DNA of 64,000 nucleotides, taken from NCBI RefSeq assembly GCF_009909615.1, contig NZ_WWNE01000012.1, positions 1 to 64,000 on the forward strand. The letters run 5' to 3'. The position numbers and the translations under genes were made by a program. Shown in pieces: positions 1 through 64,000 of this stretch. The stretch's first letter is position 1. Each line of letters starts with the position of its first letter. Origin of the DNA: Acidiluteibacter ferrifornacis (GTDB taxonomy: Bacteria > Bacteroidota > Bacteroidia > Flavobacteriales_E > Vicingaceae). The notes beneath the pieces are model-generated. The model was not told the DNA's origin. It did no database searches and saw only the letters and a list, made by a program, of their open reading frames with translations.

Positions 1-47
1 CATAGAGGGCAGGATTTCAGATTCATTTTATAATAGTCGTCGGTTCA

Positions 48-65
48 TTCCGATAGCTATCGGAA
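48..65. repeat. 18-bp perfect palindrome
   Basis: TTCCGATAG is followed directly by its reverse complement CTATCGGAA. Flanking CGGTTC and GAACCG also pair. It lies in the gene-free first 312 bases, downstream of whatever gene ends to the left of the window. It may be a dispersed palindrome or part of a 3' end structure. Apart from this and the terminator at 85-117, I see nothing else in 1-312. Confidence 0.5.
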
Positions 66-84
66 CCGCCTCACGCTACACTTT

Positions 85-117
85 AAAAGGTCAAGATTGG
101 ATTCTAGACCTTTTTTT
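85..117 (+). terminator. Intrinsic terminator of an upstream gene outside the window
   Basis: An 8-bp stem AAAAGGTC/GACCTTTT (85-92 and 107-114) with a 14-nt loop runs into a tract of seven T. It would end a plus-strand transcript entering from the left and so separates it from the sheath gene at 313. Confidence 0.6.
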
Positions 118-312
118 ATGGTCTGAAATGGACATTTGTTTATAGGATTCTTATTTGTCAGAACTACAAAATCATCGTTTAGACTAAAAAGATACAGTCA
201 ACATCTAGGCTTTGTTGTATCTAAAAAAATGGGTGATTTCTCTCATTTTATCAATAAGTTAAATGCACTACATTTAATTCCAATTTAAATGAAACTTAAA
301 AACTAAACCCCA

Positions 313-1881
313 ATGAATCTATCAACAATCAAATCCCCCGGAGTATACATCGATGAAGAAAATGCATTTTCAAATACTGTTATACCTGTTCAAACTGCAG
401 TGCCAGCGTTTATTGGATATACGCCAAGGGCAGATTACGAAGGAAAATCCTATTTCAACGTTGCGCAAAAGATAACCTCTTTCTCAGATTTTCAAGCCAT
501 CTATTGTCTGCCCAATCCGTCTGCACCTTCTGCTCCTGCAAAGCAGTATAATCCGCAATACTACATAGTAAAACAAGTTAGCCAGCCTCAAAATGGTGAT
601 TGTATATCGATAAATGATAGTAATTATTCCATAGTTCCTGATCCAAATACGATTTATTATTTATACAATAGCATTCGCTTATTTTATGAAAATGGAGGAG
701 GAGATGCTTACATTGTTTCGGTTGGGAAATATGGTTCACCATCAGGAAGTCCTATTAATACTGGCGAACAAATTGTAAATCCAAATGTAAAGTTGAATGA
801 GTTAACAAATGGCTTAGCAGTTTTGAAATGTGAATTGGAACCAACCATGTACATTTGTCCTGAGGCCACTTTACTATCTGTTGACAATAATGCTACTTTG
901 ATGCAAGAAATGCTGATACAGAATACTGAAATGCAAACTTCCATTAGCATTTTTGATATTATTGGAGCTAGGAATCCGGATCCTATTAAGTACATGAATG
1001 ATATTGAAACTTTTCGGACAGCAACTGGGTCAAAGGGGTTATGTTATGGAACTGCTTATTATCCTTTCGTGGGCACCACAATTATGCAGGATACTGATTT
1101 GGATTACACCAATCTATTTGGCGGAGATATTCAACAGTTAGCGACTTTAATTAATCCTGAAGGTAACTCAAATTCCACTTTAACTGCTATTATTGATGCA
1201 ATAAAGGAGGGCAATATATCTTCTCAACAAGCCAATAATGCATTGAAAAATTCAAGTAAGACATATGCAACAATTATGAAGCATGTTTTGGCTGACGCGA
1301 ATGTTTTGCCTGCGAGTGGTGGGATAGCTGGCGTAATTACTACAATTGATAATCAAGAGGGTGTTTGGTATTCCCCTGCAAATACTTCAATCGTAGGAGT
1401 TTGTAGTTTACCTATAAATTTGTCAGAATCTCAACAAGCAGATTTAAATGTGGATGTTGTTTCCGGTAAATCTATCAATGCTATTCGGAGTTTCCCCGGC
1501 ATAGGGATTTTGATATGGGGAGCTAGAACTTTGGATGGAAATAGCCAAGATTGGAGATACATTGCTGTTAGAAGAACGATTACATTTATAGAACAGTCTA
1601 GTAAATTTGCTTGTAGTTCCTATGTCTTCCAACCCAACGATAAGAATACCTGGGAATCTATAAAAACAGTGTTGGGTAATTTTTTAAATAATTTATGGAA
1701 GCAGGGTGGTTTGCAAGGTGCAACTGCATCAGATGCTTTCTCTGTTCAATGTGGGTTAGGAACTACAATGACTTCAGAAGATATATTAAATGGTATTTTG
1801 AGAGTAGTTATAAACGTTGCTATTGTTCATCCTGCTGAGTATATCACAATAGAGTTTCAAGTACAAATGGCTGAATCTTAA
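313..1881 (+). CDS. Contractile tail sheath protein (phage-tail-like injection system)
   Basis: This 522-residue protein is a sheath subunit of the phage tail/contractile injection family, which polymerises around the inner tube and contracts to drive it through a membrane. The N-terminus has the family signature SPGVYIDE (residues 8-15). The C-terminal part from about residue 347 (GVWYSPAN), with FQPNDKNTW near 438, is the conserved sheath domain that ends these proteins. The middle is the variable surface region. The tube gene follows after 15 nt on the same strand. No baseplate, spike, ATPase or capsid gene lies in the window, so it may belong to an extracellular or type VI-like apparatus encoded partly elsewhere. 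The family call is strong; the type of system is inference. Confidence 0.9.
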   Translation: MNLSTIKSPGVYIDEENAFSNTVIPVQTAVPAFIGYTPRADYEGKSYFNVAQKITSFSDFQAIYCLPNPSAPSAPAKQYNPQYYIVKQVSQPQNGDCISINDSNYSIVPDPNTIYYLYNSIRLFYENGGGDAYIVSVGKYGSPSGSPINTGEQIVNPNVKLNELTNGLAVLKCELEPTMYICPEATLLSVDNNATLMQEMLIQNTEMQTSISIFDIIGARNPDPIKYMNDIETFRTATGSKGLCYGTAYYPFVGTTIMQDTDLDYTNLFGGDIQQLATLINPEGNSNSTLTAIIDAIKEGNISSQQANNALKNSSKTYATIMKHVLADANVLPASGGIAGVITTIDNQEGVWYSPANTSIVGVCSLPINLSESQQADLNVDVVSGKSINAIRSFPGIGILIWGARTLDGNSQDWRYIAVRRTITFIEQSSKFACSSYVFQPNDKNTWESIKTVLGNFLNNLWKQGGLQGATASDAFSVQCGLGTTMTSEDILNGILRVVINVAIVHPAEYITIEFQVQMAES

Positions 1882-1896
1882 TTTAAATAGATATTA

Positions 1897-2358
1897 ATGG
1901 TAAAAGACGGAAGTAAACAAGAATCAGCTTGGCCAATGCCACAATTTCGTTTTAAAGTGGATTTAGCTACAGAGTTAGAAGGTGTAGGATTTCAGGAAGT
2001 TTATGGATTGGATGTGGAGAATCAAATAATTGACTACGACAAAGCTGATAGTCATAATTTTTCAACTGAAAAGATACCTGGAATTGTTAAATATGGCACT
2101 ATCATATTAAAAAGAGGAGTTTTTGTAAACAACTATGCGTTTTGGATGTGGAAGAAGGAGGTTACAATGAATAAGGTCAAACGCAGAACTATATTGATAA
2201 ATTTACTAGATGAGAGTGGGGAAACGACTATGCAATGGCAGTTGGACCAAGCTTGGCCAATAAAGATAACTTGTACTGATTTGAAATCAGATGGGGATGA
2301 AGTTGCAGTAGATACGTTAGAGATTGCTCATAATGGTTTAACACTAACTAAAAGTTAA
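1897..2358 (+). CDS. Tail tube protein (T4 gp19-like)
   Basis: This 153-residue protein matches the short tube family of contractile injection systems (T4 gp19-like, often annotated phage tail protein). Visible family features are the N-terminal MPQFRFKVDL stretch (about 14-23), the central GLDVEN segment, a KRGVF strand pair and the final LEIAHNGLTL strand. Tube subunits form hexameric rings inside the sheath. It starts 15 nt after the sheath stop and is almost certainly co-transcribed with it. The next gene, murI, is convergent, so the unit ends here with only sheath and tube. Confidence 0.88.
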   Translation: MVKDGSKQESAWPMPQFRFKVDLATELEGVGFQEVYGLDVENQIIDYDKADSHNFSTEKIPGIVKYGTIILKRGVFVNNYAFWMWKKEVTMNKVKRRTILINLLDESGETTMQWQLDQAWPIKITCTDLKSDGDEVAVDTLEIAHNGLTLTKS

Positions 2359-2505
2359 TATTCTTATGTGATAATTCAATGAGAAGTAAATGAATGTCGG
2401 TCAAATTGAATAACTAACTGAGCAGACAAATTATTTAGAAGTGATGTTGCTTTATAATAATGGTTGCTGGTTGCAGAAGAGAGGTGTATAGGTTAATTTT
2501 ATTCG

Positions 2506-3321
2506 CTACACTCGAATATGCTCTGCTTTTATTTTTTGATCAAAAAATACTTCAGCTTTTTCCTCGAAACTTTTAGCATCATCTGTAGTGTAGAATCTCA
2601 TGGAACCATTTTTACTGCATTGATTTTCTACCTCCGGATGACGATCGAGATAATCGACTAAACTTCTGGCTACGATTTCTCCTTGCGCAATTACTTGAAT
2701 TGTAGGAGGGACAAACTTTTCAATAACAGGTATTAAAAGAGGGTAATGGGTACAAGCCAAAACAATGGTGTCAATTTCATCGGATTGTTCCAATAGTTTT
2801 TGGAGGTCTTTTTCTACCACATAATGCGCGCTTTGACCATCGATTTCATTACTTTCTACCAATGGAACCCATAGTGGACAAGCATGCTGAAATACCTCAA
2901 TATTCGGATGAAACTTATTGATTTCAATTTTATAAGATTCTGATAGTACTGTTCCTTGAGTGGCTAAAATCCCAACTTTATTACTTCGAGTATATTGATT
3001 TATGGTTTCAGTTGTTGGCCGTATTACCCCGAGAACTTTTTTTCCTTCAGGCAAGTCATTTTGTTGAATAGAACGCAATGCCTTGGCAGAAGCTGTGTTG
3101 CAGGCAAGAATTACTAAGTTGCAACCCATTTCGAACAACTTAAAAACACATTCTTTAGTATATTCATAAACTGTTTCAAAAGACCTAATCCCGTATGGAA
3201 TTCGAGCATTATCTCCCAGATAAATGTAATCGTACTGCGGCAAGCTATGATGTATTTCTTTAAATACAGTTAATCCTCCGTAGCCCGAATCAAAAATTCC
3301 TATTGGGGCATTACTTTTCAT
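2506..3321 (-). CDS. murI: Glutamate racemase
   Basis: MurI converts L-glutamate to D-glutamate for peptidoglycan synthesis in the cytoplasm. At 271 residues it has normal length. The family blocks are visible: GIFDSGYGGLTV at 8-19 with the conserved Asp11-Ser12, ACNTAS with catalytic Cys74, and ACTHYPLL with the second catalytic Cys190 and His192. It is convergent with the tube gene and shows no operon partner in the same family of functions. This is housekeeping, with nothing unusual. Confidence 0.96.
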   Translation of the reverse strand: MKSNAPIGIFDSGYGGLTVFKEIHHSLPQYDYIYLGDNARIPYGIRSFETVYEYTKECVFKLFEMGCNLVILACNTASAKALRSIQQNDLPEGKKVLGVIRPTTETINQYTRSNKVGILATQGTVLSESYKIEINKFHPNIEVFQHACPLWVPLVESNEIDGQSAHYVVEKDLQKLLEQSDEIDTIVLACTHYPLLIPVIEKFVPPTIQVIAQGEIVARSLVDYLDRHPEVENQCSKNGSMRFYTTDDAKSFEEKAEVFFDQKIKAEHIRV

Positions 3322-3444
3322 ACCAAATTGAATAATTAGTTTTACTCATGAACACGAATTTAAGGTTATCCTTCATTTTTAGCTTGTTTTTTGTTAAGAT
3401 TTTTGAGAGTTAGAAGTAGGTATGCATTCCTGAATGTTGAGGAA

Positions 3445-3828
3445 TCATAGAACATATTTATCAAAAATTTCTTGTAATGCTTTCTCTGGGTCTGTATGAA
3501 TTCCAGGGTGAGTTTTTGAACTTTGAATAATGGTACTCCGATTAGCCGTGAGCCACCTGAAGCGGTCGGATAATTCCAGTTGACCAATTTTTCCACTGGA
3601 GGGACTACCTTCACAAACCTGTTTCCATGCATTGAGATAATCCTGAAATTGGTGTAACTCAACTTCTGAATTGAAAACCTTCAGTTTGGCGTCATCTATT
3701 TTCACCTTTATGCCCAGATACTTCTTTCTTTTTGAGAAAAGAATAACACCTACATTGAAAAACTCTTCGCGCTCCACCTTAGGTACGATTCGAATAAGTG
3801 CATATTCATAAGTATATTTATCTTGCAT
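3445..3828 (-). CDS. DUF3037 family protein
   Basis: This 127-residue cytoplasmic protein matches DUF3037: the N-terminus YEYALIRIVPKVEREEFFNVGVILF is typical, with the conserved R..P..EREEF..VGVILF pattern. Its start overlaps the 3' end of the upstream kinase-like gene by 11 nt (3818-3828), which implies translational coupling and a shared role. Members of this family commonly sit beside HipA_2-type kinases, as here. The biochemical function is unknown. A 98-residue frame overlapping it at 3366-3662 looks like a shadow. Confidence 0.85.
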   Translation of the reverse strand: MQDKYTYEYALIRIVPKVEREEFFNVGVILFSKRKKYLGIKVKIDDAKLKVFNSEVELHQFQDYLNAWKQVCEGSPSSGKIGQLELSDRFRWLTANRSTIIQSSKTHPGIHTDPEKALQEIFDKYVL

Positions 3829-4597
3829 CAGAAGCCTCCTTAACTAATTGATCCATTTTTGAAAGTCTGGTTGTCAAAAACTCAACGTAAGCAGCTCTCA
3901 TTTCCTTTGGGCTCATTTTCTCAGACTCTACACTCAACCAGTCTTCAGGAATATTAGAGATGATATCATCCAATTTTTCTTTTGTAAGCAGCTGATTAAT
4001 CAATTCAGCTGCTTCAGCTAATTTTCCTGCTTTTTTTAATAAAACATGGTCTTTAATTAATGGAAAAGTTCTTGTCAAGTGATTTTTCCAAGTATCCCAG
4101 TTGTGGTGAAAATAGAAACTAGCTCCATTATCAATAATCCATAATTCATTATTCCAGTGGAGTAGATTCGTATTCTTATCTGTTCGATCGATGTTACTGA
4201 TTATACTATCCAATAGCACTACTTTGGAGGCAGTCAATTCATCTACAGGAGTTACAATAGGATCAAATGTGATAGCTGAGGATAAAAAGTGAAGTCCAAG
4301 GTTTAGGCCAACACTAAACTTTAATAGATCTTGAATTTCTTCATCTGGTTCTGTCTTACTAAAAGTATCATCTAAATTCATAAAAACCAATTCAGGTACA
4401 TTTAATCCAATAGCTCGAGCCAATTCTCCGCCAATAAACTCTGCAATTAAAGCCATTTTGCCTTGCCCCGCCCCACGAAACTTAAGCACATATAAAAAAC
4501 CGTCGTCTGCTTTTACGATTGCAGGCATAGAACCTCCTTCTCGCAATGGTTGAACATATTGAGTTACTTCAACCGTTCTGATGTCTATTTTATTCAT
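3818..4597 (-). CDS. HipA-like kinase (HipA_2 family)
   Basis: This 259-residue protein resembles the short stand-alone HipA-type kinase fold. A beta-strand region AIVKADDGFLYVLKF (26-40) supplies the likely ATP-binding Lys39. It is followed by the helix segment LIAEFIGGELARAIGL (50-65), a catalytic-loop-like NIDRTDKNTN (135-144) and a metal-binding-like IDNGASFYF (155-163). It lacks the full N-terminal subdomain of classical HipA toxins and has no HipB-like HTH partner. Instead it overlaps a DUF3037 gene. Whether the pair is a toxin-antitoxin module or something else cannot be decided from sequence. Confidence 0.75.
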   Translation of the reverse strand: MNKIDIRTVEVTQYVQPLREGGSMPAIVKADDGFLYVLKFRGAGQGKMALIAEFIGGELARAIGLNVPELVFMNLDDTFSKTEPDEEIQDLLKFSVGLNLGLHFLSSAITFDPIVTPVDELTASKVVLLDSIISNIDRTDKNTNLLHWNNELWIIDNGASFYFHHNWDTWKNHLTRTFPLIKDHVLLKKAGKLAEAAELINQLLTKEKLDDIISNIPEDWLSVESEKMSPKEMRAAYVEFLTTRLSKMDQLVKEASDAR

Positions 4598-4688
4598 CTT
4601 GCAAAATTGCCAATTTATTAGCTTAAGTGGTGAAGGCGAATTCAGTTTAATTTACTATACGATTAAAACCTTCATTTTGCCCATTGGC

Positions 4689-5924
4689 CTATTCTATAGG
4701 CTCAGCCCAATCGGAGTTTCTGACAAATACTGTATATTGAACATAAGGTTGACCCTCATCAGTCATTTCAAATAGATCAGTTACAGGAAGTATCTGAATT
4801 GTTTTGTTTAATCTAATTGTATTAATATAAGGACTGTTAGGAGCATCCATCTTAATTAAAGATTTGTGATGCTGAGGAGTCATTCGCTTAAAATCTTTGA
4901 CCCCTATGATATACATAAAGAGCATGTTGTCAGCAGAGATAGGTATTTTGGTGTATGCTCCTTTTTCTCACATAAATTCAGGTAACTGATTGCTTGGCAT
5001 CACCATATAACCCTCATTCATCATAAAATTGATGGATAAACTTTTATTCTCTAACCCTAAGTTTGATTTTCTAATCTTCGAAGCCAATGGATGACTATTG
5101 TTAATACGATATTGAAAAACATGATAGAGCCCGAAAAATCCATAGAGTTTACTTTCTGACCATTTATTGTAACTAAAAAGAGAATGAAAGTTTTGAAACA
5201 TTATTTCTTCGCGATTTTCCTTGTTGAGAATATAGTCAGCATTTTTCTTTAAATGAGAGAGTAGGAACAGGGTATCTGTTTTTTGGCTATAGATAGTGGT
5301 GAATCTCTTAATTGTTTCATTCAATGTTGAGCCGTCTTTTTCTACCTTATTTCCCAAATAATCAGAAGGGTAAAAGCTATTTAGATACTCCTTTACAAGA
5401 TTTTCATCTTGGATTCGATCAATTCCTACAAATTTAAATTTTTCATTCTCAGGAAGCTGTTGAAAATACTGTTGTAGCTGAATGTATTTTTCAAAATAGT
5501 CCTTATTGTTTCTTCCTTGTATAACTGCCCAATTTTCAAGTATTCTTTGAAGCAGCTTTTCTTCACCAGAATATAGAAAATCGTTGAGTAATTGGGCTTG
5601 AACAAAATCTAGTTCAGCGATATAGTGATTGAAATTGTGGTTTTCATGTAAATATTTAAAGAAATCAACATCAAATACAGAGGGTTCGTGAAACCCATGA
5701 ATTTCTCCCACCAATATCAAATGGTTATTGGCAATGTCCTGTTCCATTCTTTCAAAGGAAAATGACTTTTCTATAGGAATTGTTTCACTGTTTTTCGATA
5801 AAAAATTCACATATTTTCCTCCCGTTGCATACTCCCATAAATGAAACCCACCATAGGAAATAGCCACAAGCACAAATGCGACTAGAATGAATTTAAAAGA
5901 GATTTTTAAAAGTTTCTTAATCAT
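4689..5924 (-). pseudogene. EreA/ChaN-like membrane-anchored hydrolase, split by an in-frame TGA
   Basis: A 318-residue reading frame (5924 to 4968) has an N-terminal membrane anchor (about 9-28) and LVGEIHGFHEP (71-81), which resembles the erythromycin-esterase/ChaN/TraB fold. It ends ...LPEFM at a TGA (4968-4970). The same frame continues with no further stop for 92 codons to 4689. The continuation is protein-like (FMYIIGVKDFKR, then NSPYINTIRLNKTIQ), and its first ATG is at 4925. I read this as one gene of about 411 codons with a single nonsense codon, or a sequencing error. TGA acts as a normal stop elsewhere in the window (for example 60241-60243), so recoding is unlikely. The shortened protein could still fold. 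The exact family is uncertain. Confidence 0.65.
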
Positions 5925-5928
5925 GTTT

Positions 5929-6177
5929 TTATTTTAAACCTCTATTTTTAATCGCATCATCTATCGCTTTGGATTTTTTACTGTTTTTTACCATAAAATA
6001 GACGAAAATCAATGGAAATACAGTGGCAAACCCAAAACCATTTTTTACGGCACTATAGATGGCTACACCTATAAAAACGCCAATCAACAGTGCATTTCCA
6101 ACTGCGTATTTTTTGAATTGTTTCTGTTTGGCTAGCAATTCCTCATCGGTATACGATTCTATTTCTTTGTTTGTCAT
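5929..6177 (-). CDS. Small two-helix membrane protein
   Basis: This 82-residue protein has a charged N-terminal helix (MTNKEIESYTDEELLAKQKQ), then two hydrophobic segments at about 28-45 and 48-63, and a lysine-rich tail. It is probably an inner-membrane hairpin protein of unknown function. It ends 4 nt before the start of the broken hydrolase gene, so the two were probably one operon. Confidence 0.7.
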   Translation of the reverse strand: MTNKEIESYTDEELLAKQKQFKKYAVGNALLIGVFIGVAIYSAVKNGFGFATVFPLIFVYFMVKNSKKSKAIDDAIKNRGLK

Positions 6178-6370
6178 TGCTTTAAAGTTGATGATTTAAT
6201 AGTATATAAAATAATACTTGATTTTAATCGGTTGTGTTTAAATCTATGAATTGTAAAGTAGATAAAAATAGTATTAACCTCCAAATGAGCCTTTGAAAAA
6301 AGGAAATTTCAAAAAAGTGGGGTGCGATTTCCAAATTCAATAGTACATATAATATAAAGGGTTCAATTCC

Positions 6371-7086
6371 TTATATTTTATACTTTGATTTAAGTTGTTT
6401 CGCCAAATCGATAGCATAAGGAGTATTTTGATGGATGAGCTCTTCAACAATTTGCATAGCTTCAGCTTTAGAATATACGATTTCCAATTCTTGCTCTTGA
6501 TCAAAATCATATCCCATGGATTGAAACAGTTGATCTGACCATTCATTTCGTACACAGTCTATTACTAAATGAACCCTATCCGTGGTTCCATTATTTTCTA
6601 CGCTATGTGGTAGATTCACATTGGTGTACCATGCCTCACCTGCTTTCATTTGAATGGCTTTTTCGTTTAAAATAAAACAGACCTTTTCATTGGTAACAAT
6701 TGGCACATGTATGCGAAAAACTCCATCTTCATAACCGCTATCATGATCGATGTGGGTATTGATTTGTGTTCCTGCAGCAAGGTTCATTAATCGAATGGTT
6801 TCTTTCTCGCATAAAAAGTAGCGATAACCTCTTGAAAATAGTTGCAGTTAGAAAGGGCAGGAGTGTCCTTGTACCTTTCTAAATTACCCGGAATTGCTGC
6901 TATATTGTTTAATTTCCCATCTATGGAACGCAGAGGTAATATGTAATTATCCCCATCGTAATTTTCAGGGATGTAATTTTTATGAAAGTTAAATGCCTTG
7001 CATTTATCAAAATCTGCTTGAAGTAATTTGGAATCAAACTGAAATGGCAGTAAAAAGGAAGCATTTTGTGGAGCGTAAATTTTCAT
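6371..7086 (-). pseudogene. Aspartyl/asparaginyl beta-hydroxylase-like protein, frameshifted
   Basis: Two abutting frames (7086-6787, 99 aa; 6787-6371, 138 aa) together make one Asp/Asn hydroxylase-like protein, an Fe(II)/2-oxoglutarate dioxygenase. The first ends FYARKKPFD*. The second starts MNLAAGTQINTHIDHD and carries the iron ligands (HxD of HIDHD, His of NLPHSV) and the RIHVPI strand. Adding one A to the run AAAGAAAC near 6795-6800 gives RKKTIRLMNLAAG, the expected family junction (..RLM.L..G..I..H.D). This is therefore a 1-nt deletion in an A-rich run, a true frameshift or a sequencing error. The TAATG overlap could allow reinitiation of a C-terminal half. Confidence 0.78.
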
Positions 7087-7355
7087 CTTTTTTTTTGTAG
7101 TAAATTAAAGTTGGTAGGTCTAGATTTAAAAAATGATGAGTCAATAGGATTAATATGATTCATTTTCGAAGATAATAAAACTTATCATAGCCAGTGGATA
7201 CAAATGCCTCACTAAATTCTCTATTGGTAAGAATGATAATCGTTTAAAACGAGGTATCAAAGATTATTTCAAGTTCTAAGCATATTGGATATTCATTTTT
7301 TTCCAAAAAATAGAGTTGTGTAACATAAGTAGCTTTCAAGTAGTAGTTTACGTTT

Positions 7356-7363
7356 TACTTTTG
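7356..7363 (+). promoter_or_regulatory. Bacteroidota -7 element for peroxiredoxin
   Basis: TACTTTTG fits the TAnnTTTG -7 consensus and lies 31 nt before the peroxiredoxin start. The -33 position has TTT rather than TTG, so the match is partial. The rest of the 307-nt gap 7087-7393 is AT-rich and I see nothing else in it. Confidence 0.5.
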
Positions 7364-7393
7364 AAGTGTAAATTATAAGTAAAACAAATTGTT

Positions 7394-8110
7394 ATGGAAG
7401 ATATAAAAGATCAAGAAGTAGTAGTGAGTATGCCAAGAATTGGCGATAAAGCTCCAGAATTTAAAGCAATAACCACCCAAGGAGATATTAATTTTCCATC
7501 AGATTATTCAGGAAGTTGGACCATCCTTTTTAGCCATCCGGCTGATTTTACACCAGTTTGTACGTCAGAGTTTATGACGTTTGCTACAATGGAAGAAAAG
7601 TTTGAAAAAGCCAATTGTAAATTAGTTGGACTTTCCATTGATGGGTTATATAGCCATATTGCATGGTTAAGAACGATAAAAGAAAAGATAGAGTACAAAG
7701 GAATGAAAGATGTGGAAGTGAAGTTTCCATTGATAGAAGATATCACTATGGAAGTGGCTAAAAAGTACGGTATGATTCAACCCAATGAAGACAGCACAAA
7801 AGCTGTAAGGGCTGTATTTTTTATTGACCCTCAGGGGATTATTAGAGCCATTATTTACTATCCATTGAGTTTAGGTAGAAATTTTGATGAGCTATACCGA
7901 GTGATTATTGCTTTGCAAGCAGCAGATGAGTTTAATATAGCCACACCTGCCGATTGGGAGCCTGGAGATGATGTTATCATTGGACCGGCAGGATCTTGTG
8001 GTACAGCAAGCGATCGGATGAATGATGGTGAGCTCGACTGTAAAGATTGGTTCTTCTGCACAAAAAAGCTGGATAAACAAACGGTTTTAGACCGAATTAT
8101 CAGAAAGTAA
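7394..8110 (+). CDS. Peroxiredoxin, Prx6/archaeal-type
   Basis: This cytoplasmic thiol peroxidase reduces hydrogen peroxide and organic peroxides. The peroxidatic Cys56 lies in PADFTPVCTSEF, with the expected upstream Pro and Thr. The length of 238 residues and the long C-terminal arm (about 170-238) match the Prx6-like subfamily rather than the shorter AhpC type. Additional cysteines in the tail (SCGTAS, ELDCKDWFFC) could act as resolving cysteines, as in archaeal members. It is monocistronic, with its own promoter-like box and a strong terminator 18 nt after the stop. Confidence 0.93.
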   Translation: MEDIKDQEVVVSMPRIGDKAPEFKAITTQGDINFPSDYSGSWTILFSHPADFTPVCTSEFMTFATMEEKFEKANCKLVGLSIDGLYSHIAWLRTIKEKIEYKGMKDVEVKFPLIEDITMEVAKKYGMIQPNEDSTKAVRAVFFIDPQGIIRAIIYYPLSLGRNFDELYRVIIALQAADEFNIATPADWEPGDDVIIGPAGSCGTASDRMNDGELDCKDWFFCTKKLDKQTVLDRIIRK

Positions 8111-8128
8111 CTCCTTTTTTATACTATT

Positions 8129-8162
8129 AAGCCGAACAGATTCTGTTCGGCTTAATTTTTTT
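8129..8162 (+). terminator. Intrinsic terminator of the peroxiredoxin gene
   Basis: A perfect 11-bp stem AAGCCGAACAG/CTGTTCGGCTT with loop ATT (8129-8153) is followed by a T tract. It overlaps the last codon of the small minus-strand gene at 8152, so that gene has no room for a separate terminator. Confidence 0.9.
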
Positions 8163-8310
8163 GGATTAAGTCCATTGCTTCCTCCCAATAGACTTGTTCT
8201 GCTTTTGTATAATTCACAGCATCAAAAACTTTTGGCTCAATCTCAAGTAAATTTTGCCCGTAAGTCAAAGTTGAAATTAGAATTGACAAAACGAGTGTTA
8301 CATGTTTCAT
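8152..8310 (-). CDS. Small secreted protein (52 aa), possibly a gene remnant
   Basis: Reading from the ATG at 8310 gives a 52-residue product with a plausible signal peptide (MKHVTLVLSILISTLTYGQ, cleavage near 18-20) and an acidic tail ending MDLIQKN. A purine-rich GAGA precedes the ATG. The IS3 element begins only 14 nt upstream of the start, so the native promoter is gone or replaced. The stop falls within the peroxiredoxin terminator stem. It may be a real small protein or the left-over 5' end of a longer gene. I do not recognise the family. Confidence 0.45.
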   Translation of the reverse strand: MKHVTLVLSILISTLTYGQNLLEIEPKVFDAVNYTKAEQVYWEEAMDLIQKN

Positions 8311-8359
8311 TGTCTCTTTTCAAATGTCACGTCCTAAAATACGGCTACTGATTTAAGGA

Positions 8360-9220
8360 TTAATTTAAGTTTAAATTGTGCACCATATCAGGTGTATTAA
8401 AATTTAAAGATAAGTGCATTCTTTTGTTGTTATAAATTTTGATAGCATTTTTCACTGCTCTTTTAGCATGTTCAAGGTTGGTAAAGCATTCATCAAGATA
8501 AAACTCTCCTTTTAAAATGCCGTTAACTCGTTCGGCAACAGCGTTTTCGTAGCAGTGATTTTCTTCGGTCATACTTATCAGCATGTTCTTTTGTTTTAGG
8601 GCTTTTACGTATAGATTACTACAATATTGAATACCTCTATCGGAGTGGTGTATTGTACCACTTTTAATCCGGGATTGCCTCTGGGCCTTTTGGAGGGCCC
8701 TGAGGCATCCCTTGAGTTCGAGGGAATCGCTAATGTCATAGCCAATGATTTTACGAGAATACAAGTCTGTAATTAAAGCTAAATAACAAAAGCCTTTCAC
8801 TGTTCTGATGTAAGTTATATCAGAGACCCAAACTTGATTAGGTTTTATGATTTCTAAGTCTTTTATCAAGTTATTGTATTTGTAAAATCGATGGAAAGAG
8901 TCTGTAGTTTTATGATTAGGTTTTTTACGTCTAATCAACATTTTCCTCTCTCGTAATAAGTTAAATAAAGCGTCTCGTCCGAACTTAATACCTTTCTTGC
9001 TTAGAGGATCTTTGATGGTTTTAATTAACTTTCTTGTTCCAATTCTCGGTTGCACAGAACGCTCTTGTTTTACAAACTCAATAATTAAGCTATGCTGTGC
9101 CTGCTTTTTATTGAATCGGTTCAAGTATTTATAATGCGCATCACGGTGTATGCCAAAGAGCTCGCAAGTTGCTTTGGTAGAAGCAAGCCCTGTTGTTTTA
9201 TTATGTTGTATTGCTTTCAT
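8360..9220 (-). CDS. IS3-family transposase OrfB (DDE integrase domain)
   Basis: This 286-residue catalytic subunit carries an HTH_21-like region at about 40-100 and an rve integrase core with a DD35E triad: Asp134 in VSDITY, Asp194 in HHSDRGIQY and Glu230 in ENAVAERVNG. It is full length and probably active. The OrfA stop and OrfB start overlap as TAATG at 9220-9222. That suggests stop-start coupling rather than the A6G slippage common in the family, and I see no slippery run at the junction. Confidence 0.96.
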   Translation of the reverse strand: MKAIQHNKTTGLASTKATCELFGIHRDAHYKYLNRFNKKQAQHSLIIEFVKQERSVQPRIGTRKLIKTIKDPLSKKGIKFGRDALFNLLRERKMLIRRKKPNHKTTDSFHRFYKYNNLIKDLEIIKPNQVWVSDITYIRTVKGFCYLALITDLYSRKIIGYDISDSLELKGCLRALQKAQRQSRIKSGTIHHSDRGIQYCSNLYVKALKQKNMLISMTEENHCYENAVAERVNGILKGEFYLDECFTNLEHAKRAVKNAIKIYNNKRMHLSLNFNTPDMVHNLNLN

Positions 9221-9615
9221 TAGGGCTTTATGTTTAGATTTTTTTTTAACTCTTCCACATTTTTATAGCCCAAGTTTTCAGCGGCTACTTCAAGATAAGA
9301 ATCGCTAACAAGCTTTTCCATATCTTTTCTGATCAGCAACTCTTTGAGTTGTTCAATCTCTTTTTTCAGAGCTCTTAATCGGCTTACTTCATCTTGATTT
9401 TCCACGAGTATACGAGTGTTCATTAGGTCTTTACGGTCATACTTTCTTATCCATTCGTTAATGGTAGAAGAGTTAATACCATAAAGTTTTGCAAGTTGTG
9501 CTTTGGAGCATTGTCCTTGGCTAAGTTCGTTTAAAACTTTGAGTTTGAAACTCTCGCTGTACCGTCTTACGGTCTTGTCATTTTTATACATATCTACATG
9601 TTTAAGTGTAGACAT
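9220..9615 (-). CDS. IS3-family transposase OrfA
   Basis: This 131-residue DNA-binding subunit has a helix-turn-helix at about 17-55 (YSESFKLKVLNEL ... QLAKLYGINSSTINEWIRKY), followed by a leucine-zipper-like coiled coil (VSRLRALKKEIEQLKELL, about 77-95). The coiled coil multimerises OrfA/OrfAB. Its start lies 17 nt inside the right end of the IS. Confidence 0.93.
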   Translation of the reverse strand: MSTLKHVDMYKNDKTVRRYSESFKLKVLNELSQGQCSKAQLAKLYGINSSTINEWIRKYDRKDLMNTRILVENQDEVSRLRALKKEIEQLKELLIRKDMEKLVSDSYLEVAAENLGYKNVEELKKNLNIKP

Positions 9616-9638
9616 ATTTTAGGACGGGTCAAAATGGG

Positions 9639-9770
9639 TGCCAACGGTTTCGGGTATGAAACGTAGGGCATTTTACGCCCTAACTGTTCAGTTTAGCACC
9701 GTCCTTTGTTTTATGTTTATAGTTTCGTTCATCACTTCCGCCCCAATTGTTTATAGCCATTGTTAGTGGC
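9639..9770 (-). other. attC-like recombination site of cassette A4
   Basis: On the minus strand the site opens with GCCACTAAC|AATGG and closes with AAACCGTTGGCA. The outer arms GGCTATAAACAATTGGGGC and GCCCTACGTTTCATACC pair imperfectly around a central unpaired region. Its first core is complementary to the start of cassette A4 (GTTAGTGGC, 9 bp). Its last core GTTGGCA begins the IS-interrupted fifth cassette. Confidence 0.75.
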
Positions 9771-9789
9771 TGCCCATTTTGCTTTTTGC

Positions 9790-10767
9790 TTATTTGTTAA
9801 ACCATTGAATAATTTTTTCGATAACCATTTTCCAACCGTCTGTTTCGGGTTTATCTAAAATGTTAAAAGAATGGTCAGCATTTTCGATAAGTTTTAATTC
9901 TACGTTTTTTCCTTTCGTTAGTAAAATCGTATAAGCAATTGTTGCTGATTCGGGATACACTGCTCTATCAGCAGTTCCTTGAAGAATTAAAATTTTCCCA
10001 TTATAGTTTGATAGTTCATCAATAACAGAAGTTTGTAAAAGGCTTGACCAACGTAAATAGGTAAAACCCCAAAATTTCTTTTCTGTATTTGTTGGGTCAG
10101 CTAAAATATTGTTCCATTTTTCCTTGACATAGTTTATTCTTTCTTCCGATGTTGACATATTATGCTCTTTTGTATTGAAAAAAGTTCCATCGTCAGCAAA
10201 TTTGTATAAACTATAAAGTTGTGAAGGACCTTCTCCTGCCATAATTGCAACATTGGATATTTTGTCTTTCATTAAATTTGCAACTCTTGATGCGACAACG
10301 CCTCCTTCCGAGTGTCCAGCCAATAAAATCTTGTCTTTATCTATTTTTTCATTTTGTGTAACATAATCTATTGCATTTACAATTGTGTTACTCCAACTTT
10401 CAAGCGAAAATTTATGGTCAAAAGATTTAGATTCTCCTTTTTGCAAATATTTGATTCCTGGTTTTTCGACAATTAAAACTCTGTATTTTTCTTGCCCAAC
10501 ACTAAACCAAGGCATTTGTCCGGAAGTCGAAACAATTTGTCCGTTTCGGTTCTCAAAAAATGAATTCATTCCCGAACCTTGAACATAAATAATTAATGGC
10601 AAATTTTCTTTATGAGAAGTTACAGAAAGATAAAATGTGATTGTGTCTTTGTCTGTTTTAAGTTCGTATTTGTCATACGGTTGATTGGATAAGAATTCAA
10701 TTTTCGCTTTTTGTGCTAATATTGAATTAGTTAGAAGTAAAAGAAAAATTATTATCTTGAATTTCAT
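9790..10767 (-). CDS. Secreted alpha/beta hydrolase (cassette A4)
   Basis: This 325-residue protein has a signal peptide (about 1-19, ...LTNSILAQ) and an alpha/beta-hydrolase fold. The oxyanion region is YVQGSG (61-66), the nucleophile elbow GHSEGG has Ser153, ILQGTADRAVYP carries the likely acid Asp, and the His is in ADHSFN. It resembles dienelactone-hydrolase/BAAT-type or prolyl-oligopeptidase-like esterases. The substrate is unknown. It is the only gene of its cassette, starting 36 nt after the cassette boundary, and it ends 20 nt before the A4 attC-like site. Confidence 0.85.
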   Translation of the reverse strand: MKFKIIIFLLLLTNSILAQKAKIEFLSNQPYDKYELKTDKDTITFYLSVTSHKENLPLIIYVQGSGMNSFFENRNGQIVSTSGQMPWFSVGQEKYRVLIVEKPGIKYLQKGESKSFDHKFSLESWSNTIVNAIDYVTQNEKIDKDKILLAGHSEGGVVASRVANLMKDKISNVAIMAGEGPSQLYSLYKFADDGTFFNTKEHNMSTSEERINYVKEKWNNILADPTNTEKKFWGFTYLRWSSLLQTSVIDELSNYNGKILILQGTADRAVYPESATIAYTILLTKGKNVELKLIENADHSFNILDKPETDGWKMVIEKIIQWFNK

Positions 10768-10796
10768 TTTTATGCGTTTGTTTTGTCTTGGGTTGC

Positions 10797-10992
10797 CACT
10801 AACGACCCGGCTAAGAAACGTAGGGGAGTTTGAAACACTGCTCTTTCAGTTTACCACTTAGCCAAGCCAAATATTTTTATAATTTACTTTTCTTTTTTCA
10901 TTATCAAAATTTTGGATTGGCGGACATTCTAGAAGCTCTGAACTTCCGAAAACCACTGAACCCCTATGTTTTCTTAGCCCATGTTGTATGCC
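10797..10992 (-). other. attC-like recombination site of cassette A3
   Basis: This is a 196-bp imperfect palindrome. On the minus strand it opens GGCATACAAC|ATGGGC and closes CGGGTCGTTAGTG. The arms GGGCTAAGAAAACATAGGGG and CCCCTACGTTTCTTAGCC pair with one bulge. The first core is complementary to the start of cassette A3 (GTTGTATGCC, 10 bp). A 72-codon plus-strand frame here (10830-11048) is a by-product of the palindrome, not a gene. Confidence 0.78.
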
Positions 10993-11044
10993 GTGTCTTT
11001 GTTTTTCGTAGCAAACAGCTTCTGTGTATAGAGTCTGTAATGGT

Positions 11045-11716
11045 TTAGTTTAGATTTATCCATAAATGAATCAACTTCAAATCATCGGTCTTTCTTAGTG
11101 CAATAGATTCTAAAAAACAGTATTCGACATTTGATTCTATTTCAGATAGTGATTCATCTGCTGACCAAGACTTGTTTGTTAATGCTATATCTGTAATCCA
11201 TTTGTTGATTTTAGTTAGCCATTGCTTTGGATTGTCTTTTTCGATATAGCCAAGTAAGCCACAATCATTTAATCCTTTACCGTGTTTCTCTGTTTTATAC
11301 CTTTCAATACCCCCATTGTTATATATCCCATAAACATATTCTTTTTCTCTTGCAGCTTCAGGTGCTGGCAGTCTTTTGCATTCTACAGAAAAAATAGAAG
11401 TGTTTGAAATACCTTGTTCATTTGGATAAAAATAAAAGTCAGAATAACCTTTACTAAGATTGTATATATCTCTATACTGGCTGCTAATATTAAAAGGATA
11501 GTCTTGCTGTCTGATTAAAATTTGTGCTTGCTCAATATAAATTTGAGTCAATTCGTCTTCGTTAAGTTTTTTCTTTTTATGATACCCTGATGCAATATAT
11601 GCTTTGAAGTGAGGAACATTTTGTTTCATTGATTCAATAATCAATGAAATCACATTAGTTTTCGAAATACTGATTTTCGGTTGTTCAAAGTTTGAAAAAT
11701 TCTCCTCCGCTATCAT
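11045..11716 (-). CDS. Nuclease-like partner of the adenine methyltransferase (cassette A3)
   Basis: This 223-residue cytoplasmic protein of no family I can name has a PD-(D/E)XK-like pattern: GYSDFYFY (about 89-96), then SIFSVECKRL with the E-x-K pair. Its start overlaps the end of the methyltransferase gene by 4 nt (ATGA, 11713-11716), so the two are translationally coupled. The likely role is the restriction subunit, or an accessory nuclease, of a two-gene restriction-modification or BREX-like defence unit. Specificity cannot be read from sequence. Confidence 0.65.
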   Translation of the reverse strand: MIAEENFSNFEQPKISISKTNVISLIIESMKQNVPHFKAYIASGYHKKKKLNEDELTQIYIEQAQILIRQQDYPFNISSQYRDIYNLSKGYSDFYFYPNEQGISNTSIFSVECKRLPAPEAAREKEYVYGIYNNGGIERYKTEKHGKGLNDCGLLGYIEKDNPKQWLTKINKWITDIALTNKSWSADESLSEIESNVEYCFLESIALRKTDDLKLIHLWINLN

Positions 11717-14637
11717 AGTTGAATTTGATTAGAAAAGTCAGAGAAACATTTATCAGCATCACGATAGGCTATTAAGGAAAGCCAATATCTGTATTGATTT
11801 GGCTTTATAAAGACAATAGTGTCTTTTTGAGGATACAATTTGATTATTCGCTTAACCGAAAGGTGGGCTGAAATTTCATTATTGGTTAGTCCGTCAATAT
11901 TTAGTTTTGTAAAGTCTTTATGAAACAAAGGTTCTTTATCTTTATTGTCATATTTGAAAACTGTAGCAATTAATGATGTTCCATCAAGTTGAACAATATC
12001 TGACAATCTGAATTTTTTCCCTTTGCTTTCATAAACAGAATTTAATGCTCTTGAAAATTCATCTCCGTAATTTGAAAGCACAGATTCTATCTTATTTTGT
12101 CTTACAGGCTTTAATATTTGTGCATTTTCACCATTTCTGATAAAGGACTGATAATAATTATTTACATCAGAAATAATTTTTAAGTCAAATACTGAAAACA
12201 ACTTCTTTCTATTTTTATTTAACAGAAACGGAAGTTTCATATAATCAATCTTAAGTAATGAAGTGTTTCGATTAATTAATAGATAGCTACTTGTAACATA
12301 CATATAGAACCTATAGAAGTCACTATTGCCTTCGAACTCATTTACAATCTCTTTTAACAGTTCTGTGTTAGAGGATTTAATTCCTGTTATTTGATGTCTA
12401 AAACTGAAGCTCTTTTCGTTATAAAAAACAGGTAATTTATTTACCCCTACGTTCTCCCATAGCAATACATTTGGGGCGATGAACAAGTCATTTTTCGGAA
12501 CTTTAACAAATGAAAGGTTATTACCTAATTTTACTATTTGGCTGTAGTCGATACCATTTTCACTGATTGCTTCGGTTGGTAAAAATGGTATTTCATCTAA
12601 AAAAGCTGGTCTTAACTTACCAGTAGAGCCAATCAATCCTTCCTCAACTATACAATCGTTATTCCTTAAAAAACTTTCAAATTTTTCTGTTGTAATTACT
12701 TTTTCTACGAGGTTTTTAATTCGACCACCACCTAAGAGATTATTTTTCCAAATAAACTCACTATTGATAGCTGTTTGTCTATTTACAAAATGCAAATCAT
12801 ATTCGTCTATTTCAAATACGATTCGCTCTTTAGTTGCTTTAGTTCGTCTAAATGTAAGGTGAAGGATATTCTTAGATACATCAGGTTTATTGTTTCTAAC
12901 AAAAATTGCTGCTGTTGCTACATCAGCACCATTATCCCACAATGATTTATTTCTCGCTAAAGCTGTGAAATCTAATAATTGAACAACATTATAATTTGAA
13001 AATAATGCTTTTTTGTAAGTAATAGAGGTGCTATTATAAAGTAGCCCTGACGATTTAATGATTAGACAAACCAAACCATTTTCCTTTAACATTGGAAATG
13101 ATTCAGAAAGAAATTTTAACGCTATTTGACCTTGTGGTATTTTTACTTTTTTATCATTTACCAACCAAGTATTAGAATATTCTGAAATCGCACCTCTAAC
13201 AAATGGAGGATTTCCGATTATCAAATCAAATTTTTTGTTTTGGATATTCCTCAAAACAAAAAAGTCTGAATGAACTAGATTCTCTTTTGTTAAGTCATCA
13301 AACCTTAATTTATTGATTACTTCAATTGGCTTTAGCTCGTTGCATAATGCTAAGCTCAAACTAAACGAGGACAACATTACGGCTTGCTCTTCCTTATCTA
13401 CTCCGTAAATGTTTCGCAATATTTTTTTGAGGTCATCAACATTTGGCTTGTCTAATTTATGTTGCAATCTCCATATTTGAACCAAACGCTTAAATGCAGT
13501 TACTAAAAAAATACCTGAACCGCAAGCGGGGTCAAGTATTCTAAAATTAGCTAAGTCAATTTCCTTGTATTTTTTTAAAGGCAAGCATTCATCCACTAGG
13601 AGTTTTGCCAAATGAGAAGGAGTATAAAATAATCCTTTGTCTTTCTTATTCTCGCCTAAAAACTCTTCATAAAGTCGGCTAATTAATTCAACAGGAATAT
13701 ATTTAAACTCAAAATACCTCCAATCGGGAAAGCCTATTTCAAGTTGTAATGCTTCAATACTGATTTTGTCTGTTGCAAGTAATTTGGCAACAATACTAAG
13801 GTCTAATGATTCTAATTGCTCTTGTTCTGTTGTTTCCCATTTAAAAACATTCCCATTGAAGTTTTTATTAAGGTCATTAAGCAAATTACTAAACTTGCCT
13901 TTTATTAATACATCACTAAATGAATTTGAATTGTTGTATTTTTTGAAATATTTTTCAGTTAGAAGCTTTTTGCCTTCGTCATCCGATGTTTCTTCTAAGT
14001 ATTTGATGAGAATCGATTGAACAATAATTTTATTAATAAGCTCTCTTGGGGCTTTTTTCAGTTCCTTTGAAAGCCTCTCAATAACTTTTCTGATATTCTG
14101 AATAAGAGTATCATAAGCAGAATTTTTGAAATTAAATTTTCCTTTTATTTCTTCTTGTTCCCAAAATATTCCGCTTTTTATTTTTACAGCAAATTGCTCG
14201 TTATATAGCCTATGAGCTTCATCAACTAGTCTTAATTTGTCTGTTAAATATTCTGGTTTTAAGTCTTTTGTAAGATGCTTTGTGCAATCGATTATTTTTA
14301 TTTCAGTATTAAAAAAGAAACATGCCAAAGGAACTTCACCGCTACTCCAAATTTTCCTTTGTATGTCTGCAATTTCATTTTCTATTTGCTCAGAAAATGC
14401 CCTATCAGTAAAGTCGAATAAATAAACTTGTGGCTTGTAACTTCCATTTAACTGCTTTCTTAAAAAAATTGCAGTGATTTCTTTATGAATGAACTTTGCA
14501 GTTTCAATGTGAAAAGCAATTTCTGGTTCAGCTAGTTGTTTTTTTTCGTCTGTAAAATAAAGAGCATTATCTCCCTGAAAACCAAGCTTCTCTAAGCCTG
14601 ATTTGAAAGATTCCGATGTCCCTTTAATTTTATCCAT
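11713..14637 (-). CDS. N6-adenine DNA methyltransferase, Eco57I/type IIG-like (cassette A3)
   Basis: This 974-residue protein methylates adenine in DNA. SAM-binding motif I LDPACGSGIFLV is at about 367-378 and catalytic motif IV NPPF is near 474. Residues 1-340 form a long N-terminal region without an obvious nuclease motif. The C-terminal half (about 640-974) resembles a TaqI/Eco57I-type target-recognition region. The size and layout match Eco57I-like or PglX-like enzymes. The coupled downstream gene supplies a possible nuclease. Upstream within the cassette (14638-14795) is about 155 nt with TAACTTTA, a weak -7 candidate near the start. Confidence 0.88.
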   Translation of the reverse strand: MDKIKGTSESFKSGLEKLGFQGDNALYFTDEKKQLAEPEIAFHIETAKFIHKEITAIFLRKQLNGSYKPQVYLFDFTDRAFSEQIENEIADIQRKIWSSGEVPLACFFFNTEIKIIDCTKHLTKDLKPEYLTDKLRLVDEAHRLYNEQFAVKIKSGIFWEQEEIKGKFNFKNSAYDTLIQNIRKVIERLSKELKKAPRELINKIIVQSILIKYLEETSDDEGKKLLTEKYFKKYNNSNSFSDVLIKGKFSNLLNDLNKNFNGNVFKWETTEQEQLESLDLSIVAKLLATDKISIEALQLEIGFPDWRYFEFKYIPVELISRLYEEFLGENKKDKGLFYTPSHLAKLLVDECLPLKKYKEIDLANFRILDPACGSGIFLVTAFKRLVQIWRLQHKLDKPNVDDLKKILRNIYGVDKEEQAVMLSSFSLSLALCNELKPIEVINKLRFDDLTKENLVHSDFFVLRNIQNKKFDLIIGNPPFVRGAISEYSNTWLVNDKKVKIPQGQIALKFLSESFPMLKENGLVCLIIKSSGLLYNSTSITYKKALFSNYNVVQLLDFTALARNKSLWDNGADVATAAIFVRNNKPDVSKNILHLTFRRTKATKERIVFEIDEYDLHFVNRQTAINSEFIWKNNLLGGGRIKNLVEKVITTEKFESFLRNNDCIVEEGLIGSTGKLRPAFLDEIPFLPTEAISENGIDYSQIVKLGNNLSFVKVPKNDLFIAPNVLLWENVGVNKLPVFYNEKSFSFRHQITGIKSSNTELLKEIVNEFEGNSDFYRFYMYVTSSYLLINRNTSLLKIDYMKLPFLLNKNRKKLFSVFDLKIISDVNNYYQSFIRNGENAQILKPVRQNKIESVLSNYGDEFSRALNSVYESKGKKFRLSDIVQLDGTSLIATVFKYDNKDKEPLFHKDFTKLNIDGLTNNEISAHLSVKRIIKLYPQKDTIVFIKPNQYRYWLSLIAYRDADKCFSDFSNQIQL

Positions 14638-14788
14638 TATCTATTTTAATCAATCGTAAAGTTACGAAATTGAACCTCCTAAAATGCATAAGTTTGCCAC
14701 TATTTAAAAGTGTTTATTTGAAAACAATTGGTTTAACGATTAATTATGATAGCTAAAAACAAAATGGTTATCTGTCTTTCATCATGGC

Positions 14789-14910
14789 ATACAACGCCTT
14801 GACTATGAAATGTAGCCGCAAGCAGTGTCGGTTAAATTTAGCACTAAAGGTAATCAAACCTTTACCAAACGTTTACTGCGGCTATATTTTATAGTTTTTG
14901 TTGTAAAGCG
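14789..14910 (-). other. attC-like recombination site of cassette A2
   Basis: On the minus strand it opens CGCTTTACAAC|AAAAAC and closes AAGGCGTTGTAT. The arms TATAAAATATAGCCGCAGT and ACTGCTTGCGGCTACATTT pair imperfectly. An internal AAAGGTTTGATTACCTTT hairpin forms the tip. The first core is complementary to the start of cassette A2 (GTTGTAAAGC, 10 bp). Confidence 0.78.
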
Positions 14911-14918
14911 TTTTTTAT

Positions 14919-15329
14919 TTAATAGTTGACTTTACAAACTGCAATAGTCTTTCTGTCTGACAAAAGATAGAGGTAATAGATTTTATCAAATTTATTCTCC
15001 GTGATTAATGATTTGGACATATTGATAATGTCTAGATCATTCTTGTAGATATAGTCATTCAATTCAAGATTAAAGTAGAATGTGCCTTCTTCAAATCGGT
15101 CATTTTTCAAAATTGAGCTTTCCAAGTTTTGAAAATCTATGCTGTCCATCTTAAAGAGGCTGTATTCACCCATTGGTTCTAAAAAGCCATTTTCTTTTCC
15201 TGATTGAATTAAAGTCAGTTCATAGTTTCTACCAAACTCAGCCATTTCGTTTAAATCATCGAAAAGTTCTGTCTCCGATTGACAACTGATAAATAAAGTT
15301 GTGGCTAATATGAAGAGAAGTCGATTCAT
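14919..15329 (-). CDS. Small lipoprotein (cassette A2)
   Basis: This 136-residue protein has a lipoprotein signal (MNRLLFILATTLFISC, lipobox Cys16) and no recognisable domain. It starts 17 nt after the cassette boundary and ends 9 nt before its attC-like site, so it fills the smallest cassette of the array. The function is unknown. Confidence 0.8.
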   Translation of the reverse strand: MNRLLFILATTLFISCQSETELFDDLNEMAEFGRNYELTLIQSGKENGFLEPMGEYSLFKMDSIDFQNLESSILKNDRFEEGTFYFNLELNDYIYKNDLDIINMSKSLITENKFDKIYYLYLLSDRKTIAVCKVNY

Positions 15330-15339
15330 TTTGAATGCT

Positions 15340-15473
15340 TTACAACGGTCTAGTGTATGAGCAGTAGCGGATTAAAAAGCACTTACTTTCAGCCAAGCAC
15401 TGAACTTTGATTGACAAGAATACTTTCCTTTTTATCACTAAACCCGCTATTGCTTATACACAATGTTACATGC
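15340..15473 (-). other. attC-like recombination site of cassette A1
   Basis: On the minus strand it opens GCATGTAAC|ATTGTG and closes TAGACCGTTGTAA. The arms GTGTATAAGCAATAGCGGGT and CCGCTACTGCTCATACAC pair well. The first core is complementary to the start of cassette A1 (GTTACATGC, 9 bp). The methyltransferase reading frame runs into the site and stops inside it at 15389. Confidence 0.8.
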
Positions 15474-16846
15474 TGGCTTTCTTTCTTTTCTTTCGTATTA
15501 CTCTTGTTTTCGCCTTTACTTATTATTGTCATTAGATACTCCAATTCCGAATTCATTTTCATGTTGCGTTCTTCTTTTCGTCTCAAGATACCTGCACAAG
15601 CTTTGGCACTCAAATAAAATTTGTCAAGAGCATGATTTGGTTCAACAATGTCTTTTAAATCACCATAAATGGGATTATTTGGAATGTTTGAAGAGTTTAA
15701 AAATTCAGTTTGGCTAATTTGGTTTGTTCCTTCTAATAGATATAGTAATGCGTTGTTATTATTTTTCTTTGGTTGAACTGCTTTTTGCCATTCAGTAAAT
15801 TCATTCTTGGTTTTTTTATCCATAAACTCACTTATTTTACTGCCAATCCACTTAACAACTGGAACAGCCCAAGAATTACCAACCGCTTGAAATCTATTAG
15901 TATGGCTATTTCCATTTACTTTTGTATAGTTGTCAGGAAAACCCATTAGCCTTTCACACTCTAAAGGTGTGAATCTTCTAATTTTATCATTTTCTGCAAC
16001 GTACAAAGAACCATTATATGCTGCGGCATTTCCGTTCCATTTCGTTCCATAAGCTGCATATAAACAATCCGTATATTCTCTAAATACTTGGAATTTTGAA
16101 CCTCCTTTATGAAAAACATTTTCGTCTTTTTCTTCAGGAAGATTTGGTGAAAATAAGTCAGGAAGATTTGAAGCAGATTTTTTAGCCTTTAATTTTATTT
16201 CTTTTACAATGTCCTTATTATCGAATTCAAACAATACTTGGTCAGGTTTGAAGTCTTTACCGCCTGCAAGGACATATAATCTTTTTCTTTGGTGTGGAAG
16301 TCCAAAATATTTAGCGTCTATTACTCTCCATGCAACATTTCTGTCTTTTCCTTCCAAATAGCCTGACTTTGTCCATTTACCAATTTTGATTTCTTCATCA
16401 AAACCTGCCAAACCTGCAATGAAATTCCCAAATGCATTTGTTCTATCGTTAAGCACTCCTTCAACATTTTCCCACAAAACAATACTTTTCTCTTTTCTGT
16501 CTTCAAGTCTTATTTTATCGATTGCGTTTGCAATTTCGATAAAGGTCATTGTTAATTGTCCTCTTTCGTCAGCAAGTCCATTTTTCCATCCTGCTAATGA
16601 AAAAGCTTGGCAAGGTGTACCGCCACAAAAAATGTCAGGTGCTTCAAATTCACGATTAAGAATTGAATTTGGAATATTTATCATATCGCCAACATTTGGT
16701 ATATCAGGAAAATGGTGTTCAAGAACCTTTGAAGGAAACTCTGCAATTTCTGAACTCCATAATTGTTTAAACCCATAGGGGGAAAAAGCCAATTGAGAGG
16801 CTTCAATACCTGAACAAACGCTACCAAATGTTATATCTTTACCCAT
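15389..16846 (-). CDS. C5-cytosine DNA methyltransferase (cassette A1)
   Basis: This 485-residue Dcm-type enzyme methylates cytosine at C5. It has motif I VCSGIEASQ (10-18), motif IV GGTPCQAFS with catalytic Cys79, motif VI ENV (126-128), motif VIII RKRLYVLA and motif X GNSWAVPV. The last ~28 residues (ESQHVTLCISNSG...) are encoded by the first half of the cassette's own attC-like palindrome. The native C-terminus may therefore have been extended by loss of a stop. It is the third gene of a C-R-M unit, 58 nt after the endonuclease gene, with a C-box half-site in that gap. Confidence 0.95.
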   Translation of the reverse strand: MGKDITFGSVCSGIEASQLAFSPYGFKQLWSSEIAEFPSKVLEHHFPDIPNVGDMINIPNSILNREFEAPDIFCGGTPCQAFSLAGWKNGLADERGQLTMTFIEIANAIDKIRLEDRKEKSIVLWENVEGVLNDRTNAFGNFIAGLAGFDEEIKIGKWTKSGYLEGKDRNVAWRVIDAKYFGLPHQRKRLYVLAGGKDFKPDQVLFEFDNKDIVKEIKLKAKKSASNLPDLFSPNLPEEKDENVFHKGGSKFQVFREYTDCLYAAYGTKWNGNAAAYNGSLYVAENDKIRRFTPLECERLMGFPDNYTKVNGNSHTNRFQAVGNSWAVPVVKWIGSKISEFMDKKTKNEFTEWQKAVQPKKNNNNALLYLLEGTNQISQTEFLNSSNIPNNPIYGDLKDIVEPNHALDKFYLSAKACAGILRRKEERNMKMNSELEYLMTIISKGENKSNTKEKKESQHVTLCISNSGFSDKKESILVNQSSVLG

Positions 16847-16888
16847 AATAATATCTTAATCTGATACAAAGCTATAAAAAAAATGATA

Positions 16889-16896
16889 ACTTTAGT
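16889..16896. promoter_or_regulatory. C-protein operator half-site before the methyltransferase
   Basis: ACTTTAGT followed by AT repeats the right half of the operator at 18054-18061. It lies in the 58-nt gap before the methyltransferase start. The preceding bases (ACAAAGCTA) also echo the operator spacer. This suggests that the controller also acts on methyltransferase expression. Confidence 0.5.
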
Positions 16897-16904
16897 ATGC
16901 AAAA

Positions 16905-17807
16905 TTATAGTTTCTCGTTTAATTTTTCTTTCCAAAGTTCCAAATCGTACCAAGGACAACCAACGCAACCATTTTCGTCATTTTCAGTTTTTCCATTCCA
17001 ATTTTCGTCTCCTTGGTAATACCATTTTGTACCCATAAAATCTCCTCGCTTTCCTGTTTTTACACAAGTATCACAGTATCTTGATTTCCACATATTAGTT
17101 TGGTTACTCAGCAATTGAAATTTCTTACGAATTTCAGTCTCTGGCATATCATCTGGATTCGCAGATTCTTTTGTTATCCATCTTTGAGAAGGGAATTTAT
17201 GGTCAATAATCAATTCAACAGAAGTTCTTTTTACATTAAAACAAACTTCTTTTTTACCTAATACTTTTTTGATTCGTTCTTTAAGCTTTTCGGACATAGA
17301 AGCTCGTAACTCGTTTCCATCTTCAAACTTTGATTGAATTTTAGGAAGCATGACTAAAATATCATGCATGGTTTTTTTTGAACATGAAGAACATTGTCTC
17401 CTTTTAGAGCCAATTATATAGCCTTGTTTCTTAAGGGCTCCCAAACGAGCAGCTGGTTGTGGATTTTCTGCTGGAACTGGACCACAAACTCGACATTCCC
17501 AATTTCCTGAATACAATGCACGTAGAACCTTGTAAGTTTGAGTTTGTTTTTGTGAAGCAGACCAAAGTAAATCACTTTCATTAATCCATTTTTGTCTATT
17601 ATCGGGGTTTAAGATATTGTATGATTCCTCAACAGAATTGTAGAAATCTTCTTCCGTTAAATCTAAACCTTGAAATTTTAAAAATTTAGGAAGTAATCCT
17701 TGCCATGTTTGAGTTTTATACTCAAACTCTACTTCCATGAATACATCACTTGTTTTTTCTGCAATAAAAAACTCGTCTGCTAATTTGTACTTTTTATTCT
17801 TTGCCAT
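16905..17807 (-). CDS. HNH-type restriction endonuclease (cassette A1)
   Basis: This 300-residue protein lies between a controller gene and a C5-methyltransferase, the position of the endonuclease. It carries an HNH-like core: IDHKFPSQRW (201-210) with His203, then SNQTNMWKSRYC with Asn235 and Asn238. Cysteine pairs C105/C108, C139/C142, C245/C248 and GCVGC near 283-286 could bind two structural zincs. The recognition site is unknown but must match that of the methyltransferase. It overlaps the controller gene by 14 nt. Confidence 0.8.
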   Translation of the reverse strand: MAKNKKYKLADEFFIAEKTSDVFMEVEFEYKTQTWQGLLPKFLKFQGLDLTEEDFYNSVEESYNILNPDNRQKWINESDLLWSASQKQTQTYKVLRALYSGNWECRVCGPVPAENPQPAARLGALKKQGYIIGSKRRQCSSCSKKTMHDILVMLPKIQSKFEDGNELRASMSEKLKERIKKVLGKKEVCFNVKRTSVELIIDHKFPSQRWITKESANPDDMPETEIRKKFQLLSNQTNMWKSRYCDTCVKTGKRGDFMGTKWYYQGDENWNGKTENDENGCVGCPWYDLELWKEKLNEKL

Positions 17808-18027
17808 TGCTAAATTTTAGTAAGTCCTCAATTTTGACTTCTAAAGCATTAGCAATTTTCTCAATATTTACGAGAGTAATGTTTTTTTCTGCTCTCTCAA
17901 TCATTCCAATATAGGTTCTGTGAAGGTCGGCTTTATGAGCCAATTCTTCTTGCGAAATGTTGAGTAAGCGTCTGTATTTTCTAACGTTTTCTCCGAATAA
18001 ATTTAATATTTCGTGTTTAGATTCCAT
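17794..18027 (-). CDS. XRE-family controller protein of the restriction-modification system
   Basis: This 77-residue protein is a single helix-turn-helix domain: FGENVRKYRRLLNISQEELAHKADLHRTYIGMIERAEKN, with helices 2-3 at about 25-45. Its size and position before an endonuclease gene match C proteins, which delay endonuclease synthesis until methylation is complete. An inverted repeat 6 nt upstream of its start is the likely operator. It is the first gene of cassette A1. Confidence 0.9.
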   Translation of the reverse strand: MESKHEILNLFGENVRKYRRLLNISQEELAHKADLHRTYIGMIERAEKNITLVNIEKIANALEVKIEDLLKFSNGKE

Positions 18028-18032
18028 TGCTA

Positions 18033-18061
18033 ACTAAAGTCTGCACAAAGCTAACTTTAGT
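18033..18061. promoter_or_regulatory. Likely C-box operator
   Basis: ACTAAAGT (18033-18040) and its exact reverse complement ACTTTAGT (18054-18061) are separated by 13 nt, just upstream of the controller start at 18027. A third half-site before the methyltransferase supports a role in autoregulation. Confidence 0.6.
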
Positions 18062-18120
18062 ATTCAAATCCTACCACAGACTATAATTAGCATTTTCGGT
18101 TGTTTTAGCTTGCATGTAAC

Positions 18121-18350
18121 AAGTGGATATGACGCACTCTGTGCGTCATATTCATATTTTAAAATGTTAATTTTTTATTTCAATAAAACTACTAATTGTT
18201 TTAAAATCAAGCACAAAAACGTTTATTAGTCGTTTGTTGTCGTTTAAAAACGGATAAATGGTGGTTTTCATTTAGCAATAGTTTTTTCTAATCCCGAAGA
18301 TAAATGAATTTTTCGAATAAATGTTGGAGTTGGTGTGAAAATTAGAAGGT
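18121..18350 (-). repeat. Cassette-array leader, copy 1 (attI-like candidate)
   Basis: This segment of about 230 bp is repeated at 36530-36753 with small differences, including a 10-bp length change between two CGTTT repeats. Next to the array is a perfect hairpin, 18127-18151 (11-bp arms ATATGACGCAC/GTGCGTCATAT, loop TCT). The junction to the first cassette reads CCACTT|GTTACAT on the minus strand. The remaining 18351-18592 is AT-rich and I see no gene in it. By position it would be the insertion site (attI equivalent) and possibly the source of a promoter. Both roles are inference. Confidence 0.75.
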
Positions 18351-18592
18351 TATATCATTTGTGGAGAAGGAAAGGGGGGGAATGCTTTGGTGTATGAATA
18401 TGTTCCCTACTAATTCTTTAGGTTGATTTTTTTACATTTTAAATTAATAATGAATGGAGGTGAGAAATATTCACAAGGTTTCAAATGGAGATGGCGAAAC
18501 TTAAGGTATAGTTGCTCTATATCTAAAATATTGGTTTTTAGACGAATTAGCCGATAGTTCATATTTTAAATACAACCTTTAATCGCGTCTAA

Positions 18593-20056
18593 TTATTCTG
18601 TTCCAATGTGTTTCTCGTAAAATTTCCAAACCTCTTTTGCAATATCACGACCCAATTCAAGCCCTGCTACATTATCAGCTTGAATGTGGTAACCACCCAA
18701 CACTCTGGAAATTCCCGCCATTTCAGCAGTTTCTGTAAAAGTAGGAAACTCCAAGGTTACCTTTTCTCCCAAATAATCTGGTTCTGTCAATGCTCCTGCC
18801 ACTAATTCGGCAGTAGAACCAAATTCGTCACTGCCGGTCCACATTTTTAAGGCTTCACCGCATCCACCACTAATGGTGCTATGTCCGGAAACATAACTTG
18901 GAAATGGGGGACATAAAAACGTTTCCGGGGAATAAGGTCTCCAATATTTTCCCTCCATTTCAATCATTCCTTTTCCTTCTCCTCCCCATGCTTTTATTTT
19001 TTGGTTTCCGTAGTATTGATGAACCAAAGCGTAAGGTCTAGCATAATCGTAATGCATCTTGGAATCCCATGAGGCGATAAAAGCATCCATCGCTACCACT
19101 TGATTATAGAAGTACATTTTTACATCTTGGTCTAAAGTGTGATCATCTCTAATTGACACTTCTTGTGCAAATTTTAACCAATGTCCAGCTTGCTGCACCG
19201 ATTGAGGTCCGTCTCGCATGAATTCAACCAACGCTTTTTGATAATCAGTTAAATTGGCTTGCATTTCAATGACTTCTTTAACCTCTTGCTCCAACTGTTC
19301 TGAACCGATCATTGGGGGAGGACCAGGTCTAAATTGGTCTCCTGATTTTAAGGCAATCGGTTTTACTTTGTCCCAAAAAGGAGTCAAACAACCAGGTGCG
19401 AATTTTCCTCCTTTTCCATCTGCAAAATATTTGGGCTGCCAACGATTTGGATCGACATTGGTATCAGCAGAATTAATTGGTTCATAACCTGAATAATCAG
19501 CATAAGATTCTCCGTTGGATCCTTCTTCTTCGCCATATTGATTGGCTCCATCTCCCTTTCGAGCCTCAATGACAGCTTTAGCGGCTAAATTGCCAATCCC
19601 TTCGGGTGTGTTTGGGTCTAGGCTCTCGTTGTGTGGGTCTAAGCCTAGTTTTTTCATAAAATCCTCAAATACTTCCTTATCGGAGTAGTAATACTCATTC
19701 ATTGCTCTAAATGCGGCATAGCTGATAGCTATTTCTTTGTTGGTCAGTAGTTGCTCTTCATTTGGTCTCCTGTCCACATTTTGCAGATAAACTGGTATCG
19801 CTTTTTCATCGTATCTCGACCAAGCATCAAATACCGCAACAAAAATTAAAGCTAAATAACGTGAAGTTATAGTGGGTCTGGGCTTGAAGCGCTCGGTGTC
19901 ATTTGCGGTAGTAGTTAAGGCCATTTCACCCCATTGGTATGCAATGTTGTTTGCTCCTGAAGGTTCTGAGACCACCTTGTCTGTGTTGGGTTTACTGGTT
20001 GGCTGACAACCAATAGAAAGCATTGTGATGAGTAGGATGAAGTAGATTTTGTACAT
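18593..20056 (-). CDS. Vanadium-dependent haloperoxidase/PAP2-like lipoprotein
   Basis: This 487-residue protein has a lipoprotein signal (lipobox LSIGC, Cys17) and the three vanadate/phosphate-binding motifs of this family: KMHYDYARP (near 327-335), PSYVSGHSTISGG (near 388-400) and SRVLGGYHIQAD (near 450-461). Members oxidise halides with hydrogen peroxide or act as acid phosphatases, and sequence alone does not separate the two. It is exported and lipid-anchored. It is the last ordinary gene before array A. Confidence 0.9.
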   Translation of the reverse strand: MYKIYFILLITMLSIGCQPTSKPNTDKVVSEPSGANNIAYQWGEMALTTTANDTERFKPRPTITSRYLALIFVAVFDAWSRYDEKAIPVYLQNVDRRPNEEQLLTNKEIAISYAAFRAMNEYYYSDKEVFEDFMKKLGLDPHNESLDPNTPEGIGNLAAKAVIEARKGDGANQYGEEEGSNGESYADYSGYEPINSADTNVDPNRWQPKYFADGKGGKFAPGCLTPFWDKVKPIALKSGDQFRPGPPPMIGSEQLEQEVKEVIEMQANLTDYQKALVEFMRDGPQSVQQAGHWLKFAQEVSIRDDHTLDQDVKMYFYNQVVAMDAFIASWDSKMHYDYARPYALVHQYYGNQKIKAWGGEGKGMIEMEGKYWRPYSPETFLCPPFPSYVSGHSTISGGCGEALKMWTGSDEFGSTAELVAGALTEPDYLGEKVTLEFPTFTETAEMAGISRVLGGYHIQADNVAGLELGRDIAKEVWKFYEKHIGTE

Positions 20057-20202
20057 GGTTTAGGATTCTATTTTTCTAAACGGTTTGGCGTCGAAATGTA
20101 GCTAAAACTTTTTTTTTGGTCAAAATAGTAGGGTAATTTATAACTCCTTAGGACATTAATATTTGCCTGCTAGATTATAGTTATTCATCAAAGTAAAGAA
20201 AC

Positions 20203-20580
20203 CTACGAACAGTCGTTACAAACCCCGGTCAGGACACAATTGGCATTTTGAACTTCATAGCCATTGGGAACGGAATACTCTACAGGAATTTGCAGGCACT
20301 CAATCGTGTCACAGGACAAACATCGAAAATGAAAATGATGCTGAATTACTTCTTTAGGATGCTCACATTTTTTACAAATGGCAAAGTATTGTTTTCCATC
20401 TTCTGCAACTATTTTGTGAACGATCTCATCCTCACAAAACCTGTTCAATACTCGATAAATAGTAGCTCTATTGATATCAATGTCCAACTGTCGTTCAATA
20501 GCGTCCTGACTCAACGCCTTTTTTGAATTTAACAGTAAATGGAGTACCGCCTCTTTGGTGGGTGTATTTCTTCTATTCAT
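20203..20580 (-). CDS. Fur-family transcriptional regulator
   Basis: This 125-residue protein has an N-terminal winged helix (TKEAVLHLLLNSKKALSQDAIERQL, recognition helix INRATIYRVLNRF at about 36-48). A metal-binding C-terminal domain has HHFHFRCLSC (81-90), and two CxxC pairs (C87/C90, C121/C124) form the structural zinc site. It could be Fur, Zur or PerR in type. It is divergent from an oxidoreductase gene, and two palindromic operators lie in the shared 92-nt region, so it probably represses both. Confidence 0.9.
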   Translation of the reverse strand: MNRRNTPTKEAVLHLLLNSKKALSQDAIERQLDIDINRATIYRVLNRFCEDEIVHKIVAEDGKQYFAICKKCEHPKEVIQHHFHFRCLSCDTIECLQIPVEYSVPNGYEVQNANCVLTGVCNDCS

Positions 20581-20583
20581 ATT

Positions 20584-20658
20584 TTATTGCGAATAAGTTG
20601 CAATAATACGAAAAGATGGTATATTTGTCAAAAATCACTAATGCGACTGTTTCGCATT
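20584..20658. promoter_or_regulatory. Divergent promoter with two Fur-type operators
   Basis: Operator 1 is TTATTGC-N9-GCAATAA (20584-20606, core TTGCGA-ATAAG-TTGCAA). Operator 2 is AATGCGA-CTGTT-TCGCATT (20640-20658). Both share the 6-5-6 TGCRA/TYGCA layout. A textbook Bacteroidota promoter for the plus-strand gene overlaps operator 1: TTG (20598-20600), 19 nt, TATATTTG (20620-20627). Operator 1 covers the -33 element and operator 2 lies just past the expected transcription start. Confidence 0.75.
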
Positions 20659-20672
20659 TAATAAATATAACC

Positions 20673-21674
20673 ATGAACAGAAGAGCGCTTATAAAGCTAG
20701 TAGGAGTGTCAAGTTTAGCGCTAGCACTGCCTAGATCTTTATCTCTCTTTGCTCAACAAACTAATCCTATGGAAGCAAAAGAATTTGAAGTAATCATAAT
20801 AGGGGGAAGCTATGCAGGACTTTCAACAGCAATGACTTTAGGTCGTTCACTTCGAAAGACTTTAATCATTGATGCCGGAAAACCGTGTAATCGGCAATCA
20901 CCACATTCACATAATTTTTTAACGCAAGACGGAAGTACACCAAAGGAGATTGCTCAAATCGCTAAAAAGCAAGTCGCTCAATACGAAAGCATCTCATTCT
21001 ATGACGGACTTGCAACAAGTGGAAAGAAAAGTGATAAAGGATTTGAAATCACCACTTCTAAAGGAGCCATTTTTACTGCGAAGAAATTGGTTTTTGCAGC
21101 AGGAGTTAAAGACCTCATGCCAGATATAAAAGGTTTTTCTGAATGTTGGGGGATATCAGTTGTGCATTGTCCCTATTGCCACGGATACGAAATAAGAAAC
21201 CAGAAAACAGCCATAATTGCCAATGGAGAAAGAGCAATTCATCTGGCTACTTTAGTGCATAATTTAACCAAAGAGATCACCATCATCACATTAGGCAAAA
21301 AGAACTTTGAAGAAAAAGAACTCCAAAAGTTAAAAGAACACCGTATTCAAATCATTGAAAAAGAGGTTTCGGCAATAGAACATCAAAATGGTCAATTGGA
21401 AAAAATCGTATTTAAAGATGGTAGCTCGGAAAATTTTGACTGTGCGTACGCTGCTATTCCATTTGAGCAAAATTCAAAGATACCTCAAGAGCTGGGTTGT
21501 AAAATCACGGAAAACGGCCACATAGAAGTGAATTTTATGCAAAAAACCACCGAAGAAGGCATCTTTGCTTGTGGCGACAACAGTACAATGATGCGTTCCG
21601 TATCAATGGCAGTTAGCGGTGGCACCATCACAGGAGCAATGATCAATCACGAGTTGTCACAAGAAAATTTTTGA
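20673..21674 (+). CDS. Thioredoxin-reductase-like FAD oxidoreductase with Tat signal
   Basis: Starting at the ATG at 20673 gives about 333 residues with a twin-arginine signal (MNRRALIKLVGVSSLALALP). The frame also has an earlier ATG at 20616, but that lies on the promoter, so the later start is chosen. The fold is FAD/NAD-binding: IIIGGSYAGLSTA, then the redox-active CPYC in VVHCPYCHGYE, and a C-terminal GIFACGDNS block. It likely reduces an exported or membrane-associated thiol partner. It leads a three-gene run with the genes at 21676 and 21923 under Fur-family control. Confidence 0.85.
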   Translation: MNRRALIKLVGVSSLALALPRSLSLFAQQTNPMEAKEFEVIIIGGSYAGLSTAMTLGRSLRKTLIIDAGKPCNRQSPHSHNFLTQDGSTPKEIAQIAKKQVAQYESISFYDGLATSGKKSDKGFEITTSKGAIFTAKKLVFAAGVKDLMPDIKGFSECWGISVVHCPYCHGYEIRNQKTAIIANGERAIHLATLVHNLTKEITIITLGKKNFEEKELQKLKEHRIQIIEKEVSAIEHQNGQLEKIVFKDGSSENFDCAYAAIPFEQNSKIPQELGCKITENGHIEVNFMQKTTEEGIFACGDNSTMMRSVSMAVSGGTITGAMINHELSQENF

Positions 21675-21675
21675 A

Positions 21676-21921
21676 ATGATTGAAGTGTTAATGACTAACG
21701 TAAAATCTGAAATTCTGTCCATTGAAATAGTACAGTTTTTGGAAAGGGAACATCCACACCTTAAATTCGATTTTGATTTGGAAGATTTCAATCAACCTTA
21801 TCCTTGTGGTCACTCAATTTTAAGAATTGAAGGAAAAACTATAGACGTCCATTTGATCATTCAACAAGTTAAAAGTAAGGGGATGGAATGCGATTTTTTA
21901 GTAGATAAAATGTGTGTGTAG
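21676..21921 (+). CDS. Small conserved-looking hypothetical protein
   Basis: This 81-residue cytoplasmic protein begins 1 nt after the oxidoreductase stop; an internal Met6 is an alternative start. The composition is protein-like (FLEREHPHLKFDFDLEDFNQPYPCGHSILRIEGKTIDV) with two cysteines (PCGH, ECDF). No family recognised. The tight spacing implies co-expression with the oxidoreductase. Confidence 0.7.
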   Translation: MIEVLMTNVKSEILSIEIVQFLEREHPHLKFDFDLEDFNQPYPCGHSILRIEGKTIDVHLIIQQVKSKGMECDFLVDKMCV

Positions 21922-21922
21922 T

Positions 21923-22537
21923 ATGGCAGAGTTTTGGGAAAAAGCATTTAACGAAAAACAAGAAATGTGGGGGAGGGAACCTGCAAAATCCGCCCAATTG
22001 GCAAAAGATTTTTTTGTAGAAAATTCCATAAAAGATATCCTGATCCCGGGAATAGGATATGGGCGAAATGCCCAACCTTTTATAGAGAATGGAATAAAAG
22101 TTAGTGGTATTGAAATTTCAAAAACTGCCATTGAATTAGCCAGAAAACAGTATGGAAATGAAATGAATCTATTTCATGGCGCGGTCAATAAGATGCCTTT
22201 TGATGCCAAAAAATATGACGGCATCTTTTGTTATGCACTCATTCATTTGTTGGACTTCGAAGAAAGAGAAAAACTGATACAAAACTGTTACAACCAATTG
22301 ACAGAAAATGGATTTATGATATTCACTGCCATCACCAAAAACGCACCTCAGTTTGGAAAGGGTAATTGGGTCAGTAAGGACCGCTATGAAATTCACCCTG
22401 GAGCTCAGCTATTTTACTACGATGGAGAATCAGTAATCAATGAATTTGATAAGTATGGGCTTATTGAAGTCATAGAAGTGGAGGAAAGTCAGCCCATGTA
22501 TTGGATAAAATGTCAAAAAAATAGCCAGAGCCAGTAA
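21923..22537 (+). CDS. Class I SAM-dependent methyltransferase (thiopurine/tellurite type)
   Basis: This protein of about 204 residues starts at the ATG at 21923, 1 nt after the previous stop. It begins with a WEKAFNEKQEMWGREPA lead-in typical of TPMT/TehB-like enzymes. The SAM-binding motif is ILIPGIGYGRNAQPF, with the acidic ISGIEIS strand, here VSGIEISKTAIELA, and IFCYALIHLL as post-II. It probably methylates a small thiol or metalloid compound. Its link to the Fur-type regulator suggests a stress or metal response. Confidence 0.85.
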   Translation: MAEFWEKAFNEKQEMWGREPAKSAQLAKDFFVENSIKDILIPGIGYGRNAQPFIENGIKVSGIEISKTAIELARKQYGNEMNLFHGAVNKMPFDAKKYDGIFCYALIHLLDFEEREKLIQNCYNQLTENGFMIFTAITKNAPQFGKGNWVSKDRYEIHPGAQLFYYDGESVINEFDKYGLIEVIEVEESQPMYWIKCQKNSQSQ

Positions 22538-23010
22538 AGGTGGAAATAGAAAGCTCTCCAACTTCTTGTTTTTTATGCGCTTAAAATGTATATGGTTGTT
22601 GTGGTTTTTTATTGAAGAAAGTAGCTAATATTTACCGAGTAACATTTGAAAAGTTTGGAAATGAAACCATACCTAATTTGGATAGAGCTTATGATTAAAT
22701 CCTTTTCTATTTTATTTCAATCATGACATTTTAATTACAAATCATCTCCCACATTGAACAGCCTTTCCTTGTGTTATTCTTGAATCTGTCTTTTGCTATT
22801 TAGTTGATATCACTTTCTGCTATTAAAGAGTATACTTAAAACTGTTAGATCTAGGTCTTGCGCTAAGATCAATTGTAAGGCTTTAATAGTCATTTATTTG
22901 TTTGTGAAAACACTGTGTATTCAGGAGAGGTGTAGATTGTTCATTTATTCTTATTCATCGTATCTAATGAACCAAGAGTTATTCAAGCCATTATAACTAA
23001 AGTTTCAGTA
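22538..23010. other. Gene-free stretch between methyltransferase and serine hydrolase
   Basis: These 473 nt are AT-rich with stops in all frames. I see no hairpin with a T tract and no attC-like ends. It separates the convergent genes at 22537 and 23011. Confidence 0.5.
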
Positions 23011-24078
23011 CTACTTATATTCGGTTTTTGCTTCATTATCAATTGATTCTTTTTTCATGATGCGTACTATTTTATTATACATAATCTCGGATAAGTCCCA
23101 GTTGTATCCATCAAAGTTTACTGTATTGGTAAATTGAATAACTACGGCATCAATATCTTTGTGATATTTTGCTATGGTTTGATAGCCGGGAATCAGTCCT
23201 GTATGTTCATATTTGTATATGGATGAGTAGATATCCTGTTCCTTTTTATCTGTGAATACTGTGCCATCGTTTAATGCCCTAATAAATTTTCCCAGGTCTT
23301 CGGCTGTAGAGAGCATTGATCCAATTTTATCAGTTTTTAAATCGGAGTCATAGCCCACATAATATCCGCTCATAACATCTTCAATATTTACATCCTGTAT
23401 GGATCCAAAAGTATGGTATAGCTTTAATGGTGTTAGGATTTCTTCCTGAATGTATTGGAATGTTGAATAGCCAAGAACCCTACTGATAATTTTATGGATT
23501 AAGAGATAGTTCGTATTTGAATATTCATAATCTTCATCAGGTATAAAGTTAGCGGGTAAATTTAAAACTAAAGCCAAGTTTTCATCTGCCGTTTCTTTTG
23601 GTGCAGCCCAATACATATCGGTATCAGTATAGTTTGGAATACCACTGCGGTGTTGAACCATCATTCTCAGACTTATTTGATCAGCATATTCAATCTTGCC
23701 CATTAATTCTGGCAAATAGTAGGATAGGGGCTTGTCTAGCGAAAGATTCCCACTTCTTTCTAATTTAGCAATGGCCAAGGCAAGATACAGTTTACTTACG
23801 CTTGCTATTTTAAACAATGAATGTGGGTCGGCCGGGATTTTATTTTCCTTGTTTTTAAAACCAGAAACATAAAACTCAGGGGATTTTCCTTTTCTTTCTG
23901 CATATACTATAATACCATCAAATCCATAGTCATTTATTAAGTCAACTTGTTCTTGAATCGTGCGGGGTATTGGTTTGATCCAATTAAATAAGATGGGCCA
24001 TGGGATAAAATATAGAGAAATGACGGTTGAGATCAAGAATGAAATTCGAATGAATAGTATAAAATTATTTTTTGACAT
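23011..24078 (-). CDS. Serine hydrolase of the class C beta-lactamase/PBP4* family
   Basis: This 355-residue protein has an N-terminal membrane anchor (about 7-28) and the serine-hydrolase motifs: SxxK as Ser93-Val-Ser-Lys96 and YxN as Tyr186-Ser-Asn188. These enzymes act as DD-peptidases, esterases or amidases in the periplasm; most are not true beta-lactamases. It lies 19 nt downstream of a dehydrogenase gene on the same strand, so the two may share a transcript. Confidence 0.88.
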   Translation of the reverse strand: MSKNNFILFIRISFLISTVISLYFIPWPILFNWIKPIPRTIQEQVDLINDYGFDGIIVYAERKGKSPEFYVSGFKNKENKIPADPHSLFKIASVSKLYLALAIAKLERSGNLSLDKPLSYYLPELMGKIEYADQISLRMMVQHRSGIPNYTDTDMYWAAPKETADENLALVLNLPANFIPDEDYEYSNTNYLLIHKIISRVLGYSTFQYIQEEILTPLKLYHTFGSIQDVNIEDVMSGYYVGYDSDLKTDKIGSMLSTAEDLGKFIRALNDGTVFTDKKEQDIYSSIYKYEHTGLIPGYQTIAKYHKDIDAVVIQFTNTVNFDGYNWDLSEIMYNKIVRIMKKESIDNEAKTEYK

Positions 24079-24097
24079 GATTTAATGAATCCTAAAG

Positions 24098-25021
24098 TTA
24101 TTGTTTGATTATTTCTATCACCACATTACCTCTTTTTCGCCCTTTGTCAACATATTTATGAGCTTCTACAATATCAGAAAGAGGAAAGGTTTTGTTTATA
24201 AATGGTTTGAGCTTACCTTCTTCAACAAGTTCGCATACTTTGTTCATATGCTGATGTCTAGGGATGGTCAGTGACTTAACTGATGTGAAACGACCATCTT
24301 TTATGAGGATATTTGAGGCTTTGGATTTTGAGGTTTTACCAACAGCATCAAAAACGATATCAAACCTTTGATCCATTTTGTAATAGTCCCTAATTTGATA
24401 ATCCACTACAGCATCGGCTCCTAGTAATTTTACCATATCAAAATTGGAACTACTACAGACTGCCGTTACGGTGGCACCATAAGCCTTAGCTATTTGAACA
24501 GCGTAACTTCCTACACTGCCGGAGGCACCATAAATCAATACACTTTGATCTTTAGTTAGTTTTGCCTTTTGCAGAAGGAATAAGGCTGTCATTCCACCAA
24601 CTGGTAAAGCAGCGGCCTCATTAAAATTAATCGCTTTCGGCTTAAAAGCTAATACCCCTTTCTTCCTGTTTTCTGGAATGCATATATACTCTGTATAAGA
24701 GCCTGTTGGGAGCATTGTAGTGGTGCCTATAACTTCATCTCCAACTTTATATTTGATAACATCTTTACCTATAGCCTCAACAATTCCTGAAAATTCATGT
24801 CCCAGTATTTTCTTTTTCGGTTTAAACAAACCGAACATGAGTCGAATAATTAGCCAAGCTAACGGAGGAAAATTGGAACTGCGTAATCTTGTATCGCCAG
24901 ATGTAACTGTTGTAGCAGATACTTTGACTAATATTTCGTTACCCACTGGTACTGGCTTTTTAACCTCAATTAGGTTCAAAACATTTGGAGGGCCATATTT
25001 TTCGTAGACAACTGCTTTCAT
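24098..25021 (-). CDS. Zinc-independent MDR-family quinone/alkene oxidoreductase
   Basis: This 307-residue protein is a medium-chain dehydrogenase/reductase of the quinone oxidoreductase branch. It has an N-terminal GroES-like domain (MKAVVYEKYGPPNVL, then LGHEFSGIVEAIGKDV) and a Rossmann domain with the NADPH-binding GASGSVGSYAVQIAK (about 165-179). The catalytic zinc ligands of alcohol dehydrogenases are incomplete. It reduces C=C or quinones using NADPH. It is the first gene of a pair with the serine hydrolase. Confidence 0.88.
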   Translation of the reverse strand: MKAVVYEKYGPPNVLNLIEVKKPVPVGNEILVKVSATTVTSGDTRLRSSNFPPLAWLIIRLMFGLFKPKKKILGHEFSGIVEAIGKDVIKYKVGDEVIGTTTMLPTGSYTEYICIPENRKKGVLAFKPKAINFNEAAALPVGGMTALFLLQKAKLTKDQSVLIYGASGSVGSYAVQIAKAYGATVTAVCSSSNFDMVKLLGADAVVDYQIRDYYKMDQRFDIVFDAVGKTSKSKASNILIKDGRFTSVKSLTIPRHQHMNKVCELVEEGKLKPFINKTFPLSDIVEAHKYVDKGRKRGNVVIEIIKQ

Positions 25022-25255
25022 TATTTTACTGATAGTTATGCCGGCATTCCTAAAGCTTTTTGCCGACAGCTGGTTATGATTATTTATGTCTATTTATAAA
25101 CTGTTTGAATGCGTCACAATTAATTCTTGTTCTTCCATTTATTGCCAATGGTCACATTTCTTAATTGGTAGAATTCGTTCTACCAATGCTTCTATTTTAG
25201 TCAAAAGCCGAATTCTCAATAGCAATATAGATAATGAATACAAAGTTATCTTTTA

Positions 25256-26176
25256 CTAGTTACAATTTGTGTTTAGTGATTGATAATCAGAGATTGACAC
25301 GTTTGGAATATACTGACCATTTGAGATTTGAATACAGCTTAAGTAAGGATTTCTATCTACCCTTAAATCAATTAATTGTTGATTGTTACTTAAATCTAGA
25401 CTTGTAAGCAAATTACTCGAACCATATAGATGAGTTAAATGAGTATTTTCTTCAAGATTTATACTTTGAAGCTTGTTATCTGAAAGGATCAAGGTTTTTA
25501 AAAGCTTGTTTGAACTAAAGTTTACTGTTGTAAGTTCATTAATTATCATGAATACGTTTTTTAGGTTTATCGCGTTTCTAGTATCAATGAATTTTAATTG
25601 GTTATGACTTATTAATAAGTCTTCAACAGACGGATTATCAATAATTATTTCTTCAAAGTTATTAAATGATAAGTCCAACCTTTTCAGATTTTTGGACTGT
25701 GATAATCCTTTAATTTTACTAAGTTCATTTGATTGAATCTCCACTAAGATTAAGTTTGAGTGGTTACTAAGGTCAATTTGGGTAAGATGGTTTCCGTTCA
25801 AAATTAGGGTATCCAATTTAATGTTAAAGCTTAAATCAACATCTTTAATTTCATGTCCAACTACTGAAAAGAAAGTTAAGTTTGTAAAGCCTTCTATGCC
25901 ATTTAGATTGGTTATTTTGTCGGAATTTTTAGGAATACTTAAGTCCAAACGACTCACTTTTTCAGCGTCAGTCCGTAACATTTGTTGGTTAACAATTCCA
26001 TCTGAATCTATACCTAGCTCAATTAGTTTTGTTTCAAAATGTGTATCAGAAATTGTTAAAAAACTCGTAGACATCGACATTAACATATTTTCATCTTTCG
26101 AACATGATATCATGAGTGATAATATAAATGCATTTACAAGTGGGGTAATTGTATTTCTGCTAATTAGCGTTTTCAT
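25256..26176 (-). CDS. Leucine-rich-repeat lipoprotein
   Basis: This 306-residue lipoprotein has a lipobox near Cys25 (LMISC). From about residue 70 to 285 it carries irregular 20-22-residue leucine-rich repeats of the type LxxLxLxxNxLxxIDLSxN, for example TLILNGNHLTQIDLSN and TLILSDNKLQSINLEEN. Bacteroidota surface LRR proteins usually mediate binding. It may be surface exposed. The ligand is unknown. Confidence 0.85.
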   Translation of the reverse strand: MKTLISRNTITPLVNAFILSLMISCSKDENMLMSMSTSFLTISDTHFETKLIELGIDSDGIVNQQMLRTDAEKVSRLDLSIPKNSDKITNLNGIEGFTNLTFFSVVGHEIKDVDLSFNIKLDTLILNGNHLTQIDLSNHSNLILVEIQSNELSKIKGLSQSKNLKRLDLSFNNFEEIIIDNPSVEDLLISHNQLKFIDTRNAINLKNVFMIINELTTVNFSSNKLLKTLILSDNKLQSINLEENTHLTHLYGSSNLLTSLDLSNNQQLIDLRVDRNPYLSCIQISNGQYIPNVSISDYQSLNTNCN

Positions 26177-26220
26177 TTTTTACTTATTATTTCTGGATTA
26201 GTAAAGTGTATATCGTATGG

Positions 26221-27249
26221 TTAAAGACTATTCACAAACCTTCGAAAGGTATGGATGAACAACATTTGCTCTTCTATATATCCCTCATGGGCGCTGTTTT
26301 CTAGTATAACTAATTCTTTCTCTTTAAAGTCTGAACCGCCAATACTATTGTACGCATCATAGCCCATTTCAATTGTATTGACTCCATCGTGCCTTCCCCA
26401 TATTACAATAGAAGGGATTTTAATTACTTCCATATCTCGACTCAAATTGAGTTCGAGGATATTAAATCGTTTTGAAAGGTATTTACCATTAAAAAAAATA
26501 GATAGAGAGAGATATGAATTCATAGTCCCCATAGCGCCAACTTCAGGTCCTTGAACTTTTTGATCGGGGTCTTTTCGATAGGCATTCGTGTTGATGAGGT
26601 ATCCGTCATACTTGAAGTAGTTCTCTTTTTTTGTCATGTCTGGCGCTGTTGCACACCAATCACGTGCTTTTGTCCAGTAGTCCACATCAACATTATTATC
26701 AATTTGCTTTTGAGCATAATCCTTTACAAAAGCAACCGATTTAGGTAGGCCTTCTACAAGATTATGTCCGCTATCCATACAAATGAATCCATCAATCTTA
26801 TCTTGATAGTTTTTTGTACTTAAATATGCACTACCAAGAGCGCCTCCCCAGCTGATTCCATAAAATACAATTCGAGGATTATGATATTTATGCTTAATTG
26901 TTTCCACAACTAAGTCAAGGTCATCTACAAATTGCTCTAAAGTAAACGTACTTTGATCAGGATTTCCCATAGAAAGGCCAGATCCTCTCTGGTCCCAATA
27001 GGCGAAAGCATAATCATTTTCGAGTTCTTGCGAAACAGGCATAAAAGAAGGAAGAGAAGCATTTCCACCAGGACCACCGTGAAGAAAGAGAATGAATATA
27101 CCCGACTTTATGTTTCCCTTTATATAAACAGGCATTTCTGCACCAGCGTTTTTTATAAAAAAATGATCTCCTTGGTAGTAATTTTCTTTCTCACAAGAGG
27201 AAATGAAGATTATTAATGAAATGAAGAAAATGAATGACAAGTTTTTCAT
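26221..27249 (-). CDS. Alpha/beta-hydrolase lipoprotein, S33 prolyl-aminopeptidase-like
   Basis: This 342-residue protein has a lipobox at Cys19 (FISSC). The S33 signatures are clear: HGGPGG (57-62, oxyanion hole), WDQRGSG (85-91), the nucleophile elbow GISWGG with Ser133, and a late His in NSAHEGY. It is lipid-anchored, and the substrate is likely a peptide or ester. It overlaps the upstream beta-barrel gene by 4 nt (ATGA, 27246-27249), so the two are co-translated. Confidence 0.87.
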   Translation of the reverse strand: MKNLSFIFFISLIIFISSCEKENYYQGDHFFIKNAGAEMPVYIKGNIKSGIFILFLHGGPGGNASLPSFMPVSQELENDYAFAYWDQRGSGLSMGNPDQSTFTLEQFVDDLDLVVETIKHKYHNPRIVFYGISWGGALGSAYLSTKNYQDKIDGFICMDSGHNLVEGLPKSVAFVKDYAQKQIDNNVDVDYWTKARDWCATAPDMTKKENYFKYDGYLINTNAYRKDPDQKVQGPEVGAMGTMNSYLSLSIFFNGKYLSKRFNILELNLSRDMEVIKIPSIVIWGRHDGVNTIEMGYDAYNSIGGSDFKEKELVILENSAHEGYIEEQMLFIHTFRRFVNSL

Positions 27250-27824
27250 AGTTTATTAAGTTTATACGTGATGCCCAGTTTGGCTGCAACATGCGGTAGA
27301 AAAATGTGGTTGAATGATGATTGAAGATAAACTTCTGGACCAAAATATATTGACCATGGTAGCTTCTGTCTTCTGCTTCTATCCCAGCCAAATAGCAAGG
27401 ATGCTGTAGACATAAAATGTGAATGTCCCTTGTTTGCTGCTTTTTCAACACCTCCGTCTTTAGCTCTTTGATAGAGATCTCCCGCTGCCCATGAATGCAT
27501 ATACCCAGCACCTAGGTTAATATCTACAAAAGCTGACCCTATAGCAAATCTTGAACCGATAGAGGATTTTAAAAAAGCTGATGTATTATTCCAACGATGC
27601 CAATAACCTCCAAGGTCAAAGTCCCAATGGATAGTGACCCAATTGTTTTTGGTAACGGTATAATCCAGACCTACACTTAGGCCGGGATGCAGTAATAACT
27701 CTCCAAAATATTCCATTTTGAGGGCAATTTTTTCCTTAAAGGGAGCTTTTAAGCTGTTTCGCTCTTGAGCGAAAACGTGAAGGGAACAAATAAAGGCTAA
27801 GATTGTAAGTTGAAGTGATTTCAC
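27246..27824 (-). CDS. Outer-membrane beta-barrel-like protein
   Basis: This 192-residue protein has a signal peptide (about 1-19, ...SLHVFAQ). Its amphipathic strands ending in aromatic residues (GELLLHPGLSVGLDYTV, WVTIHWDFDLGGYWH, FYFGPEVYLQSSF-like pattern) suggest a small outer-membrane barrel. No named family. It is coupled to the S33 hydrolase gene downstream and follows the MauE gene after 21 nt. Confidence 0.75.
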   Translation of the reverse strand: MKSLQLTILAFICSLHVFAQERNSLKAPFKEKIALKMEYFGELLLHPGLSVGLDYTVTKNNWVTIHWDFDLGGYWHRWNNTSAFLKSSIGSRFAIGSAFVDINLGAGYMHSWAAGDLYQRAKDGGVEKAANKGHSHFMSTASLLFGWDRSRRQKLPWSIYFGPEVYLQSSFNHIFLPHVAAKLGITYKLNKL

Positions 27825-27845
27825 TTTATTCTTGATTTAAGAAAA

Positions 27846-28556
27846 TTAAAGAAAGAACAGCATAGATAAACTCATGGCAATCATTAAACCATCCTCTATA
27901 ATGGTAACTGTACTCATTGGCAGATTGAATACTGCTCCCAAGCATGCACATTGAATTTGCTTTTTGTTTAAAACTGTTTGTAACACACCAATGATGCTAA
28001 CAGTCATTACTAGAAAGGTTGCTAGATTGGTGACGAAGGGATTGTAATCAATCAAGTAGGCTATACCCAACGCCAACTCTATAAAGGCATATATGTATGC
28101 CCAAACTGGAATCTTTCTCGCTACCACATCATACATGATGTAACTTTCGGCAAATGCTTTTAAATTCAGCATTTTGAAGAATGAAAATACCAAGAAAAAC
28201 CCCGCCATAAAGTGTCTCATCCACTGCATCTGATCAAATTGATTATTGATTGCTTGTAACAGAAGAGTTATGGAAGAAATGTAGAAAAAGATAAGCAGAA
28301 TGGGTTTGTAAGTAGTAATCCACGATTTGGTTTGTTCAATTGTTTCGCTATGATTTTTAGCTGAAATTTGATACTTGTTGTCCAATGCTTTTTGTAAATC
28401 AGACAATGCAATGTGTTTTTCCATAGTAATAGTCGCTGAATGGTCTACCTTAGAAACCTCTACTTCTGTAACGCCGTTAACCATAAGCAAAGCTGATTTT
28501 ACTTTTGCTTCGCAACTCGTGCAGGTCATTCCTGTAATTTGATATTTATGTACCAT
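27846..28556 (-). CDS. HMA-domain/MauE-like membrane protein
   Basis: This 236-residue fusion has a heavy-metal-associated domain at 1-70 with the metal site GMTCTSC (8-14), then four to five membrane segments of the MauE/DoxX type (about 85-236), including a CAC near residue 203. In Bacteroidota this pair is commonly found with the HMA-AraC regulator seen just upstream. It likely takes part in heavy-metal or thiol handling at the membrane. Confidence 0.88.
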   Translation of the reverse strand: MVHKYQITGMTCTSCEAKVKSALLMVNGVTEVEVSKVDHSATITMEKHIALSDLQKALDNKYQISAKNHSETIEQTKSWITTYKPILLIFFYISSITLLLQAINNQFDQMQWMRHFMAGFFLVFSFFKMLNLKAFAESYIMYDVVARKIPVWAYIYAFIELALGIAYLIDYNPFVTNLATFLVMTVSIIGVLQTVLNKKQIQCACLGAVFNLPMSTVTIIEDGLMIAMSLSMLFFL

Positions 28557-28638
28557 AAGTTTAAAAATTTTGATGGTACAAACATCAGAAAGAATAGAGG
28601 CGAAGGAGTTATACTATTTTAGAAAAAAGTTACAAGAT

Positions 28639-29199
28639 TTATAGGTCTTCAATTTGCCTACGTTTTTTTTCTTTTAGTTGTTTATAATGACTAGGTGAGA
28701 AGCCAGTTACTTTCTTAAACTGATTGCTCAAATGAGCGACACTGCTGTAGTTTAAAAGAAAGGCCATTTCATTTAGGGTCATCTCATCATACATTAAGAG
28801 CTCTTTTACTTTTTCTATTTTCTGATGGATGAAATACTTTTCAATAGTAATTCCCTCAACCTCTGAAAATAACTTACTCAAGCTGCTATAGTCTTGTGCT
28901 AGATGCTCAATAAGATAATCAGACAAATTGGATTTAATCTGGTTGTTCTTATTTTGAACTAAGTCAATGATCAGGTTCTTGATTTTATCTATAGTCTGAC
29001 TTTTCTTATCGTCAATTATGCTAAAACCTAAAGTTTGCAAGTTCATGCGCAAGGTTTGAATCACGTGTTCTATGTCTGATTCTAGAATCACCACTTCACC
29101 TAATTCTACTGAAACAGGATGAAGTCCTAAATTTTCCAATTCATTTTTCACCACCATTTTACAGCGACGACAAACCATATTTTTAATGTAAATTTTCAA
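28639..29199 (-). CDS. AraC-family regulator with N-terminal HMA-like domain
   Basis: This 186-residue protein has an N-terminal ferredoxin-like HMA domain with the modified metal site MVCRRC (8-13) and a C-terminal AraC helix-turn-helix pair (about 95-180: YFIHQKIEKVKELLMYDEMTLNEMAFLLNYSSVAHLSNQFKKVTGFSPSHYKQ region). The HMA fold probably senses a metal directly. The gene lies 82 nt upstream of the HMA-MauE gene and probably controls it. Confidence 0.88.
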   Translation of the reverse strand: MKIYIKNMVCRRCKMVVKNELENLGLHPVSVELGEVVILESDIEHVIQTLRMNLQTLGFSIIDDKKSQTIDKIKNLIIDLVQNKNNQIKSNLSDYLIEHLAQDYSSLSKLFSEVEGITIEKYFIHQKIEKVKELLMYDEMTLNEMAFLLNYSSVAHLSNQFKKVTGFSPSHYKQLKEKKRRQIEDL

Positions 29200-29459
29200 G
29201 GGAGCATAATTTTATATGACAACATGATTTTTCAGCCATCAAGAGTTTAAATAAAATTTCTGTTGATCTCTTTGATCTATGATTGCATTTATTGGGTTAT
29301 ACTTAAGGTAGAGCATGGGTATAAAAGTACAATTCTAATTTAAAAACTGCTGAAATTTAAACAGCTTCTCATTTCATTATTGAAGTTGAGTTTAAAGATT
29401 TTACTATTCAAAATTAGACTATAAATGATAGGTGAGGGAGCTTTAATATCAGTTGCACT

Positions 29460-30371
29460 TTATTTATGAATAAATGCATCTATTGCTTGTATCGCTTCCA
29501 CAGTAGCTTCTTCCTGAACAAAATGACCGCTATCGATCTCCTTCAATCTAGCTTTTGGCAGTTTCTCTTGCCATTGTTTTAAATAGTCCAAAGTAATAAA
29601 GGCGTCCTTCGTTCCCCAAAGAATTAACCATTCTTTATTTGAAAGTAGGCCTAATTGATCCCATTGTTTTTGATACCAATCTGATGATCCTACTAACGCC
29701 GTTGCTAGGTTTAGCAAATAAGTGCGTGAATTTTTATCAGGAAATGGTTTAATGTAGTGTTGATGAACTTTTTTAGATAGGTTTTTCTTGTTTGCAAAAC
29801 CTTTTTTCAAAAGAACTTTAGGGGAGAAATTCATATTTAAATACATGAACTTGCCCAATCGACTATTTATCAACTTGTCAATCTTTTGCGCTTCTTGGTT
29901 TTGTTTGGTAGCCCAAAGCCAAGCATTGAATAATACAACTTTATTGATTCGATCGTTGTTTTCAATACCTGCTGCTAATCCAATTGGGCCGCCGAAATCA
30001 TGAACAACCAAAGTTATGTTTTGAAGGTTCATTTTTTTTATAAATTCACTGAGATTTTGAGCATGCCATTCAGGAGTTCCTGGAACCGAATCAGGTTTTT
30101 CAGACAATCCAAAACCGATGTGGTCTATAGCAATGCATCGATTTTCTTTTGATAGTTCTTTTATAAAATCTCTGAATAAGAAGGACCATGTAGGAGTGCC
30201 GTGCACGAAAAGAATGGTTTCACCCTTTCCTTCATCCACATAATGCATATTTCCTGTTTCTAATTGCAAAAAACGGTTTTCAAATGGATAAAGAGTGGTG
30301 TCTATCCACGATTGGGAAAATGCCTTAGAATTCATAATAATTAAGAATAAAATGTAAAGTGCTCGTTTCAT
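29460..30371 (-). CDS. Exported haloalkane-dehalogenase-like alpha/beta hydrolase
   Basis: This 303-residue protein has a signal peptide (...NSKAFSQ, about 1-20). The motifs of the dehalogenase branch are HGTPTW (57-62), nucleophile-elbow VVHDFGGP with Asp125 in place of serine, and the base His in DSGHFVQEE. An Asp nucleophile points to haloalkane dehalogenase or a related hydrolase. An exported form is unusual. It lies 65 nt downstream of a Crp-family regulator on the same strand. Confidence 0.86.
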   Translation of the reverse strand: MKRALYILFLIIMNSKAFSQSWIDTTLYPFENRFLQLETGNMHYVDEGKGETILFVHGTPTWSFLFRDFIKELSKENRCIAIDHIGFGLSEKPDSVPGTPEWHAQNLSEFIKKMNLQNITLVVHDFGGPIGLAAGIENNDRINKVVLFNAWLWATKQNQEAQKIDKLINSRLGKFMYLNMNFSPKVLLKKGFANKKNLSKKVHQHYIKPFPDKNSRTYLLNLATALVGSSDWYQKQWDQLGLLSNKEWLILWGTKDAFITLDYLKQWQEKLPKARLKEIDSGHFVQEEATVEAIQAIDAFIHK

Positions 30372-30436
30372 TGTTTTTAATTTTGAAACAAAGGTCAGGC
30401 TCTTATACTATCTTTTTTTTGGTATAAACCAAGATT

Positions 30437-30997
30437 CTATATCTTAATGGTGTTGAATAACTTACTGAAGTTCGTGGAGTCTATTCGCAAATAGGAAGCT
30501 AGGTCTTTGTGGGAGACTAAACTGAATAAGTGTGGACTTCTTTGAGCAAAGGATTTAAAACGTTGACTTATATTAAATGCCATTAACTCATAGTGCCGTT
30601 GCACCATTCCAATCAATACCAGTTCGGTGGCTTTTCTAAACAATGTTTCTATTTCCCGATGTTCTTGCATGAGTTCTTGGTGCTTTTCAAAGGAAATCCG
30701 AAAAAATGAACTTTCAGTTATGGTCTCTAAGAAATATCTGGAGGGTGTTTGGGTTAAAAACGATTCTGGTATTCCACTGAATGATGGAGGATAGGTAAAT
30801 GCCATGACATGTTGTTTGTCTTCATTTAAATAATAGGATTTTTGGATTCCCTCTATTACATAATACATGTATCGCTCCGTTTCACCAGGAGCTGTCATTA
30901 TGGTTTTTTTAGGTACAGTGTATTCGGTCCAGTATGAAATGTATTTATCAAGAATTTCTTGATCTATGTATTCTATTTTATTGAGAAACGCTTTCAT
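30437..30997 (-). CDS. Crp/Fnr-family transcriptional regulator
   Basis: This 186-residue protein has a cyclic-nucleotide-binding-like barrel at about 20-115 and a C-terminal winged helix (VSHKDLASYLRIDSTNFSKLFNTI, about 163-186) in the short form common in Bacteroidota. The canonical cAMP-phosphate-binding residues are not conserved. It probably regulates the downstream hydrolase gene. Confidence 0.85.
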   Translation of the reverse strand: MKAFLNKIEYIDQEILDKYISYWTEYTVPKKTIMTAPGETERYMYYVIEGIQKSYYLNEDKQHVMAFTYPPSFSGIPESFLTQTPSRYFLETITESSFFRISFEKHQELMQEHREIETLFRKATELVLIGMVQRHYELMAFNISQRFKSFAQRSPHLFSLVSHKDLASYLRIDSTNFSKLFNTIKI

Positions 30998-31244
30998 TTT
31001 ATTTGGTTGCAGCTATGGTACGGCTTCAGAAATGTCCTGAAGGGTATGTATTAAACTGGTAGTGTCTGATATTCAACTTTATTTTCATAAAGATATCGAA
31101 TCAGCGCTTAACCCGCTCAATGAAGTAGTTAAATTTAAAAATAGGTAAAGTTAAAATTCATCCACAAAACAGACCAAATTTGAACTTAAGACTTTCATTG
31201 AAAACGTATTCAATAAGTTTGTTTTTAATTGAATTTTGGGCTTG

Positions 31245-31269
31245 GTTTAACGATTGCTGTTGTTGTAGC
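31245..31269 (-). other. Possible degenerate attC-like site
   Basis: On the minus strand, GCTACAAC|AACAGCAATCGTTAAAC has the YAACA...CGTTR edges of the cassette sites but almost no central arm, like the 27-bp site at 32568-32594. It lies just after the transglutaminase-like gene. If real, that gene was a further cassette of array B whose start was destroyed by the IS. Short and weak evidence. Confidence 0.25.
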
Positions 31270-31275
31270 AAGCTT

Positions 31276-32172
31276 TTATTTTTTTACAAATACCATAACT
31301 GCATCACCATTAAAAAAGAGCCAACAAGGCCCCTTTATATAATCATCAAATTCCATGTCAATCATATAGAATCCATCTTCATCTTTTTCAATAAATATTG
31401 GTCTAAATTCTTTTTCTCTATCGAATTTTAGAGAGGCTCTATATATCTCTTGATTTGATTGAAATCTAAATTTTAACTTGTTTTTTATTATGCCATCGAG
31501 TTCTTTTTCCGGTGTAATTCCTAAGTCGAAATATGGAGGTTTAATAATTGGAAGTTTTTCAAACATTTTTAACTTAAAACTATTTTCTGTTAGAAACCAT
31601 TCATTGTCTTCTGGAAAATGATTGTACTTAATCTGTTCGGGATCAGAAAGAAAATAGAAGTTATCATATTCTTTTGTGAATCGTCGTCCGTTAACGTGTC
31701 CTGCAGCCCAAGTTGCGTCTGATATATACCAGGTGCCATTAAGGTTAACAACATTCCAAGAGTGATTAATTTTATTGAACTTCCCAATATGCTTAGCAAA
31801 AGATTTGGCATAACCATTAATCGATTTACATTTGATATTTGAACTTGAACATAGTTCTAAAATAAGGTTAGAGTAACCTGCACATAAAGCAGATTGCTTT
31901 TTAAGGGTATATTTTGGGTCAGTATTTTTATTAGCTATATTGTAAGAAATGTTATTTGTTACCCATCTAAAAATTGCTCTATACTTTTCATGTTCAGTTT
32001 CTAAATCCCTTGTAAGTTCTTGAGCTAATTTATCAACTGACTTAAAGTGTTTTGTCAATGATAGAGCTAAACTATCAGCCTTTGAGTAATCAAATTCCCT
32101 TAAATTAAGGGTATCACAGAAGCATACTTGACTAATTAGTAAAAAAAGTATTGAAAAGGATATGACTTTCAT
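31276..32172 (-). CDS. Secreted transglutaminase-like protein
   Basis: This 298-residue protein has a signal peptide (about 1-19) and a transglutaminase-like catalytic triad: Cys97 in SALCAGYSN, His137 in NHSWN and Asp152 in ISDATW. Such enzymes act as proteases, amidases or crosslinkers outside the cytoplasm. The gene start lies only 7 nt from the end of an IS3 remnant, so its promoter region has been replaced. Confidence 0.87.
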   Translation of the reverse strand: MKVISFSILFLLISQVCFCDTLNLREFDYSKADSLALSLTKHFKSVDKLAQELTRDLETEHEKYRAIFRWVTNNISYNIANKNTDPKYTLKKQSALCAGYSNLILELCSSSNIKCKSINGYAKSFAKHIGKFNKINHSWNVVNLNGTWYISDATWAAGHVNGRRFTKEYDNFYFLSDPEQIKYNHFPEDNEWFLTENSFKLKMFEKLPIIKPPYFDLGITPEKELDGIIKNKLKFRFQSNQEIYRASLKFDREKEFRPIFIEKDEDGFYMIDMEFDDYIKGPCWLFFNGDAVMVFVKK

Positions 32173-32179
32173 TTTTCAA

Positions 32180-32440
32180 TGTCTCCTCCTAAAATACGGC
32201 TACGGATTTTAGGATTAATTTAAGTTTAATTTATCCACCATATCAGGTGTTTTAAAGTTTAAAGATAAGTGCATTCGTTTGTTATTATAAATTTTGATAG
32301 CATTTTTCACTGCTCTTTTAGCATGTTCAAGATTGGTAAAGCATTCAACAAGGTGAAATTCCTCTATTAAAATACCGTTAACTCTTTCTGCGACTGCATT
32401 TTTTGAACAATGACACTCCTCCGTTATACTGATATGAATG
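32180..32440 (-). mobile_element. IS3-family remnant (right part of OrfB and one terminus)
   Basis: The terminus reads TGTCTCCTCCTAAAATACGGCT, close to the end of the complete IS at 8325. The retained minus-strand frame reads NAVAERVNGIL, ECFTNLEHAKRAVKNAIK, and ends PDMVDKLNLN. It keeps the catalytic Glu but lacks both Asp residues and all of OrfA. It differs from the complete copy at many positions, so it is an older related insertion. The following 32441-32567 is AT-rich with a small imperfect hairpin (AAGCC...GGCTT) and no gene. Confidence 0.88.
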
Positions 32441-32567
32441 CGGTGACTTTTGAGTTACTCAACTCATTCCTTAGCATAGAAAATTATACTCCAAATCGAG
32501 TTCAAATAAATTAAAGCCTTCCTTAAAACGGCTTAAATAGGCTTATTTTTGACCAAATCATGGGGTT

Positions 32568-32594
32568 GTGCAACGGTTACCATTGTTGGGCACA
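32568..32594 (-). other. Shortened attC-like site of cassette B2
   Basis: On the minus strand the whole site is TGTGCCCAAC|AATGG joined to TAACCGTTGCAC. The outer ends match those of the A4 site (AACAATGG and AACCGTTG), with the central palindrome missing. The first core is complementary to the start of B2 (GTTGGGCACA). A deletion of the arms would lock the cassette in place. Confidence 0.6.
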
Positions 32595-32598
32595 GTTT

Positions 32599-35124
32599 TT
32601 AACTCGTTTTTTTATAATATTTCTCGCTATACTCTTTTTTTAAAGAGTCAACATCTAGTTTGTGTGCATTTAAAAACTCTTGAACTTTTTCATCTGAAAG
32701 CGAGTCAATTTCATATTTATTGAACTCCTTAAAAAATGCCTTCACATTACTTCTCAGAGATTTCAATTTCCCCCTTTTCATAATTTCAACTTTATGAGTG
32801 AAATCCGCGTGATAGGACAAGTTTTTTGTTGGAATAACTAGCACTCTTTTTACTTCAGAATCTCCGTACTGACTTTCAAACCAAGCACAATGAGTATTCA
32901 TCTGTCCTGCCTCATGCTTATTAATCTCTTGACGCTCAACATTTACTTCACTTTTGCATTCGAAAATGAAGTATTGATTACTCACACCGCACCAAAGATT
33001 ATCAGGACCTTTTTTAAACTCTTTATCTGGTCTTTCGCTAAGAAATCCAAGCATTATACCCAACTCTTGTAAAGCACCTTCAAATTTTTCGGCTGAAGTA
33101 CCAAACTCTAAATCCGCTAGAATACCTTCAACAGTTAGCATTAACTCTTCAAAGTTTTTGAAACTTTTGATGTGAGCTATAATTCGTTGAATTCTATTTT
33201 CGTTAATAAAATCAAGTTTCTTGTAGGTAATACCTTCACTTGGTTTTAATAATTCATGATTCTTTAAAAATGCGGCCTTTTGTAAATTATTTGAATCAAC
33301 TTTGCTCTGTAAATACTTATATCTAGCCATTAACTGTAAATACCAACCTTTTTCACTTTCATCACTGCAATGATTGTCGACAATTTGTTGAACAATTGAA
33401 CTAGCCTTTTCGTAGTCGCCTGCATAATTTTGTTCTGCAGCTTTTCTTTCTAAGAGCAATGTGTCATAAATAACACTCGTTCCTGCTGTTGAAGTAATTT
33501 TATCCATCTCTTCTTTATAAAATTCCTTCCAACCTTCATCTCTTTGAAGCGATTGCTTCATCAATGATTTCAGAGCGTCCATTGGTTGATTTTTATCAGA
33601 TAGCTCATCGACAGCCATTTCTGCTATATTCAAACCAATTTCAATCTGCTTTTGTGTTTGAGACGAAAAGTATTTGTTGGTTCTTGAGCTTTTTATGAAT
33701 TTCACCAAGTCAGCACCAATGACAAAAATTATACAGTAGTCTTTCTCTCCCCGAACACTTCTTCCTAAACCTTGCTCTACTTTTTGAGCAATCTTTATGT
33801 TTATTGAGTCACTACCCATTCGATTTGATTCTTCATACCTGTCAGACAGAGAATAGAAGAAAGGTCTCCCATCGACTACTAAAATTCGGCAAGTTTCATC
33901 AGGTAAATCAATGCCATCATATCTATTCGCAAATACAACTGTTTGTTTGAAATTCCCTTTTTTTAAGTGATCGACAAATGCACCGACCTGATCAGAGGTT
34001 GGAATTAAAGCTCCAAGTGAATTATAAATTTCAGCTTTGCCGAATGAAGAAACCAATGAAACAACGCCATAATTTTTGTCTGAAGGTTTGGCGAGCGAAT
34101 TAACCATACTTACTCTATCTAGACTATCGTCAATTAATGAGGGGATAAGCAGCATTTTTTCACCTGACCAAACCTGAGTTGGATTGTCCAATGGATTCTT
34201 TACAGCTTCAACATCAAACCCTAATCCTTTAATGAAAAATGAATCATCTTGTGTTGTTGCAGACATTAAAATTCTTTGACTAGCTCTATGGAAGGTTGCG
34301 AATTTCTCAATAGGAATGTGAATAGGAGTAATCTCAATATTCCTACCTGAAATAAAAGCTTGACAATTCTTGATATTATCTTTTACAAACGGCCATGCAA
34401 ACATTATTTGGCTTTCATCTCTGCATTGAGAAATGATTTGTAATACTTCTTCCGACTTATCAATCCAATTCCAATAAGGAATTGGCAAAAAGGAATTATA
34501 ATCACCATTTTCAATTTCCAAAAATGTTCCTTCTCCTTGTTCAGGTAAAGCATCTTTAAAGAGCTCAAAAATTTCTTTGTAGACTTGGTGTTCTTTGTCA
34601 AGGTTGATGGTAAATGTATCCTTGATTGAATCAATGCAGGCGTGTGAGTCATCAAGAATTACATTCTCGACATGTGTGTAATCATTTCCTAAACCAAAAA
34701 TGGTTTTTCCATTAAAAACCTTTTGAACATGCGTGATTAGAATTTTTTTTCCATCTATGAAATCATTGGGTAGAGTATTGTCTGGCTCTATTGAGCAATA
34801 GCTTATTCCAAATTTCTTGGCATCTCTTCTTACCTGTTGAACTAAATACTTATTTGGACAAACGAATAAACATGGGCCTTTCTGAGCGTTAATTTTGGAT
34901 TGAAGAATCAAAAGACCAATTAAAGTCTTTCCTTCTCCTGTGTGCAATTTTACAATGAGGTCTTTATCATCTTTTCTGCTTTCATACCACTCAGTCAGTA
35001 TCTTTTCTTGAGCTGGACGAAGAGGTCCGGCAATACTTCTTCTATCCAAAGAATCATAAAGTTCAACTGGGTTAGTTTTCTTTACAATTTCAGTCTTACT
35101 AAGTCTTTTCTTGAAGTCTACCAT
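32599..35124 (-). CDS. DEAD-like helicase fused to a PD-(D/E)XK nuclease-like domain (cassette B2)
   Basis: This 841-residue SF2 helicase has motif I HTGEGKT (61-67), an unusual motif II DDSH (158-161) and motif VI QGLGRSVRGE (near 445-455), with helicase domains spanning roughly 35-480. A helical middle follows. Near residue 720, FIFECKSEV with a preceding Trp-rich stretch looks like a restriction-endonuclease-like E-x-K core. Single-gene helicase-nuclease fusions are typical of anti-phage defence. The gene fills its cassette. The exact defence type is not recognised. Confidence 0.8.
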   Translation of the reverse strand: MVDFKKRLSKTEIVKKTNPVELYDSLDRRSIAGPLRPAQEKILTEWYESRKDDKDLIVKLHTGEGKTLIGLLILQSKINAQKGPCLFVCPNKYLVQQVRRDAKKFGISYCSIEPDNTLPNDFIDGKKILITHVQKVFNGKTIFGLGNDYTHVENVILDDSHACIDSIKDTFTINLDKEHQVYKEIFELFKDALPEQGEGTFLEIENGDYNSFLPIPYWNWIDKSEEVLQIISQCRDESQIMFAWPFVKDNIKNCQAFISGRNIEITPIHIPIEKFATFHRASQRILMSATTQDDSFFIKGLGFDVEAVKNPLDNPTQVWSGEKMLLIPSLIDDSLDRVSMVNSLAKPSDKNYGVVSLVSSFGKAEIYNSLGALIPTSDQVGAFVDHLKKGNFKQTVVFANRYDGIDLPDETCRILVVDGRPFFYSLSDRYEESNRMGSDSINIKIAQKVEQGLGRSVRGEKDYCIIFVIGADLVKFIKSSRTNKYFSSQTQKQIEIGLNIAEMAVDELSDKNQPMDALKSLMKQSLQRDEGWKEFYKEEMDKITSTAGTSVIYDTLLLERKAAEQNYAGDYEKASSIVQQIVDNHCSDESEKGWYLQLMARYKYLQSKVDSNNLQKAAFLKNHELLKPSEGITYKKLDFINENRIQRIIAHIKSFKNFEELMLTVEGILADLEFGTSAEKFEGALQELGIMLGFLSERPDKEFKKGPDNLWCGVSNQYFIFECKSEVNVERQEINKHEAGQMNTHCAWFESQYGDSEVKRVLVIPTKNLSYHADFTHKVEIMKRGKLKSLRSNVKAFFKEFNKYEIDSLSDEKVQEFLNAHKLDVDSLKKEYSEKYYKKTS

Positions 35125-35143
35125 TATGTTTTATTTTAATTGT

Positions 35144-35341
35144 GCCCAACGCCCAAATATGTTGCGTAGTGAGTTAAGTAAAGATACAATTTGCTAAAAA
35201 CTAATTAGTAAAAATCGCAATGCGATTTTGTACATTTTCTTTTTCTACAGAATTCGCTTGCGAATTTTACGGAGTATCAAAGAGTAAATAAACTTTCTTA
35301 ACCTACTGACTCACTATGCACTATATTTAATGTTGTGTGTA
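35144..35341 (-). other. attC-like recombination site of cassette B1
   Basis: This is a 198-bp imperfect palindrome. On the minus strand it opens TACACACAAC|ATTAA and closes TTTGGGCGTTGGGC. The arms AAATATAGTGCATAGTGAGT and ACTCACTACGCAACATATTT pair well. The central part holds two further small hairpins (TTCGCAAGCGAA; ATCGCATTGCGAT). The first core is complementary to the B1 cassette start (GTTGTGTGTA). Confidence 0.8.
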
Positions 35342-35350
35342 GTTATTTCT

Positions 35351-35977
35351 TTAGATTTGCTCTTTTACAGACTTTATCATGTATACAACGGCACTTCGAT
35401 TTTTATCAAATGAATTAACAACTTTCTGAAGACTTATTGCATAGCTTGGTAACAATTTTTCAATCTCAGCCCAATAAAAATCAGCCATCTGTTGATTATT
35501 TTCGTTTAAATAGTCATTATAAGTTTTTGACAATAATTCTATTTCATTGTCTTTGAATTTTGTTTCAGCTATATTTTCAATAAAGTCAGAAATGTCTTGT
35601 TCATTCCATTCTTTGGAATCGTCTAATTCAAAGTAAAGATTAGCGGTGTTAGCTTCTAAGTGACTTTCTTTTAATAATATGTCAAGGTTTTTTGAATTAA
35701 CATTTAATATATTCTGAATTATATTAATGTCTAAGTCTTTACCCTCATTAATTCCATTTAGAATTATCTCATATGATTTTTTCATTTCCACTATATTTTT
35801 TAGATATGTGGAGTAGAAGCTAACAGCTTTTTCTGCTACTTCAAGTTTTCTCGTAAATTTTAATTTTGTTATATCTCTTTTATAATCTGACCACTTATTT
35901 ATTTGATTGAAAATCTCTTTTATGAACAAGGTTATTAATGAGCCTGTCAATATTCCTATAACTGTATTTTCATCCAT
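35351..35977 (-). CDS. Membrane-anchored coiled-coil protein, unknown (cassette B1)
   Basis: This 208-residue protein has one N-terminal hydrophobic segment (about 4-20, TVIGILTGSLITLFI) followed by a long, mostly helical, charged region with coiled-coil character. No family recognised. It starts directly at the stop of the preceding gene (35978), so the pair is translationally coupled. It is the second gene of a two-gene cassette in an array of defence-like cargo. A role in defence is only a guess. Confidence 0.72.
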   Translation of the reverse strand: MDENTVIGILTGSLITLFIKEIFNQINKWSDYKRDITKLKFTRKLEVAEKAVSFYSTYLKNIVEMKKSYEIILNGINEGKDLDINIIQNILNVNSKNLDILLKESHLEANTANLYFELDDSKEWNEQDISDFIENIAETKFKDNEIELLSKTYNDYLNENNQQMADFYWAEIEKLLPSYAISLQKVVNSFDKNRSAVVYMIKSVKEQI

Positions 35978-36505
35978 TTATCTTTCTATTTTGGTCAATT
36001 TAATTGTGTCACTTATTGAAGTAAAGCCAACTAGATTACCGTCTTTAGTTATTTTCATTTTTAATGAATCGTCCGTTAATATCCACTCATCTTTTAAATT
36101 AATACATTTACCATGTAAAAGACCTGAAGAGGAGCCTGGCCTTAAACTATAAGTCATGCTAAATTCGGCTATGTTTTTCCATCTAATAATTGAAAATGTT
36201 GTATCTGATTTACTAAACTCCCAACTTTCTAATCGTTTATTTTGGTGTCTGTCAATGCCTTTATCATAAAGGTAAATCATAACAAGTGAAGATAATACTG
36301 CATTTATTAAAAATAGAATAGAATATTCTTTGTTTTTATTAAAGAACAAAAAACCTGCGATTAACAAATTAACTATTACAACTAATGGGACATAAATAAT
36401 AATTGAAATAGAGACGCTAGGATCAGGATCAATTTGATAAACGAACAACCAAATTAGTCCAAAGTCTATAATTAATAGAACTAATAGTTTGTAAATCGTT
36501 TTCAT
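35978..36505 (-). CDS. Multi-pass membrane protein, unknown (cassette B1)
   Basis: Starting at the ATG at 36505 gives 175 residues. An upstream GTG at 36526 is also in frame but lies on the cassette core sequence, so the ATG is preferred. Hydrophobic segments lie at about 4-25, 35-55 and 65-83, followed by a soluble beta-rich tail (SWEFSKSDTTFSIIRWKN ... GNLVGFTSISDTI). No family recognised. It lies 18 nt from the cassette boundary, the first position after the array leader. Confidence 0.72.
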   Translation of the reverse strand: MKTIYKLLVLLIIDFGLIWLFVYQIDPDPSVSISIIIYVPLVVIVNLLIAGFLFFNKNKEYSILFLINAVLSSLVMIYLYDKGIDRHQNKRLESWEFSKSDTTFSIIRWKNIAEFSMTYSLRPGSSSGLLHGKCINLKDEWILTDDSLKMKITKDGNLVGFTSISDTIKLTKIER

Positions 36506-36529
36506 TAATAATTTTGAATTACACACAAC

Positions 36530-36753
36530 AAGTAAATATGACGCACTCTGTGCGTCATATCTATATTTTAAAATGTTAAATATTTATTTCAAGAAAACTG
36601 ATAATTACTTTAAAATCAAATACAAAAACGTTTATTAGTCGTTTAAAAACGGATCAATGGATGTTTTCATAAAGCGATGCAGTTTTTCTGAATCCGAAGA
36701 TAACTGAAAAAAATCAATAATTGTTACAGTAGTGGTTAAAAACTAGAAGATTA
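36530..36753 (-). repeat. Cassette-array leader, copy 2 (attI-like candidate)
   Basis: This is the second copy of the leader at 18121-18350. The hairpin 36536-36560 is identical (11-bp arms ATATGACGCAC/GTGCGTCATAT, loop TCT), and the junction reads TTTACTT|GTTGTGT on the minus strand. The similarity fades about 10 nt before the stop of the adjacent MmcQ-like gene. Copy 2 lacks about 10 bp between two CGTTT repeats relative to copy 1. Confidence 0.75.
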
Positions 36754-36763
36754 GTCTAAAATT

Positions 36764-37117
36764 TTACAGTTCGGCTAATTCCGCTTGTAATTTTTTAGTC
36801 AAACCCGCCACAATTAAATCATAAGAATCCTGCACCCATTGGTGAATTTGAGCAACTGGCAGAGAGCCATCCAAATGCACTGTATTCCAATGCACTTTGC
36901 TCATGTGGTAGCCTGGCTGCACCGCTTCATACTGCTCCCTTAAGGCAATGGCATGTTCTGGGTCGCATTTCACATTGATAGAAGAAAAGTCCTCTATATT
37001 GGTCAGGCAAAACATTTTGTTCATCACTTTAAATACTAACACTTTGTCGTCAAACGGCATGGATTCAGTAGCGCCTTTAAAACTTAAACAGTATGCTCTA
37101 AAATCTTCAATGTTCAT
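36764..37117 (-). CDS. MmcQ/YjbR-family protein
   Basis: This 117-residue cytoplasmic protein matches the MmcQ/YjbR fold: GATESMPFDDKVLVFKVMNKMFCL (about 15-38), then NVKCDP and PGYHMSKVHWNTV. The family has a CyaY-like DNA-binding fold, but its function is poorly known. It is the first chromosomal gene beyond the array B leader. Confidence 0.9.
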   Translation of the reverse strand: MNIEDFRAYCLSFKGATESMPFDDKVLVFKVMNKMFCLTNIEDFSSINVKCDPEHAIALREQYEAVQPGYHMSKVHWNTVHLDGSLPVAQIHQWVQDSYDLIVAGLTKKLQAELAEL

Positions 37118-37191
37118 GTGCTTCGTTATTTATGGTGAAAACGGTAGTTAAAGTTAACTGCTTTCTTCTAATCCTTCAAAAAGTATGGACC

Positions 37192-37236
37192 AAAAAAAAG
37201 CCAAAAAGAGAATAAACTGCTATTCTACTTTTTGGC
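37192..37236 (-). terminator. Intrinsic terminator of the RNA helicase gene
   Basis: On the minus strand a GCCAAAAAG/CTTTTTGGC stem with inner GAATA/TATTC pairing (37200-37236) is followed by eight T (37192-37199). It lies 40 nt past the helicase stop. Confidence 0.85.
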
Positions 37237-37276
37237 GGTATACGTGTTTTTAGCGCACTTCAGCAAGTGGAGTGGA

Positions 37277-38560
37277 TCAGTCCTCTCTTCTTCTTCTCGG
37301 CTGATTGCCGTCTCTGTTCGAAGAGTGTTGTTTAGATGGTTTATTTCCTCCTCTAAATGGTTTTTTAGGCCCTCGGTTTCTATTTTGTGGTGGTCGTTTT
37401 TCTTCTTTTTCAATCACTTTTCCATCATCCGGATAAGGGTGGTCGGCCACTACAGGAACGGTTTGTTTAATCAATTTTTGAATGTCTCTCAAATACGCTC
37501 TTTCTTCACCATCGCAGAAGCTGATGGCAACACCGCTAGCTTTTGCACGTCCTGTACGCCCGATTCGGTGAACGTAGGTTTCAGGAACATTGGGTAAATC
37601 GTAGTTCACCACTAACTCCAATTCGTCAATGTCTATCCCTCGTGCTGCTATATCAGTAGCAACAAGTACTTTAGTAGTTCCTTCTTTGAAGTTGGTCAGT
37701 GCTTTTACACGTGCCGTTTGTGATTTATTGCCATGAATGGCCTCAGCGGTAATGTCGTCAGCAGCTAATAGCTTCACAATTTTATTGGCGCCATGCTTGG
37801 TTCTAGAAAAAACCAAAACAGACTTTGCCGCTTTTTGGTTAATCAAATGAACCAATAACTTCACTTTGTTTCCTTTGCTTACAAAATAAACACCTTGTTC
37901 CACTTTTTCAGCAGTGGCTTGTTCGGGCTTTACGGTTACTTTTTCTGGGTTACCCAATATTTTATTCGACAATTCTACAATAGCAGGTGCCATAGTAGCT
38001 GAAAAGAATAAAGATTGTCTTTTTGAAGGCAATTTGGCCAAAATCTTTTTGATGTCATGGATAAATCCCATGTCTAGCATTTGATCGGCTTCATCCAATA
38101 CAAAGTATTCGATGCCGTTTAAACTGATGAATCCTTGGTTCATCAAATCCAACAGTCGACCAGGAGTGGCCACTAAAATATCTATCCCTTGACTCAAGGC
38201 GGCGGTTTGTTTTCCTTGTTTTACACCGCCAAAAATTACTGTACTCTTAAGGCCTGTATGTTTCCCATACGATTCAATACTTTCACCAATTTGCAAAGCC
38301 AATTCTCTGGTAGGTGTAATGATTAATGCTTTAATCGGACGAGTTCTGTTGGTATTACCTTTCGCTTGATATAGGTGTTGTAAAATAGGGATGGTAAAGG
38401 CAGCTGTTTTTCCGGTACCTGTTTGTGCACATCCCAATAAATCTCTTTTTTGGAGTAGTTTTGGAATGGATTGTTCTTGTATTGGGGTAGGATGTGTATA
38501 TCCTTCGGCGTCTAAAGCCTTTAGAATGGGTTCGATAACCCCTAATTCTTTGAATGTCAT
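37277..38560 (-). CDS. rhlE: DEAD-box RNA helicase, RhlE-like
   Basis: This 427-residue ATP-dependent RNA helicase likely acts in ribosome assembly or RNA turnover. All motifs are present: Q-motif (TPIQEQSIP), motif I AQTGTGKT (about 40-47), PTRELA, DEAD, SAT, ARGIDI and HRIGRTGR. The C-terminal tail (about 375-427) is short, basic and Arg/Lys/Asn-rich, which is typical of RhlE-type proteins in Bacteroidota. Confidence 0.93.
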
Positions 38561-38739
38561 ATAAATTCTAATTCGTGCAAAGGTAAGTGGATTGTTTGGA
38601 ATAATACTTTATTGGGATTTTGTTCTTTCCGAGATCACTTTTTTGAGCAACAACTTTTGCCAACAGAAATCCAATTTTGTGGAAGATGTGGATTGAAACC
38701 GAAATATTAATTATTTTCATCACCTAAGAAACCAACCCT

Positions 38740-40503
38740 ATGGATTTATACTTCACCATCGCTATTATTGCTGTCAGTATTTTTCTTTTCGTGAAAGATT
38801 ATTTCAGTATTGATACCACTTCAATTCTGATCATGGCCTTGTTTATCGCCACAGGGGTTCTCAGTCCTGAAGAAGGGTTTTCTGGATTCAATCATCCTGC
38901 AACCATTACATTAGGATGTATGTTTGTGGTAAGTGCTGCTGTTTTTAAATCAGGATTGATAGATAGCTTAAGTACTAAAATTGTCGCATTGGCGAAGATT
39001 CATTATTTGGTAGCTCTGGTTGTTTTTTGCTTGATTTCCGCTACCTTTTCAGCGTTTGTAAACGATTCTGCAGTAGTAGCGATTCTTATTCCATTGGCCC
39101 TTTCTGTTTGTCGCCAAACTGGTATTGCGCCTTCTAAGTTGATGATTCCCATTTCTTTTTCTGCTTTGTTCGGTGGCACTTGCACGTTAATCGGTACTTC
39201 TACCAATATTTTGGTGAGCAGTATCGCTAAGAAAAGCGGCCTAGAACCTTTTGGAATGTTTGAGTTTAGTTTGCCGGCCTTGTGTTTAATGGGGATTGGA
39301 CTAGCTTTTATCTTCATCTTTAGTCCATTTTTATTACCTAAACGCAAGTTTAAAGACGAAAACCTACTCAAACAAACGGAGAATTACATTACTGAAGTAG
39401 AGATTTTGGAGGAATGTAAAGATATCGGCAACAGCCTCGATAAAAGCCGACTGTTGAGAGAGTATAATGTGCAGATATTAGGTGTTTTGAGAGATAAACA
39501 TTGGATTAAAGATTTTGCGAATTCGGATCAAATTCATCGAAAGGATGTCATTCGAATTTTAATCAGTCCGAATAAACTAGCGGAGCTAAAAAACCAATCC
39601 ACGTATAAGGTGATTGGGAATGAAAACCACAAAGATGAGGGAGATATTTCCCAAAAGGTGTATGAGATGATGGTGCCTGCTGGTTCAATTTTGGCAGGCA
39701 GTACGATTTTAGAAATGAATTTGGGACATCGTTCCCATTTTTCAGTGATAGCCATCAAAAGACGAGAGGAAACGTTGACCGATAACCTTTCTTCTGCACG
39801 AATTAAAGAAGGGGATATGCTGTTGGTGCATGGGTCCAAAGCAAGTATCAACAAAAGTATTCAGGATAAATTGCTGATCATGTTATCCGAATACAGCGAA
39901 AAGAAAGTCAATTTAAAGAAAGCCATTCCAGCTTTAATCATTGCAGCTGGAGTAGTGACAGCTGCAGCTTTGGGAATTACTACCATCTTAATCAGTGGAA
40001 TGATAGGTTGTTTGCTTCTGGTGACTACTGGTATCATCAAGCCTAAGGAAGCCTATGAAGCGATAGAGTGGAAGGTGATTTTTATGATGGCAGGTGTATT
40101 GTCTATGGGAACTGCATTGGAAAAAACAGGTGGAGCAGATATGATTTCCAATTTTGTGTTTCAGCAGTTAGGTGGATTAGACCCTCGAATTACATTGAGT
40201 GCGATATTTTTGGTGACTTTTTTATCTACCAACGTCCTTTCTAGTAAAGCAACAGCCGCATTGATGGCGCCCATTGTTATCAGCCTAGCCGCGGCTATGG
40301 AAGTCAGTTACAAACCATTTTTGGTTGCAGTAATGTTTGCTTGTTCACTTACTTTTATGACACCGGTTAGTTATCCTACGAATACTATGGTTTACGCACC
40401 TGGCAACTATAAGTACAATGATTTTTTGAAGATAGGAACGCCTCTCAACATCATCATTTGGGTAGCGGCCTCGTTTATAATATCTTTGTTTTTCCCTTTT
40501 TAA
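38740..40503 (+). CDS. SLC13-family anion transporter with two RCK_C domains
   Basis: This 587-residue inner-membrane protein has two hydrophobic halves (about 1-205 and 385-587), each with a conserved signature (SAFVNDSAVVAILIPLAL; LSTNVLSSKATAALMAPIVI), and GGTCTLIGTSTNILVS. Between them lie two TrkA-C/RCK_C-like domains (about 215-375), which usually bind regulatory ligands. Related proteins transport sulfate or dicarboxylates with sodium. It is followed after 12 nt by a DUF202 gene in the same operon. Confidence 0.9.
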   Translation: MDLYFTIAIIAVSIFLFVKDYFSIDTTSILIMALFIATGVLSPEEGFSGFNHPATITLGCMFVVSAAVFKSGLIDSLSTKIVALAKIHYLVALVVFCLISATFSAFVNDSAVVAILIPLALSVCRQTGIAPSKLMIPISFSALFGGTCTLIGTSTNILVSSIAKKSGLEPFGMFEFSLPALCLMGIGLAFIFIFSPFLLPKRKFKDENLLKQTENYITEVEILEECKDIGNSLDKSRLLREYNVQILGVLRDKHWIKDFANSDQIHRKDVIRILISPNKLAELKNQSTYKVIGNENHKDEGDISQKVYEMMVPAGSILAGSTILEMNLGHRSHFSVIAIKRREETLTDNLSSARIKEGDMLLVHGSKASINKSIQDKLLIMLSEYSEKKVNLKKAIPALIIAAGVVTAAALGITTILISGMIGCLLLVTTGIIKPKEAYEAIEWKVIFMMAGVLSMGTALEKTGGADMISNFVFQQLGGLDPRITLSAIFLVTFLSTNVLSSKATAALMAPIVISLAAAMEVSYKPFLVAVMFACSLTFMTPVSYPTNTMVYAPGNYKYNDFLKIGTPLNIIIWVAASFIISLFFPF

Positions 40504-40515
40504 TTCCAATTAGAG

Positions 40516-40869
40516 ATGAAACTCAATAAAATAATTCCCAAATTAGGTGCGACTTTTAAGAATCAAGAGCACATTATTTTACGTGATTTTTTAGCGCTAG
40601 AGCGAACTAAATTAGCCAACGAACGAACCCTTTTGTCCTACATACGGGCTTCTTTGTATTTGCTGCTTGGTGGAATAGCACTTCTAAAATTAGAAGGATT
40701 TGAACAGATTAAGTTTCTGGGATACACCTCTTTGAGCCTAACAGTAATTCTGTTGATTGTTGGAATATTCAGATATAATAAGCTGAATATAAAGTTAAAA
40801 GACTACTACGGCGATATGGAATTACAAATGAATTTAAAACAAAAGGAAGAAACTGAGAATCCCGAATAA
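40516..40869 (+). CDS. DUF202 (YidH-like) membrane protein
   Basis: This 117-residue protein has the DUF202 signature LERTKLANERTLLSYIRASL (about 28-47) followed by two membrane segments (about 48-60 and 68-90) and a charged tail. The function is unknown. It is co-transcribed with the SLC13-type transporter and ends at a strong terminator. Confidence 0.9.
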   Translation: MKLNKIIPKLGATFKNQEHIILRDFLALERTKLANERTLLSYIRASLYLLLGGIALLKLEGFEQIKFLGYTSLSLTVILLIVGIFRYNKLNIKLKDYYGDMELQMNLKQKEETENPE

Positions 40870-40870
40870 A

Positions 40871-40898
40871 AAAGGCCACATCTGCTGATGTGGCCTTT
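40871..40898 (+). terminator. Intrinsic terminator of the transporter/DUF202 operon
   Basis: A perfect 12-bp stem AAAGGCCACATC/GATGTGGCCTTT with loop TGCT follows the DUF202 stop by 1 nt. Being A- and T-flanked on both sides, it may also work for the convergent gene ending at 40921. Confidence 0.9.
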
Positions 40899-40920
40899 CA
40901 TTTTGAATTTCGCTAGTTGA

Positions 40921-41562
40921 TTACAACATGCTTTTAGCGTTCGCAACTTTTGCAGACAATTGTTCTACACTTGCTTTTGCTTTTTCGATTTTTTCATTTT
41001 TCGCTACGTACTCAGACTCTGAAATTTTTCCAGCTAATTTTAACGCATCCAAATTGGCAACAGCTTCAACAATTTTAGCTTTTGCCATTTCAATTTTGCT
41101 TTCGTTTTTGGCTACAGACTCTTCTAGTTTAGCTTTTGATTCTGCTTTCTTTTCTTCAGGAGTGTTAGCTACTGTTTCTACTTCTTCTTTCACTTCAGTA
41201 GTTTCTTCCATTACCTCATTAGTAGTGGTTTCAGCAGTTTCTTTTACTTCTTCTTTTTTACCCGAAACTTTTTCCTTCACATTTTCTACTACTTCCTTTC
41301 CTTTAGCTTCAGCTTTTACTTTAGCAACTTCCATTTGCTCTTTACCTTTAGCTTCAGCTTTTACTTTAGCTTGATCCAATACTTCTTTACCCGCAGTTTT
41401 TGCATTGTCAATTATTTCTTGCTTCGTTGTTTTTTCAGCTTCTACCTCTGCAGATTTTCTCAATTGTTCTGCCTCTTTTCCGATGTTCATTTGCGCAAAT
41501 GTGATAGAAGAAACCATCATCATTCCACTAAGAACTGCTATTTTGATTGTATTTTTCATCAA
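40921..41562 (-). CDS. Secreted Ala/Glu/Lys-rich helical protein (LEA-like)
   Basis: This 213-residue protein has a signal peptide (about 1-23, ...SITFAQ). Nearly all of the rest is charged helix rich in A, E, K, V and T. It includes a tandem repeat AKVKAEAKGKE at about 65-75 and 81-91, and a C-terminal coiled-coil hairpin. It resembles late-embryogenesis-abundant or apolipophorin-like sequences. The role may be periplasmic stabilisation or surface attachment; this is inference. It lies 8 nt downstream of a small lipoprotein gene of similar composition. Confidence 0.8.
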   Translation of the reverse strand: MMKNTIKIAVLSGMMMVSSITFAQMNIGKEAEQLRKSAEVEAEKTTKQEIIDNAKTAGKEVLDQAKVKAEAKGKEQMEVAKVKAEAKGKEVVENVKEKVSGKKEEVKETAETTTNEVMEETTEVKEEVETVANTPEEKKAESKAKLEESVAKNESKIEMAKAKIVEAVANLDALKLAGKISESEYVAKNEKIEKAKASVEQLSAKVANAKSML

Positions 41563-41570
41563 TGTATTTA

Positions 41571-41771
41571 TTATAGTTCGTTTAATGCATTTTCTAATTC
41601 TGCAGCAGATGCTTCAATTTCTTCAGTGGCAGCATCCATTGCGGTAATCGCTGAATCCGTAGCAGCATCCATTGTGTTTTCTACCACTTCTTCTTCTTTA
41701 ACTTCTTCTACTTGATTGCATCCTACTGCAACGATTGCAAATAAACTTGCAATTAATAAGGTTTTCTTCAT
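41571..41771 (-). CDS. Small acidic lipoprotein
   Basis: This 66-residue lipoprotein has a lipobox at Cys18 (VAVGC) and an Ala/Glu-rich acidic helix (EEVVENTMDAATDSAITAMDAATEE). The composition resembles the downstream LEA-like protein, and the 8-nt spacing indicates one operon. A lipid-anchored partner to the secreted helical protein is plausible. Confidence 0.75.
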   Translation of the reverse strand: MKKTLLIASLFAIVAVGCNQVEEVKEEEVVENTMDAATDSAITAMDAATEEIEASAAELENALNEL

Positions 41772-41973
41772 TTTGGTTGATTTAAAATAGGGTCATCGCT
41801 GACGATTAATTATGTTGCGAAATTAGAACAAATTCAGTTGTAATAACTGTCCGAATGGCTGAATTGAAGATACTTTTCGTTGAACTACCATTTTATCTAT
41901 CTTATCTGAATAATATACGTGATAATTGACAAGTTTTAGATTAATTTGCAGGTGAATAAAATTTCCTTGATGA

Positions 41974-43395
41974 ATGGTTTTTAGTAGCAGTATATTTTTG
42001 CTGTATTTTCTACCCGTTTTTTTGCTGGTATATCACTTGGTAGGAGGAAGACTGAAAAATTGGGTGATATTAATAGCCAGTATTTTATTCTATAGTTGGG
42101 GAGCTCCTAAATTCGTTTTTGTCATCTTAGCTTCCACCATTGTTGATTTTTACATCGTTCAAAAACTAGCAAGTTCAACAGCTAAGTCCACTCGAAACGG
42201 CTTGTTATTTACTTCTGTTTTGATCAATTTGGGCTTGTTGTTGTATTTTAAATATTCCAACTTTTTCATTGAAAATGTGAACGAACTACTATCTGTATTT
42301 GGTGGTAATTCAATTCAATGGACGAAAGTGATCTTACCGATAGGGATTTCGTTTTATACCTTCCAAACGTTAACCTACAGTATAGATGTCTATCGTAAAG
42401 TACATCCTCCATTAGATAAGCTCTCTGACTACTTATTGTATATCATGTCTTTTCCTCAAATGATAGCCGGACCGATTGTTCGTTTTAATGAGATAGCCGA
42501 TGAAATTACCAACCGAAAAGAAGTAATTGATGATAAGTTGATCGGTTTTTTTAGGTTCTGTATAGGATTGTCAAAGAAGGTGTTAATTGCGAATGTGATG
42601 GGGCAGCAGGCAGATACTATTTTTAATATGGAGGTCGAACAGCTGCATTACCTAACCGCATGGACAGGAATTTTGGCTTACACTTTTCAAATCTATTTCG
42701 ATTTTTCAGGATACTCTGATATGGCCATTGGTTTGGGTAAAATGATGGGGTTTCACTTTCCTGAGAACTTTAATTCACCTTATACAGCAAAAAATATCTC
42801 TGAATTTTGGCGGAAGTGGCACATTACCTTAGGCGCATTCATGAGGGATTATTTATATATTCCATTAGGAGGAAACCGTGTGGCTTCAAAATATAGGGTT
42901 TACCTCAATTTGTGGGTGGTTTTTCTACTCTCAGGGTTGTGGCACGGTGCTTCTTGGAACTTTGTGTTGTGGGGAGCTTATCATGGGTTGTTCTTGATTT
43001 TAGATCGCTTGTTTTTGGTGAAGCTATTGCAAAAATTAGGGTCTTTCTTCAGCATCCTTTTTACTTTTATCGTAGTGATGCTTGGTTGGTTATTGTTCCG
43101 ATTAGAGGATTTTAGCGAAGTGTTGCTCTATTCGAAACGAATGTTCGATTTTGGAGCTTATCAAAAAACAGATTTAATACCTTTTGCGTTTGAAATGGGC
43201 ATAGTGGCTATCGTATTTTCTTTTTTTGCTGCACTAAAAGTGGGGAAAAGAATCCAAGATTTCATTTACGAAAGAGAAGCATATACTTTGCCTCAATACT
43301 TTGTCATCATAGGTTTTTCGTTTTTATTATTCATGACCTCTCTTGGGGCGATTACTGCTTCTAAGTTTAACCCATTTATTTATTTTAGATTCTAA
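41974..43395 (+). CDS. MBOAT-family O-acyltransferase (AlgI/DltB-like)
   Basis: This 473-residue integral membrane protein has about ten to twelve membrane segments and the family's catalytic histidine in GLWHGASWNFVLWG (near residue 322). It also has the GLAYTFQIYFDFSGYSDMAIG-type block (ILAYTFQIYFDFSGYSDM). It transfers acetyl groups across the membrane to a polysaccharide acceptor. It is coupled to an AlgX/J-like gene by a TAATG overlap (43393-43397), the normal partner in polymer O-acetylation. Confidence 0.94.
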   Translation: MVFSSSIFLLYFLPVFLLVYHLVGGRLKNWVILIASILFYSWGAPKFVFVILASTIVDFYIVQKLASSTAKSTRNGLLFTSVLINLGLLLYFKYSNFFIENVNELLSVFGGNSIQWTKVILPIGISFYTFQTLTYSIDVYRKVHPPLDKLSDYLLYIMSFPQMIAGPIVRFNEIADEITNRKEVIDDKLIGFFRFCIGLSKKVLIANVMGQQADTIFNMEVEQLHYLTAWTGILAYTFQIYFDFSGYSDMAIGLGKMMGFHFPENFNSPYTAKNISEFWRKWHITLGAFMRDYLYIPLGGNRVASKYRVYLNLWVVFLLSGLWHGASWNFVLWGAYHGLFLILDRLFLVKLLQKLGSFFSILFTFIVVMLGWLLFRLEDFSEVLLYSKRMFDFGAYQKTDLIPFAFEMGIVAIVFSFFAALKVGKRIQDFIYEREAYTLPQYFVIIGFSFLLFMTSLGAITASKFNPFIYFRF

Positions 43396-44705
43396 TGGGG
43401 AAACAGCAACAAATTAAGATAGTTTTATTTGCTGGAGTCATATTATTCCTGTTTGTGTTTCGCATTCAAGGGAAGTTTAAGATTTTCGAGAAAGGCTACC
43501 TCAATGGTTATTATACTTATACAGCAAAACCTGAATTAACTGTAGATTCTTGGATGAGTGGGGATTATCAAGAAAAAAGACAGCGGTATGTTGAAGAAAA
43601 CATTGGGTTTAGAAATTATTTAATTCGATTATACAATCAGTTTGCATTCACTTTTTTTCACGTTGCTAGAGCAAATGGAGTCACCATTGGGAAAGAAGAT
43701 TACTTGTACGAAGAACAGTACATTAGATCTTATTTAGGGACAGATTTTATTGGAGAGGATCGGATTATAGAGAAAGTGGATAAACTTAAAATGATTAAGG
43801 ATCAATTGAATCTGGAAGGGATCGAGTTGTTAACGGTCATTGCTCCAGGTAAAGGTTTTTATTACCCTGAGTACCTTCCTGATAAAAGATTGAAAGAGAA
43901 AAAAGATAGTACTAATTATCAGGTATATGTTGAAACGTTAAAGCAGCAATCAATTCCGCTTATCGATGTGAATGGTTGGTTTTTAAAAATGAAAGATACC
44001 ACCACCTATCCACTTTACCCCAAAGGAGGAACGCATTGGACCAATTATGGAGAAATTTTGGTGGCAGATTCAATTCGTCGGTTTGTGCAGGATATGTTGC
44101 AGATTCCGTTTCCTAAAATAGTAGTGGACAGTATAGAATGGTCAGACACTGCTCGTTTTTCTGATAATGACATTGAATTAGGAATGAATTTACTTTTTCA
44201 TTTAAAACCATTCCCCATGGCATATCCTAAATTTAGATTTGATTTTGAAGGGGTCAATCAACGAACGAAAGTATTGACAATAGGCGACAGCTATTATTGG
44301 GGTATGTTTGGACACGAAATTACAGATTATGTATTCAATAATTCTCAGTTTTGGTATTACAACCGTTCAATTCACCAACCTGGTAAAGAAGAACGAAAGG
44401 TTAGTGAAGTCAATAAAATGGCTGAAATCCGAAAGCATAAGGTGGTGATGCTATTGTTTACAGAAGGTAATTTGATGCATTTTGCTTATGATTTTATTGA
44501 AGAGCTTTATGCCTATTATTCGTTGCATCCGAATACGGAAAGAGAATTAAAATTGATTGAAATTGAACAATCCATCAAATTAACTCCTGAATGGCTTGAA
44601 TCAGTTACGGAAGATGCCCTTAAAAAAGGAATATCATTGGATGAAAACATACGTTCACACGCCGAGTATGTATTGTACATGCAAGAGAATGAACTAGAGA
44701 ACTAA
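43395..44705 (+). CDS. AlgX/AlgJ-like SGNH (DHHW) O-acetyltransfer partner
   Basis: This 436-residue protein has an N-terminal membrane anchor (about 8-24) and the DHHW/AlgX-type fold. TVIAPGKGFYYPE and GGTHWTNYGE (His-Trp catalytic block, near 212-221) are visible, and TIGDSYYWGMF (near 296) carries the SGNH serine. It acts in the periplasm, completing O-acetylation with the MBOAT partner. Its 3' end overlaps the convergent radical SAM gene by 12 bp. Confidence 0.88.
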   Translation: MGKQQQIKIVLFAGVILFLFVFRIQGKFKIFEKGYLNGYYTYTAKPELTVDSWMSGDYQEKRQRYVEENIGFRNYLIRLYNQFAFTFFHVARANGVTIGKEDYLYEEQYIRSYLGTDFIGEDRIIEKVDKLKMIKDQLNLEGIELLTVIAPGKGFYYPEYLPDKRLKEKKDSTNYQVYVETLKQQSIPLIDVNGWFLKMKDTTTYPLYPKGGTHWTNYGEILVADSIRRFVQDMLQIPFPKIVVDSIEWSDTARFSDNDIELGMNLLFHLKPFPMAYPKFRFDFEGVNQRTKVLTIGDSYYWGMFGHEITDYVFNNSQFWYYNRSIHQPGKEERKVSEVNKMAEIRKHKVVMLLFTEGNLMHFAYDFIEELYAYYSLHPNTERELKLIEIEQSIKLTPEWLESVTEDALKKGISLDENIRSHAEYVLYMQENELEN

Positions 44706-46886
44706 TAAGCCCAATTCTCTGATTTCCTGCATTGGTTTAGAGTGCCAAAAGAGTTCGAAATGTTCAAAGCTTGTCTCAAAATCTGCTTTAATTTGCTGAA
44801 AAGTAGAAGCAGTTGGTTCGTTAATTGCAACTTTAGAAAGCAGGTTAACCAACCATTGTCCTTCCTCGGGTTTAAAATGAATCTTGCGGTGACACGTTTT
44901 GGTGTGCACGCTTACTTCTAGACTTTGAATGCTCTTTTTCTTTTTTGTTTTAGTAATGAGTTGGTGTTGGGGTAGGTTGCCCAACCATACTATTTTAGCA
45001 TTAGGTTTTATTGTCCATAAGTCTTGAGCATCCAAACAATTTGCAATGTAGTTTTTGGCAATTGTAGGAGGAGGCGTTTTAAATTCAAACCATTGATGAA
45101 GTGGAATTTCAAATCCAATGTCGTGCATATAATTATATAGCGACTTTTTGAGTCCATAACTGAATTGGTCGTGATTGATGTTGGTTTTATCTTTAAAAGC
45201 TACGTCATTATTGGCAAAAGAAATGGGCTTTAATTCAGGAATAATTCCATAGGCATCAGGGTTTAATCCAATAGGACTGTGGGCTGTCAATGCAAATTGA
45301 TGCCAAAATCCAGATTTTAAGACGCCATTTTCGAATAGTTGCCGTACCATCTCTAAACTATCAATAGTCTCTTGAATGGTTTGCGTTGGATAGCCGTACA
45401 TCAGATAAGCATGCACCATAATTCCAGCTTGGGTGAGGTTGTCCGTTACTTGTGCTACTTGAGCAACTGTCACTCCCTTTTCTATTAACTTCAATAAACG
45501 ATCCGAGGCGACTTCTAATCCACCAGAGACAGCAATGCAGCCAGAGCTTTTTAATAATCGACATAAGTCCTTGGTGAAACTTTTTTCAAACCGGATATTG
45601 GCCCACCAAGTAACCGTCATTCGCCGCTTTATTAATTCCAGTGCGATACTTCTCATTAATGCAGGAGGAGCAGCTTCATCTACAAAATGAAATCCACTTT
45701 CACCTGTCTTCTCCATCATTTCTTGCATTCGATCCACAATCAAACGAGCAGTGATGGGTTCGTAGATTTTTATATAATCCAAACTTACATCGCAAAACGA
45801 GCATTTTCCCCAATAGCAGCCATGCGCCATCGTCAATTTATTCCATCTGCCATCGCTCCACAGGCTATGCATGGGATTCGCAATTTCAATGACTGAAATG
45901 TAATCTTTGAGTGGTAAATCAGTGAAGTCAGGTGTTCCAACTTCCGATTGTTTGTAATCCTTTAATGCAGCATTGTTGATGAATTCTACTTGGTTGTCTA
46001 ACTTAATGAAGGTTCTTTTTAACGCTTTATAATCGCTATTCTCCTCAGAGATATATCGGAAAAGTTGTTCAATGGGAGCCTCTCCATCATCTAAAGTGAT
46101 AAAATCAAAAAAATCAAATACTCGAACATCCGTCAGACTTCTTAACTCGGTATTTGGGAATCCGCCTCCCATTGCAATTTTTTGATTCGGAAAGTGTTTT
46201 TTAAGGTATTGAGCGCACCGAAAAGCACTGAATAAATTTCCTGGAAACGGTACTGAAAAGCAAACCAAAGACGGATTTGCTACACTCATTTTTTCATGTA
46301 GAATTTGAACGGTTAACTCGTCAATTAGTGATAATGGTCGTTGTAAAGCTGAATAAATTTCATCAAAACTATTGGCACTGCGTCCCAAGCGTTCTGCATA
46401 TCGACTAAAGCCAAAGTTTTCGTCTACACATTCTACGATAAAGTCCGAAATGTCCTCTAAGTATAAAGTTGCTAAATGCTTGGCTTGATCTTGCATCCCC
46501 ATTTCACCAAAGGCCCAATCCAGATCGTTTACTGCTTGCAATCTTGAGGCTTCTGGTAAAAAATCGCCACTACAGATTAATCTGGCGAGCGTTGGGTTTT
46601 TGCCTTGTAAAAATCCAATAACTGGTTCAATGGTTTGAATATAGTCATCTTGCAGTGCCACTATTCGCTTGGAATTGTTGCTTTTAATTCTTCCCTCTGC
46701 ACTTGCTGTTTCAAAGATGAACCTTAATTGCTTGGCGTTGAATAGAGCTAGAATTACCTCAATTCCCAAATCTACTTGTAGAGAAGACTTATTAATTTGA
46801 TTCAAGAACCCCTTTAAATAGGCCGTAGCAGGATACGGCGTGTTTAATTGGGTAAAGGGAGGAGTAATTAATAAAAAGTCTTTCAC
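44694..46886 (-). CDS. B12-binding-type radical SAM protein
   Basis: This 730-residue protein has an N-terminal region resembling a cobalamin-binding domain (about 195-330, with IAMGGGFPN) and a radical SAM core whose cluster motif is CYWGKCSFC (near 356-364). SGGLEVASDRLL and YLMYGYPTQT follow in the barrel. The C-terminus (about 640-730) is specific. It is related to the large B12-radical SAM group that modifies small molecules, peptides or tRNA. The substrate is unknown, and no precursor peptide is visible next to it. Confidence 0.87.
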   Translation of the reverse strand: MKDFLLITPPFTQLNTPYPATAYLKGFLNQINKSSLQVDLGIEVILALFNAKQLRFIFETASAEGRIKSNNSKRIVALQDDYIQTIEPVIGFLQGKNPTLARLICSGDFLPEASRLQAVNDLDWAFGEMGMQDQAKHLATLYLEDISDFIVECVDENFGFSRYAERLGRSANSFDEIYSALQRPLSLIDELTVQILHEKMSVANPSLVCFSVPFPGNLFSAFRCAQYLKKHFPNQKIAMGGGFPNTELRSLTDVRVFDFFDFITLDDGEAPIEQLFRYISEENSDYKALKRTFIKLDNQVEFINNAALKDYKQSEVGTPDFTDLPLKDYISVIEIANPMHSLWSDGRWNKLTMAHGCYWGKCSFCDVSLDYIKIYEPITARLIVDRMQEMMEKTGESGFHFVDEAAPPALMRSIALELIKRRMTVTWWANIRFEKSFTKDLCRLLKSSGCIAVSGGLEVASDRLLKLIEKGVTVAQVAQVTDNLTQAGIMVHAYLMYGYPTQTIQETIDSLEMVRQLFENGVLKSGFWHQFALTAHSPIGLNPDAYGIIPELKPISFANNDVAFKDKTNINHDQFSYGLKKSLYNYMHDIGFEIPLHQWFEFKTPPPTIAKNYIANCLDAQDLWTIKPNAKIVWLGNLPQHQLITKTKKKKSIQSLEVSVHTKTCHRKIHFKPEEGQWLVNLLSKVAINEPTASTFQQIKADFETSFEHFELFWHSKPMQEIRELGLLVL

Positions 46887-46929
46887 ACGCTTTTAAAATG
46901 GGGGAATGATCAAAAGTACTGCTTAGGCA

Positions 46930-48459
46930 CTAATTCATCAATTCTAGTTCTTTTGCTCTTCTTGATTCTACTAATTCTGGATAAATGTTAGAAAAAGAAA
47001 CCGCTTTACCATTGACTTGTTTGAAAATCATATCACTATTTAAATCACTCAACTGAGTGCATCCTGCAGCAGAGAATACCTCTAAGAAATCTTTTACGGT
47101 ACTTTGCTGGTAATTCATTACCCTTTTCCATTTGTCTTCTACCACCAAGCCTCTAAAAAGGTTCGGATTATTGGTAGCTACTCCAGTAGGACAAGTGTTT
47201 TTATGGCATTCTAACGCTTGGATACACCCAATAGCTAGCATCATGGCTCTTGCTGAGTTGCATAAATCAGCTCCTAAACACAAGGCTTTATAAATATCAA
47301 AGCCATCGATTATTTTTCCCGATGTTATGACTTTGATATCCTTTTTTAAACCATAGTTTCTTAAGGTTTTTACAACGAAAACCAAGGCATTTTCCCATGG
47401 CATTCCCACGTGATCTGAGAAAACAATAGGAGCAGCACCTGTTCCTCCTTCAGCCCCATCAACAGTAATGAAATCAGGCATAATACCTGATGTTATCATA
47501 GCGTCGCAAATGGCTTCAAATTCTTTCGTGTTACCAATACACAGTTTAAATCCTATGGGTTTGCCACCTGATAACTCCCTCAGTTGTGCTACAAATTTTA
47601 ATAGTCCTTCAGGAGAATTGAACGCAGTGTGTGCTGACGGAGAGTGTACATCTGTCCACGGTTTGATTCCTCTAACTCTTGCAATTTCTTCGGTGTTTTT
47701 TGCAGCCGGTAACATTCCACCATGACCTGGTTTCGCACCTTGAGACAATTTAATCTCAATCATTTTAACGGTTTCTATAGCTGCACTTTTCACAAACTTT
47801 TCGGCTGAAAAATTTCCATCTTCTCCACGGCATCCAAAGTAGCCCGTACCAATTTGGTATACTAAATCACCTCCCATTCGGTGATAATCAGATACACTTC
47901 CTTCTCCTGTATTGTGATAAAAACCACCACCTTGAGCGCCTTTATTTAAAGCCATAATTGCATTCTTGCTCATGGAGCCGTAACTCATCGCTGAAATATT
48001 GAGAATACTCGCAGAATAAGGGTGTTTGCAGTCTTTTCCTCCAATCAATACTCTTGGTGGCTCTGCCATTATTTTGGAAGGGTATATGGAGTGCATGGTC
48101 CATTCAGATCCATCTTTCTGCAAATCTGTTTCTGTGCCGAAGGGGTGGGTAGGAATTTGAAGCTTCGCTCTAGAATAAATATAGGTTCGTTGATTTCTGT
48201 TTAATGGTTTTCCATCGGTATCAGATTCAATAAAGTATTGTCTGATTTCGGGTCCTATTCCCTCTAATAAATACCTGAAGTGACCGATAATCGGAAAGTT
48301 TCTTAAGATCGTATGTTTGGTTTGTGTTAAATCGTATATTCCGACCGCGGTGATGATGATGGCAATTCCTACTATGCTTGGAATCGGGAAGAAAATTAGT
48401 AAGTAAGCAAATGTAAAAAAGCTAGCAATAGCCGCAAAAAAGCGTACAATTTTTTTCAT
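46930..48459 (-). CDS. Membrane-bound glutamate-synthase-like FMN protein (GltB domain)
   Basis: This 509-residue protein has two N-terminal membrane segments (about 5-45) followed by a GltB-type FMN/iron-sulfur domain: SAMSYGSMSKNAI, AKPGHGGMLPAAK, DGAEGGTGAAP and CNSARAMMLAIGCIQALECHKNTCPTG, where the cysteines bind a 3Fe-4S-like cluster. The glutaminase domain of true glutamate synthase is absent. These stand-alone proteins have an unclear electron-transfer role. Confidence 0.93.
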   Translation of the reverse strand: MKKIVRFFAAIASFFTFAYLLIFFPIPSIVGIAIIITAVGIYDLTQTKHTILRNFPIIGHFRYLLEGIGPEIRQYFIESDTDGKPLNRNQRTYIYSRAKLQIPTHPFGTETDLQKDGSEWTMHSIYPSKIMAEPPRVLIGGKDCKHPYSASILNISAMSYGSMSKNAIMALNKGAQGGGFYHNTGEGSVSDYHRMGGDLVYQIGTGYFGCRGEDGNFSAEKFVKSAAIETVKMIEIKLSQGAKPGHGGMLPAAKNTEEIARVRGIKPWTDVHSPSAHTAFNSPEGLLKFVAQLRELSGGKPIGFKLCIGNTKEFEAICDAMITSGIMPDFITVDGAEGGTGAAPIVFSDHVGMPWENALVFVVKTLRNYGLKKDIKVITSGKIIDGFDIYKALCLGADLCNSARAMMLAIGCIQALECHKNTCPTGVATNNPNLFRGLVVEDKWKRVMNYQQSTVKDFLEVFSAAGCTQLSDLNSDMIFKQVNGKAVSFSNIYPELVESRRAKELELMN

Positions 48460-48528
48460 GTTTAGACGAATTAAAAACGGGGCAAATGTAGTTATTCCCT
48501 TTATTCTGTCATCTAATTCACTAAAATC

Positions 48529-48921
48529 TTACAATTGATGGTAAGCTGGCCCTGAAACTTTAAAAATGTGGCAGTTATCAGCTGCAATGGTGTAATCAAG
48601 TTTTAATACTATAGAATCATTGACAAGCCCAACGAATTGAAACGCTTCGGATTTATTCTTCAGTAGGGAGGAATATTGATCACTCAATACGACATAGCGA
48701 TTGTCATAAATAGGAGCGTTATTTTCAGGGAAGAGGGTGTCGTTGTTAATCATTCTAATGGTATAAAAGAAGGTCAGAGAGTCTCCCTCGACTTCCAGCG
48801 TTATGTACCTAAATTCTTCAGTACAGAAAATAGGGTCTTCTGGTTCATCTTTAGAACAAGAAGTGAAAATACAACTCACGGTTACCCCAAGAATCAAGAC
48901 GATGGCGTTGAATGATTTCAT
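48529..48921 (-). CDS. Small lipoprotein of unknown function
   Basis: This 130-residue protein has a lipobox (IFTSC, Cys22) and a beta-rich remainder with a terminal cysteine in NCHIF. No family recognised. It lies 6 nt after the stop of the histidine kinase gene on the same strand, so it is probably co-transcribed. Confidence 0.75.
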   Translation of the reverse strand: MKSFNAIVLILGVTVSCIFTSCSKDEPEDPIFCTEEFRYITLEVEGDSLTFFYTIRMINNDTLFPENNAPIYDNRYVVLSDQYSSLLKNKSEAFQFVGLVNDSIVLKLDYTIAADNCHIFKVSGPAYHQL

Positions 48922-48927
48922 TATTCG

Positions 48928-50436
48928 TTAGGCTATTTTTAAATTCACTTTATTGGTTTTAAAGGAAAGGTAGTAAGTTAATCCATCTTTATTTTCAACA
49001 TTGATTTTCCCATTTAATTGTTCAGTGAATATGGATATTAATTCGCTTCCCATGCTAGTGGGATTGAGCAGTTCATTCGCCATTTCAGCACAACCAATTC
49101 CATTGTCGCTTATGATTAAACTAAAAGTATCGTTTCCCGTATTATTGAGTTTAACTGAAATGCGTTTATTCGTTTGCTTGAAGAATGCATGTTTCAAAGA
49201 ATTTGTAACGATTTCATTGATGATTAATCCAAGAGGCATTGCATATTTCATATTTAAATCAATATCAGGAATAGAAATGTCAACATGGACGGAGTCAGAT
49301 TCTGAATGCATATTCACAAGACTGGACACAATATTGTTTAGGAAATAACTCAACTTAACTTCTTCAAAGTTTCCATTTACATAGATGGATTCGTGAAGGG
49401 CAGCAATTGCTCGAATTCGGTTTTGACAATCCGATAGCACCATCCGCAGTTCCATATTTTTACTCTTATTGGATTGCAGACCAAGCACGCTGTTGATGAT
49501 TTGGAAATTGTTTTTCACCCGATGATGCGTCTCCTTTAAAAGGGTTTTTCGAATTTCATTTTCTTTCAAAATAGAGATTTCTTTTTGTAGACTCAATCTC
49601 TCCCTTTCTGATTGATTCAATTGCACACTAAGGTAGATTAAGTGCCCAGTAGAAAGCAAAATAAAGATGTTTGTACAAATAGCGATTCCAAAATCCATAT
49701 TTACTTTAACTTCATTTGAAAAATAAAGTAGGATATAGCTAAATAAAATGGGCAGGATGGTGACTATAGGAATAATTTTCCAGAACAATTTACTTCCTAC
49801 TCTATGAAAGTTCATAATACTACTAAACGATATATTAGGATTTTTAAACATTAGCAATAAGGAAAGGCTTAAAAACAAAATAGTAGAGGGAAGAGACATG
49901 GTTTGGAAGAAAATTCCTCTATGGTTAATAGGAATATATAGAAAATAGGCAATTAAAGAGGCTGAAGCAATTGTAAACACAATGAAAAAAATACCTGTAC
50001 ATAATTTGTTGATATTTTGACCATTAAATCGGGCGCAGATAATTCCAAAACTTAAAAGGATAAATGATATTGAGGTAGAGGGAGACATTCTACCACTTAT
50101 ATGCAATGAAATAGTATCTAGAATAAAATAATTATCTATGGTAAGGTTGATTGGCAAATAATATTCAATGAGGGATAATGTGGAAATAATAAGAACAATT
50201 CCAACAAAAAGAAACGAAATCGCTTTATAAATTGAATTCTTTTTGTTCTCGGTATAAATAATAAGAACAATTAAAAATGCAAGAAATGCAGTGTTAAATT
50301 TTATAGTCGGAGCTTCAGGAATATACCTTACCAATAAAGGAATATTAAAAATCCAACCTACCAATGCTAAAGATGACAGCAAAAATGAAAATAACAGTAG
50401 CGCTTTTTCAATTCGGATTGTAGAATTTCTAACCAT
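48928..50436 (-). CDS. Membrane sensor histidine kinase, HisKA_2 type
   Basis: This 502-residue kinase has about eight N-terminal membrane helices (13-275), a short coiled coil, and a HisKA_2 phospho-acceptor region with LLKETHHRVKNNFQIINSVL (near 300-320). The HATPase has LGLIINEIVTNSLKHAF and SDNGIGC. No response regulator is adjacent. It probably belongs to the LytS/HWE-like group that signals to a response regulator elsewhere. Confidence 0.9.
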   Translation of the reverse strand: MVRNSTIRIEKALLLFSFLLSSLALVGWIFNIPLLVRYIPEAPTIKFNTAFLAFLIVLIIYTENKKNSIYKAISFLFVGIVLIISTLSLIEYYLPINLTIDNYFILDTISLHISGRMSPSTSISFILLSFGIICARFNGQNINKLCTGIFFIVFTIASASLIAYFLYIPINHRGIFFQTMSLPSTILFLSLSLLLMFKNPNISFSSIMNFHRVGSKLFWKIIPIVTILPILFSYILLYFSNEVKVNMDFGIAICTNIFILLSTGHLIYLSVQLNQSERERLSLQKEISILKENEIRKTLLKETHHRVKNNFQIINSVLGLQSNKSKNMELRMVLSDCQNRIRAIAALHESIYVNGNFEEVKLSYFLNNIVSSLVNMHSESDSVHVDISIPDIDLNMKYAMPLGLIINEIVTNSLKHAFFKQTNKRISVKLNNTGNDTFSLIISDNGIGCAEMANELLNPTSMGSELISIFTEQLNGKINVENKDGLTYYLSFKTNKVNLKIA

Positions 50437-50580
50437 AGAATTTAGGTTTTTGAGGTTTCCTAAGTTAATGATTTTTATTATAAAGTACTAAAAGTTAGTA
50501 AACTATAATTAGTCTATAGCTGTCAGATCAGCTGAAGTCCTAGAGAATCCAAGGAAAATAGAGAAAAGTTAACTTACTAA

Positions 50581-51309
50581 TTAAGCAGTCTTTTCAGAAT
50601 CGCTAATCATCGTTTGAAGCTCCTTTAATTCTGTCGCCGTCAGATCTCGCCATTTACCAACAGGAACATCCAAATGGATATTCATGATTCTCACACGTTT
50701 CAATTTAGTTACTTGATAGTCTAAATAGTCGCACATTCTACGGATTTGACGGTTTAGTCCTTGAGTCAGAATAATTTTGAATTCATAAGTACTCAATTGC
50801 TCTACATAGCATTTTTTGGTCACTTGGTCTAGAATGGGCACTCCATTACTCATTTTTCGGATAAAAAATGGATTAATCGGCCGATTAACGGTCACAATAT
50901 ATTCTTTGCCATGATTGTTTCTTGATCTCAATATTTTATTGACAATGTCGCCATCATTTGTCAGTAGAATAAGGCCCTCGCTAGGTTTGTCTAAACGACC
51001 AATTGGAAAGATTCTAGTGGGGTAATTGATAAAATCTATAATGTTGTCTTTCTCGACTCCCGTGTCAGTAGTACAGACTATTCCTACTGGTTTATTGAAT
51101 GCGATATATACCGGTTTTTCTTTAGGAGCAATAACCGATTGACCATCTACCGCAACCTCATCACCCTTACTCACTTTGGTGCCCATCTCAGGAACTTTCC
51201 CATTGATGGTAACTCTTCCTTCTTCAATTAGTTTATCAGCTGCTCTTCGAGAGCAATAGCCAACCTCACTTAAATACTTATTGATACGTGTGGATGAGTT
51301 GTTTTCCAT
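50581..51309 (-). CDS. rluF: 23S rRNA pseudouridine synthase RluF
   Basis: This 242-residue enzyme isomerises a uridine in 23S rRNA. It has an S4 RNA-binding domain at the N-terminus (TRINKYLSEVGYCSRRAADKLI, 7-28), then the synthase core with FNKPVGIVCT and catalytic Asp107 in IGRLDKPSEGL, and GLNRQIRRMC. It is of the RsuA/RluB/E/F group, with length and motifs closest to RluF. Confidence 0.93.
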   Translation of the reverse strand: MENNSSTRINKYLSEVGYCSRRAADKLIEEGRVTINGKVPEMGTKVSKGDEVAVDGQSVIAPKEKPVYIAFNKPVGIVCTTDTGVEKDNIIDFINYPTRIFPIGRLDKPSEGLILLTNDGDIVNKILRSRNNHGKEYIVTVNRPINPFFIRKMSNGVPILDQVTKKCYVEQLSTYEFKIILTQGLNRQIRRMCDYLDYQVTKLKRVRIMNIHLDVPVGKWRDLTATELKELQTMISDSEKTA

Positions 51310-51348
51310 GGTAAGAAATTTGTAATTGCAAAATAAGACAAAAAACTG

Positions 51349-51897
51349 CTATTGAATCGTAGATTCCCCCATTTCAATTAGCTTTAGGGTGGTTTTCCAA
51401 TTCCGAGTTGTGGCCATTACTTTTAGTTTATTTTCAAGCAAATTATTACTCAGTTTTGAAGAACTCACTTTTTCATCATAAAGCAAATAAATGGTTTGCT
51501 TATCCAAGTTGTACTGATCTTTTTCGCAGTTGAACTCTGCAAGTTTTGCAATGTTTTCTGCAGTTGGAGTTTGTTTTAAATGACTTACGTAGAGTTTTTC
51601 TATTGGAGGATTAGCTTTCAGATAGGGGTTATTAATAGCCATTCTTTTATAGGCTTGAAATGGGAGTACTATTACACCAACACTAAACCCAAAGTGAGCT
51701 TCTATCGCCTTTTCCAATATTAGCTCCAACTCAATAGGACTTTCATTTTCAGACTGAAAAACTACATTCCCGCTTTGGATATAGGTGGATACTTTTTTTA
51801 GCGTATTTTTTTCTAAGAGGCTCCGCAACTCAGGCATGGCAATCTTTCGATGACCACCCACGTTAATTCCTCTCAATAAAGCAATGTATGTATTCAT
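51349..51897 (-). CDS. DUF1697 family protein
   Basis: This 182-residue cytoplasmic protein has the DUF1697 opening MNTYIALLRGINVGGHRKI and NVVFQSE. The family is widespread, small and uncharacterised. It is preceded by a hydrolase lipoprotein gene 4 nt upstream on the same strand. Confidence 0.92.
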   Translation of the reverse strand: MNTYIALLRGINVGGHRKIAMPELRSLLEKNTLKKVSTYIQSGNVVFQSENESPIELELILEKAIEAHFGFSVGVIVLPFQAYKRMAINNPYLKANPPIEKLYVSHLKQTPTAENIAKLAEFNCEKDQYNLDKQTIYLLYDEKVSSSKLSNNLLENKLKVMATTRNWKTTLKLIEMGESTIQ

Positions 51898-51901
51898 AGG
51901 T

Positions 51902-52807
51902 CTATTTTAAGATCCATTCTATTAATTCTTCTTGATCAACAATACTCCATGAATGAGGGTGTCGAGCGCCATCTCCACGAATGCCTTTATTCTGGGTTTC
52001 GATTAATTCAAGTTGTTTAAAAGTGGTTTGTTGATTTTTGAAAAATTGCTGTAGGGCGTAGGAGTTGGTTTGATTGAAATCGGCCTGCCTATTTTCTTTC
52101 CACCAAATAGAATCTGGTTCGGTGTATAATCTGACTTTAATTGATTTTAGATGTGCAATGTTGTCATAATTCTGTATTTCATTAACGATAGGAGAATGAA
52201 TTGCGAATGAATCAGGAAAATGATTTTTTTCTCCAACTATACTGTCTAAAAGTCCAATCAATAAATTGGATTCAGCAACGGACGGTTCAGAAAAGTTACG
52301 TTCGATATTTAATTTAGATGATCGGTAGATGTTCCATAAATCAATAGGCGGATCAACAGCGAAAACTGCATTGGGTTGGTATTTATTATTTTGAGAAATT
52401 AAGTAATCGGCTAGTAATATAGATACATTTCCGCCCCCTGAATAACCTCCAATTGTAATATTTTGACTAGGAAGTTGATAATAGTCCATAATCTCATTGA
52501 GAAAATCGCCAAGCATTCTTTTTTCTGTACTATCTAAAGAGAGTCGGAAGTTGAAGTTGAGTAAAACCACAGAAATTCCTTTGGTATAAGCACTGTCTAA
52601 TATTTTGAATTCCTTTTTTGTTTGATTTAAATCACAAGAAAAACAGGGGAATAGAAATAGAGTAGCGGCTTGCTTTTGGGCATAATGAATTTCAAATTCA
52701 TCCGTGGTAATTACATTGCTTTTTAATGGAATAGATTCACTTTTTTCAGAAGGTGATGAACAAGAGAAAAGAGCGAGAATAAAGGTCAATAAAAGGAAAT
52801 TACGCAT
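51902..52807 (-). CDS. Alpha/beta-hydrolase lipoprotein
   Basis: This 301-residue protein has a lipobox (LALFSC, Cys16) and an alpha/beta-hydrolase fold. The nucleophile elbow is GGYSGGGN (near residues 121-128), and late RHPHSWS could supply the histidine. It resembles exported esterases. The substrate is unknown. It is co-oriented and closely spaced with the DUF1697 gene. Confidence 0.8.
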   Translation of the reverse strand: MRNFLLLTFILALFSCSSPSEKSESIPLKSNVITTDEFEIHYAQKQAATLFLFPCFSCDLNQTKKEFKILDSAYTKGISVVLLNFNFRLSLDSTEKRMLGDFLNEIMDYYQLPSQNITIGGYSGGGNVSILLADYLISQNNKYQPNAVFAVDPPIDLWNIYRSSKLNIERNFSEPSVAESNLLIGLLDSIVGEKNHFPDSFAIHSPIVNEIQNYDNIAHLKSIKVRLYTEPDSIWWKENRQADFNQTNSYALQQFFKNQQTTFKQLELIETQNKGIRGDGARHPHSWSIVDQEELIEWILK

Positions 52808-52972
52808 GGATTAATATTTTGGCCTAAAGATACCATACTTCCTACATTTTGAATAAGGAATTTGTATAAGAATGGAATTAAAGCTTTTGGATAGTGTAAA
52901 GTTTGGAATCTGATTATTTAAAATGTCCGGAAAAGACAAGAAATAAATCTGGAAAAAAAGCATTAAAAGTAG

Positions 52973-53455
52973 TTAATCTCTTTTGACGAAAGCAGCAACT
53001 ATTAATGAAGTAATGATACCCATAATTGGTGCACTCAAAGTAGCTTGAAGGATATAGTTCTTCAAATTGAAATATTCGGCGGCTTTTGCAGCTGTCATAA
53101 ACTCTTGCTCTACCGCATATTTTGCTGCATTCTGAAAATAGGATGGAGTGATAAAAGTAGAAACAACAAATTGCATCGCTGGTGTGATGGCAGTGATGAC
53201 TAAAGTAATGAAAAGTCCTGAAATCAGTCCTTGAGTATAGCTCATATGGCCTCGGTAAAACGACTCTCGTTTCTCTTTTAAAGCAAGGAAATAGATAATA
53301 ACAGCAGGAATAGCAACGAAATTGGTGTAAATAGCATGTTGATCAATGTACACATCGTGCAGCCCCACTAATTTTTCCATAACCATCCAAAGAACCATCA
53401 TTATGATAAAAAAGAAAGCCCATTTCATTTCAATTGTTCTATTTCGAAATATCAT
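52973..53455 (-). CDS. DUF4199-family membrane protein
   Basis: This 160-residue protein has four membrane segments (about 10-27, 37-54, 72-95 and 132-155) in the DUF4199 arrangement typical of Bacteroidota. The function is unknown. Its start overlaps the upstream DUF1801 gene by 4 nt (53452-53455). Confidence 0.85.
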   Translation of the reverse strand: MIFRNRTIEMKWAFFFIIMMVLWMVMEKLVGLHDVYIDQHAIYTNFVAIPAVIIYFLALKEKRESFYRGHMSYTQGLISGLFITLVITAITPAMQFVVSTFITPSYFQNAAKYAVEQEFMTAAKAAEYFNLKNYILQATLSAPIMGIITSLIVAAFVKRD

Positions 53456-53934
53456 CTTTTGTTCAGGTTAGATTCATATAAGGTTATAAATTCCTTACCC
53501 GTCATTTGCTGGGTCAATGCCCCAATCAATTCAAAAGGAATTTGATCGACTTTTTTAAAACGAATGCAACTTTTTCCCATGTCCAATTTAGTTTTACTGT
53601 ATTTAGGATATTCGTTCACAAACCATTTCATTAAAGCTTCATCCATATAAATGCCACTGTGATAAAGTGCTATGAAATTTTTCTGAGAAGCGATGTGCAT
53701 AAAAGGCAATGGAAGCTTGGGGTTGACATGATAACCGTTTGGATAAACCGAATGCGGAATAACATATCCAATCATTCCATAGTTGATACATTCTTCGACT
53801 TCAGCACTTAAATTAGCCTTGATGACAGCTCTCAGTTTTTCCATAATGGGTCGACGCTCTATTGGAATTTTTGAGAGGTAATCTTCTGGAGAATTCGCTT
53901 CTATTTGCATGGGGGAATCCGTTTGTTTCAACAA
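53452..53934 (-). CDS. DUF1801-domain protein
   Basis: This 160-residue cytoplasmic protein has the DUF1801 pattern: IPIERRPIMEKLRAVI, EECINYGMIGYVIP, FIALYHSGIY and LDMGKSCIRFKKVDQIP. The fold resembles frataxin-like YdhG proteins of unknown function. It is coupled to the DUF4199 gene downstream. Confidence 0.9.
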   Translation of the reverse strand: MLKQTDSPMQIEANSPEDYLSKIPIERRPIMEKLRAVIKANLSAEVEECINYGMIGYVIPHSVYPNGYHVNPKLPLPFMHIASQKNFIALYHSGIYMDEALMKWFVNEYPKYSKTKLDMGKSCIRFKKVDQIPFELIGALTQQMTGKEFITLYESNLNKR

Positions 53935-54229
53935 ATATAGCGGAAATAATGTAACCTCCTTTGTTTAGGGTGGATACTTAATTTGTGTACCAAATTCCTC
54001 AAAATGACTTTCTGTTTCTATGATTTATAGAAAGATTGAGAGGGATTCAATTGAAGGATAATACAGACTAATGGTTGGGTGGTTTGGTTTTCATTAAGTA
54101 GGAAGTTAAGTAGTTAGCAGACTCTTCATTCGGAGTAACTCTCATGATTGGCAGCTGGAATTTAATGGAATTGCTGCAGTGGTACACCAATTGAATCTAA
54201 GATTACAGTAATCAACAAAAACGGAAATT

Positions 54230-54919
54230 ATGAAAATCAATTTAAAGCAAAAAGCAATAATGGTTTCATTGTCAATGACCATTGCTGCTGCCACAATTAC
54301 AAGTTGTGGAACAAGTAAAGGTGTACAAGGTGGAGCAGCTGGAGCAGCTGGAGGTGCTATTATTGGCGGAATCATAGGTGAAAATAATGGAAGTACGGCT
54401 ACAGGTGCTATTTTGGGTGCAGTCATTGGCGGTGCAGCTGGTGGAGCTATCGGAGCATATATGGACAAACAAGCCAAAGAAATAGAAAAGGACATTGAAG
54501 GTGCTGATGTAGAAAGAGTCGGAGAAGGGATTAAAATTACATTTGACTCAGGATTATTGTTTGGTGTAGACAAATCAACATTGAATGAGTCGACAAAGGA
54601 AAATTTAAGAGAGCTGGCACAAACACTCCAAAAGTATGAAGACACTCAAATTCTGATAGAAGGTCATACTGACAATACCGGAAGTGAAGAGTATAATAAA
54701 AAGTTATCAGATCGAAGAGCCGATGCAGTAGCAGACTATATTAAAGGCTTGGGTGTATCAGGATCAAGAATTTCTACTGTGGGCTATGGTGAAGCCCAAC
54801 CATTGGAATCTAACGATACAGAAGCAGGTAAGCAAGCCAACAGAAGAGTAGAAATGGCCATATTTGCCAACAAAAAATTACAAAAAGCTGCCGAGAGAGG
54901 GGAACAATTAGATGAATAG
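54230..54919 (+). CDS. OmpA-family lipoprotein with glycine zipper
   Basis: This 229-residue lipoprotein has a lipobox near Cys26 (TITSC), then a Gly/Ala-rich zipper (GGAAGAAGGAIIGG, about 34-47, and GAVIGGAAGGAIGAY, about 63-77) that may insert in a membrane. The OmpA C-terminal peptidoglycan-binding domain follows (about 105-222) with EGHTDNTGSEEYN, LSDRRADAV and NRRVE. It anchors the envelope like YiaD. It has its own terminator. Confidence 0.93.
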   Translation: MKINLKQKAIMVSLSMTIAAATITSCGTSKGVQGGAAGAAGGAIIGGIIGENNGSTATGAILGAVIGGAAGGAIGAYMDKQAKEIEKDIEGADVERVGEGIKITFDSGLLFGVDKSTLNESTKENLRELAQTLQKYEDTQILIEGHTDNTGSEEYNKKLSDRRADAVADYIKGLGVSGSRISTVGYGEAQPLESNDTEAGKQANRRVEMAIFANKKLQKAAERGEQLDE

Positions 54920-54943
54920 TGACTTCAATTAGGTTAGAAAGAG

Positions 54944-54979
54944 AAGAGGAATGAATTTTAATCCATTCCTCTTTTTTTA
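54944..54979 (+). terminator. Bidirectional-looking terminator
   Basis: The stem AAGAGGAATG/CATTCCTCTT (54944-54953, 54964-54973) is followed by a T tract. It terminates the OmpA gene. The stop of the convergent TPR gene lies at 54977, so transcripts from both sides end here. Confidence 0.85.
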
Positions 54980-56899
54980 ATCTTTACATATGGCAAGATA
55001 TATTTTTTCGCCTGTTAGTTTTTCATCTTTAAATGGCATTAATACCATATAGTTTTTGTTGATCTCAATGATCTTAAAAACTACGTAATCATTTTTATCT
55101 CTATTAGGTGTCAGATAAAGCAATTTTGGTTTCGTACGGATTGAATATTTACCGACCTCAAACTTTCCATTCATTACGAAGTTGACATCTTTGTTTTGAT
55201 ATGCCATTATTTTAAATGTTTTATCATATTCTCCTTGGTCTCCATTTTTGGTAGTAAAACCGTCGTATGACCAGCAATTGTTAATGTAATTTGTAACTTC
55301 TTCTTCAAATGACTTTTGCTCTTCAACCTCATAAGTCTTAATGGTGGAGTTCATTTGATTAATCATCTGCATTCGATTCAACAAAATGATTGAATTTGGA
55401 GCAATTTCAAGTCCTCTTTGAATGGATTGTTTTACTTTAGACAAATTTCTATTATTGAAATGATAATTGGCGATATCTAAATACATTGCAGCAAGATAAC
55501 TTTCATCGTAATTTGTCTTTGGGTTGTTTTTTAGATGAGTTTCGTATGAAGCAAGTCTTGTCATTCCTTCATTGAATTTACCGTAAGAAACATATTCTCT
55601 GATGACCCTCATGTTGTAGTAATTATAAAATTGTTGAAACGTTGGGTCCCTTTTAAGTAGGTCAAATTTGGTCATGTATTTTTCTAAAGAGTCAATATTA
55701 TCTTTATGATTTCGGTCGGTTAGCATATGTAATTTTGCCAGATTAGTAATGTTTTCTTTCAATTCAATATTTTCAGGATTTAATTGATAAGCTATGGACA
55801 ACTCATGCAAGGCTTCTGGATACTGATTATTGACTTGATAGACATAAGCTAACCGATATCTATAATTCAGTTCATAATCTTTAATATTCACTATTGTGTC
55901 AACCGCTGATTTAAATTGTTGGTAGTAAGTTTTATAAGCTGAAATGTTAGGGTGTAGTACCATTAATTCATTTCCAACGTATTGAAAGTGAGTTAGACCT
56001 AAGGATTCAAACTGACTGCCTTTTGGGTTTAAGTTCACAAATTTGGCGAGAGAAATTGGATCAAACTGATTTGTATTCTCGCATTCTGCTAGAACATTAA
56101 TCAATGCATAGTTAGTCATGAAAAGAATATTCGTGGAAGGGTAAACGAGATAGGAAGCTTCTAGAAAGTAGGCAGCTTCTTCGTAATTCGCTTGGTTGTA
56201 TTTTTCCACACCTTTATTGTAATACAATAAGGCTGCTAGTTGCACATCATTAATAATCTTATTAGTGTCATAATGCTGATCAAATAGTTTTTCTACGGAA
56301 TTGTTTTCAAATTCTTCTTCGGATATTAGTTTGTTTGCTTTTAATAAATTGACATAATCTTTTTGGGTTTTGTAATCGAATACAAAAGTTCCTTGAGTCG
56401 GTAAAGTGCTTTCAACTAATATTTTTTCACCCTTAGGGTCAGCAATTAAGTATACATGGGTTGGAGTTTCCCGGATTTCATAATCAATATTAAATCGATT
56501 AAATATCTGGACATAAAGGGCAGTGGCCGATACACAATTGTATTCTCCTTTAGTGAAGAGTTGATTAAAATCAGCATCCAAAACGTACTTTTTTAACTTT
56601 GCATTATGAATTTCAGAGTAGATGGTTTTAATTTGCTTCTTTTTGTTTTTGGTCTTCAACTTTTCAGGATCCAATCCTTTGTATAAGTTGTCAATTTGTT
56701 GATGAATTTTTTCTTCATTGCCAGTTTCATACTCCAAGGCAATCATAATTTCCAACGCATCGACATCTATAGAATTTGCGATCTTATTAAACACCTTTTC
56801 TTCAAAGGTACTTTTGTAAATTCTACTATCATCCTGAGCTAGTGCATTTTTTGGCAGACTAAGTATAAAAGGAATAACGATAAGGAGGAGATTTTTCAT
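54977..56899 (-). CDS. Secreted transglutaminase-like/TPR protein
   Basis: This 640-residue protein has a signal peptide (about 1-21). A transglutaminase-like domain has Cys122 in GEYNCVSATALY and His148 in TPTHVYLIA. A series of TPR-type helical repeats (about 225-530) and a C-terminal beta region follow. The domain pair resembles secreted Bacteroidota proteins of unknown role, possibly proteolysis or envelope assembly. It is the last gene of a three-gene unit with the two genes upstream. Confidence 0.82.
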   Translation of the reverse strand: MKNLLLIVIPFILSLPKNALAQDDSRIYKSTFEEKVFNKIANSIDVDALEIMIALEYETGNEEKIHQQIDNLYKGLDPEKLKTKNKKKQIKTIYSEIHNAKLKKYVLDADFNQLFTKGEYNCVSATALYVQIFNRFNIDYEIRETPTHVYLIADPKGEKILVESTLPTQGTFVFDYKTQKDYVNLLKANKLISEEEFENNSVEKLFDQHYDTNKIINDVQLAALLYYNKGVEKYNQANYEEAAYFLEASYLVYPSTNILFMTNYALINVLAECENTNQFDPISLAKFVNLNPKGSQFESLGLTHFQYVGNELMVLHPNISAYKTYYQQFKSAVDTIVNIKDYELNYRYRLAYVYQVNNQYPEALHELSIAYQLNPENIELKENITNLAKLHMLTDRNHKDNIDSLEKYMTKFDLLKRDPTFQQFYNYYNMRVIREYVSYGKFNEGMTRLASYETHLKNNPKTNYDESYLAAMYLDIANYHFNNRNLSKVKQSIQRGLEIAPNSIILLNRMQMINQMNSTIKTYEVEEQKSFEEEVTNYINNCWSYDGFTTKNGDQGEYDKTFKIMAYQNKDVNFVMNGKFEVGKYSIRTKPKLLYLTPNRDKNDYVVFKIIEINKNYMVLMPFKDEKLTGEKIYLAICKD

Positions 56900-56949
56900 A
56901 ATTAAAGGGTTATCATTTAGAGAGAGGAGATAAGAACTGAATTATTGAA

Positions 56950-57690
56950 TTAAACTGAAGCGAAATGATTGTTCAAGTCGTTGATAATTAATTCAATTAC
57001 GTTTTTGAAATTTAAAGAGGTTGACTCAGCCATACTTCTGCCAAATGTTTGAATAAGTTCTTTTTTGTTATTGTATCCATGTCTGAAAGCATCACTTTTC
57101 TTTTTTGCATCAAAAGTGTTTTCATGAATTAATTCAGTCCCTTTTTTCAATTGGTAAGAAATGGCTACTTCTGTATCAGCAGGACCTGCATAGTCACCAA
57201 AGCTATATATGTACATGAAAAATAGGTATGCAAAAAAGCCATTACTGGTATAAGGACCTATGGCTTGAACTTTATTGATCGTAATTTCTAACTCATAATC
57301 ATGGTCTACACTATCCAATTGGAACGATCCAGATCGTTTGGCCTCTCGTTCAAAGTGATACTGCATAGATTCTGCCCAACTGTTCAAATAATTGGATTCA
57401 CCCTGATAACACATTTTACGAGATTCCCAATAATTGAAAATTAATAAAGGGACTGTCCAGCCTGTTTCTTTCACAGCAATGGTTTGTTGTCTTACAGTTG
57501 GGTCCACAGAAACCTTCGAGAGTGACAACTTAATGTCACTTTTGTCTTCTATTGGTTTTGAATCCAATAAATAAATGATAGATTGTTTTCTAGAGTCAAG
57601 CTGTGCTTGAATCTTTTTTGTGGAAGTACAGCTACTTAAAATGGTAAGAAAGGCAACAAAAAATAAAATGTAGGAACGATTTCTAATCAT
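56950..57690 (-). CDS. Lipoprotein of unknown function
   Basis: This 246-residue lipoprotein has a lipobox (ILSSC, Cys21). Its soluble part has alternating strands and a segment VPLLIFNYWESRKM. No family recognised. It overlaps the upstream gene by 8 nt (57683-57690) and precedes the TPR gene by about 50 nt. Confidence 0.75.
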   Translation of the reverse strand: MIRNRSYILFFVAFLTILSSCTSTKKIQAQLDSRKQSIIYLLDSKPIEDKSDIKLSLSKVSVDPTVRQQTIAVKETGWTVPLLIFNYWESRKMCYQGESNYLNSWAESMQYHFEREAKRSGSFQLDSVDHDYELEITINKVQAIGPYTSNGFFAYLFFMYIYSFGDYAGPADTEVAISYQLKKGTELIHENTFDAKKKSDAFRHGYNNKKELIQTFGRSMAESTSLNFKNVIELIINDLNNHFASV

Positions 57691-58243
57691 GTTTGTAGAT
57701 AATATATTTGACTCTGTTTTTAACTATTTCTTTTTCAATATCACTTTTTGCAATATCCATTGCCTTTTGATACTGCAATACCAGTTCATTTGTCGTATTG
57801 TAGGTATTTAATTCATACCTGCAGTCACCTATTAATAAGTGTTTATGATAAAGAAAATTGTTGCCTCTATACTGCTGAAGGGCTTCTTCTGCTAGTTTGT
57901 ATTCTCCTTTCATAAAGTGACAGAATCCAATGTAGAATTGGTGGATAACTAAACTGCTATCATGTTGAAGCAAAAAAAGTTCGATGTCTTTGCGCTTCAT
58001 TTTTTTCAATAGAAAGGCGAATTGTTGAGTTTTGGCAATTTCATTGGGATTCAAATGTGGATTTTCATCTGGCTGGATTAGCTCATCAAAAACGATACTT
58101 CGCTTTAAAATTTCTTTATCGCCTCTTTGGGCTAATTTCAGGTATTGGTGCTTGTCCAGAATAATAAAATAGTCTTTAAAGTTGGAAGCGGTCAAAAAAA
58201 ATAGGAAAAACAGTGATACCGTAAGTTTGAGAATTGGTCGCAA
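57683..58243 (-). CDS. Secreted TPR-like helical protein
   Basis: This 186-residue protein has a signal peptide (about 1-20) and helical repeats resembling TPRs (HQFYIGFCHFMKGEYKLAEEALQQY, about 105-129). It is the first gene of the operon with the lipoprotein and the transglutaminase/TPR protein. The function is unknown. Confidence 0.75.
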   Translation of the reverse strand: MRPILKLTVSLFFLFFLTASNFKDYFIILDKHQYLKLAQRGDKEILKRSIVFDELIQPDENPHLNPNEIAKTQQFAFLLKKMKRKDIELFLLQHDSSLVIHQFYIGFCHFMKGEYKLAEEALQQYRGNNFLYHKHLLIGDCRYELNTYNTTNELVLQYQKAMDIAKSDIEKEIVKNRVKYIIYKHD

Positions 58244-58461
58244 TAGTAGAGTTTTATTGTGTTAGGTTATTTTTTTGGGTCAATCTTTGAAATTAATGTC
58301 ATCTGATTGAGCGTCTGCAATTATCAGCAAATTATTTTAATTGAGTGATATTAAAATAAGCCAATCTTTATAATCATATAAAGAATTTAGAGTTGATAAT
58401 GAGTTTCTTTTTAAGAAGTCAAAAGATGTTTTCATCCAACTTAACCTTAACAAGTGTGTTT

Positions 58462-59013
58462 TTAGCACTCTTCCTTTTTTTCCCTTTTAGGAATGCCTTC
58501 TACTCCCTCAATCAATTTTTCAGCTATTTGATTTTTTTCGCTTGAATGAAGCACAGACATGTCTCCTGTTGATTCCAATACCACTGCAAGTACCTCGTCC
58601 AATTGGATGACATTGGCTTCTCTCAGCTTAGCCATTAAGTCACTTTCTCCAACATTTGTTTTTTCCAAATTGGGGTACAGAATCTTTCCTTTAAACATTA
58701 ACATCATCGGACGGTTGGTCGCAAGATTTTTGAAGAAATTTGATTTGCGAACCAAATAGGAGAAAAGTGTTTGAAATAGCAGGATACCAATCAGAGCCAC
58801 TGAGGCTTTTAAAAAGGATTGATTGGCATTCATAACAACAGAAGCAAGAATTGATCCGATAGCAATGGTTGAAGCAAAGTCAAAGCTGGACATTTTAGCA
58901 AACGTTCGTAATCCAAATAAGCGAGTAATAATAATCATCACCGAGAATATAATTCCGACAGTCAATATTGCTTTCATTAAGATGGCCATTTCAAGGTATA
59001 TCCAGTTTTCCAT
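58462..59013 (-). CDS. DUF421 (YetF-like) membrane protein
   Basis: This 183-residue protein has three membrane segments (about 12-30, 45-63 and 68-86) and the soluble DUF421 domain with RPMMLMFKGKILYPNLEKTNV and LREANVIQLDEVLAVVLESTG. The family is widespread and poorly understood. The flanking gaps (58244-58461, 59014-59268) show no genes. Confidence 0.92.
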   Translation of the reverse strand: MENWIYLEMAILMKAILTVGIIFSVMIIITRLFGLRTFAKMSSFDFASTIAIGSILASVVMNANQSFLKASVALIGILLFQTLFSYLVRKSNFFKNLATNRPMMLMFKGKILYPNLEKTNVGESDLMAKLREANVIQLDEVLAVVLESTGDMSVLHSSEKNQIAEKLIEGVEGIPKREKKEEC

Positions 59014-59268
59014 TTCCTACTTTTTTAAGTTTAACTATATGAGTTCATGCCAATGCTAAAAAGATGGCGCTTTATTTTTATACCACATTTATTAGACCAA
59101 CTACCCATTCCACGGATGATAGATCAATGCTACAACCTGCTTTTTGAATAAGTCATTAAAAATTAATCAATTGTAATTGTTTGGATATCTACGGCTTAAA
59201 ACTTGGATTAAAACGGACAGCTATCGCAAAAAATATCAAGTTATGAACCTTCTAAACTACCTTTCACC

Positions 59269-60243
59269 ATGACACCAAATTCTATATTAGAAATCATCGG
59301 AAATACTCCAACCGTTAGACTGACAAGAGTTTCGGAGGATTTAGGATTAAACGTTTTTGGTAAGATCGAGGGCTTAAATCCGGGTGGAAGTATAAAGGAT
59401 AGGACTTCCTTAGCCATGATTCAAAATGGCGTCGCTTGTGGAAAAATTTCTGCAACCACCACAATTGTTGAAAGTAGCAGTGGAAATATGGCAATCGGCT
59501 TAGCTCAAGTCTGTTCTTATTACGGACTAAAACTCATTATTGTCACCGATACCAAAGCCAACCCCCATACTTTACAAATGTTAAGGGCTTATGGAGCACA
59601 AATTGAAATGGTCAACAAACCGTGTATAGGAAGTGGATTACTTGGTGCTCGTTTAAATAAAGTAAAAGAGCTTTTAGCAGTAATACCCAACTCTTTTAGT
59701 CCCAATCAATATAAAAATAAGTTAAACCCTCAAACTCACTTTCAAACAATGGCTGAAATTCATCAAGCTGTCCAACACATCGATTATGTTTTGGTGGCAA
59801 CGAGTACTTGTGGTACTTTGATGGGATGCGCGTCATACTTGGAAGAAAATAGTCCGCAAACCCAATTAATAGCCGTAGATGCAATCGGAAGTGTCATTTT
59901 TGGTCAGCCTCCTTGTTCACGATTAATACCAGGCCACGGTTCAGGTATGCCGTCTTCCTTTTTGAAAAAGAATTCTGTTCACCAAGTAGTTGCCATTAGT
60001 GATGAAGAATGCGTTGAAGGATGTCATTACCTCTTAGAGAAGGAAAGTATTTTGGCTGGAGGGTCTTCAGGTGCAGTAGTTTCAGCTTTGCATCAAATAA
60101 AGTCCACCATTCCCAATGGAAGTCGGTGTGTGTTGATGCTACCTGATAGAGGTGAACGATATCTGGATACGATATATAACCCCAGTTGGGTGACTGAAAA
60201 TTTTGAAACAGTAACGCCTGAAAAAAGAAAAGTAAGTTTATGA
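59269..60243 (+). CDS. sbnA: SbnA-like 2,3-diaminopropionate synthase subunit
   Basis: This 324-residue PLP enzyme of the cysteine-synthase fold has PLP Lys43 in GGSIKDR, substrate loop VESSSGNMAIGLA and the C-terminal DRGERYLDTIY of SbnA-type enzymes. SbnA condenses O-phospho-L-serine with L-glutamate to make ACEGA, the precursor of L-2,3-diaminopropionate. Cysteine synthase itself is a weaker alternative. It starts a three-gene operon and overlaps the next gene by 4 nt (ATGA, 60240-60243). No SbnB-type dehydrogenase is present. Confidence 0.88.
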   Translation: MTPNSILEIIGNTPTVRLTRVSEDLGLNVFGKIEGLNPGGSIKDRTSLAMIQNGVACGKISATTTIVESSSGNMAIGLAQVCSYYGLKLIIVTDTKANPHTLQMLRAYGAQIEMVNKPCIGSGLLGARLNKVKELLAVIPNSFSPNQYKNKLNPQTHFQTMAEIHQAVQHIDYVLVATSTCGTLMGCASYLEENSPQTQLIAVDAIGSVIFGQPPCSRLIPGHGSGMPSSFLKKNSVHQVVAISDEECVEGCHYLLEKESILAGGSSGAVVSALHQIKSTIPNGSRCVLMLPDRGERYLDTIYNPSWVTENFETVTPEKRKVSL

Positions 60244-62015
60244 GTCAACCAAGAATAAGTATCGGTATTGTTGGATTTGGTCCAAAAGGGCTGTATGGTT
60301 TTGAAAGACTATTGGCCAATTTACATCAAATGGATGAAAAGCTCGAAGTACATGTACATCTGTTTAACGCTACGGGTGATTTCGCTACCGGTTGGATTTA
60401 TCAACCTGAGCAGCCTGATTTTTTATTGATGAATTATAGCAATGCTTTTATTACAATGCATCCAGATGCAGCACCTTCACCGATATGCGAGATTATGTCC
60501 TTTTCGGAATGGTGCGCAAATTGTCGTCAAACCTCTACGAGTGCAGAAGATAAAAGAATTGCATCTCGTGGTGAAGTGGGCGAATATCTTTCTTATTATT
60601 TTAACTGTTTGTGTGATTCAGCTCGTTCAAATATTAGAATTCACAAAAATAGGGGAAAGGTTACAGCCATTATTCCTGAAAAGGGGAAGTATCGCCTCGA
60701 AACCGATATTGAGTTTCAATCTCCAATATTTACGACTTTATTACTGACTACTGGCCATTCGCCAAGTATCACCTCCAAACTGAGTCAATCCAAGAAATCT
60801 AAGAATTGTATACCGTTTGTATATCCAGTGCAAGAAAAGTTACAGCTTATACCTAAAAATGTTCAAGTAGCTTGTAAAGGGATAGGATTAACTGCCATAG
60901 ATTCAATTTTGGCATTAACAGAAGGAAGAGGTGGAGAGTTTGAAAAAAGTAATGAATCCGAACTGATCTACAGGAAATCAGGAAAAGAGCCAACGAAAAT
61001 TTATCCCTTTTCGCGTTCAGGTTATCCAATTATTCCACGATTATCTAATGGTGTGACTTTAACCCAGCATAGCTGTTATTTAAAAAAATGGGTTTCCTCT
61101 CTCTCTGAAAATTGTTCTCCATTTGACTTTGAGAAAGAGGTTCTACCCCTGATCAAGCAGGACATCACCACGGAATATTACTATCAATTATTTCAAAATT
61201 ATAAGTTGAGGCTAAATGCGCAACAAGAGTATGAAAAGGTTTTAGATGAAATTCAAGAATTTCATCGTCTTCATCCAGAAGAAAAAAAGTTTGAAGCTGA
61301 TGAATTGTTACGTCCTCCAATCAGACAATCGAACAATGCCCATGAGGATTTTCTGGCCTACTGGAAAAAGACGGTTGATTGGATAAAAACCGAAAATAGC
61401 CCTTTTGTAGCTGCAGCAAATACATGGGGGAATTTAGTAGACGACTTCAATTGGTTGTATAAAAATGATAAGCTAACTGCTGATTCTAGGTCGAAATTTA
61501 TTTCCACTTATTTTTCTATGTTTAATAGAATCTCTTATGGGCCTCCTTTGCAAAATGTTCAGAAAATAATAGCATTGGCCGCAATTGGAGTTGTTGATTT
61601 CTCATTTGTTAATAATCCGGATATTACGAAAACCGACAGTGATAAATATGAGTTAAAATCGCATGAAGAAATGACTTCTTGCGAGTGGATGATTGATGCA
61701 CGTTTACCCAGAGGTTACACCGTTAACTCTAACGTTTTGTACACAAGCTCCTGTAAAAGGAATGGCTTATTTTCATTTCTAAATAAGCATACCAATAGCG
61801 ATTTTGCAAATGGATTGAACTGCAATGAAGCAGGCAATCCCATTTCTGAGGAAGGTGAAGTAATCTCTAACATAACTTTATATGGCACACCCGCAGAAGG
61901 TAAATTATTCGATAATGATAGCTTATCAAGAAAGCGAAATGATACTGCTAGTCAATGGGCTAAGCAAACTATTCAACTCATTTATAAAACTTTAATACCA
62001 GAACATGAATACTAA
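60240..62015 (+). CDS. FAD/NAD(P)-binding protein (NAD_binding_9 type)
   Basis: This 591-residue protein has an N-terminal dinucleotide fold IGIVGFGPKGLYGFERLL (7-24) and the LLMNYSNAFITMHPD segment typical of the NAD_binding_9 family. A second nucleotide-binding region lies near 205-235 (VACKGIGLTAIDSILALTEGRGG). It is probably an oxidoreductase. Between an SbnA-like synthase and a decarboxylase it stands where SbnB would be, and may oxidise the ACEGA intermediate or modify the product; this is inference. It overlaps both neighbours. Confidence 0.8.
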   Translation: MSQPRISIGIVGFGPKGLYGFERLLANLHQMDEKLEVHVHLFNATGDFATGWIYQPEQPDFLLMNYSNAFITMHPDAAPSPICEIMSFSEWCANCRQTSTSAEDKRIASRGEVGEYLSYYFNCLCDSARSNIRIHKNRGKVTAIIPEKGKYRLETDIEFQSPIFTTLLLTTGHSPSITSKLSQSKKSKNCIPFVYPVQEKLQLIPKNVQVACKGIGLTAIDSILALTEGRGGEFEKSNESELIYRKSGKEPTKIYPFSRSGYPIIPRLSNGVTLTQHSCYLKKWVSSLSENCSPFDFEKEVLPLIKQDITTEYYYQLFQNYKLRLNAQQEYEKVLDEIQEFHRLHPEEKKFEADELLRPPIRQSNNAHEDFLAYWKKTVDWIKTENSPFVAAANTWGNLVDDFNWLYKNDKLTADSRSKFISTYFSMFNRISYGPPLQNVQKIIALAAIGVVDFSFVNNPDITKTDSDKYELKSHEEMTSCEWMIDARLPRGYTVNSNVLYTSSCKRNGLFSFLNKHTNSDFANGLNCNEAGNPISEEGEVISNITLYGTPAEGKLFDNDSLSRKRNDTASQWAKQTIQLIYKTLIPEHEY

Positions 62016-63432
62016 ACTTCCTCCGTTAACACCGCTTGTATCTCCTTGGATGGAGGAATTAATAACGGATTTTGACTTGCAGCACCAATTATTTGAAAAG
62101 TATGGCTCTCCATTGAACGTCCACCATATTCCTTCCTTTGAGAAGAATATTTCAGCTTTCGAAGCTATTCTTTCCAATTACGGGTTTAAACATAAAATCT
62201 TTTATGCTAGGAAAGCGAATAAATGTAAGATATTAGCTTCAGCTGCGGTACAAAACGGAATCGGTGTAGATACAGCAAGTTTTAACGAATTGAAACAGTG
62301 TTTGGATAATGGAATATTGCCTTCCAATTTGGTTTCTACAGCAGCTATAAAGACCGAACCATTACTGAAATTAGCTATTCACAATCAAGTACTTTTGATT
62401 ATTGACAATGAAGATGAAGCGAATAAGATATTGGAATTATCTAAAGAGCTGAATCAACCTGCAATTATAGGTTTTCGCATAAGCGGATTTTACGTAGGCA
62501 ATCACAAGTTAATGAGCCGTTTTGGCTTAGACGTAGATGAAATAGAGTCTTTCATACTTGATTTTTTTAAGAAGAAAGGAGCTCAGCACTTCTTGAACTT
62601 TACAGGATTCCATTTTCATTTGGATGGATATTCTCCGAAGGAAAGAGGAACAGCGCTGCATCAGACTATGGATTTGATAATGCGTCTTCGAAGCCACAAT
62701 TTTGACCTAAAATTTATAGACATCGGAGGTGGTGTATTGATGAATTACCTCGAAAACCAAAACGAATGGAGGACTTTTCAAGAGGAGTTGAAAATGGCGG
62801 TTCTAAATCAACGAGAACCGATTACCTATAATAATAATGGATTAGGGTTTACTCAACGCAATGGAGTAGTGGAAGGACAGTTGTCAACGTATCCATTTTA
62901 CAATGAGAGGACCAAAGAAAAATTTTTACCTGAGGTGTTATCTGTACCGAATGAAAACGCTTTGACTGTAGCTAAACGATTAGAAGAGTTGGATATAGAG
63001 TTGCGGTTGGAGCCAGGCAGAAGTCTCTTGGATCAAGTTGGCGTCACGATGGCAAAAGTGGTTCACCGGAAAAAGGATGCAAGAAATAATATATTGGTTG
63101 GTTTAGAGATGAATATGACGCAAATGGCGAGTTCTAGTGCTGATTTTTTGCTGGATCCATTTATTAGTTATGCTGATTCTGAACGAGAAGACAAACCTGT
63201 TGAGGTCTATTTAACAGGAGCCTATTGCTTAGAAAGAGATGTATTGCTACAACGAAAGATTGCTTTGCCGAGTTTACCCTCAGTGGGGGATGTGCTACTT
63301 TTTGTGAATACTGCGGGTTATATGATGCACTTTTTTGAAACGGAAGCTCACCTTTTTGATCTATCACAAAATGTTTACACTCGCAAGTCACAAAACGAAA
63401 TGAAAATAAGTGATTTTATGGCAGATGAATAA
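62005..63432 (+). CDS. Fold-type III PLP decarboxylase (SbnH/LysA-like)
   Basis: This 475-residue alanine-racemase-fold decarboxylase has PLP Lys70 in FYARKANKCK, a glycine-rich phosphate site DIGGGVLMNY and EPGRSL. The C-terminal substrate segment GAYCLERDVLL has the catalytic Cys. It decarboxylates a D- or L-diamino acid: diaminopimelate, ornithine, or a citryl-diaminopropionate as in SbnH. The start overlaps the preceding gene by 11 nt (62005-62015). The following 63433-63704 has no gene. Confidence 0.87.
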   Translation: MNTKLPPLTPLVSPWMEELITDFDLQHQLFEKYGSPLNVHHIPSFEKNISAFEAILSNYGFKHKIFYARKANKCKILASAAVQNGIGVDTASFNELKQCLDNGILPSNLVSTAAIKTEPLLKLAIHNQVLLIIDNEDEANKILELSKELNQPAIIGFRISGFYVGNHKLMSRFGLDVDEIESFILDFFKKKGAQHFLNFTGFHFHLDGYSPKERGTALHQTMDLIMRLRSHNFDLKFIDIGGGVLMNYLENQNEWRTFQEELKMAVLNQREPITYNNNGLGFTQRNGVVEGQLSTYPFYNERTKEKFLPEVLSVPNENALTVAKRLEELDIELRLEPGRSLLDQVGVTMAKVVHRKKDARNNILVGLEMNMTQMASSSADFLLDPFISYADSEREDKPVEVYLTGAYCLERDVLLQRKIALPSLPSVGDVLLFVNTAGYMMHFFETEAHLFDLSQNVYTRKSQNEMKISDFMADE

Positions 63433-63704
63433 TAAGAGATAAATTGTCATTCATGCTAATTTTCTCAAAATATTACTTACAGTTGCTCTGTGGTTTGTTT
63501 TCCTGAACTACTTTTAAAACTCTTCATCTATTGCTGTACTTTAACTGGATTTACTTTCTTTTCTAGTTTATTCACTTTCATTGAAATAATTTTATTTCAA
63601 ATAGTTGAGTAGAAACTGAGAAAACTCTGATACTTGGGAATTTGTATATTCTTTGATATATAGCTTAATCTATATCTAATTCAGTCTTTTAGTATATTTC
63701 ACTT

Positions 63705-64000
63705 CTATTCCACCCCTGTAAAAAACTGAACGGCAAAGCCACAGAATTCTTTGATTACTTCCTTGTCGAGTTCAAACTCGTACCTCTTGTATAGATAGTT
63801 TCTAGAAGTAGGAGAGATGCTTTGCCCAGTTTTTAACTCTTCATAAGTCAAACATTTGATGTGCCTTCGCGATACGATAATGAAGAAGGCATTTTCATAA
63901 GGGTAATCTGATTTGATATCCTCAAAGCTAAACTGGCCATTGGCGCGATATTTTACTTCTACCAAATTTACATCACCTGTTTTGGGGTGTTGCATAACAA
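63705..64000 (-). CDS. Partial protein with PD-(D/E)XK-like motif
   Basis: At least 96 residues are visible and the frame is open through the window edge, so the true start lies to the right. VNLVEVKYRANGQ contains an E-x-K pair of the restriction-endonuclease-like fold, and KSDYPYENAFFIIVSRRHIKCL follows as a core strand-helix. It could be a small nuclease or a domain of a larger protein. Without the N-terminus the family is unclear. Confidence 0.55.
   Translation of the reverse strand, partial: VMQHPKTGDVNLVEVKYRANGQFSFEDIKSDYPYENAFFIIVSRRHIKCLTYEELKTGQSISPTSRNYLYKRYEFELDKEVIKEFCGFAVQFFTGVE

Follow-up and report, generated by a model that had tools for sequence, protein, structure and literature searches.

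A predicted integron-like gene-cassette system served by a tyrosine recombinase other than IntI in Acidiluteibacter ferrifornacis and other Bacteroidota

Introduction

The question raised by this locus is how a row of gene cassettes comes to stand where no integrase gene adjoins it. The window is a 64,000-nucleotide stretch of the Acidiluteibacter ferrifornacis genome (NZ_WWNE01000012.1, positions 1 to 64,000), and the row, called array A here, occupies positions 9639-18120. Clusters of attC sites without an integrase are called CALIN (PMC9024848), and array A is like a CALIN in its local lack of an integrase. We asked whether it is such a cluster or a part of something else.

The Cassette Array and Its Boundaries

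Every cassette opens with GTTRRRY. At its other end stands a hairpin site, and the outer box of that site has the same 9-10 bases with which the cassette starts. The original prediction described four minus-strand cassettes, each starting with the core of its own site, and all four pairs are present and exact (Table 1). It gave the palindromes as 122-196 bp. Measured from AAC to GTT, three sites are 124, 110 and 185 bp and the fourth is about 122 bp (model match less flanks), a span of about 110-185 bp that comes near the predicted range once the outer boxes are added. The A4 site was overlooked by the first palindrome scan and recovered by the covariance model described below. As to cargo, restriction-modification genes fill two of the four cassettes, an alpha/beta hydrolase a third, and the remaining one is without a match; "mostly" in the original description, restriction-modification and other accessory genes, was generous. 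At gathering scores, no Rfam family was found in the 64-kb window, and there are no tRNA genes in it. An empty-site search by way of the neighbouring haloperoxidase gene found that gene in only 2 of 12 other genomes, neither of them of the genus.

A second array, B, lies in the same window behind its own leader core. Cassette B1 has matching boxes and a hairpin site that was absent from the original list. B2 is a probable cassette with a box at both ends. The covariance model detects no hairpin at its end, so the B2 site is decayed or unusual.

Table 1. Features of arrays A and B in the window. The start box is the beginning of a cassette and the own-site box its counterpart in the site that ends the same cassette; for hairpin sites, the plus strand is the folding (bottom) strand and scores are those of the covariance model.
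Feature	Position	Strand	Description	Start box	Own-site box
Extended leader	18164..18390	-	about 230 bp; alike in most, not all, of the 13 copies (alignment)		
attI-like leader core, array A	18118..18163	-	first-cassette box AAC, then palindrome TGACGCAC-TCT-GTGCGTCA, then A/T-rich tail		
Cassette A1	15344..18120	-	type II restriction-modification set	GCATGTAAC 18112-18120	GTTACATGC 15465-15473
A1 HTH protein	17794-18027		77 aa		
A1 restriction enzyme	16905-17807		300 aa		
A1 C5 cytosine methylase	15389-16846		485 aa		
A1 hairpin site	15344..15467	+	100.9 bits		
Cassette A2	14793..15346	-	136-aa protein (14919-15329) matching no known family	GCTTTACAAC 15337-15346	GTTGTAAAGC 14900-14909
A2 hairpin site	14793..14902	+	73.7 bits		
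Cassette A3	10801..14795	-	974-aa type IIG restriction enzyme-methyltransferase (11713-14637)	GGCATACAAC 14786-14795	GTTGTATGCC 10983-10992
A3 second protein	11045-11716		223 aa		
A3 hairpin site	10801..10985	+	86.8 bits		
Cassette A4	9643..10803	-	325-aa alpha/beta hydrolase (9790-10767)	GCCACTAAC 10795-10803	GTTAGTGGC 9762-9770
A4 hairpin site and flanking boxes	9639..9769	+	64.1 bits		
Second attI-like leader core, array B	36527..36572	-			
Cassette B1	35148..36529	-	ORFs of 182 and 208 aa, both without a Pfam match	TACACACAAC 36520-36529	GTTGTGTGTA 35332-35341
B1 hairpin site	35148..35334	+	model match 35144-35339, 67.9 bits		
Probable cassette B2	32585..35150	-	841-aa helicase-like protein (32599-35124)	GTTGGGCAC 35142-35150 (-)	GTTGGGCAC 32585-32593 (+)

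The boundary rule extends well beyond the window. Among 78 cassettes between consecutive sites at many loci, the 9-10 leading bases are identical to those of the own site in 65, against about 1% of mismatched pairs. The remaining 13 comprise two that match over 8 bases, two over 7, two over 4 and seven that share GTT only. A 170-bp cassette start common to several genera was considered as an ORF-less mini-cassette and dropped; the sequence is the open coding start of a gene family, which we take to be DUF6090.

The Sites Are Covarying Hairpins

The covariance model was built from 28 sites, with three of the four array A sites in the training set and the site at 9639-9769 and the B1 site outside it. 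In the window, it scores the array A sites at 64-101 bits, all on the plus strand, with one weak match on the minus strand (22 bits). The cassette sites are covarying hairpins, in which structure is kept rather than sequence. Only 13 of 219 columns are invariant in the alignment of the 28 sites, and the stem cells are paired in 97.4% of cases. Two-sided covarying cells number 141, against 44.7 in shuffled alignments (none of 500 shuffles reaches 141) and 14-22 in slid controls, and the covariation value is 0.640, whereas shuffling gives 0.150 and sliding 0.048-0.104. Two other covariation measures show a small excess: 14 pairs against 11.3, and 33 types against 30.0, a number of types that 63 of 500 shuffles attain.

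The hairpins also have a build of their own. Of 209 sites, 160 are free of extra bases over the first 16 stem steps, and 20 have one in the 3' arm; at 15 other loci of the same phylum that carry IntI, an extrahelical base is present in 15 of 15 sites. What the sites do carry is a strand-polar wobble: a symmetric per-position count finds it at one position in 87% of 190 sites, with G.T on one strand and hence A.C on the opposite one; position 6 shows the reverse sign in that count (12% A.C). In a rescan made symmetric, G.T outnumbered A.C by 467 to 66 over 257 possibly overlapping placements. The bottom strand is the more stable in 189 of 209 stems, a biased figure in that the first scanner favoured G.T. 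The wobble positions lie 10 and 15 from the GTT box, where classical attC has its extrahelical bases at 9 and 16.

Well-folding palindromes located between genes of one orientation might be terminators or other intergenic RNA structures, the boxes being due to chance or gene conversion, and polar wobbles would be expected of a covarying transcript too. A transcript of these genes, however, would have the sequence of the top strand, in which the wobble reads A.C. Such structures also leave unexplained the 65 of 78 identities against about 1%, as well as the leader, the recombinase linkage and the GTT breakpoints described below. As a full account this explanation is refuted, and we give it hardly any weight.

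The Leader Leads to a Recombinase

The leader palindrome occurs in 13 copies genome-wide at up to two mismatches, and its reversed pattern in none. The flanking context is identical in kind for all 13. Their recurrence prompted the idea that the palindrome is a terminator or a dispersed repeat; this fails as a full account, as a cassette box precedes 13 of 13 and sites stand beside 13 of 13. Conversely, 39 of 40 model-detected sites in the genome adjoin a leader and share its orientation. At array A, the minus-strand GTT is the expected crossover point, and the extended leader may contain the array promoter. Within each of contigs C9, C14, C15 and C18, site direction is uniform. Pooled GC skew agrees with site direction in C9, C14 and C15 and weakly in C18 but disagrees in C20, on the strength of one site, and in C11 it is close to zero; a replication-strand bias of the sites is suggestive only.

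One of the leader copies follows immediately on the stop codon of a tyrosine recombinase of 382 aa and leads straight into a longer array. The original prediction had proposed a genome-wide search for intI or some other tyrosine recombinase accompanied by the leader of the array, and this is where that search led. Its description of array A as lacking an integrase holds locally, but since the same leader heads the longer array behind the recombinase, array A is a satellite of a complete system and not an orphan.

The full-length recombinase is found once in the genome, on a different contig from array A. Its catalytic residues R235, K260, H324, R327, H350 and Y359 are the same in all 25 homologues aligned. 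It is not IntI. It scores 193.2 bits with TIGR02249, against a cut-off of 265, and the match falls in two stretches. No IntI above the cut-off is present in the genome, and matches below it occur in 14 of 14 control genomes as well. Profile positions 182-240 are unmatched in the below-cut-off match of this genome, and the IntI-specific insert (I2, around patch III) is absent: residues 180-248 of IntI4 (69) face 26 residues in the Winogradskyella homologue L085. In the tree, the IntI rows form a separate clade with support of 100. The best profile and structure scores are those of XerA (210 bits with XerA_Arch against a cut-off of 220; Z 24.4 in the VIA structure comparison, other structures being tied below), and the VchIntIA/IntI4 structure 2A3V stands at Z 22.0, rmsd 3.5, with 258 of 313 residues aligned. 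In contrast to XerA, XerC, XerD and XerH, it is tied to cassette arrays rather than to one conserved dif-like site, and separate Xer proteins are encoded in the same genome (L003 is a XerD above its cut-off).

The N-terminal part of the recombinase may have a fold like that of the N-terminal domains of the DNA-remodelling helicases, namely HARP, XPB-DRD and UvsW, but no helicase is attached to it here. The scores are weak: the first Foldseek match is SMARCAL1 HARP at E 0.032, and the best VIA matches are XPB (Z 7.0) and UvsW (Z 6.7), both under Z 8. Pfam HARP reaches E 1 or better in 3 of 32 members, the best at 18.8 bits against a cut-off of 25, and has no match in the genome of the window.

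An enzyme that resembles XerA as much as IntI, lacks I2 and has an attI-like site that is itself palindromic might use double-stranded sites in the manner of Xer and dif, the hairpin being incidental, such as a cruciform or a transcript structure. This we consider improbable. Pairing is preserved through two-sided changes even though so few columns are invariant, and the polar wobble counts against double-stranded sites because they give no reason for polarity.

Distribution in the Bacteroidota

Homologous recombinases occur in many Bacteroidota, with cassette arrays just 3' of the gene. There are 113 loci with a recombinase match, 64 of them with the N-terminal part, and among those 64, 88 sites are downstream and co-oriented and 3 are elsewhere. 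The downstream, co-oriented sites come from 26 of the 64 loci; the scan found no site at the other 38, many of which are on short contigs. At 28 of 31 loci there is an attI-like stretch together with the box of the first cassette. Across genomes, without correction for phylogeny, the recombinase is found in 69 of 131 with sites against 18 of 165 without, and IntI in 30 of 131 with sites against 54 of 165 without. At the cut-off used, 62 of the 131 site-bearing genomes have no recombinase.

Homology breakpoints were located in 22 pairs. Five fall exactly at GTT and four within 5 nt past it, six run 11-21 nt past it, and seven stop before the site. Two genomes of different genera are 100% identical over 1714 bp up to GTT exactly and then have different first cassettes, an identity that could reflect bin contamination instead of transfer.

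These counts bear on whether array A is a CALIN in the sense of an ordinary IntI integron that has lost its integrase and decayed to a remnant. No integrase adjoins the array, genuine IntI is present in 84 of 296 genomes of the phylum, and at the IntI locus L229 the model places four sites at 4-7 kb from IntI. On the other hand, the genome itself has no IntI above the cut-off, sites are not associated with IntI across genomes, and the leader of the array is that of a non-IntI recombinase encoded elsewhere in the genome. The build of the sites is likewise unlike that at the IntI loci of the phylum (extrahelical base in 15 of 15 palindromes against 20 of 209 in the 3' arm here). Over 306 kb of IntI loci the model detects 4 sites; over 302 kb of loci with the recombinase, which had been chosen for having sites, it detects 76. 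The remnant is largely refuted, and we regard it as quite unlikely.

A Proposed Cassette System

We conclude, with a probability of roughly 0.8, that array A is one of 13 dispersed arrays belonging to a gene-cassette system like the integron but run by a different tyrosine recombinase. The original reading of an integron-like cassette array is borne out by the 65 of 78 junctions, the covarying hairpins, the GTT breakpoints and the four exact pairs in the window. These boundaries and breakpoints, together with the hairpins, the leader and the recombinase linkage across Bacteroidota, can be read from sequence alone. The system is widespread in bacteria and probably functions as an integron does.

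As in IntI integrons, cassettes are inserted at GTT beside an attI-like site adjoining a tyrosine recombinase of the same catalytic fold, the hairpin sites have AAC and GTT boxes with a spacer, and cassette start and own site are identical. Unlike them, the recombinase lacks the IntI insert and has an extra N-terminal domain, most sites have no extrahelical bases and carry the polar G.T wobble, 13 leaders are dispersed in one genome, and in the main type the array lies 3' of the recombinase gene and co-oriented with it. With no IntI above the cut-off, no IntI-specific insert and most sites lacking extrahelical bases, array A falls outside IntI integrons as defined.

The core unit consists of the recombinase gene, an attI-like site that directly follows the stop codon, and the row of cassettes. 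Satellite arrays such as A have the same attI-like leader without a recombinase gene, and the recombinase would act on them in trans. Circles inserted or excised at G|TT would leave the identity of start and own-site box. The recombinase probably works on the folded bottom strand, which would be marked by the conserved G.T wobble and not by extrahelical bases, and the HARP-like domain might conceivably assist in recognition of the hairpin.

A fuller form of the proposal, to which we lean only slightly, is a second integron lineage: a Bacteroidota clade of recombinases that would act on folded single-stranded sites without an I2 helix or extrahelical bases, choose the strand by G.T wobbles placed no more than one nucleotide away from the extrahelical positions of classical attC, carry in most members a fusion to a fork-binding domain like HARP, and serve many attI-like landing sites in trans with one enzyme. 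According to PMC7790495, the I2 helix of IntI is what enables recombination of single-stranded DNA, and given that view, a recombinase without it is a point against recombination of single-stranded DNA here.

Significance

In a search of open-licence PMC papers, we found no prior report of such a system in Bacteroidia. Integron surveys, as described in PMC9668308 and PMC9024848, require the IntI-specific domain, and a non-IntI system would therefore be invisible to them as an integron. Should the system function, much of a phylum that ranks among the commonest in the environment has its own platform for cassette capture, and complete restriction-modification sets are among the cassettes examined. 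Integrases are said in PMC7790495 to have gained single-strand recombination through acquisition of the I2 helix, which docks the extrahelical bases. If the proposal is true, a related enzyme with neither would represent another route to single-strand recombination, and a natural comparison for the origin of strand choice and junction resolution.

Cassette arrays of the window

The four cassettes of the window array (A1 to A4) each end in an attC-like hairpin at the 3′ side, here called the site, and the boundaries originally predicted for them were all borne out exactly on recheck. The cargo of A1 is a type II restriction-modification set of HTH protein, restriction enzyme and C5 methylase; A3 carries a type IIG enzyme plus one further protein, A4 an alpha/beta hydrolase, and A2 a protein without known family. 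The second array of the window is absent from the original prediction. One of its cassettes encodes an 841-aa helicase-like protein, and its own hairpin is not recognised by R1, the covariance model built from 28 sites. Elsewhere in the window there are tail genes that may belong to a contractile injection system or a prophage.

Features of the window and of compared loci (L numbers)
Feature	Position	Strand	Description
Window array, four cassettes	9639-18120	minus	Boundaries confirmed to the base
Insertion element	8325-9631		Bounds the window array directly past its last site; 24-bp imperfect inverted repeats, two transposase ORFs/domains
Leader	18118-18390		attI-like element at array head
Haloperoxidase-like gene	18593-20056		487-aa DUF6851/VCPO-domain protein; adjoins leader
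Second array	32585-36529 (with own leader, to 36572)		One model site, two cassettes
Tail genes	313-2358		Phage-type tail sheath and T4 gp19-like tube
Recombinase remnant on C15	L045:5615-5680		C-terminus, 22 residues; adjoins satellite leader
Identical 1714 bp	L074:8981-10694 and L075:8924-10637		Recombinase, attI-like site, two tRNA-like stretches (by eye)
Mini-cassettes	L180:4360-16816		91-nt palindrome, five copies
Mini-cassettes	L188:6824-13727		80-nt palindrome, four copies between gene cassettes

The identity between the start of a cassette and its own site, claimed originally for the four window cassettes, extends well beyond them. In 65 of 78 cassettes, each flanked by two consecutive sites, the outer box of the own 3′ site repeats the 9-10 bases with which the cassette begins, versus about 1% of mismatched cassette/site pairs. 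The remaining 13 share 3 bases (7 cassettes), 4 (2), 7 (2) or 8 (2), and several of them span long gaps that may conceal a further site. Two of the loci also have ORF-less mini-cassettes interspersed with gene cassettes.

The hairpin of the sites was examined in an alignment of the 28 sites, three of them from the window array, under a structure read from one member. Under this imposed structure, 97.4% of the alignment cells are paired, and 141 cells are changed on both sides compared to 44.7 in shuffles, a value reached by none of 500. Sliding the structure by 1-3 columns leaves only 14-22 two-sided cells, but this control leans towards the imposed structure because that structure was taken from one member, and the two-sided change count is the safer figure for covariation. 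Two weaker measures gave 14 pairs changed on both sides versus 11.3 shuffled (5 of 500 shuffles reach 14), and 33 further pair types versus 30.0 (63 of 500 reach 33).

Leader, recombinase and satellites

The leader is a dispersed repeat found in the window and at 12 other places; its core measures about 45 bp, and most copies extend about 230 bp further. Its palindrome occurs 13 times in the genome at up to 2 mismatches, in an immediate context identical in kind in 13 of 13, and the reversed-pattern control occurs 0 times. A genome search for another tyrosine recombinase with the same leader, proposed with the original prediction, succeeded: on contig C14, one leader copy follows the stop codon of a gene for a 382-aa tyrosine recombinase and precedes a long series of cassettes. 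Genome-wide, R1 detects 40 sites (E 0.01 or better), of which 39 have a leader no more than 17 kb away and lie on its cassette side; the sole site away from a leader is a weak one on C11. Other arrays have a leader and lack a recombinase gene (satellites). The leader of the C15 satellite adjoins a remnant of the recombinase C-terminus, 22 codons long and 73% identical to the intact enzyme, and this suggests that satellites can arise through loss of the recombinase gene.

In 28 of 31 recombinase loci, the first cassette has its start box downstream of the recombinase stop codon and ahead of the first site, mostly in a range of about 30-250 bp. In the clade of the window's recombinase (our genome and seven other loci, L056, L057, L062, L064, L070, L085 and L086), this attI-like stretch spans 35-64 bp, and it contains an inverted repeat of varying sequence ending a few bases ahead of the crossover.

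Breakpoints of homology were located by comparing recombinase ends and downstream DNA in 22 locus pairs of at least 75% identity whose alignment reaches the stop codon region. Homology ends exactly at GTT in 5 pairs, up to 5 nt past it in 4, 11-21 nt past it in 6 and short of the site in 7. L074 and L075, labelled as different genera, are identical over 1714 bp up to exactly GTT, after which their first cassettes are unrelated. A third genome (L076) is 91% identical to L075 across 11 kb and diverges at the same GTT. The identity of L074 and L075 could be recent transfer or bin contamination of draft genomes; if it is a binning error, the breakpoint would be strain variation, with the same implication.

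Identity of the recombinase

The recombinase has Phage_integrase and SAM-like domains and scores 210 bits against the XerA profile (cut-off 220), 193 against IntI (cut-off 265, in two stretches) and 191 against XerD (cut-off 329.6); the genome encodes a separate XerD. Some relatives are labelled 'site-specific tyrosine recombinase/integron integrase' by NCBI, and the XerA profile bears the same name. In the homologue from L085, 26 residues stand opposite 69 residues of IntI4 between two matched stretches. A quick tree of 144 rows, including 16 IntI and 49 recombinases with adjacent sites, groups all 16 IntI in a single clade (support 100). Of the 49, 46 belong to a separate clade with 92 rows and a support of 89, and the other 3 are long-branched. 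Judged by these sequences, the recombinase is not an IntI.

The predicted structure of the L085 homologue (mean pLDDT 85.9, pTM 0.59) matches XerA over residues 103-371 with Z 24.4, IntI4 with Z 22.0 (258 aligned, rmsd 3.5) and XerH with Z 21.2. The N-terminal part, modelled from residues 1-100 of the L107 homologue (pLDDT 82.3), forms a small alpha-beta fold; its best matches, all weak, are HARP (Foldseek E 0.032), the XPB DRD (Z 7.0) and UvsW (Z 6.7), and the match to the Pfam HARP profile stays below the cut-off. The three lines agree in a weak resemblance of the model to this domain class, which binds forked DNA. The N-terminal part is much longer in L126, L136, L093 and L096, for a total length of up to 683 aa. 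A similar part is found in recombinases of Saccharibacillus and Paenibacillus (L119, L123), with no sites in the flanking DNA examined. Plasmids of Persicobacter, Rufibacter, Phocaeicola and Chryseobacterium encode relatives covering at least 94% of the query recombinase.

Distribution in Bacteroidota

A palindrome scan for AACG...GTTR gave 25 sites when applied to 33 recombinase loci from the family, and 0 in the reversed sequence. In the 80 named loci listed from the genome collection, whose closest named relatives indicate a Bacteroidota host for the window, it found 73 sites, versus 2 in each of two controls; multi-site loci among those listed are from Winogradskyella ursingii, Algibacter onchidii, Zunongwangia mangrovi, Algoriphagus ornithinivorans, Flavobacterium aciduliphilum, Arundinibacter roseus and Rufibacter. 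Where the enzyme has the N-terminal part, 26 of 64 loci carry downstream co-oriented sites, 88 in all, and 3 sites lie elsewhere. In a second layout (L180-L189), an enzyme of 272-330 aa without this part is divergent from the cassettes, as in the classical integron, and sites are so placed in 9 of 10 loci, which were picked for that layout.

Sites at E 0.001 are present in 45 of 46 genomes of the family, and a recombinase match starting before residue 40 in 29 of 46 (rows counted by hand). Of 296 genomes from across the phylum, 131 have sites, 84 have IntI above cut-off, and 87 have the recombinase by our own cut-off of E 1e-85 or better, transcribed by hand. In raw counts that ignore kinship, the recombinase is present in 69 of 131 genomes with sites versus 18 of 165 without, and IntI in 30 of 131 versus 54 of 165; the other 62 site-bearing genomes have no recombinase at E 1e-85. 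Sites and recombinase make up a system and not a coincidence.

Comparison with IntI integrons and proposed mechanism

The same palindrome scanner, with gaps penalised in both sets, was run on 15 IntI loci of the phylum and on the sites tied to the non-IntI recombinase. The IntI loci gave 15 palindromes. All 15 carry at least one extra base in the 3′ arm, and 12 of 15 carry two, typically following 6 and 12 pairs; those read from the L228 sequences are at positions 9 and 16. Such spacing in attC is known as the T-N6-G pattern (PMC3053210). Among 209 sites of the new kind, repeated copies included, 160 have no extra base and 20 have at least one on the 3′ arm. A G.T pair stands at position 15 from GTT in 87% of 190 sites and at position 10 in 54%, compared to at most 14% at any other position (transitions scored alike), and an A.C pair at positions 10 and 15 in none of the 190. 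R1 has 76 matches in 16 recombinase loci, which were preselected for having sites, versus 4 in 16 IntI loci of equal total length, all 4 in L229. There, four sites of the new kind lie less than 7 kb from a true IntI gene, in a genome that has, at another locus, a new-kind recombinase as well. No prior report was found in the open PMC literature.

Cassette structure, recombinase linkage and breakpoints at GTT can be read from the sequences, and to these we add an inferred catalysis, strand and action in trans. In the best supported scheme, the recombinase would act at G|TT to connect a cassette site, folded from its bottom strand, with the attI-like leader, and so insert or excise cassette circles, working in cis on its own array and in trans on the twelve satellites. 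The system would work as IntI integrons do, and differs from them by two tested features: its recombinase lacks the IntI insert, and most of its sites lack the extrahelical bases. By these two features, it is an integron-like system that falls outside the IntI family.
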